From a virus: a DNA stretch of 23,783 nucleotides. The DNA lies in the IMG/VR virus record IMGVR_UViG_3300024343_000116, positions 1 to 23,783 of that record, one strand, 5' to 3'. Below the pieces are notes generated by a model. The model did not search any database. It was not told where the DNA came from and saw only the letters and a list, made by a program, of their open reading frames with translations. This document shows, in pieces, positions 1 to 23,783 of this stretch. Position 1 is the stretch's first letter, and every line of letters begins with the position of its first letter. A program made the translations under genes and the position numbers.

Positions 1-1281
1 GCTTCGTGCAATAGCTAGTTCAAGACGGTATTTGTAAATATTGTAATTGAGCTGATAAGCTATTCCTAAGCTTACCAAAGAAATACTCTGAGAGTTAATA
101 TCTGAGTACTTTCTTCCATTGATTGGGAGTTTACATCTGGATGGGTTATCTAGACTGTTACGTTGGTTCTTATATGGACGGACATTGACAAAGAATCTTC
201 TGTCAATTCTAGTTCCCTCCCATACTTCGTTAACCCACTCCCATTCCATTTTGGCATTAAGATCTTTGAGTTCTTGTGGGAGTTTATATCCTTCCTCAAT
301 ATCAAACATCTCGGTATTGCCCGTATTAGGATCGTCATAAGTAACAAACCCAATACGTTTTCTACTCTTCCAGTAAACTGTTATTATCTCAATTAATCTA
401 TTACGATAAATGTTATCATCTGCTCCACTGGCTTCTGCTCTATACAAAAGGTAAGCTTCAGCTGATGTATGTGTTGGGGATTCTAATTCAAGAACCTGTT
501 CATCAGATAGGTATTCCCCAAATATGTCAATGATGGTAGATGCGTGAGAATATTTTCTAATAATGGCCCAGTCGGCATCCTCAACGAAATCGATATCAGG
601 ATCTTTGTCATAGTCTACGTCAAGTGGATTTACTATATCGTAAAATACCTCATTTCTTCTTACCCCTTTATGTGAGTATGTCTCCCCAGTTACAAGAAAA
701 TGGAAGAACAGCTTTTGGAATGTATCGTATACCTCATTATAGTACATGATATAATTTAAAGCTGCCTGACCCATTACTGCTCTGTGGTCTACATAACTTC
801 TTTCAAATTCTTCTGCTACTTGCTTTGGAAGTGGTGGCTCTTCTTGTTCAGGGAGCTCTACTTGTTGTTGCTTAGCTAGCTCAGCTAAAAACTTAGCCTT
901 CAAGTTAGCTAAAATTAAGTTCTTAAGTGCCTCTTCTTTTAAACTGATTGAGTCAGCATTTTGCACTGTAACAGTGTACTCAAGAGGACGTTTAGATTTC
1001 TCCCCAAGCAAGAGATCGATGATCGGCTTAATGATCGGATAGTTACGGAGCTTCGAAGGAAAGTGGGATCTAGTTTTCCCGTAAGGTTTAAGGACATAGT
1101 TATAGTCCTCCTCGTCGATTACCCCGTTATAGTAATCGTATAGAGACTTTAAGTAGCTGCGTCGCTCACTAATACCAAATTTAGAAAGGTTAATAAATGC
1201 GTTGACGCAGTCTTCTTTCCACTTGTCATCTTTCTGAGAGAAGGGAATTCGTTGCTTGGGGATTGTAGCTTGTCCGAACAT
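1..1281 (-). CDS. Portal protein, 3' part missing at window edge
   Basis: The frame is open from an ATG at 1281 to base 1 (427 codons) with no stop, so the C-terminus lies outside the window. The start reads MFGQATIPKQR. An early segment has the look of the N-terminal wing of phage portals: RSYLKSLYDYYNG, then NYPIIKPIIDLLLGEKSKRP at about residues 80-99, followed by a Q/E-rich helix and a mixed alpha/beta domain with TVYWKSRKRIGFVTY. The visible end is strongly helical. Portals form the dodecameric ring at the capsid vertex through which TerL pumps DNA. The gene directly follows TerL in the same direction, which is the usual tailed-phage and crAss-like order. I am confident in portal; the finer family is inferred. 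Confidence 0.8.
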   Translation of the reverse strand, partial: MFGQATIPKQRIPFSQKDDKWKEDCVNAFINLSKFGISERRSYLKSLYDYYNGVIDEEDYNYVLKPYGKTRSHFPSKLRNYPIIKPIIDLLLGEKSKRPLEYTVTVQNADSISLKEEALKNLILANLKAKFLAELAKQQQVELPEQEEPPLPKQVAEEFERSYVDHRAVMGQAALNYIMYYNEVYDTFQKLFFHFLVTGETYSHKGVRRNEVFYDIVNPLDVDYDKDPDIDFVEDADWAIIRKYSHASTIIDIFGEYLSDEQVLELESPTHTSAEAYLLYRAEASGADDNIYRNRLIEIITVYWKSRKRIGFVTYDDPNTGNTEMFDIEEGYKLPQELKDLNAKMEWEWVNEVWEGTRIDRRFFVNVRPYKNQRNSLDNPSRCKLPINGRKYSDINSQSISLVSLGIAYQLNYNIYKYRLELAIARS

Positions 1282-1286
1282 TAATA

Positions 1287-1294
1287 CAAAAGTA
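1287..1294 (-). promoter_or_regulatory. Possible Bacteroidota -7 box upstream of the portal gene
   Basis: On the minus strand this reads TACTTTTG, matching TAnnTTTG. It ends 5 nt before the portal ATG, so a transcript from it would be nearly leaderless. I see no good -33 TTTG at the expected distance, so it may be chance. Confidence 0.3.
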
Positions 1295-1334
1295 GGTTTG
1301 TTTTACAGCAGGTGTCTAAAATAAGTCATTTTCC

Positions 1335-1358
1335 TAGTGTGTTTATTATATCACACTA
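1335..1358 (-). terminator. Hairpin directly after the TerL stop codon
   Basis: TAGTGTG and CACACTA form a perfect 7-bp stem around a 10-nt A/T loop, starting immediately after the TAG stop of TerL on the minus strand. No long T-run follows, so it may be a weak terminator, an mRNA end stabiliser or a processing site between TerL and portal. The same CACACT/AGTGTG words recur in two other non-coding places in this window. Confidence 0.4.
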
Positions 1359-3326
1359 CTATTTATACAGTTTATCAAACCAGTCATTGCTTGAGTTATC
1401 AGAGTCGTTGAAACTTAACTCCTTGTTATACAGCTCTCTAGTGTGGTACATACCAATCATAAGAGCCATTACACGGTCAAAGTTACCTTTTCTGTTAAAC
1501 TTGATTAACTCTTGTAACAATGCGAGATCGTAAATCTTCTGCAAGTTAAGGGTAATATTGCCATCTTCGTCAGCTCCCCTACCAGAAATTAACCAGTCTC
1601 TTATATAAAGCTCTCCTTGAGACTTTCTTTGTTCGGTCATGTGCATACCAAACTGACGTTTTACGTTCTTGCTTCGGAGCTCTTTCTTATCTAACATCTC
1701 GAATTCCTCCTGCAGTAGGTGCATTTTACGGAATCGTTTAGCATAGGCTATAACCTCTCCTCGGTCATTTTCAAACCCTATCTTGGCATTGTAGTATTCT
1801 GCTAGCATGAACAGAGTTCTGTTGTATTCATCCTGAGTCTGTGGACGGCCTACATAAGATGCCACTATGATATCGTCTGGCTTAGACATATTGTTAGGAA
1901 CCTTGATAACATAGGCTGCTCCAAGTGAGCTGGAACTTTCTGCTTTTCCCTGTGCATACGGGTCATGACAGATAATATACAAATTCTTTGGGGTAATCTC
2001 TTCTATCTCGGTTTTAAAAGGAGCTTCATAGATTACTACAGCTCCAGTTAGATTATCATCTTTCCTGTGTGGGAATTTAGAGATTGCACGAAGACTGCTG
2101 TTAGGGGTGAAATCTGCTTTTCCTTTAGAGTTGTAATACATCTCCCCGACTACTCCTATCGTATCCAAGTTCCCGGATATGACTTTATTGTACTGCTCTT
2201 TTAAAGAGTTAACATCAAAGGTGTTGGCTGTTACTTGAAGTGTTGCCTCTTGTGGAGTAAAAGGATGTTCAGCTATATACTGATCATACGACTTTGGGTC
2301 ATTTCCTTTCTTCTTCTTTTCTCTCTGCTCTTCTTCGTACTCAACCGCAGCATTAATTAAGCTATTCCCGTTCTCATCTATAAATCCATCTAGATTCTTG
2401 TAGATTGGGACAAAGTAACCACAGATTGTTCCCATAGCCCCTGCATCCCAGTCGTTCTCAAACCCTAAACAGTTGTAAGCATCGGGGTGATAGAACAGTT
2501 CTTCCAAACCTTCAAAGCCAGGCCCCTCTTCTCCACCAGTTCCAAAGGCTATCATAGTTCCAAGTGTTTTAGAACCCTGCCTCATTGTAGGCATAGCCAC
2601 CTCCCAAGCTTTAAGCAAACCTGAGAATGAACCTGATTCTTCGAAGAATATTAATTCCCCTGCTTTACCACGTATCTTATCTGGGTCATCCTTGAGTGAC
2701 ACCCCAATTATCTGTGATTTAAAGCCTAGAGTTACGTCAGCTCCATTCACGTTCTTCTTATACCCTGATTGCTTGTGCATTTCACGGTCGATAAGACGTG
2801 GTTGGGTCCAGGCTGTGTTATCATCAATGAATGATATAATATCCCAAGCTTTAGACAGCATTCCATCCCCAGTTAAGTACTGCTTATCTGAAGCAAATAC
2901 GAAGTTCTTACTATTTCTTAGGTGAAAGTAGTTCCTGCATAGCATTGCTGCAGCTTTGTAGGAGAAACCCTTACGTCTAGCCTTCAAGACAACCATGTGT
3001 TTGTTCTCTCTACGGGCCTTATCTACAGCATTAAAATACTCAAAATCCCCGTCGTAAAAGGCTGGAAATGTCCTATCTCTTCGTGATATTATCTCTCCAT
3101 CTGGCTGTTCTTCATCTATAATCCTATCAATTGGGCAGTAGTTCAGGTAGAAATAGTGGAATCCTGATATCTTAACTCCATTTATCTCATGGCCATGCAT
3201 GCATCTAAACTGTTCCCTATCCCAATAGTCGTAATACTGCTTAGTTCCAGGGAGAGCATCGGTGTAGTGCCCATACTCGATGTAATGTCTAGCTACTTCA
3301 GAGAATAGATGGGTATCCTTTAGCAT
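1359..3326 (-). CDS. terL: Terminase large subunit (packaging ATPase and nuclease)
   Basis: 655 aa. This is the motor that cuts concatemeric DNA and pumps it through the portal. The ATPase domain comes first: a Walker A-like loop KARRKGFSYK (115-124), then Walker B ELIFFEE (224-230) with the catalytic acidic pair at its end and the SGS coupling segment after it. The nuclease domain is RNase H-like, with acidic residues at D455 (IICHDPYAQG), E519/D521 (IGFENDRGE) and D617 (NFDRVMALM). The length is normal for TerL. The start codon overlaps the upstream stop by one base (TAATG), so translation is probably coupled. The ARRKGFSYK form of the Walker loop, lacking a classic GKT, is typical of many phage terminases including crAss-like ones. 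Confidence 0.93.
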   Translation of the reverse strand: MLKDTHLFSEVARHYIEYGHYTDALPGTKQYYDYWDREQFRCMHGHEINGVKISGFHYFYLNYCPIDRIIDEEQPDGEIISRRDRTFPAFYDGDFEYFNAVDKARRENKHMVVLKARRKGFSYKAAAMLCRNYFHLRNSKNFVFASDKQYLTGDGMLSKAWDIISFIDDNTAWTQPRLIDREMHKQSGYKKNVNGADVTLGFKSQIIGVSLKDDPDKIRGKAGELIFFEESGSFSGLLKAWEVAMPTMRQGSKTLGTMIAFGTGGEEGPGFEGLEELFYHPDAYNCLGFENDWDAGAMGTICGYFVPIYKNLDGFIDENGNSLINAAVEYEEEQREKKKKGNDPKSYDQYIAEHPFTPQEATLQVTANTFDVNSLKEQYNKVISGNLDTIGVVGEMYYNSKGKADFTPNSSLRAISKFPHRKDDNLTGAVVIYEAPFKTEIEEITPKNLYIICHDPYAQGKAESSSSLGAAYVIKVPNNMSKPDDIIVASYVGRPQTQDEYNRTLFMLAEYYNAKIGFENDRGEVIAYAKRFRKMHLLQEEFEMLDKKELRSKNVKRQFGMHMTEQRKSQGELYIRDWLISGRGADEDGNITLNLQKIYDLALLQELIKFNRKGNFDRVMALMIGMYHTRELYNKELSFNDSDNSSNDWFDKLYK

Positions 3327-3823
3327 TATTCACTGTATTTGTTAGTCTTAACCCCAGCTCTGTTAGGGTTGTCCTTAGCCTGTTGCTTTTGTACCAGTTC
3401 TTCTAGTCTATCTAAGCCTTCGATTACTTCTCCAATCTTAGATAGGTTAGCAACTAAGTCTTTTGCTTGATATAGAAGCTTACCGTTCTCGTCCATAGCT
3501 GTGAGATCGATGTCTTTGAAGTATCTTTCTAGCTTATTAACTGCAGACCTAGCTGACTTAAGCAATTTGATAGCATGTGTGTCTGCAAGCTCCCTATATT
3601 TTTGCAATCCTGCATGTAAGTTAGGGGTTGATTTGACTTTTAAGTCTTCTAGTAGCTTGTTCTTCCTCTCCTCATCGTCGTAAGCTGCATAACTTGACCT
3701 ATGATCCGCAAAGAAATAGACAAATGCTAACTCTTTTGTAGTTAACTTCTCGAATTCTGGGATAGTCAGAGCATACGGAGATGGGATAACTACGTTATTA
3801 TTTACTGTTAGCAAGTCTTTCAT
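3326..3823 (-). CDS. Hypothetical protein before TerL; possible small terminase
   Basis: 165 aa, mostly helical and charged. The middle (about residues 60-120) looks like a long helix or coiled coil (KYRELADTHAIKLLKSARSA, then KLERYFKDIDL), and the C-terminal part has another helix (VANLSKIGEVIEGLDRLEEL) before a basic tail. I recognise no domain. The position immediately upstream of TerL, with a TAATG junction, is where many phages put the small terminase subunit that recognises viral DNA. That role is inferred from context only. The start overlaps the end of the HU/IHF-like gene by 26 bp. Confidence 0.75.
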   Translation of the reverse strand: MKDLLTVNNNVVIPSPYALTIPEFEKLTTKELAFVYFFADHRSSYAAYDDEERKNKLLEDLKVKSTPNLHAGLQKYRELADTHAIKLLKSARSAVNKLERYFKDIDLTAMDENGKLLYQAKDLVANLSKIGEVIEGLDRLEELVQKQQAKDNPNRAGVKTNKYSE

Positions 3824-4034
3824 TCTTTTTTCTAGTTTTCTCGTTTAGATGGGCTATTCTTTCAGCTTTTGCAGAGAATGCCCCAAAGTATGGGAGTCTA
3901 ATAGCTGAAAAGTTCCCCTCTTTCATAACTTTAGCTACATACTTAAATTGGTAGTAGACAATCTCCTCTACTTTCTGCAGTGGGAGGTTATGCTTGGTGG
4001 CTAGCTTTTGGATTATAACTTTCTCCTTGTTCAT
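3798..4034 (-). CDS. HU/IHF-like DNA-bending protein, short form
   Basis: 78 aa. The N-terminal half has the HU/IHF helix pair (VIIQKLATKHNLPLQKVEEI, then a helix to about residue 42), followed by AIRLPYFGAFSAKAER, which matches the conserved RLPGFGTF strand region of HU. Typical HU is about 90 aa with a DNA-clasping beta arm; here the arm and last helix are replaced by a basic tail (TRKKNERLANSK). IHF-like genes beside TerL and portal are a known trait of crAss-like phages. It probably bends DNA during packaging or transcription. It joins the upstream Cys-rich gene by an ATGA overlap. Confidence 0.8.
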   Translation of the reverse strand: MNKEKVIIQKLATKHNLPLQKVEEIVYYQFKYVAKVMKEGNFSAIRLPYFGAFSAKAERIAHLNEKTRKKNERLANSK

Positions 4035-4321
4035 TTCCGCAGATTAATCGGTTTTCCCGACTTTCCTATTGAAATAGGTTTCCACCTGGATGGCTCATCA
4101 GGACATTTAGCTGTTTGCCAGCTAGCTTTCTGCTCAATATAGCAGCCACATAAGCCACATTGTTTAGTATCTTTTAAAAGATTTGGGCATTCGTGGCAAG
4201 TTGCTACTCTTTCTGTATACTCATCTTGAGTTACAGATGGCATTCCTGCTGAAATGTATTCTGCAGATGCTTTTGCAAAGTTTGCAATCATCTTAATTAG
4301 TGATGGAGGTTTTATACTCAT
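4031..4321 (-). CDS. Cys-rich putative zinc-binding phage protein
   Basis: 96 aa. After a helical N-terminus comes a compact cysteine module at about residues 42-76: CHECPNLL, then CGLCGCYIEQK, then a Trp and CP. Together these give two CxxC pairs plus extra cysteines, typical of a zinc ribbon or similar metal knuckle. Small proteins with a CxxCP...CGxCGC...K..W...CP pattern occur widely in tailed phages, but I know of no assigned function. The ATGA overlaps on both sides place it in the same tight late operon as the HU/IHF-like and terminase genes. Confidence 0.75.
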   Translation of the reverse strand: MSIKPPSLIKMIANFAKASAEYISAGMPSVTQDEYTERVATCHECPNLLKDTKQCGLCGCYIEQKASWQTAKCPDEPSRWKPISIGKSGKPINLRK

Positions 4322-4464
4322 GCTTCTTCAATATTTGGTTGTATTAACTCTGTTAGATGTAAGCCTTCCACATTCCCATACCCATCCTGTATTACCATTA
4401 ATGAGTGCCAACCTATGTAATAGAAGGTCAACACTTTAGTTGGAGGGATGAATACTGGATTCAT
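4318..4464 (-). CDS. 48-aa hypothetical protein
   Basis: A short frame read from ATG at 4464 (MNPVFIPPTKVLTFYYIGWH) to TGA ending at 4318 (IQPNIEEA). It fills exactly the gap between the winged-helix gene and the Cys-rich gene, with ATGA overlaps at both ends. That linkage is the main reason to call it real. It looks like a small beta-type fold (VLTFYYIGWHSLMVIQDGYG) and I recognise no family. Confidence 0.65.
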   Translation of the reverse strand: MNPVFIPPTKVLTFYYIGWHSLMVIQDGYGNVEGLHLTELIQPNIEEA

Positions 4465-4790
4465 ACTGGATGAATGTTGATCTGAACAGGCTCTTTCTTT
4501 AATATAGCAGCAAGTTCATACCCGTTTTTAGTTTGAATTATTGCTCCCTTATCTTTGAGTCTTTTTACATAGTTATTAAGGGTGTTGTGGTCCTTAATTT
4601 CTAATTTCTCGGACACTTTTTTCTTATTTGCAGGTGAGCATAAGTTTACAGTCTCGCTTAAATCAATGAATTCAGCTAAGACTTTAAGCTCTGTATCCGT
4701 AAGTTCTAATATCCCATTAAATATCTGGAGAAACTTCTGAGTCGTATCCGTCTTGATATTCACTCTTCGGAGATTCGGTTGGTTCTTCAT
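4461..4790 (-). CDS. Winged helix-turn-helix protein
   Basis: 109 aa. Residues about 27-95 have the layout of a winged-helix domain: ILELTDTELKVLAEFIDLS, then a helix pair around KKKVSEKLEIKDHNTLNNYV with a likely recognition helix (NTLNNYVKRLKDKGAI), and a wing (IQTKNGYELAAIL). It probably binds DNA and may regulate phage transcription; a structural role is also possible because it sits in the late block. The first codons overlap the upstream gene by 74 bp, which is unusually long. No later in-frame ATG offers a better start, and a non-ATG start cannot be excluded. Confidence 0.7.
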   Translation of the reverse strand: MKNQPNLRRVNIKTDTTQKFLQIFNGILELTDTELKVLAEFIDLSETVNLCSPANKKKVSEKLEIKDHNTLNNYVKRLKDKGAIIQTKNGYELAAILKKEPVQINIHPV

Positions 4791-5022
4791 TGGTAATTTG
4801 TATTTTGGCTCGTCCTTCTACGATTCTAATCTTACATCTTTTTGAGTAACTGTTAAATTCTTCGATGTGTTCATCGATGTTTTCTCTGGTTACTAGAAAT
4901 GATAGAAAGACCTCCAATTCCTTGGCGGCTTTTATGATTTCTTCAGATGTTTTACTCCCTGAGTCTGCTTGTTTACGTAGAAATTCAAAGTCAGCTAGGG
5001 ATATTGTTACTGTCCCTACCAT
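4717..5022 (-). CDS. Hypothetical acidic-tailed protein
   Basis: 101 aa. It opens with a beta/helix start (MVGTVTISLADFEFLRKQAD), continues with a helix (SEEIIKAAKELEVFLSFLVT) and a basic strand region (KRCKIRIVEGRAKIQIT), and ends in an acidic, probably disordered tail. I recognise no family. The tail is the part that overlaps the winged-helix gene in another frame, which suggests the overlap is tolerated because the tail is unconstrained. It starts 4 bp after the GroES-like stop, in the same operon. Confidence 0.65.
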   Translation of the reverse strand: MVGTVTISLADFEFLRKQADSGSKTSEEIIKAAKELEVFLSFLVTRENIDEHIEEFNSYSKRCKIRIVEGRAKIQITNEEPTESPKSEYQDGYDSEVSPDI

Positions 5023-5026
5023 AACT

Positions 5027-5296
5027 TTATTTTGAGATTACTCCAAGCAGCATGAATTCGTTTACCATTACATATTGAGTACCATCTACTTCAATGATTA
5101 CTCCTTCCGTGTGCGGGTGCACGTATACGGTATCGCCTTCCTTTACCTGCTTGCACTCTGGACCAACCTTAAGTGCTTCTAGAATGTTAGACTTAAGTGA
5201 GCTTGCAGCTTCATCTGACAACAGGATTCCGCTGTCTGTTACTTTTTTGTGAGGAATTGGGAGAACTACCCAATCTCTTGTAGGATTAAAGTTCAT
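5027..5296 (-). CDS. GroES-like co-chaperonin
   Basis: 89 aa, close to the usual length of about 95 for GroES. The order of elements fits Cpn10: DWVVLPIPHK, SGILLSDEA (the SGI/L mobile-loop region), LEALKVGPECKQVKEGDTVYV, then EGVIIEVDGTQYVMVNEFML. GroES caps GroEL rings during folding. Phage versions such as T4 gp31 replace the host co-chaperonin so that phage virion proteins can fold. No GroEL gene is seen in the window, so it would work with host GroEL. It is the first gene after a good Bacteroidota-type promoter (5316-5346), so it may be expressed independently of the upstream lysis genes. Confidence 0.88.
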   Translation of the reverse strand: MNFNPTRDWVVLPIPHKKVTDSGILLSDEAASSLKSNILEALKVGPECKQVKEGDTVYVHPHTEGVIIEVDGTQYVMVNEFMLLGVISK

Positions 5297-5315
5297 ATTA
5301 CGTTTGGTTTTAATG

Positions 5316-5346
5316 CAAATGTAATAAGACTTTTTATATAGTCAAT
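5316..5346 (-). promoter_or_regulatory. Bacteroidota-type promoter for the GroES-like gene
   Basis: On the minus strand, ATTG (5346-5343) is followed after exactly 19 nt by TACATTTG (5323-5316). This matches the Bacteroidota consensus TTTG-N19-TAnnTTTG at 3 of 4 and 8 of 8 positions. It lies 17 nt upstream of the GroES-like ATG, in the gap after the lysis genes. Confidence 0.7.
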
Positions 5347-5353
5347 ACTTTTA

Positions 5354-5815
5354 TTAAAAAACTGCAAAATAAAGTGTAGTTGCAGCTAATCCCCCTAGAC
5401 CTATTGTTAGTACTGTGTTTTTTATCTTTAAAACTCTAACTTGTTTTTTAAGACTTAGCATCTGATTTTCATTATCAGTCTTTACTTGCCTATCTATTGC
5501 TAGCTTGTTTTCATAAACTAGTTGAAGATCCTGAATACTAGTAGCCTGCACCCCTGTTATTTTAGAGTAATAGTCTAGTTTTTCTTTCTGGATGTAGTAC
5601 AACTTCTCTAACCTGGTAGCAGCATCGTACCAGTACATCATCGAGTTAAAGTTGAGGTTAATTAAGCTCGTTTGGTATGTTGATAGTGCGGGAAAAGAAT
5701 CCAGCTTTGAGGAGGGAGTCCGAAACTTTAAGGACTTCTGCGAGCTTGCGGTTAGCACCACGAGCATCAGCATTAAGGATATTGTAAACCTCTTGACGAT
5801 AGTATTCATTGACAA
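5354..5815 (-). CDS. Envelope protein with signal peptide, coiled coil and C-terminal TM; spanin candidate
   Basis: 153 aa. The N-terminus is a signal sequence (TISLMLMLVVLTASSQ). The middle (about 65-130) is a coiled coil rich in K/E/Q/L, and the last 20 residues form a membrane segment (TIGLGGLAATTLYFAVF). It begins inside the end of the 133-aa gene in another frame (158-bp overlap, or 152 bp if the second Met is used). That is reminiscent of nested Rz/Rz1 spanin genes, which join the inner and outer membranes and disrupt the envelope at lysis. There is no lipobox cysteine after the signal sequence, so it is not a standard Rz1 or u-spanin. The role rests on its position after the endolysin. 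Confidence 0.65.
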   Translation of the reverse strand: MSMNTIVKRFTISLMLMLVVLTASSQKSLKFRTPSSKLDSFPALSTYQTSLINLNFNSMMYWYDAATRLEKLYYIQKEKLDYYSKITGVQATSIQDLQLVYENKLAIDRQVKTDNENQMLSLKKQVRVLKIKNTVLTIGLGGLAATTLYFAVF

Positions 5816-6059
5816 TGGGTTGTTGGTTAATTAATGTATCTGATATCAGATTTAATGAGTCTATTTTGTTGTACAGAGAATCTATCTTAATAGAGTTCTC
5901 TATAACTTGCTGCATGAGACTATCGTTTATCTCCTCGAGCCTTTCCTCTAGGTGATTTTTATTCTCTTGTCTGCATGTCTTAACTGTAACAGCTATTCCT
6001 ACTAGAAGTAGCAAGGCTGATATCACTTGGATTATCTTAACTACTAAGCTTTTTTCCAT
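5658..6059 (-). CDS. Rz-like inner-membrane spanin candidate
   Basis: 133 aa. A single N-terminal membrane anchor (IIQVISALLLLVGIAVTV, about 8-25) is followed by a charged coiled-coil stretch (about 30-75: ERLEEINDSLMQQVIENSIK and onward) and a helical C-terminus. This is the topology of i-spanins (Rz). It starts 16 bp inside the end of the CHAP endolysin gene, and its own 3' end is overlapped by the next envelope gene, so the order holin candidate, endolysin, Rz-like, second envelope protein is a classic lysis cassette. No sequence-level family match is claimed. Confidence 0.68.
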   Translation of the reverse strand: MEKSLVVKIIQVISALLLLVGIAVTVKTCRQENKNHLEERLEEINDSLMQQVIENSIKIDSLYNKIDSLNLISDTLINQQPIVNEYYRQEVYNILNADARGANRKLAEVLKVSDSLLKAGFFSRTINIPNELN

Positions 6060-6613
6060 CTGGTTATATGTAAGTTTCTAGACAATGGACGTACTTTTCT
6101 ATATACGCCATCCCCTGTTCTTGAGTCTCTAGTTCCTCTTTCGTTAGTATTACCTTCTATAGTTCTAACTGAGTATTTTCCTATTAGTTCCACTACTCCT
6201 GTGTGCCCTATATTTTTAAATCTTCCCTGCTTATCATTATAACTCAATGTCATGATAAGCACATCTCCAGGTGAGTAGGATTGGTAGAATCTCCCGTTAG
6301 TATAGATTACATCTTTTCTATTGTAGGCAGTTGGGGCCCATCCAGTTATTGTGTTAGGGATGTCACATTCATCTAGCATAGCCATGACGAAGAAACTGCA
6401 CCATGCATAGCCGGGCTTCCAACCTTGTTTCTCCATTAGCTTACGGAAATATCTGTCAGTAAACCCTTTATTATTCCCGCCCTTTTCTACAATACCTATA
6501 AACGATTCTGCAGTTAATCTTACGCAGTAACCGTCATTACTAACCAAAGTATTAACAGGAAAGATAAGAGAAATCCAAAGTAGACAAGTAGATATAATTT
6601 TATTTTTTGCCAT
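6044..6613 (-). CDS. Secreted CHAP-type endolysin
   Basis: 189 aa. A signal-like N-terminus (IISTCLLWISLIFPVNTLVS) precedes a CHAP/NlpC-like cysteine peptidase domain: ESFIGIVEKGG, catalytic Cys in YAWCSFFV (C72), GDVLIM at the core strand, His in IGHTGVVE (H137), and TIEGNTN with the third polar residue near 153-155. CHAP enzymes cut peptidoglycan peptides or cross-bridges. The signal sequence suggests export by the Sec system, so the neighbouring membrane protein may act as a pinholin or regulator rather than a large-hole holin. GGAG sits 8 nt before the ATG, and the gene overlaps the upstream membrane gene by 94 bp. Confidence 0.82.
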   Translation of the reverse strand: MAKNKIISTCLLWISLIFPVNTLVSNDGYCVRLTAESFIGIVEKGGNNKGFTDRYFRKLMEKQGWKPGYAWCSFFVMAMLDECDIPNTITGWAPTAYNRKDVIYTNGRFYQSYSPGDVLIMTLSYNDKQGRFKNIGHTGVVELIGKYSVRTIEGNTNERGTRDSRTGDGVYRKVRPLSRNLHITRWKKA

Positions 6614-6900
6614 GAGTTTAGCTCCATGTTCGCAAAGTACTTCAAGTCTTTTGAGTAGAAGTCCTTTTGCAATTGTCTAAAGTTAAAGTTAATTCCTAAG
6701 AATACTACAAAGTTAGCAAATACAAGGATTAATGCAGCCATTAAAACTTGTTGCAGATACTGAATAGAGATTATAGGATCCCCAAAATATTCAGCACTCA
6801 GGTATCCAAAATAAGTAAAAGCTACGAAAGCTAGTGGTACAGACCACAGCCCATCAAAGAGCTGCAGTCTATACTTTAGTGATTTTATCAAATTTTTCAT
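6520..6900 (-). CDS. Three-TM membrane protein; holin candidate
   Basis: 126 aa with three hydrophobic segments, at about 20-36 (SVPLAFVAFTYFGYLSA), 50-70 (VLMAALILVFANFVVFLGI) and 102-124 (LYLLVYFGFLLSFLLILWLV). The charged linkers and basic N-terminus (MKNLIKSLKYR) are typical of small phage holins. It comes directly before the endolysin gene, which begins within its last segment in another frame. The call rests on topology and neighbours, since holins share little sequence. Its start overlaps the preceding stop as ATGA. Confidence 0.6.
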   Translation of the reverse strand: MKNLIKSLKYRLQLFDGLWSVPLAFVAFTYFGYLSAEYFGDPIISIQYLQQVLMAALILVFANFVVFLGINFNFRQLQKDFYSKDLKYFANMELNSWQKIKLYLLVYFGFLLSFLLILWLVMTVTA

Positions 6901-8003
6901 GTAAATAACTCTTTAGCCATTGTATCAAGGTCAATAGCGGCCCCGATTGTTTCATTCTTGCCCTGAGCTGGGAGGAATTCAAAGTCAAACACAAGTCTGC
7001 TATCTGGTGGATAAGTCAACGTGTTAGTTGTAGAGTTGTAAGATACTGTATCTCCCTTCTGCAAATTAAGAGTTGTGTCTTGATTTGACGCAAAGAATTT
7101 GTTCCAAGCAGTTCCGTATGCATTATCACCAGAGGTTGTAAACTTGGAATTGTATAGTTTGTATCTGCAGACAAAGTCTGGCAGATTCTTAAAGTAAGAG
7201 CTAATTAAGCTAGTAAATGGAATGTCTTTAGAAAGAATTCCATTGATGTATGCTTCTCCTTTAATTGTATTTTCGTCTACAATTACAATATCGCTTCCAA
7301 TGCTTAAGCAGTGAGTATCGTGATTCTTGAATTCTATGTGCCAAGTAGTCCCAAAGGCTTCCGCTAGCTGACGATCAGTAAATCCTGTCTTCTGTTTTAG
7401 CTGGGCGATCGTATACTTAGGGTATGACTTAGTAAATCTAGTTGGGTTTGGAGTAGAGGTAGTCTTTAGGTAAGTTTTACGCAAAAGAGATCTCCAAGTA
7501 ATGTTCTCATCGTGTGGATATTGAACACCAAAGTAACTATTGAATCCTTGCTCGTAGTAGAAGTTGTAGTCGTATCCCTTAGCAGTTGGAACTACGTTAA
7601 TCTCAGTCCAACCTACCCAGCTTTTCTGTCCTGTACCAGCTGGAAGATTAACTATCTGTCCGTTAGCATCTAGGATAGTGTCAATAGTAAACTCTTTGTA
7701 AGGCTTGTAGAACGTAAACGTGTTATTATCCATGCTTACTATCTCCATCCCATTAGAATGGATGTGCATAGCGGCCAGGTTAATAGCATACAGACCAAAC
7801 AACGCTTCAGTTGACTCAATGTTGTAAGTATAAGTAGTTGTAGGCTCGAACTTTCCGGTTGTTGGGTTCTTAACCATCTTAGTGAAATCCATCAAACAAA
7901 TCTCAACTAATGATTTAGTTGTACGCTTGTTAACCTGTCCGTTAATAGCCCCAATTTCTGCAGGGAGATTTAGAAGTCTTAGTGCTTTTTCTAGATTTTG
8001 CAT
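6897..8003 (-). CDS. Hypothetical protein, likely virion or appendage associated
   Basis: 368 aa from ATG at 8003 (MQNLEKALRLLNLP). An upstream in-frame ATG at 8045 would add 14 residues, but that stretch is a conserved leader also seen before another gene, so I prefer 8003. The protein opens with a helix, then PAEIGAINGQ and a long beta-rich body with many aromatics (TFTFYKPYKEFTID, YDYNFYYEQGFNSYFG). It ends with DSRLVFDFEFLP and IGAAIDLDTMAKELF. I recognise no family. Its place between the appendage genes and the lysis genes suggests a tail or baseplate component. Confidence 0.75.
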   Translation of the reverse strand: MQNLEKALRLLNLPAEIGAINGQVNKRTTKSLVEICLMDFTKMVKNPTTGKFEPTTTYTYNIESTEALFGLYAINLAAMHIHSNGMEIVSMDNNTFTFYKPYKEFTIDTILDANGQIVNLPAGTGQKSWVGWTEINVVPTAKGYDYNFYYEQGFNSYFGVQYPHDENITWRSLLRKTYLKTTSTPNPTRFTKSYPKYTIAQLKQKTGFTDRQLAEAFGTTWHIEFKNHDTHCLSIGSDIVIVDENTIKGEAYINGILSKDIPFTSLISSYFKNLPDFVCRYKLYNSKFTTSGDNAYGTAWNKFFASNQDTTLNLQKGDTVSYNSTTNTLTYPPDSRLVFDFEFLPAQGKNETIGAAIDLDTMAKELFT

Positions 8004-8007
8004 ATTG

Positions 8008-8036
8008 TAAATTTTTAAGTAAAGGTAAACAAAATT
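8008..8036 (-). promoter_or_regulatory. Conserved leader element (copy 2), possible late promoter
   Basis: On the minus strand this reads AATTTT, 3 nt, TACCTTTA, 2 nt, then A/T-rich TAAAAATTTA just before the ATG. The same block with the same spacing occurs at 12506-12533 before another late gene. TACCTTTA is one base off the Bacteroidota -7 box. Shared sequence outside coding need points to a promoter or translation element. Confidence 0.5.
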
Positions 8037-8037
8037 C

Positions 8038-8667
8038 CTATACAAACGAAACAGCGCTAACTGTTGGGGGCTGCGTTGTCATTACATACCAGTTGTTACT
8101 GGTAGTAACTGTTCCCTTATAGGTCCAAATAGTACACCCTTGAGAACTATCTATATCTGTAACATTCAGATAATCAATATCTTGCACTGTGACGCCATTG
8201 TTTAAAAGGGTTAATAATCTTGGTGTCCCGGGAGAAGATGACCTTAAAGTTATAGATCCAAGGGGTGTACCTACAACTGTCAGTCCCTTGCTAAGTATGG
8301 CTGCATCCGCAAGTTGTATTGTTGTACCAACTACACTAAATCTTAGAGTACACCCTATTGTTGCTCCAGCTGATGTAAGTATTGAGTTAGTACTTATTGT
8401 TATATCAGAGGTTCCTGATATATTATTAGTGCTGGATAAAGTTATATTACCTCCTACGGTAAGCCTAGCATTTACTATTAAGTTACCCGTGTATCCTGTA
8501 GTTGTTAAAGATAAAATTGTAACTGTTGCTGCTCCTACTGTACATTGACCGTTATTAGTCCCTGTAAATACAACATCATCCCCTGCAATTGGAACTGCAG
8601 CAGGAGACCAACTTGCAGCCGTTGCCCATGTAGAGGCTGTGTTTGATATCCAGGTTTTTGTTGGCAT
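8038..8667 (-). CDS. Beta-rich appendage protein, shorter paralogue
   Basis: 209 aa, rich in T, S, V and G with few charged residues, as in parallel beta-helix or beta-solenoid proteins. It starts KTWISNTASTWATAASW with VPIAGDDVVFTG and NGQCTV. The same W...W..A.NW...VP..GTDA.F pattern opens the 604-aa protein upstream. Near the C-terminus, TDIDSSQGCTIWTYKG and NNWYV match NIDSTLGQTVWYRKG and LNWNAW of that protein. It is therefore a paralogue with the same ends and fewer internal repeats. It probably forms part of the host-binding tail fibre or spike. The TAATG junction links it to that gene. Confidence 0.75.
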   Translation of the reverse strand: MPTKTWISNTASTWATAASWSPAAVPIAGDDVVFTGTNNGQCTVGAATVTILSLTTTGYTGNLIVNARLTVGGNITLSSTNNISGTSDITISTNSILTSAGATIGCTLRFSVVGTTIQLADAAILSKGLTVVGTPLGSITLRSSSPGTPRLLTLLNNGVTVQDIDYLNVTDIDSSQGCTIWTYKGTVTTSNNWYVMTTQPPTVSAVSFV

Positions 8668-10481
8668 TAGTTAGATATGAATGTAGAATGCCTAGTTTTA
8701 GGATAATCCCAAGCATTCCAATTTAATGTATTAAAAATACTACCTTTTCTATACCATACTGTTTGTCCTAAAGTGCTGTCAATGTTATTAGCAGTGACTG
8801 CGTATACATCTTGAGAAGCTCCTGGAGATAACGTAAATATTATTCTTGGAATAGTATTACCTGTATTTACACCAATAGTAAAATTACCTCCACTAGCAGA
8901 TGAATAGTGTCTAAGTATAAGGTTATTTGTTACGGTATACGAAATTCCAGAAACTGCTTGTAGACCAAGACTAAAGGAAAATACACCCGCACCAGTAGTT
9001 GCTTGATATAAAAAGTTTTGGCAGACGTACCCAGTAGTTCCGGTCTGTCTATGGCTAAAGTTTGTATTCCAACCAGAAAAAGTCATCGTACCAATATTGA
9101 AAGGAACAGTATCATTAAATGTAATTCTATCCCCACCTGTATTAAGAGCACCTACTGTAACATGATTAATAGAGTTTATTAGTACACCCCCACTTCCAAA
9201 TCCAGAAAATGTTGTTGTAGAAGCAACTATAGAGTATCCCGTAGTTATAAAAGAACCTGCCGTATATGTAAGTGTTGCTCCATCAGTTAGACCTACATCT
9301 GAGGTAAGCGTTATTACCCCTGTAGTATTAATTACCATTTGCCAGGTAACTCCACGCAATGTTCCAAATGCGTTTTCAAACCAGTTTCCAGTTCCTTGTA
9401 GTCTTACAATTGTAGAGCTTGGGTTTCTTACTGCCCCATTTATAGTAAGATTTCCATTGGCATAAATAGTCCCTCCAGTTGTATTTATAGGGCCTTTAGC
9501 AATTGCTGTTGATTGAACCTGAAGTGTATTAACCACACAAACATTTCCGGTTATATTTATAGGTTGTGGATTACCTGAAGCAGTGGTCCTAAACTGAAGA
9601 TTGTCAAAATTAATACCACTAGAATTTGTAGTTGACGGAGAAGTAGACGTGGATCCATTTAAGTTGATATTATACGTAGCTCCGCTTTGAATTCCTAACA
9701 AATAAAAATTACCACTGTGGACAACAGTTCCTGCAGTATAGGAAAAAGTAGACTGATTATTAACAACTCCTGTTCCTCCAAAATAACAATTGTTGGCAAT
9801 AGTTACTGTTTGACCAGGAGCATTGATGTTAATATTTACCCCAAATCCAACAGCACTGCTTCCAGCAGCAGCAAAAGTAGCTGCTACACTCCAAGTTCCT
9901 GTACCAGCTAACACAATAGTTGGGATAGCTCCTGCTGTAGATTGGATGTAGGCTACAGATCCTCCTGTTAGCTGCACATTAAAATTACCATTTACAGTAA
10001 TTGTAAAAGCACCATTAAAAATTATGGGGGTATTTAAGGCAGGTCCTAAAACTAGGCTACCAACAATCCAGTTATCTGCAAGTGTAGCTATAGAGTTTAC
10101 TGCTGTAAAAGCGTTATTTATCCATAAACCATTTGGCCAAGTTTTTCCATTACTTGTAAGGGTTGTGGTTCCGTTAGCTCTTGTTATTATATTTCCTGTT
10201 CCAGCTACCCCCATTGTTGGAGATAACGTAACTGAATGGTTAGGATTAGCACTAGAAGTGCTTCCAACCGTTATACTGTTAGTCATGGTTATAGTGTTAG
10301 TATAACCAGTAAAGTTTAGATTACGACAAGCAGCTGTTGTTATATTAACTGTGCAGTTAGGAGAAAGACTGTCAAATATAGCATCTGTACCTGCTAATGC
10401 AGCAGTAGGTACTACTCCAGTATCCCAATTACCGGCTGTACCCCACAAACCATTTCCAGTTCCATTTCTCCAAATTGGCAT
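8667..10481 (-). CDS. Beta-solenoid tail appendage protein, longer paralogue
   Basis: 604 aa, almost without charged residues, full of T/S/N/G/V in irregular repeats such as GNLTINGAV, GNFNVQLTGG and VSGISYTVTNNLIL. This pattern fits a surface-exposed beta-solenoid like phage spikes or bacterial adhesins. The N-terminus (MPIWRNGTGNGLWGTAGNW, then VPTAALAGTDAIFDS) resembles modules found at the start of repetitive secreted adhesins. The C-terminal cap (NIDSTLGQTVWYRKG) is shared with the next gene. Likely role: receptor binding or virion decoration. Linked on both sides by TAATG. Confidence 0.78.
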   Translation of the reverse strand: MPIWRNGTGNGLWGTAGNWDTGVVPTAALAGTDAIFDSLSPNCTVNITTAACRNLNFTGYTNTITMTNSITVGSTSSANPNHSVTLSPTMGVAGTGNIITRANGTTTLTSNGKTWPNGLWINNAFTAVNSIATLADNWIVGSLVLGPALNTPIIFNGAFTITVNGNFNVQLTGGSVAYIQSTAGAIPTIVLAGTGTWSVAATFAAAGSSAVGFGVNININAPGQTVTIANNCYFGGTGVVNNQSTFSYTAGTVVHSGNFYLLGIQSGATYNINLNGSTSTSPSTTNSSGINFDNLQFRTTASGNPQPINITGNVCVVNTLQVQSTAIAKGPINTTGGTIYANGNLTINGAVRNPSSTIVRLQGTGNWFENAFGTLRGVTWQMVINTTGVITLTSDVGLTDGATLTYTAGSFITTGYSIVASTTTFSGFGSGGVLINSINHVTVGALNTGGDRITFNDTVPFNIGTMTFSGWNTNFSHRQTGTTGYVCQNFLYQATTGAGVFSFSLGLQAVSGISYTVTNNLILRHYSSASGGNFTIGVNTGNTIPRIIFTLSPGASQDVYAVTANNIDSTLGQTVWYRKGSIFNTLNWNAWDYPKTRHSTFISN

Positions 10482-10717
10482 TACAACTCAGTTAAAAGTT
10501 CTTGCATTATCTGCTGAGCTAGAATTTTATCTTTCTCAGTTACAATCCTATTTTCAATACTTGCCTCTATCTCCTCAATAGTTTCTGGTCTAAAGTGATA
10601 AATAGAAACTGTTACTTCATTTGTTAAATCTCCAGCAAACTGAATAGTTACATCTGTAACAAGCGTATCATCTTGAATAAACTTATTGATGATTGTATAC
10701 GTGTGAGTTATAGCCAT
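10481..10717 (-). CDS. Small late protein, unknown
   Basis: 78 aa. The N-terminal half is beta-rich (HTYTIINKFIQ, TDVTIQFAG, EVTVSIYHF) and the C-terminal half helical and charged (ETIEEIEASIENRIVTEKDK, then QQIMQELLTEL). It lies between two tail-appendage genes with TAATG junctions on both sides, so it may be a connector or chaperone for them. No family recognised. Confidence 0.72.
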   Translation of the reverse strand: MAITHTYTIINKFIQDDTLVTDVTIQFAGDLTNEVTVSIYHFRPETIEEIEASIENRIVTEKDKILAQQIMQELLTEL

Positions 10718-12270
10718 TATATCTTAGTTACTAGTAGTTGCAAAATTACCCAAGAAACTGTAGTAGCAGAATTCACGTTAAACCCAATTATATCATTGGC
10801 TGCTACAGATGTTGTCCACCCTGTTAGTGTAGATGATGCTGCTGTCTGCTGAGAAGATAGGGTTGGTAAAGCTGAGCCAGTTATTGTGTTAGCTACTGTT
10901 GGAATTGTTGGGGCGGCTGCTTTCCATACATCTATAACTATAGACCCTGAAGCATTTGCTATTAGTCTCCAAGAGTTTATGGTACAGGCATACGGAACTT
11001 GCACATACCCCTTTTGCCCAACTGTTATTGTACCCCCTGATCCATCTATGGTAGCTCCAATAGTAAATGTACCTGATATGCTAGGAACAGATTTTGGTAT
11101 CCACAGGCTAGTTGCAGAGTTAAATGCAATCACATTGTTGTTAGCAGGGGGAGTTGTCACAAGGTCTACATCATGTATCTCGTCTAGTTCATATCCATTC
11201 TGACAGCGAACATAGATCTGTCCATTACCTGCGTTAGCTCTTTCTACAATCCCTACGTAAACAAGATGAATTGGGGCATACGGTTTAGTTGCAGTTACCC
11301 CACCAAATGTAGTCCCACTTAAGTATAGTGTATTTCCAGCTGAGAATGCAGCAGTGTTAACTCCCTCGATAACTCCCTGGATAATGATATACCCGTCTCC
11401 CCCGATACTTATTGAGGAATCGTAAACTAGTCCTATGGTCTTTGCAGATGTAGCATCTTGGTCAGCTCTTGCAAGCTTGACACTCATCTTGTTTCCAGAA
11501 GCTTGGTAAGCATAGACTGCTTGGCCTTTAGATATTATGGCTCCTTCTGCATTGTGCACATAGGCTAGAAGTTGGTCAGAGATTAGTCCAATAGCTTGGA
11601 AGTTAGTCCCATCGTAAACTACTTCTACAGTTTGATTAGCCTTTATGTCCCCTGAAGCTATTGGGATATTCGTGTTTTTGTATATGTTAACAGCTCCTGA
11701 GCCGTTGATATTGAGAGTAGATGCCCCGTCGTTGACAGTGTCAAACTTAATTACAAAGACATCTCCAGCTGTAAGCGGAGTTGTTGCCCCTGTAATAGTA
11801 GTGGTGTAAACTCCTGCAGGAGATTGAGTAGCCAATCCGTAAAGTAATCCACCTCCTCCTCCCGTTGGGGCCGTGTCCCACTTTAATCCCGTAGCAGTAG
11901 TGCTATCAGCATATAAAATTTGACCGTTTGTCCCCACAGGGAGACGAGCATCTGCTGTGTCGTAGGTGTAAAGATCCCCTTTAGTTGTCAGTGGGGACGA
12001 GCCTCCTCCACCCCCTGTAGAAGATATGGTTAATATCCCGTCATTATCAGTAATTGTTACCCCAGTCCCAGCTTGAATTAAGTCAGTGAGATACTTGAAT
12101 CTAAATGCATCTCTTCTAAACTGGTTAGTATACGAGGTAAGTACCTGGTTAGGGAAGATGTTATCAGTCCTTCTATAGTACAGCTCATTTGTAGTGTCTA
12201 CATCCAATAGCTGCTTAAGGCTTATATCAACCTTAACTATCTTATTCTGTTTGTAAAACGGGGACTGCAT
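10717..12270 (-). CDS. Tail fibre-type protein with glycine hinges
   Basis: 517 aa. The N-terminus (about 1-85) is charged and helical and may attach to the virion. Then come two glycine hinges (SSTGGGGGSS at about 84 and APTGGGGGLL) around a module reading PLTTKGDLYTYDTADARLPV, a motif frequent in phage tail fibres. The middle carries AEGAIISKGQAVYAYQASGN, GNTLYLSGTTFGG and PIHLVYVGIVERANAGNGQI, a beta-rich module also common in phage fibres, ending in GYELDEIHDV. The C-terminal 130 residues form a T/S-rich beta domain that may bind the host surface. I see no enzyme motif. Confidence 0.82.
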   Translation of the reverse strand: MQSPFYKQNKIVKVDISLKQLLDVDTTNELYYRRTDNIFPNQVLTSYTNQFRRDAFRFKYLTDLIQAGTGVTITDNDGILTISSTGGGGGSSPLTTKGDLYTYDTADARLPVGTNGQILYADSTTATGLKWDTAPTGGGGGLLYGLATQSPAGVYTTTITGATTPLTAGDVFVIKFDTVNDGASTLNINGSGAVNIYKNTNIPIASGDIKANQTVEVVYDGTNFQAIGLISDQLLAYVHNAEGAIISKGQAVYAYQASGNKMSVKLARADQDATSAKTIGLVYDSSISIGGDGYIIIQGVIEGVNTAAFSAGNTLYLSGTTFGGVTATKPYAPIHLVYVGIVERANAGNGQIYVRCQNGYELDEIHDVDLVTTPPANNNVIAFNSATSLWIPKSVPSISGTFTIGATIDGSGGTITVGQKGYVQVPYACTINSWRLIANASGSIVIDVWKAAAPTIPTVANTITGSALPTLSSQQTAASSTLTGWTTSVAANDIIGFNVNSATTVSWVILQLLVTKI

Positions 12271-12500
12271 TAGTTCTTCTTAACTTGGGCTTGTATTCTA
12301 AGGTGAGTCTTTTCCTGCTCTGCAGCCATGATAGCCATTATCCCTCTGAGTTCTTCATACGAGAATTGGCACACAAACTTCTCCTCCTCGTCCAGAAACT
12401 GTACAACTTTATCATCTACGTAAACTAACATGTATGTTAAGTTCTCCTCTCCTTGCGTGAAAGGAGGCTGATACATTCCTGCTTTAATGTTAGTTGGCAT
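12270..12500 (-). CDS. Small late protein, unknown
   Basis: 76 aa from ATG at 12500 (MPTNIKAGMYQPPFTQGEEN). An in-frame ATG at 12539 would only add the conserved leader region, so 12500 is the better start. The body is a beta pair (LTYMLVYVDDKVVQFLD) followed by a helix (YEELRGIMAIMAAEQEKTHL). It is the first gene after the candidate RNA region and ends as TAATG with the tail-fibre gene. No family recognised. Confidence 0.7.
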   Translation of the reverse strand: MPTNIKAGMYQPPFTQGEENLTYMLVYVDDKVVQFLDEEEKFVCQFSYEELRGIMAIMAAEQEKTHLRIQAQVKKN

Positions 12501-12505
12501 GACGA

Positions 12506-12533
12506 TAAATTTTAGATAAAGGTAGGGAAAATT
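12506..12533 (-). promoter_or_regulatory. Conserved leader element (copy 1), possible late promoter
   Basis: On the minus strand: AATTTT, CCC, TACCTTTA, TC, TAAAATTTA, then 5 nt to the ATG. It is the twin of the element at 8008-8036 and is otherwise absent from the window as far as I can see. Confidence 0.5.
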
Positions 12534-12584
12534 TCTCAATTGGGCACACCTATCCCCTTAGAGATTTTTTTGTTTAAAGCTGGA

Positions 12585-12798
12585 CTTCAGTTCTGCCGTC
12601 TTTAGCCTTCGGTGGGACATTCCATTCTTCCCTATAGTCGTAATCCACCCCAGAACTTTATACCAACCCCATTTCAGCAACTATTGGGGACAACTTTCAT
12701 ACTCTATGTAATTGAGAATGAGTATGATAGAACCCAACGTCTGACCCCCTACTTACCTTCTGGCCCTCAGGGGTGATCGTCTTAAGTAAGACGGTTGC
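12585..12798 (-). ncRNA. Candidate structured RNA before the tail genes
   Basis: No usable frame exists between the 46-aa gene and the gene at 12500. The stretch is instead packed with inverted repeats: CGTCTTA/TAAGACG (12778-12793, 2-nt loop); ACCCC and AGGGGT arms (12744-12774); TCATACTC/GAGTATGA (12697-12727); CCCCA/TGGGG (12667-12689); GGTGGG/CCACCC (12611-12650), nested in a long-range 7-bp pair AGTTCTG/CAGAACT (12589-12657). It is also more G/C-rich than its surroundings. A -7 box (TATATTTG) at 12804-12811 would start a minus-strand transcript just before it. Strand is inferred from the flanking genes. It does not match tmRNA, RNase P or group I/II cores as far as I can tell. Confidence 0.5.
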
Positions 12799-12803
12799 TG
12801 TGG

Positions 12804-12811
12804 CAAATATA
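12804..12811 (-). promoter_or_regulatory. Bacteroidota -7 box before the candidate RNA
   Basis: The minus strand reads TATATTTG, a full match to TAnnTTTG, 5 bp beyond the stop of the 46-aa gene. The -33 position holds no clear TTTG (nearest TTTC at a spacing of 21). Confidence 0.4.
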
Positions 12812-12816
12812 AAAAT

Positions 12817-12957
12817 TTATCCTTGACCTCTGGAAACTTTTCTATAAAGTTTTGAACTCTTTAGTTTTGAAAACTTTTTCTTAGAGTGTACCCCTGGTCT
12901 CTTTTTCCTAGGATTTGGACTGAATGCATTGACTGTGTTTACTTTAGCTTTAGCCAT
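12817..12957 (-). CDS. 46-aa highly basic protein
   Basis: Read from ATG at 12957 to TAA ending at 12817. It begins MAKAKVNTVNAFSPNPRKKR, continues PGVHSKKKFSKLKSSKLYRK and ends RGQG. About 15 of 46 residues are K or R. The RPGVHSKKK...LKSSK.Y.K..RGQG pattern is one I associate with tiny conserved basic proteins of many tailed phages; their function is not known to me, but binding nucleic acid is plausible. A -7 box (TAAATTTG) lies 27 bp upstream. This would be the first gene of the leftward block. Confidence 0.7.
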   Translation of the reverse strand: MAKAKVNTVNAFSPNPRKKRPGVHSKKKFSKLKSSKLYRKVSRGQG

Positions 12958-12983
12958 TTGTTAGTTTTGTTTCTTATTTGTCC

Positions 12984-12991
12984 CAAATTTA
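12984..12991 (-). promoter_or_regulatory. Leftward -7 box in the divergent region
   Basis: The minus strand reads TAAATTTG (TAnnTTTG), 26 nt before the ATG at 12957. There is no clear -33 element. Confidence 0.4.
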
Positions 12992-13015
12992 GTATAAAAA
13001 GTGATTGAATTTTTG

Positions 13016-13023
13016 TATCTTCG
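13016..13023 (+). promoter_or_regulatory. Rightward -7-like box in the divergent region
   Basis: TATCTTCG matches TAnnTTTG at 5 of 6 fixed positions and lies 27 nt before the ATG of the first rightward gene. Between box and start is an A/T leader (AATTTAAATTTAAATCTC) of the kind used by Bacteroidota for ribosome loading without Shine-Dalgarno pairing. Confidence 0.4.
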
Positions 13024-13050
13024 TAGCCTAACAATTTAAATTTAAATCTC

Positions 13051-13371
13051 ATGTTTCCAGTTAACTCTACATCTGAACAAAAAGTTCTGATTACTTTGAA
13101 TCCTGTTACCGCTGCTGGTAACCCTGCCACTTTGGACGGTGCTCCAGTATGGACTGTAACCGAAGGTGATTGCACTCTTGAAGTTGCTGCTGATGGTTTG
13201 TCTTGCTACCTCATCTCTGGTGCTGCTAACGTAGTAAACTACATTACAGTATCTGCTGATGCTGACCTCGATGGAAGTGAAGTTCGTGAAATTTCTGAAG
13301 CTATCGTTTATGCAGTTCTTGCCCCAGAAGCTACGGCTCTTGGTTTGAATGCAGCAGTTGAAAACAAATAA
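13051..13371 (+). CDS. Small Ig-like domain protein
   Basis: 106 aa, a single beta-sandwich-type domain: QKVLITLNPVTAAGNPATLD, PVWTVTEGDCTLEVAADGLS, CYLISGAANVVNYITVSADA and a closing EISEAIVYAVL. The pattern of PVWTVT...DG.SCYL.SG...V.ITVSADAD is like the bacterial Ig-like (Big_2) fold used in phage decoration proteins. Arg is CGT and Ala mostly GCT/GCA, the codon style of a highly expressed gene. It is the first gene of the rightward block, transcribed away from the other virion genes, and forms a two-gene unit closed by the terminator at 13743. It could decorate capsids or bind cell-surface glycans. Confidence 0.75.
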   Translation: MFPVNSTSEQKVLITLNPVTAAGNPATLDGAPVWTVTEGDCTLEVAADGLSCYLISGAANVVNYITVSADADLDGSEVREISEAIVYAVLAPEATALGLNAAVENK

Positions 13372-13382
13372 TCTATAACTAG

Positions 13383-13721
13383 ATGAAACTCAACGTATCA
13401 TTTAACAATGCAACTATCTACGGGTTTGATACCCTAGAAGTTGTCGTTGGGGAAAAGTTTAAGATCTTCGTTGACGAGTTTCAAGAAGGAACTCAGTGGT
13501 TCCACAATAACGACTCAGTTATTGACTTGAAAACTTACAACGGGGAGGCTATGTTCACAGCTGTAGAACTAGGGGAGAGCAAAGTTCTCTTCGTTCTTAA
13601 CGGACAAATTATTCGTGAGTTTGTCATCAAAGTTGTTGACCTAGTTAACCTTAACCCTAAAGTAGAAGAAGTTGTTTACAAAAACTTTGATACAGAGCCT
13701 TTTGTAAATACTGTCGTTTAA
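13383..13721 (+). CDS. Small Ig-like protein
   Basis: 112 aa. The motifs LEVVVGEKFKIFVDEF, QWFHNNDSVIDLKTYNGEAM and FTAVELGESKVLFVLNGQII follow the strand pattern of Big_2 Ig-like domains (G at about 23, hydrophobic core, G-E-S-K-V near the end). The C-terminus is an acidic tail. It sits 11 bp after the other Ig-like gene and shares its codon style, so the two are probably co-expressed at a high level and may act together on the virion surface. No catalytic motif is seen. Confidence 0.7.
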   Translation: MKLNVSFNNATIYGFDTLEVVVGEKFKIFVDEFQEGTQWFHNNDSVIDLKTYNGEAMFTAVELGESKVLFVLNGQIIREFVIKVVDLVNLNPKVEEVVYKNFDTEPFVNTVV

Positions 13722-13742
13722 CCTTACCAATTCTAATAAGAA

Positions 13743-13776
13743 GAGCCTCCAAACGTGGGGGCTTTTTCTTTTTCTT
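13743..13776 (+). terminator. Intrinsic terminator after the Ig-like genes
   Basis: AGCCTCC pairs with GGGGGCT (one G-T pair) across a 6-nt loop, followed by a T-rich tract (13763-13776). Confidence 0.85.
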
Positions 13777-13781
13777 AAAAC

Positions 13782-13880
13782 CACACTTTAGTGTGAATCT
13801 AGCTGTATCCTTTATCTGATAAGGAGTTTGTTACACGTAAACCACATTATACTGTAACAAATCTGCGTAAAATTTGTTAC
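13782..13880. repeat. Inverted-repeat cluster between transcription units
   Basis: First comes a 14-bp palindrome, CACACTTTAGTGTG (13782-13795). Then an 8-bp word appears three times in alternating orientation: TTTGTTAC (13827-13834), GTAACAAA (13854-13861) and TTTGTTAC (13873-13880). In RNA the middle copy could pair with either outer copy, giving two exclusive hairpins; in DNA the three could be a binding-site cluster. The rest of the 13,777-14,000 gap is A/T-rich with no gene. Confidence 0.6.
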
Positions 13881-14000
13881 GAAAATTTTTTTGGGAAATT
13901 TTCTGAGAGTGTTACCCTACGTATTCAAAGACCCCCGCTAAGTTTTGGGCATTCGACATGCCCCCTATTTAATCGTAAACTCTTAAATAATTTATAAGCA

Positions 14001-14312
14001 ATGAGCAAGACAACAACAGCTTCGGAACAAGTAATGTTTGTTCCTACTTACGCAAAACTATTTGCTAAGAAAGACGAGACAAAGGTCTCTGGTGTTTACC
14101 TTTCTAATCAATCACCTACGCAAGCTACGGTGGTTCATAAGAAAGTTAAAGGTAAAATCCAATTGCAGGTTTCTGCATTGGTTTCAGACTCCGATGACAA
14201 GACATCTCGTCTGCATAACTTCGTTAATCGAAGTTCTAGTGATTGGGCAATCACTATTCAGTTTCTCGTTCAAGAAGGTATTCTTGACGAGGAAGCACTA
14301 GATTTAATCTAG
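14001..14312 (+). CDS. Hypothetical small protein, possibly highly expressed
   Basis: 103 aa. A beta-rich core (VSGVYLSNQSPTQATVVHKK, GKIQLQVSALVSD) is followed by a charged segment (DDKTSRLHNFVNRSSSDW) and a helix at the end (EEGILDEEAL-like, ending ALDLI). The stretch KKVKGKIQLQVSALV resembles RKVNGGKIQLEFAEIV in the 202-aa protein at 16476, so the two may share a fold, perhaps nucleic-acid binding. It is isolated as a one-gene unit between a long leader and a strong terminator, which suits an abundant early protein. No known family recognised. Confidence 0.75.
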   Translation: MSKTTTASEQVMFVPTYAKLFAKKDETKVSGVYLSNQSPTQATVVHKKVKGKIQLQVSALVSDSDDKTSRLHNFVNRSSSDWAITIQFLVQEGILDEEALDLI

Positions 14313-14317
14313 GCTTC

Positions 14318-14346
14318 AAAAGGGGACATTCGTCCCCTTTTTTTTA
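14318..14346 (+). terminator. Strong intrinsic terminator
   Basis: A perfect 10-bp stem AAAAGGGGAC/GTCCCCTTTT with a 4-nt loop (ATTC), running into T8, 5 bp after the stop codon of the 103-aa gene. Confidence 0.93.
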
Positions 14347-14408
14347 TTGTTGAAAAGCTTTTTGTTACTGCTTACGATTAAATAGATACTACTCAGGAGC
14401 GAAGCGAC

Positions 14409-14453
14409 ATGAATAGAATAAAATATTTTAGAGTCAGATGGAAGGACACATGA
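14409..14453 (+). CDS. Possible 14-aa leader peptide
   Basis: ATG, preceded 9 nt upstream by AGGAG, encodes MNRIKYFRVRWKDT (4 of 14 residues are Arg or Lys at RVRWK). Its stop overlaps another short ATG (ATGA), and hairpins follow directly. It could be a translated leader that controls the hairpins, or chance. Confidence 0.2.
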   Translation: MNRIKYFRVRWKDT

Positions 14454-14480
14454 GTATGTCCCAACGCATCACACTCTAAT

Positions 14481-14534
14481 AAGTGTGGTATCATACTAAT
14501 CATCGAACTGATTATATACTATGGTATCACACTT
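14481..14534 (+). repeat. 20-bp imperfect stem-loop
   Basis: AAGTGTG/CACACTT (7 bp), GTATCAT/ATGGTAT (7 bp with two G-T pairs) and TAATCA/TGATTA (6 bp) stack around a TCGAAC loop. The AGTGTG strand can instead pair with CACACT at 14470-14475, so two structures compete. Confidence 0.65.
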
Positions 14535-14663
14535 TATAATCTTATGCTTGCTTAACATAGGCATAGATAAGGTATAGCTATAACCTATAGTAATCAACAT
14601 TGAATACACGAAACATTGTATCATATGTATAGCTGCTTCTCACTGATGCTTAAAGTGTACCTT

Positions 14664-14766
14664 AAGTTGTAATAGGAGATATAAAGCCTAAACAATAGAA
14701 CTGAAAGCAAAATTGGGAACTGAAGCTGGTATGCAGTGTAAACCTAATGAGTTTCTATTACAACTT
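14664..14766. repeat. 12-bp perfect inverted repeat, 79 bp apart
   Basis: AAGTTGTAATAG at 14664-14675 and its exact reverse complement CTATTACAACTT at 14755-14766. The enclosed 79 bp has no frame or tRNA fold that I can identify. The pair could close a multi-branched RNA domain just upstream of the gene at 14815. Confidence 0.6.
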
Positions 14767-14814
14767 TAACTTAGTAATCAATAACTTAAATCAATATAAG
14801 TAACTTAAATTATC

Positions 14815-15084
14815 ATGAATTACACACTTAACTTCATCAAAGTAATTGCTCAAATTGCAGTAGTTGCTACCATTACATTCATTCTTCCTGCTGTATTACA
14901 TTCACTTGTAATGTTTAATCTGCATCATTACTTCATGGACATCATGAGTAATGACTACCAATTAGGGATGGGCTTCGTGACTGTAGTCATCAGCATCATG
15001 TATTGTATTGTGCATGCTATGGAGATGGATGAACGTCATGAACGTACTCAACGTGCTGAACTTAATAAGTTTAACAAGTTCTAA
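14815..15084 (+). CDS. Small membrane protein, two TM segments
   Basis: 89 aa. Hydrophobic stretches at about 8-32 (VIAQIAVVATITFILPAVLH) and 50-67 (LGMGFVTVVISIMYCIVH) are separated by a short loop rich in His, with a charged cytoplasmic-type tail (MEMDERHERTQRAELNKF). The leader TATAAGTAACTTAAATTATC is A/T-rich without a Shine-Dalgarno. It is followed 12 bp later by a lipoprotein-like gene. Function unknown; small early membrane proteins in phages often alter the host envelope or block superinfection, but nothing here shows that. Confidence 0.65.
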   Translation: MNYTLNFIKVIAQIAVVATITFILPAVLHSLVMFNLHHYFMDIMSNDYQLGMGFVTVVISIMYCIVHAMEMDERHERTQRAELNKFNKF

Positions 15085-15096
15085 TACTATAGCACT

Positions 15097-15291
15097 ATGA
15101 AAGAGAACAGACATAAATTTGCTGAGGATATGACAGCCTTCGGGCTGTTTATCCTTGGGATTATCTTAATGGTAATCATGCTAACATCTTGTTCTACATC
15201 CAGAGACTATGGATATCAAGATCATTTAAGAACTACTCATCACAAGAACTTTATCTCTCGAGATAATGGTGGGTGTGGGTGGAATGATTAG
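15097..15291 (+). CDS. Small lipoprotein-like protein
   Basis: 64 aa. A hydrophobic stretch (FGLFILGIILMVIMLTSC) ends in a lipobox-like LTSC with Cys at about 32. A polar tail follows with the conserved-looking end SRDNGGCGWND. Tiny lipoproteins ending in NGGCGW are familiar from Bacteroidota genomes and their phages, which supports the host assignment. Three acidic/basic pairs precede the hydrophobic stretch, so the signal would be longer than usual. If lipidated it would sit in the envelope. It shares a unit with the membrane protein before it, closed by the hairpin at 15326. Confidence 0.65.
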   Translation: MKENRHKFAEDMTAFGLFILGIILMVIMLTSCSTSRDYGYQDHLRTTHHKNFISRDNGGCGWND

Positions 15292-15325
15292 GACTTTAAC
15301 TATTGGACTTCATACAATAGCAGCT

Positions 15326-15357
15326 TAACGGTGAGGCTTAAACCGTTACTTTTATTT
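15326..15357 (+). terminator. Likely intrinsic terminator
   Basis: TAACGGT/ACCGTTA (7 bp, 9-nt loop) followed by a T-rich tract (CTTTTATTTT). Confidence 0.65.
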
Positions 15358-15386
15358 TAAAATCAATAACAAACACATATAAAATC

Positions 15387-15998
15387 ATGACAAACTTAAA
15401 ACCTAAGGGTCAACCAACAGCGGTCGAATGGGTATTCGACAAGATGAGTAATGTATTAGCTGGTAATTCCAGCGTAACTACTCAAGAAATACTAGAGCAA
15501 GGACTAGCAATGGAGACAAGCCAGCTAGAAGATGCTTATGGTAGAGGATATGTAAACAGCGTAGATCCAGATACTCTAGTAGAGAATATGCCAGTCGAGG
15601 ATATGACTGGTCAACCTGATAAAGATGATCAGTGGTTCGTTAATATGCTTAATGAAGAAGCTGAGTCTAATGATGGCGATAATTCAGAGTATCGTCAGTA
15701 CCGTGAACTTCCTGATGTACCAGAATACATCATTGCGTCTATTAGTGATGATGCTTGCGAGACATATGTATTCGAAGCTACTGCTGATGGTAAGATAGTA
15801 TCATATGAGGAATATGGTGGATTAGCAGAAAGATGGGGTGATCTCAGATGGTGGGATGCTGAAAAGGCAGTCAAATCATGTATGAAAAACAACTATGATT
15901 TAGTATCTGTTAAAGGTAACCACGTATTATTCAAGCTAGTTAAACCTGATGAGCTCACTCATTTCGATGGTGATGAATCAGATAGAATCAGTTACTAA
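15387..15998 (+). CDS. Hypothetical acidic two-part protein
   Basis: 203 aa. The first ~55 residues (TAVEWVFDKMSN, then ILEQGLAMETSQLEDAYGRG) follow a pattern often seen in small phage and plasmid proteins of Bacteroidota (TAVEWL...EQA..ME..QI.DA). A very acidic linker follows (about 60-105), then a folded-looking domain (about 110-195) with YIIASISDDACETYVFEA and WWDAEKAVKSCMKNNYDLVS. The protein may therefore be a fusion of two phage modules. Function unknown. The gene is followed directly by the 122-aa gene, probably in one transcript. Confidence 0.72.
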   Translation: MTNLKPKGQPTAVEWVFDKMSNVLAGNSSVTTQEILEQGLAMETSQLEDAYGRGYVNSVDPDTLVENMPVEDMTGQPDKDDQWFVNMLNEEAESNDGDNSEYRQYRELPDVPEYIIASISDDACETYVFEATADGKIVSYEEYGGLAERWGDLRWWDAEKAVKSCMKNNYDLVSVKGNHVLFKLVKPDELTHFDGDESDRISY

Positions 15999-15999
15999 T

Positions 16000-16368
16000 A
16001 TGAAGACACTTACCTACATCAAGAGAGTTGAGATAGAAGAAACAATACCGTTTCCTATCATCACATTTGTTGCTGAGAAAGTGCGAGTTTATACAGGAGA
16101 TAGCTCATGGTTTGACATGGGCTATACTCCTAGACTCGATGGTCTGACATTACATGAGTATCGTAAACTCCATAATGCTTGGGATAGAGATATCGAGAAA
16201 GCCTTAGAAGACTATGTAAAGACTACATATAATCTAAGTAGTGGATGGGGTTATATAGATTACAATGTCTATTCAGCTAAACAACTTGGGATGCCCGAAC
16301 TTCCTAAAGTTGATCCAAAGTTTAACGATGATCATGCTGATCTAGTTAGAATGTTTAAAGGGGCTTAG
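16000..16368 (+). CDS. Hypothetical protein
   Basis: 122 aa from ATG at 16000 (MKTLTYIKRVEIEETIPFPI), one base after the previous stop. An upstream in-frame ATG at 15949 would lie inside the previous gene and is less likely. The protein is mixed alpha/beta with many aromatics (VRVYTGDSSWFDMGYTPRLD, HEYRKLHNAWDRDIEKALED, SSGWGYIDYNVY). I recognise no family. Its stop codon lies in the loop of the terminator at 16357. Confidence 0.68.
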   Translation: MKTLTYIKRVEIEETIPFPIITFVAEKVRVYTGDSSWFDMGYTPRLDGLTLHEYRKLHNAWDRDIEKALEDYVKTTYNLSSGWGYIDYNVYSAKQLGMPELPKVDPKFNDDHADLVRMFKGA

Positions 16369-16377
16369 TCCCCTTTT
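16357..16377 (+). terminator. Intrinsic terminator overlapping a stop codon
   Basis: AAAGGGG/CCCCTTT (7 bp, loop CTTAGT) followed by a short T-run. The TAG stop of the 122-aa gene is within the loop. Confidence 0.75.
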
Positions 16378-16475
16378 ACTAATGCAGCCAGGTAATACTG
16401 AAGGTCACAAGCCCTTTAATGCAGAGTGGTAAAATCAATTCATTCATTTAATTTATTATTTAAATCATCAAAATC

Positions 16476-17084
16476 ATGATGAAAAACACAATCAACAGTG
16501 GCTCGTTGCAGGGATTGCAAGCTGGCCAAACCCTTCTCCTCCAAGCTCGTAAAGTTAACGGGGGTAAAATCCAACTGGAATTTGCTGAGATTGTCAAAAC
16601 ACAATCTAATGCAGCAAACCCATTGGCTTTGTTTAACAAAAGCGACGATCGTTTCTCACAAGGGAATGGTGCTCGTCGTGCATGGTTAACTGCTGAAGCT
16701 AAGGATGCTTCAATCTATCTCAACATCAACCTGATGGATGATGCTGATTGGGATGTTGACCAGATGGGACGTGAAATCCTCCCATTGAATGTCATTAACC
16801 CAGTTGCTAACATCAATGGCGAAGCATTCCCATTGAAGGTGCAAGTGGAAGAGACTGTCACTCCAACAGATTGGCAGGCTAACAACATCGATACTGCGGC
16901 TAAGCGTCGTGGTAAAGATGGAGACTTCATCACTCACCAAGGTATGTACATCTTTGCTAACACTCGTGTAGTGTTTAACAAAGCTACTCACGTATTCCTT
17001 GAGGCTGATGCAGCTAAGACAAATGTATCTGCTGGTATTCCTGCTGGTAGTTCATTTGATTCTTCTTCCCCATTCTTTAGCTAA
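16476..17084 (+). CDS. Abundant early protein; possible ssDNA-binding protein
   Basis: 202 aa. The first half has an OB-like strand pattern (QTLLLQARKVNGGKIQLEFA, then IVKTQSN, and RRAWLTAEAKDASIYLNINL). The protein ends in a flexible Ser/Asp tail capped by aromatics, SSFDSSSPFFS, like the acidic-aromatic tips of SSB and phage ssDNA-binding proteins that recruit partners. All eight Arg codons are CGT, unlike the AGA/AGG-rich polymerase nearby, which suggests high expression. It lies just upstream of the replication genes, after a 100-bp leader. The ssDNA-binding role is inference; a virion or decoration role is the alternative. The second Met, one codon later, is an equally good start. Confidence 0.72.
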   Translation: MMKNTINSGSLQGLQAGQTLLLQARKVNGGKIQLEFAEIVKTQSNAANPLALFNKSDDRFSQGNGARRAWLTAEAKDASIYLNINLMDDADWDVDQMGREILPLNVINPVANINGEAFPLKVQVEETVTPTDWQANNIDTAAKRRGKDGDFITHQGMYIFANTRVVFNKATHVFLEADAAKTNVSAGIPAGSSFDSSSPFFS

Positions 17085-17099
17085 GGCTAATTAATGGTA

Positions 17100-17180
17100 A
17101 ACCAAGTAGCTCAACTGGTAGAGCGTAACGAGTTTTATACTATTCTCGTTAAGATATGGGTTCGAATCCCATCTTGGTTT
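17100..17180 (+). tRNA. tRNA-like gene with enlarged anticodon arm
   Basis: Acceptor AACCAAG/CTTGGTT is perfect (7 bp), the D arm is GCTC...GAGC with GGTA in the loop, and the T arm ATGGG-TTCGAAT-CCCAT is perfect. The anticodon arm is 26 nt instead of 17: TAACG/CGTTA leaves a 16-nt loop, or 7 bp TAACGAG/CTCGTTA leaves a 12-nt loop TTTTATACTATT. The anticodon therefore cannot be assigned. Length is 81 nt, with no encoded CCA. It may be an inactive remnant, a non-decoding mimic, or a tRNA with an unusual loop. Confidence 0.7.
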
Positions 17181-17216
17181 CATAATCCTCGTGTCATTGC
17201 TTAGAGTTTAATTAAG

Positions 17217-17265
17217 AACAACGGACTATAATGAGTTTGAGGATGCTCATTGTCCGTTGTTTTTA
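17217..17265 (+). terminator. Strong hairpin with T-run after the tRNA-like gene
   Basis: AACAACGGAC/GTCCGTTGTT (10 bp), a 3-nt bulge, then AATGAG/CTCATT (6 bp) and a 10-nt loop; T5 overlaps the stem end. The loop contains GAGGAT, complementary to ATCCTC at 17185-17190, so an RNA pseudoknot is possible. Confidence 0.8.
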
Positions 17266-17322
17266 ATCATCATGTCTTTACGATGTACAGCTCACGAAAC
17301 AATTTAAAATCCAATATACACA

Positions 17323-17556
17323 ATGAGTAAAATGAAATTTGTATTTGACTTGATGGAGTCAGGGACTTATCAAGCGTTTGAACTACAGGCTATGATAGCA
17401 GCTGAACGTGGAGAAAAGATCTTCCAGTTTGGTAATGCTACATATGATGTAGAATTTGCAGCCAATGTCATGGCTTATATTTACCACAAAATTGCAGAAC
17501 AAAATGAACAGCACCGTCTATTTCATCAGCAACAGCAGCAGTCTGATTCCGAGTAG
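17323..17556 (+). CDS. Small hypothetical protein before the polymerase
   Basis: 77 aa: KFVFDLMESGTYQAFELQAM, ERGEKIFQFGNATYDVEFAA, then a helix (VMAYIYHKIAEQNEQ) and a glutamine run (HQQQQQSDSE). No family recognised. It starts after an A/T-rich leader (AATTTAAAATCC) and overlaps the polymerase gene by 53 bp in another frame, so the two are likely translated from the same transcript. Confidence 0.68.
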   Translation: MSKMKFVFDLMESGTYQAFELQAMIAAERGEKIFQFGNATYDVEFAANVMAYIYHKIAEQNEQHRLFHQQQQQSDSE

Positions 17557-19414
17557 CTTTAACACATCAACAATCGAAGAGGCGGTTGAGTATCTATTAA
17601 CTAAGCAAGTCTTAGGCGTAGATACAGAGACCGAAGGATTTGATTTTACATGTAAGAAGCTACTGATGTTTCAGATTGGGGATGCAGAGCGTCAGTATGT
17701 AATTGATTGTAGAGATCTAACTTATATGGATCAGGTGCAACTAACTAGGGTATTGAACAATGAGGATATCGTCAAGATATTCCACAATGCAAAGTTCGAT
17801 TACAAGTTTATCAAGCACTATTTGCATATAGATACTGTAAACATTCATGACACATACCTGTGTGAGAAAGTGTTACACTGTGGTAAAACTGATTACGGAT
17901 TTGGACTGGCTAAGCTTGTCAACAGGTATCTAGGTAAAGAGTTAGATAAGTCTGTACGTAACAGGTTTACACAAACATCTTCAACTCCATTCACTGATGA
18001 TCAGATTATCTACGGTGCTAAGGATGTAGAGTATCTAATAGATATCTATCATCAACAGGTGGATTTGCTTAAGCTTCAGAATCTATCTAATGTAGCTGGT
18101 CTTGAGAACTATGCAGTCATTGTATTCTCTGAGATAGAGTACAACGGACTAGAGATTAACCTTGAAGCTTGGAAGAAACTAGCTGATAGAAACAAACAAG
18201 AAAGTTTAGTTTTAGCTAATCAGTTAGACAAGCTGTTGCTATCATACCCAGAGTTCAGCAGTTACAAAGCGAAGAAACAGTTAGACTTATTTCTATCTGA
18301 GGAGGAGTTAAAAGATTCAACAGTGAATTGGGATAGCCCAAGTCAAACACTGAAGATATTCCAGACTCTATTCCCTAAGATTGAGGATGTAAATGGTAAG
18401 AAGCTAGTTCCATACAGGTACAAGCATCCACTGATTGATGAGTACATTAAGTATAAGGAGAAGAGTAAACTAGCATCAGCATTCGGAGCTAACTTCAACA
18501 GCTACATTAGTTGTGACGGTAAGGTGCATACTAACTTTCAACAGATACTAGACACAGGACGTGTCTCATCTAGCGAACCTAATATGCAACAGATCCCAGC
18601 AACTAATGAGTATCGTAATTGCTTTGTAGCTCCACATGGATGGGTGTTTGTATCCTCTGACTATAGCTCACAGGAGCTGAATGTAATTGCCTACGGTTCT
18701 GGGGATCCTGTATTCTTATCAGCTCTTAGGAATAACCAAGACTTGCACTCTGTATGTGCTGCCTTAGTATTCGGACAAGTATGGTATGATGCAGCAGAAC
18801 CAGATTGTGCATTCACTCAGAGTAAACAGAAGTGTGAGTGTAAGGAACACAAGAAGCTTAGGACACAGGTTAAGACAATCAACTTTGGATTGGCCTATGG
18901 AATGGGGCCTAAGAAACTAAGTGAGACTATTAACTCTACACTGAGTGAAGCAAAAGATTTGATTGATAAGTATTTCAAAGCCTTCCCAACTATTAAGAAG
19001 TTTCTTAATGATCAGGGAGAATTTGGAAAGAGGTACGGTTATGTCACAACCTTTCATCCTTTCTATAGGAAGAGATGGTTTGATAGCTGGACCCCTAAAA
19101 TGTATGGAGATAGAGACAGCTTTATGGAGCTGGGTTCTATCGAGAGAGCATCTAAGAATACCCCAATTCAGGGTAGTTCAGCTGATATGACTAAATTAGC
19201 ACTAGTTTATCTTCACAGAACAATAAAGAAACATGGCTATCCAGTTAAGATAGTAATGACTGTTCACGATCAGATAGATACCATTTGCCCAGAAGAATTT
19301 GCTGAGGAGTGGAAAGTCTATATGACCAAGGAGATGGAGAATGCAGCTAATAGAGTCATTAGGAATGGATTATTAAAAGCAGATACATCAATAACTAAAG
19401 TATGGAGTAAGTAA
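17504..19414 (+). CDS. Family A DNA polymerase with 3'-5' exonuclease
   Basis: 636 aa from ATG at 17504 (MNSTVYFISNSSS); an upstream in-frame ATG at 17456 would lie deeper in the previous gene. Exonuclease motifs: Exo I VDTETEGFD (D40, E42), Exo II HNAKFD (N95, D99), Exo III YGAKDVEYL (Y170, D174). Polymerase motifs: A SSDYSSQELN (D386), B RTQVKTINFGLAYG (R453, K457, Y465), C TVHDQID (H588, D589). The usual Glu of motif C (HDE) is Gln here. A short Cys/His cluster (C435, C444, C446, H449) sits just before motif B and could bind zinc. There is no 5'-3' exonuclease domain, as usual for phage replicative PolA. It is the central enzyme of the replication module and is encoded with little spacing to its neighbours. 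Confidence 0.93.
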   Translation: MNSTVYFISNSSSLIPSSFNTSTIEEAVEYLLTKQVLGVDTETEGFDFTCKKLLMFQIGDAERQYVIDCRDLTYMDQVQLTRVLNNEDIVKIFHNAKFDYKFIKHYLHIDTVNIHDTYLCEKVLHCGKTDYGFGLAKLVNRYLGKELDKSVRNRFTQTSSTPFTDDQIIYGAKDVEYLIDIYHQQVDLLKLQNLSNVAGLENYAVIVFSEIEYNGLEINLEAWKKLADRNKQESLVLANQLDKLLLSYPEFSSYKAKKQLDLFLSEEELKDSTVNWDSPSQTLKIFQTLFPKIEDVNGKKLVPYRYKHPLIDEYIKYKEKSKLASAFGANFNSYISCDGKVHTNFQQILDTGRVSSSEPNMQQIPATNEYRNCFVAPHGWVFVSSDYSSQELNVIAYGSGDPVFLSALRNNQDLHSVCAALVFGQVWYDAAEPDCAFTQSKQKCECKEHKKLRTQVKTINFGLAYGMGPKKLSETINSTLSEAKDLIDKYFKAFPTIKKFLNDQGEFGKRYGYVTTFHPFYRKRWFDSWTPKMYGDRDSFMELGSIERASKNTPIQGSSADMTKLALVYLHRTIKKHGYPVKIVMTVHDQIDTICPEEFAEEWKVYMTKEMENAANRVIRNGLLKADTSITKVWSK

Positions 19415-19415
19415 C

Positions 19416-19772
19416 ATGACACAAGAAGAACAAATCAAAGTACTTAACCTGCTAATGTGGTTACAGGTATCAGTGTATGCATCAGATGAATGTGAGCCAA
19501 TTAAATGGTTCTATAATCATAAGACTAAGCAGTCACTGAAGCAAGCTGTTGATGCTATTGCTAAGGAACATGGTAAGACTATCATGGCTATGTGGGATGC
19601 AGACGGAGTTCAGATGCCTCTGGTAACAGAGGTAATGGATAAGTTTGTCAAGTCAATAGCACAATTAGATTACTATAAACTTCCTGAGATTAATATGCTT
19701 TTAGAACTCTATAACGAGGGTAAATTAGATACAACACTTAAGTTTCATCAAAAATTAAAAGAACATGAGTAA
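19416..19772 (+). CDS. Hypothetical helical protein
   Basis: 118 aa, starting one base after the polymerase stop. It is mainly helical: EEQIKVLNLLMWLQVSVYAS, SLKQAVDAIAKEHGKTIMAM and EINMLLELYNEGKLDTTLKF. No family recognised. The tight spacing to the polymerase and an 8-bp overlap with the next gene put it in the replication operon; it could be a polymerase accessory factor, but nothing in the sequence proves that. Confidence 0.68.
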   Translation: MTQEEQIKVLNLLMWLQVSVYASDECEPIKWFYNHKTKQSLKQAVDAIAKEHGKTIMAMWDADGVQMPLVTEVMDKFVKSIAQLDYYKLPEINMLLELYNEGKLDTTLKFHQKLKEHE

Positions 19773-20049
19773 TTATCCACTGGGGGCTGAGCACGATCCA
19801 AGTGCACCCTATAATCAGAACGATGATGGATTGTGTATCTATTGTGATTCATCAGAGATCAAAGCTATTGCTAGAGAGAAAGCTCAAAGCATAGCAGATG
19901 AGATGAATAAAGGATTAGGAGATGGTCAAGAGTCATTTGATTCTGATGATTTCTACGATGCTTGTCTTCATGATGAGTTTGATATTCGTAGTGAGTGCAG
20001 GCAGTGTTATCTAGATGATCATGCAGATGATTGGGAGGAGGACATATGA
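19765..20049 (+). CDS. Small Cys-containing acidic protein
   Basis: 94 aa. It opens SNYPLGAEHDPSAPYNQ, a start frequent in small phage proteins, followed by CIYC (about 24-27) and, near the end, CLH and CRQC with a run of acidic residues (DDHADDWEEDI). The paired CxxC motifs could hold a zinc ion. No function known. It overlaps the next gene as ATGA. Confidence 0.7.
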   Translation: MSNYPLGAEHDPSAPYNQNDDGLCIYCDSSEIKAIAREKAQSIADEMNKGLGDGQESFDSDDFYDACLHDEFDIRSECRQCYLDDHADDWEEDI

Positions 20050-20342
20050 ACCACAAACATTCACAAGACATCGTAAGACATTTGATTAATAAGATGTTTG
20101 AGTATGCTCATATTCCACAGACTTACGATGATATTAAAGATCGTAAGGATGAGTGGTATCGTGAGTTTACAATGACTCAAGAAGAATCAAATGCATTCAA
20201 GGATTATGCTATTCGTTATCTTAAAAGAGAACTTAAGACAGGCTACTACAAAGCAGATACAGAGTATCAGTGGTTTGATTTGATGTGGGGTCTTAGGATA
20301 TCAGATAAGAAAACAGATACTAACTTTGAAGATTTAGAATGA
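20046..20342 (+). CDS. Conserved-type phage protein, unknown
   Basis: 98 aa from ATG at 20046, chosen because it overlaps the previous stop (ATGA) and has a strong GGGAGGAGG just upstream, one of few clear Shine-Dalgarno sites here. Motifs: DEWYREFTMTQEESNAFKDY, IRYLKRELKTGYYKADTEYQ and WFDLMWGLRI. Helical proteins with a W..F.MT.EE...F pattern are common in tailed phages, without known function. The last gene before the tRNA-Arg region. Confidence 0.7.
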   Translation: MNHKHSQDIVRHLINKMFEYAHIPQTYDDIKDRKDEWYREFTMTQEESNAFKDYAIRYLKRELKTGYYKADTEYQWFDLMWGLRISDKKTDTNFEDLE

Positions 20343-20361
20343 CTGAGTAGCTATCAGTCTC

Positions 20362-20416
20362 CCTACACTAACAATACTCACCGTAAACTGCAGCACCCGG
20401 TGTGAGAAGGTGTAGG
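20362..20416 (+). repeat. Imperfect stem-loop just upstream of tRNA-Arg
   Basis: CCTACAC/GTGTAGG (7 bp) closes an inner arm CTCACCG opposite CGGTGTGAG around CTGCAG. It ends 4 nt before the tRNA, so it may guide processing or shield the tRNA 5' end. Confidence 0.5.
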
Positions 20417-20420
20417 TTAT

Positions 20421-20494
20421 GCCCCCATAGCTCAGTTGGATAGAGCAACAGATTTCTAATCTGTGGGCCTCAGGTTCGAATCCTGATGGGGGTA
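20421..20494 (+). tRNA. tRNA-Arg (UCU anticodon)
   Basis: Full cloverleaf: acceptor GCCCCCA/TGGGGGT, D arm GCTC/GAGC, anticodon arm ACAGA-TTTCTAA-TCTGT with anticodon TCT, T arm TCAGG-TTCGAAT-CCTGA, discriminator A, no encoded CCA. It reads AGA (and AGG by wobble), the codons that dominate the polymerase and many other genes here. Confidence 0.95.
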
Positions 20495-20509
20495 CTAATC
20501 TTAATTCAC

Positions 20510-20602
20510 ATGTTTACTTTAATACTTACAGTTGTGGGCTGTCTGTTAGCACATGCCCTTTATGATCTTTACAAACAAACTAAAAATCAAAATCCTTATT
20601 AG
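20510..20602 (+). CDS. Possible 30-aa single-TM protein
   Basis: ATG 15 nt after the tRNA encodes MFTLILTVVGCLLAHALYDL and then YKQTKNQNPY. The first 17 residues are a good membrane segment and the tail is polar. It ends 1 bp before the next start codon, which supports translation coupling. No homologue recognised. Confidence 0.45.
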   Translation: MFTLILTVVGCLLAHALYDLYKQTKNQNPY

Positions 20603-20603
20603 T

Positions 20604-20786
20604 ATGACAGAACTAATTGACATTGATCGAGAGATCGAAATTATTAAGCTACGTGTAAAACGTAGAGAACTTTTGCTAAAAGAGTGTACAACTACTAAAG
20701 AGTCTAATCTTAATCTTAAGCAGAGACTGAAGGTAAGTGGTAAACTATTTAGCTTAACCAAAAATCCAATTTATATTAACTTTTAA
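20604..20786 (+). CDS. Small basic coiled-coil protein
   Basis: 60 aa from ATG at 20604. A longer form from 20553 would overlap the small membrane frame and is less likely. The start is an acidic-basic amphipathic helix (ELIDIDREIEIIKLRVKRRE), then KLKQRLKVSG-type basic residues. It may be a coiled-coil dimer that binds nucleic acid. Context: directly before the membrane/DNA-binding candidate and the DnaA-like gene. Confidence 0.5.
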   Translation: MTELIDIDREIEIIKLRVKRRELLLKECTTTKESNLNLKQRLKVSGKLFSLTKNPIYINF

Positions 20787-20797
20787 AAACAAATCAA

Positions 20798-21076
20798 ATG
20801 GTATTTGCAGTAATTACGGCAGTAGGCGGCCTTGTAGCCTTTTTCTTTTATCACAGAGTAATCGTAACAAGACTCGAAAGATCTATGATTAATTTCGAAG
20901 CACAGTTAGATTACATGGAGGATGTTATTCAACTTATTAGACTTCAGTATACTGAACTAGATAAGATGATAACCCCTCGAAGTCAAGTTAAAAAGACGGG
21001 CAAAAAGAAAGCAGGTCCTGGTCGTCCTGTTAATCCAAACAGTGTTCGTCAAAAGAAAATGAGAGGAGAGAAGTAA
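20798..21076 (+). CDS. Membrane-anchored protein with AT-hook-like tail
   Basis: 92 aa. One N-terminal membrane segment (FAVITAVGGLVAFFFYH), then a coiled-coil helix (about 25-60: RLERSMINFEAQLDYMEDVI), then a strongly basic tail KKTGKKKAGPGRPVNPN with an AT-hook-like GRP core and RQKK at the end. The topology predicts a cytoplasmic DNA-binding tail. Its stop overlaps the next start as TAATG, coupling it to the DnaA-like gene. A role tethering phage DNA or the replisome to the membrane is an inference. Confidence 0.65.
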   Translation: MVFAVITAVGGLVAFFFYHRVIVTRLERSMINFEAQLDYMEDVIQLIRLQYTELDKMITPRSQVKKTGKKKAGPGRPVNPNSVRQKKMRGEK

Positions 21077-21516
21077 TGGATACACCAGAAGATGTTAGTG
21101 ACTCTCTGTTTAAAATCGTACAGTTAAAGACTGGGGTTTCTAAAGAAGATTTCCTCACCCATAACAGGAAGAGGAAGTTTGTGTTGGCTCGTTGTGTCTA
21201 TACTAATCTGATGCATATATTCACTAATCTAAACGATGAGGATATATCTAAGCTGATTAATAAAGACAGAACTACTGTGTATCACATGTATAAGATCCAT
21301 GAGGATCTCATATCTGTTGATAAGAACTACAGAAAGCTATTTGAGGATTGCTCAGATAGCTATGTAGCTCTAGTGTGTACTAACAAGTATCTCATGATTG
21401 AACCTGCTGTTCTTATGAATAGACTACAGAAGGCAGAAAGAGAGATTCAAAAGCTAAAAGAGTTAATAACGATTAAATTATCTACTACAACAAATGACGA
21501 ACTTGTTACAGGTTAA
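21076..21516 (+). CDS. DnaA domain IV-like DNA-binding protein
   Basis: 146 aa. Residues about 10-78 follow the origin-binding domain of DnaA: FKIVQLKTGVSKEDFLTHNR, RKRKFVLARCVYTNLMHIFT and DISKLINKDRTTVYHMYKIH. These correspond to the basic loop (sK.R.r.iv.aR) and the signature RDHTTVLHA helix, here KDRTTVYHM. The C-terminal third is a coiled coil (VLMNRLQKAEREIQKLKELI). There is no AAA+ ATPase, so it would bind origin DNA without ATP control. GGAG precedes the start. The 23-bp overlap with the SF2 helicase gene suggests the two act together, perhaps at the origin. Confidence 0.75.
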   Translation: MDTPEDVSDSLFKIVQLKTGVSKEDFLTHNRKRKFVLARCVYTNLMHIFTNLNDEDISKLINKDRTTVYHMYKIHEDLISVDKNYRKLFEDCSDSYVALVCTNKYLMIEPAVLMNRLQKAEREIQKLKELITIKLSTTTNDELVTG

Positions 21517-22687
21517 AGATACAGAACAACGTACAGCTTTAAGGTCATGGGCCAAGGCAGGGTACAAAGGTTCTGTAATTGCTGGGACAGGCTTCGGGAA
21601 GAGTAGAGTTGGAATTATGGCAGTGGGCGAGCTATTGAGAAGGAATGAGGGTAGAGGGCTAGTATTAGTCCCAACTAATCAGCTTCAAGATCAGTTTGCC
21701 GATGAGTTTGGGAAGTGGGGATATGACGATGTACTTGATAGGGTAGATATCCTATGCTATCAGTCAGCATGTAAATTATCTGGGGAGACTTATACAGTCA
21801 CTGTAGCAGATGAAGTACATCTTGGGCTAAGTCCTGTTTATCGTACTATCTTCACAGATAACACTCATAGTAAACTGCTATGCATGACGGCTACTCTGCC
21901 TGAGGAACCTGAATATCGTACTCTCCTTGTCAACCTAGCTCCACCAGTTTATACAATAACTCTTGATGAGTGTGTAGCCAAGGGATTGGTTGCCCCTTAC
22001 AAGATTAATTGTATAGCTGTGGAGTTAACTGACGAAGAGAGAAAGGAGTACAAGACTGCTAATAACATGTTTGTACACTACAAGTACAAGCTTGGGCAGT
22101 TTGATGCCTTTAACAGAGCTAATCAGATCTTAGCCAATCCACAATCTGCTAGTGCTGAGGATAAGAAGAATGCAGCCATGTTTTACAAGGCTATCAGAGA
22201 CCGTAAGGATATAGTCCAGAAGGCTCATAACAAAATTCTTTATACTGCTCAGATTGCTAAGGCTATGCCTGACAAGAAGATACTAACCTTTGGCGGTAGT
22301 AATGAGTTTACTGATGCAATGCATGCGGAAATTACAAATGAAGGTATCCCTGCTGCTCGTTATCACTCAAAGCTAAAGACAAAGGAGAAGAATCAGGCTC
22401 TCAAGGACTTTAAAGACAGCACTGTTAAGGTGCTATGTTCTACAAAGGCCTTGAATCAAGGGTTTGACGTACATGATGCTAACCTGGGAATTATCTGTGG
22501 CCTTGACTCTAAGGCACTGCAGATGATCCAGAGAGTTGGTCGTCTTCTTAGATTGTCTGATAAGGATAAGGTTGGGGAGGTGATAGTTCTCTATGTGAAA
22601 GACAGTCAAGAGGAAAAATGGCTACAAAATGCCATTAAAAATTTATCAAACATCAGTTGGATAGATGGAATTTCTTCTTATATTTGA
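21494..22687 (+). CDS. SF2 DNA helicase
   Basis: 397 aa. RecA-like domain 1: motif I GTGFGKSR (31-38), Ia LVLVPTNQL, II DEVH (106-109), III TAT (132-134). Domain 2: CSTKALNQGFDV (motif V region) and VI QRVGRLLR (345-352). The order and DEVH box match the XPB/RecG-like and phage UvsW-type SF2 helicases, which unwind or remodel branched DNA and drive recombination or R-loop removal. It is compact, with no extra domains except a charged insertion at about 180-250. Placed between the DnaA-like gene and the replicative helicase genes. Confidence 0.9.
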   Translation: MTNLLQVKDTEQRTALRSWAKAGYKGSVIAGTGFGKSRVGIMAVGELLRRNEGRGLVLVPTNQLQDQFADEFGKWGYDDVLDRVDILCYQSACKLSGETYTVTVADEVHLGLSPVYRTIFTDNTHSKLLCMTATLPEEPEYRTLLVNLAPPVYTITLDECVAKGLVAPYKINCIAVELTDEERKEYKTANNMFVHYKYKLGQFDAFNRANQILANPQSASAEDKKNAAMFYKAIRDRKDIVQKAHNKILYTAQIAKAMPDKKILTFGGSNEFTDAMHAEITNEGIPAARYHSKLKTKEKNQALKDFKDSTVKVLCSTKALNQGFDVHDANLGIICGLDSKALQMIQRVGRLLRLSDKDKVGEVIVLYVKDSQEEKWLQNAIKNLSNISWIDGISSYI

Positions 22688-22723
22688 GGACGATTCAGTA
22701 TAGACAGTATAACAGAAATCTTT

Positions 22724-23272
22724 ATGATCATTGAAATTGATACTGAAAGGCTTGCTAATCTTGGGGTTTCTCCAGATGAGTATGTTTACTTGCTAATGCT
22801 GAGTCGGAATGAAATTGATTCCAGTTTTAAGTTAAATGTTGATTTAGAGTTATTGCAAACCAATGGGTGGGTAAAAATCGGGGAGGATGACGAGGTTACA
22901 TTAAGAGACAAGTTTGATAGTTCAACTATCTCGGATTTCGATCAGATGTGGCATGGTCTCCTCTCCCGGTTTCCCCTCAAGGTTATCAATCAAGGGACAG
23001 TACGTATGCTACGTGCTAAAGACCCAGACTCTAAAGCCAATAGCAAATCCAAAGCTAAGTACAAGAAGATTGTAGGAACCGATAAGGAGAAGCACAATCG
23101 TATCATCGAATGTCTAAACAGGGAGTTAGACTTTCGTAGAAAAGGTAATGGGCTAGGCTATATGCAGATGCTTGATACTTGGATAAATAATCACAGCTGG
23201 GAAAAGTACACAGACACGAATGACACAACAGAGCCTGAATCAAACACAGGACGAATCACAAGATCACTCTAA
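22724..23272 (+). CDS. Conserved-type phage replication-associated protein
   Basis: 182 aa. The first half has a winged-helix look (SPDEYVYLLMLSRNEI, LELLQTNGWVKIGEDDEVTL). The second half carries FPLKVINQGTVRMLRAK, SKAKYKKIVG, then EKHNRIIECLNRELDFRR and YMQMLDTWINNHSWEKY. This pattern recurs in phage genomes next to a DnaB-like helicase. A helicase-loader or origin-binding role is inferred from the neighbour and not from a known motif. Its last 53 bp overlap the start of the DnaB-like gene. Confidence 0.72.
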   Translation: MIIEIDTERLANLGVSPDEYVYLLMLSRNEIDSSFKLNVDLELLQTNGWVKIGEDDEVTLRDKFDSSTISDFDQMWHGLLSRFPLKVINQGTVRMLRAKDPDSKANSKSKAKYKKIVGTDKEKHNRIIECLNRELDFRRKGNGLGYMQMLDTWINNHSWEKYTDTNDTTEPESNTGRITRSL

Positions 23273-23783
23273 CAATCTAGACGAGACTTTAAAAGAGTTT
23301 CGTCACATCTCAAAATCAGTAGATAAATCAATCGAAGAGATCAAGCTAGCTAAGCTTGGTAACAGGATTGTCTTCCCTACTGGATGGGAAAGATTGAATA
23401 AGAATCTTCTTGGTGGTTTGCAGCCTGGGAAAATGTATGTAATTGCTGGGAGACCAGGTGTGGGGAAGTCAGCTTTCTCAAACCAATTGGTCTTCGATCT
23501 TCTAGACAAGAACAAGGACAAGAAAATGATTCTCCTTTACTGGAGTTTCGAGATGCCAGACTATCAACAGATTATGAGGGCAGCAGCTAACGATGTTAAG
23601 CTGCAGTTCTCAGAGCTGTATAGTATCGAGTCCCCAATCTCTGACCAGAAGGTCAACGACTATGAGAAGGCAGTAGATAAGTATCGTAAGTACCCGATAT
23701 TCTTCTGCTCTATTCCTCAGAACATGGTTAAGATTAAAGAGGTGAACAACAGGGTGAACTTAAGATTCCCACAACACACAATA
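23220..23783 (+). CDS. dnaB: DnaB-type replicative helicase, 3' part missing at window edge
   Basis: 188 aa visible, open to the right edge. An acidic, polar leader (1-45) is followed by RIVFPTGWERLN, GGLQPGKMYVIAGRPGVGKS (Walker A, 77-84) and ILLYWSFEMP (motif H1a, E111). These are RecA-like helicase core motifs of the DnaB/gp41 family that moves 5'-3' on the lagging strand. The core begins at about residue 48, so the usual ~150-residue N-terminal primase-interacting domain of DnaB is absent or reduced to a tail. The start ATG at 23220 is inside the preceding gene. It is the replicative helicase to pair with the polymerase upstream. Confidence 0.88.
   Translation, partial: MTQQSLNQTQDESQDHSNNLDETLKEFRHISKSVDKSIEEIKLAKLGNRIVFPTGWERLNKNLLGGLQPGKMYVIAGRPGVGKSAFSNQLVFDLLDKNKDKKMILLYWSFEMPDYQQIMRAAANDVKLQFSELYSIESPISDQKVNDYEKAVDKYRKYPIFFCSIPQNMVKIKEVNNRVNLRFPQHTI

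What the first reader, a model, noticed from the sequence alone, without database searches (positions are those of the whole stretch)
12585..12798. Candidate structured non-coding RNA between late genes
No frame fits this stretch, but at least six inverted repeats fit together, including a nested long-range pair (AGTTCTG/CAGAACT around GGTGGG/CCACCC) and a near-perfect 7-bp hairpin with a 2-nt loop. A perfect -7 box precedes it on the minus strand. A 200-nt structured RNA at the head of the tail-gene operon could be a regulator, a riboswitch-like leader or a packaging/assembly RNA. It is the best candidate here for something undescribed.
Basis: partly seen in the sequence, partly recalled or inferred. 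Interest (0 to 1): 0.75.

Follow-up and report, generated by a model that had tools for sequence, protein, structure and literature searches.

The report
Undescribed structured RNA in crAss-like phages
At the start of the roughly 55-60 kb block of late (virion) genes, many uncultured crAss-like phages of lakes, seas and soils carry an undescribed 215-300-letter RNA whose folded shape evolution has preserved; it probably helps to switch on or sustain late transcription by the host's own polymerase, but its function is untested.

Summary
The RNA runs from about 12801 down to 12576, with a conserved 3' element at 12559-12545. It starts 4-10 nt after a Bacteroidota-type -7 box (TATATTTG, 12811-12804). 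A pattern search in IMG/VR found 51 distinct copies of its 5' domain. Their shared helices keep 97.4% of pairs with 188 double-sided (compensatory) changes; shuffles average 59 and reach neither value in 500 trials. A second domain (P6-P9) is supported separately in three clades. No Rfam family matches. No convincing hit (best E 0.14) was found in 12 cultured or reference crAss-related genomes, and none in the bacterial genomes scanned. It was single-copy (one convincing hit each) in all 13 contigs searched whole. In the four long contigs mapped it lies at the divergent junction, at the 5' head of the ~55-60 kb late module and on its strand. The gene that follows it varies, which argues against a ligand riboswitch tied to one gene. 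Best mechanism (about 0.4): a nascent-RNA leader that acts on the host RNA polymerase to promote late transcription, as HK022 put RNA does. Rivals: a free trans-acting RNA, an origin-linked RNA, an assembly RNA. Function is inferred; no RNA-seq.

The parts
12804..12811 (-). Bacteroidota-type -7 promoter box TATATTTG; predicted start of transcription about 12797-12801
   Evidence: TAnnTTTG lies 11-18 nt upstream of P1 in nearly all of the 39 of 51 distinct homologues that have it within 45 nt, background 0.9 per kb
12576..12801 (-). Structured non-coding RNA, both domains (about 226 nt)
   Evidence: Alignments A1-A4, covariation, model R1 hit 112.6 bits
12675..12800 (-). Domain 1: four-way junction. 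P1 12794-12800 with 12675-12681; P2 hairpin 12778-12793; P3 12769-12774 with 12744-12749; P3b hairpin 12755-12764; P4 12733-12737 with 12684-12688; apical P5 12720-12727 with 12697-12704
   Evidence: P1 and P2 each have 4 pairs with compensatory changes, P4 2, P3 1, P3b 3
12576..12670 (-). Domain 2: P6 (about 12663-12670 with 12576-12582), P7 12651-12657 with 12589-12595, P8 12645-12649 with 12611-12615, P9 12637-12639 with 12616-12618, conserved loop AGGCTAAAGACGGC 12595-12608
   Evidence: 98.5% of cells paired, 17 of 25 pairs with double-sided changes in the freshwater groups
12545..12559 (-). Conserved 3' element AAGGGGATAGGTGTG, complementary to the strand AGTTGTCCCC of domain 1 (12686-12695); possible switch or 3' hairpin
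   Evidence: 8.9 of 10 positions pair on average; covariation only weak (p 0.02 over non-cognate pairing)
12817..12957 (-). Tiny basic protein gene (46 aa, MAKAKVNT...RGQG), usual upstream neighbour of the RNA
12273..12500 (-). First gene after the RNA (76 aa, unknown), followed by tail genes; start of the late block in this clade
12517..12524 (-). Weak second -7-like box TACCTTTA before the 76-aa gene
   Evidence: matches TATCTTTG at a fixed distance in most of the sister clade

Best explanation
Shown: a new family of structured RNA, read on the minus strand from a host-type promoter, sits at the 5' head of the late transcription module of a large clade of environmental crAss-like phages. It folds into a four-way-junction domain (P1-P5) and a second elongated domain (P6-P9), followed by a conserved G-rich 3' element. 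Inferred: it works as a leader of the late transcript. The nascent RNA folds as soon as it leaves the host RNA polymerase and stays associated with it, directly or through a small phage or host protein, so that the polymerase resists pausing and termination along the ~55-60 kb late module. The pairing of the 3' element with the P4 strand may be the switch between an engaged and a released state. Confidence that the conserved RNA family is real: 0.97. Confidence in the polymerase-modifying leader mechanism: 0.4.
For: Structure. Promoter at a fixed distance before P1, so P1 is essentially the 5' end of the transcript. The RNA lies at the divergent junction, immediately upstream of the late module and on its strand, in all four long contigs mapped. 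The first gene after it varies by clade (76-aa gene, tail proteins, GroES-like, PhoH-like), so it is tied to the operon head and not to a gene. It was single-copy (one convincing hit) in 13 of 13 contigs searched whole. No terminator-like site follows it in the window, and strong terminator-like hairpins occur inside late modules (14 pairs each on the late strand of L169; 10 pairs plus T8 in L178). Crassvirales late genes are reported or thought to be transcribed by the host polymerase (PMC8375218, PMC10136315). An RNA-only precedent in a phage exists: HK022 put (PMC9378689).
Against: No transcript data. Other host-type -7 boxes lie inside the late module, and in one clade a TATCTTTG box follows the RNA at a fixed distance, so the RNA could be a separate transcription unit. 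The RNA is three times as long as put and shares no recognisable sequence. One clade (L064, L069 and relatives) has no -7 box directly before the RNA. Phage-encoded NusG/LoaP-type factors were not found. No interaction with RNA polymerase was tested.
Confidence: 0.4

Rival explanations
1. A free, trans-acting phage non-coding RNA (regulator, decoy or scaffold of a ribonucleoprotein), made from its own promoter and ended near the conserved 3' element.
For: Own promoter at a fixed distance; conserved 3' boundary (G-run followed by U-rich stretch) with weak hairpin covariation; second promoter after the RNA in one clade; single copy, large and well conserved fold.
Against: No canonical terminator after it in the window. 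Fixed position at the head of the late module is not needed for a trans-acting RNA. No TROVE (Ro-type) protein in 13 environmental crAss-like contigs (11 of them RNA-bearing), while crAss001 has one.
Confidence: 0.3
2. An origin-linked RNA: transcript that primes or controls phage DNA replication at the divergent junction.
For: In G007, G009 and G011 the minimum of cumulative GC skew lies about 320-720 bases from the RNA.
Against: The same minimum is expected from divergent gene orientation alone. In G008 the minimum is elsewhere (contig cut at another point). No RNA-DNA transition or replication protein site was tested.
Confidence: 0.13
3. A packaging or assembly RNA, such as a motor or scaffold RNA, or an RNA carried in the virion.
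For: It stands before tail, portal and terminase genes.
Against: Terminases of this class are not known to need RNA (own knowledge); the neighbouring gene differs between clades; nothing links the RNA to the virion.
Confidence: 0.07
4. A ligand-sensing riboswitch of the first late gene.
For: Leader position and a possible alternative helix between the 3' element and the P4 strand.
Against: The first gene differs between clades; no Rfam riboswitch match.
Confidence: 0.06

Closest known systems
HK022 put RNA (putL, putR)
   Same: RNA element just behind a phage promoter recognised by the host polymerase, at the head of a long operon; acts as RNA and in cis (PMC9378689)
   Different: put is ~70 nt with two stem-loops and serves early genes of a lambdoid phage; this one is about 215-300 nt, two-domain with a four-way junction, serves the late module of crAss-like phages, and action on polymerase is untested
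EAR element and LoaP-dependent leader RNAs of Firmicutes
   Same: Long-operon leaders that make transcription processive (own knowledge; PMC12691694 for LoaP)
   Different: No NusG-family gene in these phages; no Rfam match; different fold
ROOL and GOLLD large ornate RNAs
   Same: Large structured RNAs of uncertain function found partly in phages and metagenomes (PMC12286853)
   Different: Much larger; in Rfam and not matched here; different position and fold
Ro-associated Y RNAs (YrlA)
   Same: Considered because crAss001 encodes a TROVE protein (PMC8375218)
   Different: No TROVE protein in the RNA-bearing contigs tested; no Rfam match

Membership tests
Conserved structured RNA (generic) | Compensatory changes in a shared secondary structure beyond shuffled and slid controls | tested here: met
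Any Rfam 15 family | Covariance-model score above gathering | tested here: not met
   Window and 13 divergent loci at gathering; sensitive searches of three members gave only chance scores
HK022 put RNA | Directly behind a host-type promoter at the head of a long phage operon | tested here: met
HK022 put RNA | ~70 nt, two stem-loops | tested here: not met
   About 215-300 nt, two multi-helix domains
HK022 put RNA | RNA alone suppresses pausing and termination through the beta' zinc-binding domain | not testable with these tools
   Needs in vitro transcription with Bacteroidota polymerase
LoaP/NusG-dependent leader | NusG-family factor encoded by the element | tested here: not met
   PF02357 absent from 13 environmental crAss-like contigs, 11 of them RNA-bearing; a host NusG paralogue is not excluded
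Ro/Y RNA | TROVE protein encoded by the same element | tested here: not met
   PF05731 absent from 13 environmental crAss-like contigs, 11 of them RNA-bearing
Diversity-generating retroelement or retron RNA | Reverse transcriptase gene | tested here: not met
   PF00078 absent in 11 contigs
Riboswitch | Association with genes of one pathway | tested here: not met
   Downstream gene differs by clade
Riboswitch | Ligand binding | not testable with these tools
   No ligand or binding data can be had from sequence

The most novel reading that the evidence does not exclude
A previously unknown class of large viral RNA that converts the host RNA polymerase into a processive, termination-resistant form for an entire ~55-60 kb late module: an RNA-only (or RNA plus tiny basic protein) late-gene control system of crAss-like phages.
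Probability: 0.3. Interest if true: 0.88.

Novelty: new variant of a known kind. Interest (0 to 1): 0.74.

Why it matters
How crAss-like phages, among the most abundant viruses known, switch from middle to late transcription with the host polymerase is an open question. A single-copy, strictly placed RNA with a well-supported fold at the head of the late module makes that question testable. It is also a new RNA family that current libraries miss, so a covariance model of it would annotate many uncultured phage genomes and mark the start of their late module.

Tried and rejected
Plus-strand RNA: rejected (z -0.75; no conserved promoter; the 54-aa ORF at 12612-12776 is a mechanical listing). Known RNA families: none matched; sub-threshold hits such as RAGATH-25 at 15 bits in L064 were judged chance. 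Y RNA, NusG/LoaP leader, retroelement RNA: partner proteins absent. First pattern scan failed because I set the spacer too long; repeated correctly. DNA similarity to isolated phages: no match with the window and one other member, short chance matches with a third. Bacterial genomes: 26 pattern hits, none confirmed by the model. Cultured or reference crAss-related genomes with two models: only sub-threshold hits, best E 0.14. The 3' element pairing with the P4 strand is strong as complementarity but weak as covariation, so it is kept as a possibility only. A pseudoknot of CUAU with AUAG near P5 was considered and dropped on steric grounds.

Full report
1. Setting. The window is a 23,783-base IMG/VR virus record. 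Its large terminase is 38-43% identical over nearly full length to its closest database relatives, mainly crAss-like phages. Genes run in two divergent blocks: 1-12,957 on the minus strand (portal, terminase, tail: late) and 13,051-23,783 on the plus strand (DNA polymerase, helicase: replication).

2. The observation. Single-sequence folding alone would not have settled it: z -1.94 on the minus strand, -0.75 on the plus strand. The 54-aa plus-strand ORF listed here is a mechanical one.

3. Homologues. The 76-aa gene that follows gave 38 IMG/VR loci. In 11 of them, counting near-identical contigs, the tiny basic gene, the same intergenic RNA and a -7 box precede it, and a twelfth is truncated within the RNA; most of the others, on contigs of up to 124 kb, have a phosphoesterase-like gene there and no RNA detected nearby. 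DNA patterns taken from the conserved blocks then reached far more divergent copies, in all 51 distinct copies of domain 1. 34 of 37 RNA-bearing contigs tested carry a homologue of the window's terminase, at 97% down to 28% identity, so the RNA is old or mobile within this group of phages.

4. Structure. Domain 1 is a four-way junction of P1-P4 with a variable apical arm P5. In 40 distinct sequences 97.4% of cells pair, 14 of 23 pairs have changes on both sides, 188 cells in all; shuffles average 76.7% and 58.9 cells and reach neither observed value in 500 trials; sliding the partners leaves 33-50% paired (the seed alignment, which was not fitted to the model, gives 97.3% and 102 cells against 26.2). 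P1 alone occurs as GCAAC/GUUGC, GAGGC/GCCUC, ACAGC/GCUGU, GUACC/GGUAC, ACACC/GGUGU, CGAAC/GUUCG and others. Domain 2 (P6-P9) was tested in three groups separately: freshwater 98.5% paired and 56 double changes (shuffle maximum 25), marine group 100% and 19 (maximum 15), group 4 96.7% and 100 (maximum 48); each consensus fold beats all 100 column-shuffled alignments. These structures were derived from the same alignments, so the slid controls favour them; the shuffles are the fairer control.

5. Ends. A TAnnTTTG box stands within 45 nt upstream of P1 in 39 of 51 copies, nearly always 11-18 nt before it; several of the rest are cut by contig ends or belong to one clade without the box; background 0.9 per kb. 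The 3' side ends in A-rich linker and AAGGGG(G)A(U/A).., conserved across clades. It is complementary to the AGUUGUCCCC strand of domain 1, at 8.9 of 10 positions on average, but non-cognate pairs reach 8.7, so this is complementarity without strong covariation; a short 3' hairpin has modest support.

6. Place in the genome. In contigs G007, G008, G009 and G011 the RNA lies at the divergent junction, on the late strand, at the 5' end of the ~55-60 kb late module (31-36 larger ORFs); the module on the other side is ~17-20 kb. The first gene after the RNA differs between clades. The GC-skew minimum lies near the RNA in three of four, which also follows from gene orientation.

7. Mechanism. Literature: in crAss001 and phi14:2 early genes are read by the virion polymerase, and middle/late genes are thought to depend on host polymerase (PMC8375218; PMC10136315). 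A host-type promoter at the RNA fits. RNA leaders that act on polymerase are known from phage HK022 (PMC9378689). Position, promoter, independence from the following gene and the lack of a terminator after it in the window make a polymerase-modifying leader my first choice (0.4, inferred); a free RNA is next (0.3). Not shown: transcription, partner, effect.

8. Novelty. No Rfam family matches. Searches of the held open-access library for crAss-like together with structured RNA, noncoding RNA or antitermination listed no title or abstract describing such an RNA; those papers were not opened, and subscription papers are not held. Only sub-threshold hits, best E 0.14, in 12 cultured or reference genomes (10 Crassvirales, 2 Fipvunavirus); no convincing hit in GTDB-species contigs.

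9. Limits. Metagenomic contigs only; no host, no transcript; E-values of the models are rough; R-scape was not available, and shuffle controls do not remove relatedness, although the number of independent pair types in P1 and P2 makes relatedness an unlikely explanation.

Noticed in passing
window 12817-12957 (-) and homologues in L002-L104: Tiny lysine/arginine-rich protein family (RPGxHxKxKxSKxKSSKxYxKxxxGQG(R)), no PHROG match, usually directly or one gene upstream of the RNA; a candidate RNA-binding partner.
   Followed up: partly
L064, L069, L077, L095 and others, just upstream of the RNA: Small acidic protein ending in (E)NCGS; in the marine clade its stop codon abuts P1 of the RNA, so there the RNA has no -7 box of its own directly before it.
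   Followed up: partly
window 17100-17181 (+): tRNA gene with an odd four-base anticodon call (tata); possibly a special decoding or frameshift tRNA.
   Followed up: no
window 13740-13767 and 14318-14341 (+): Two strong intrinsic terminators in the replication-strand block.
   Followed up: no
L013, L015-L037, L039: Sister phages on contigs of up to 124 kb (some are short fragments) carry the same 76-aa gene but, in most, a phosphoesterase-like gene at the place of the RNA; no RNA found in the 10 long ones among them searched whole.
   Followed up: partly
L066, L084, L101: Long extra arms (over 50 nt) inserted in P5 of domain 1 in some clades, some with GNRA-like or repeated CGCTG elements.
   Followed up: no
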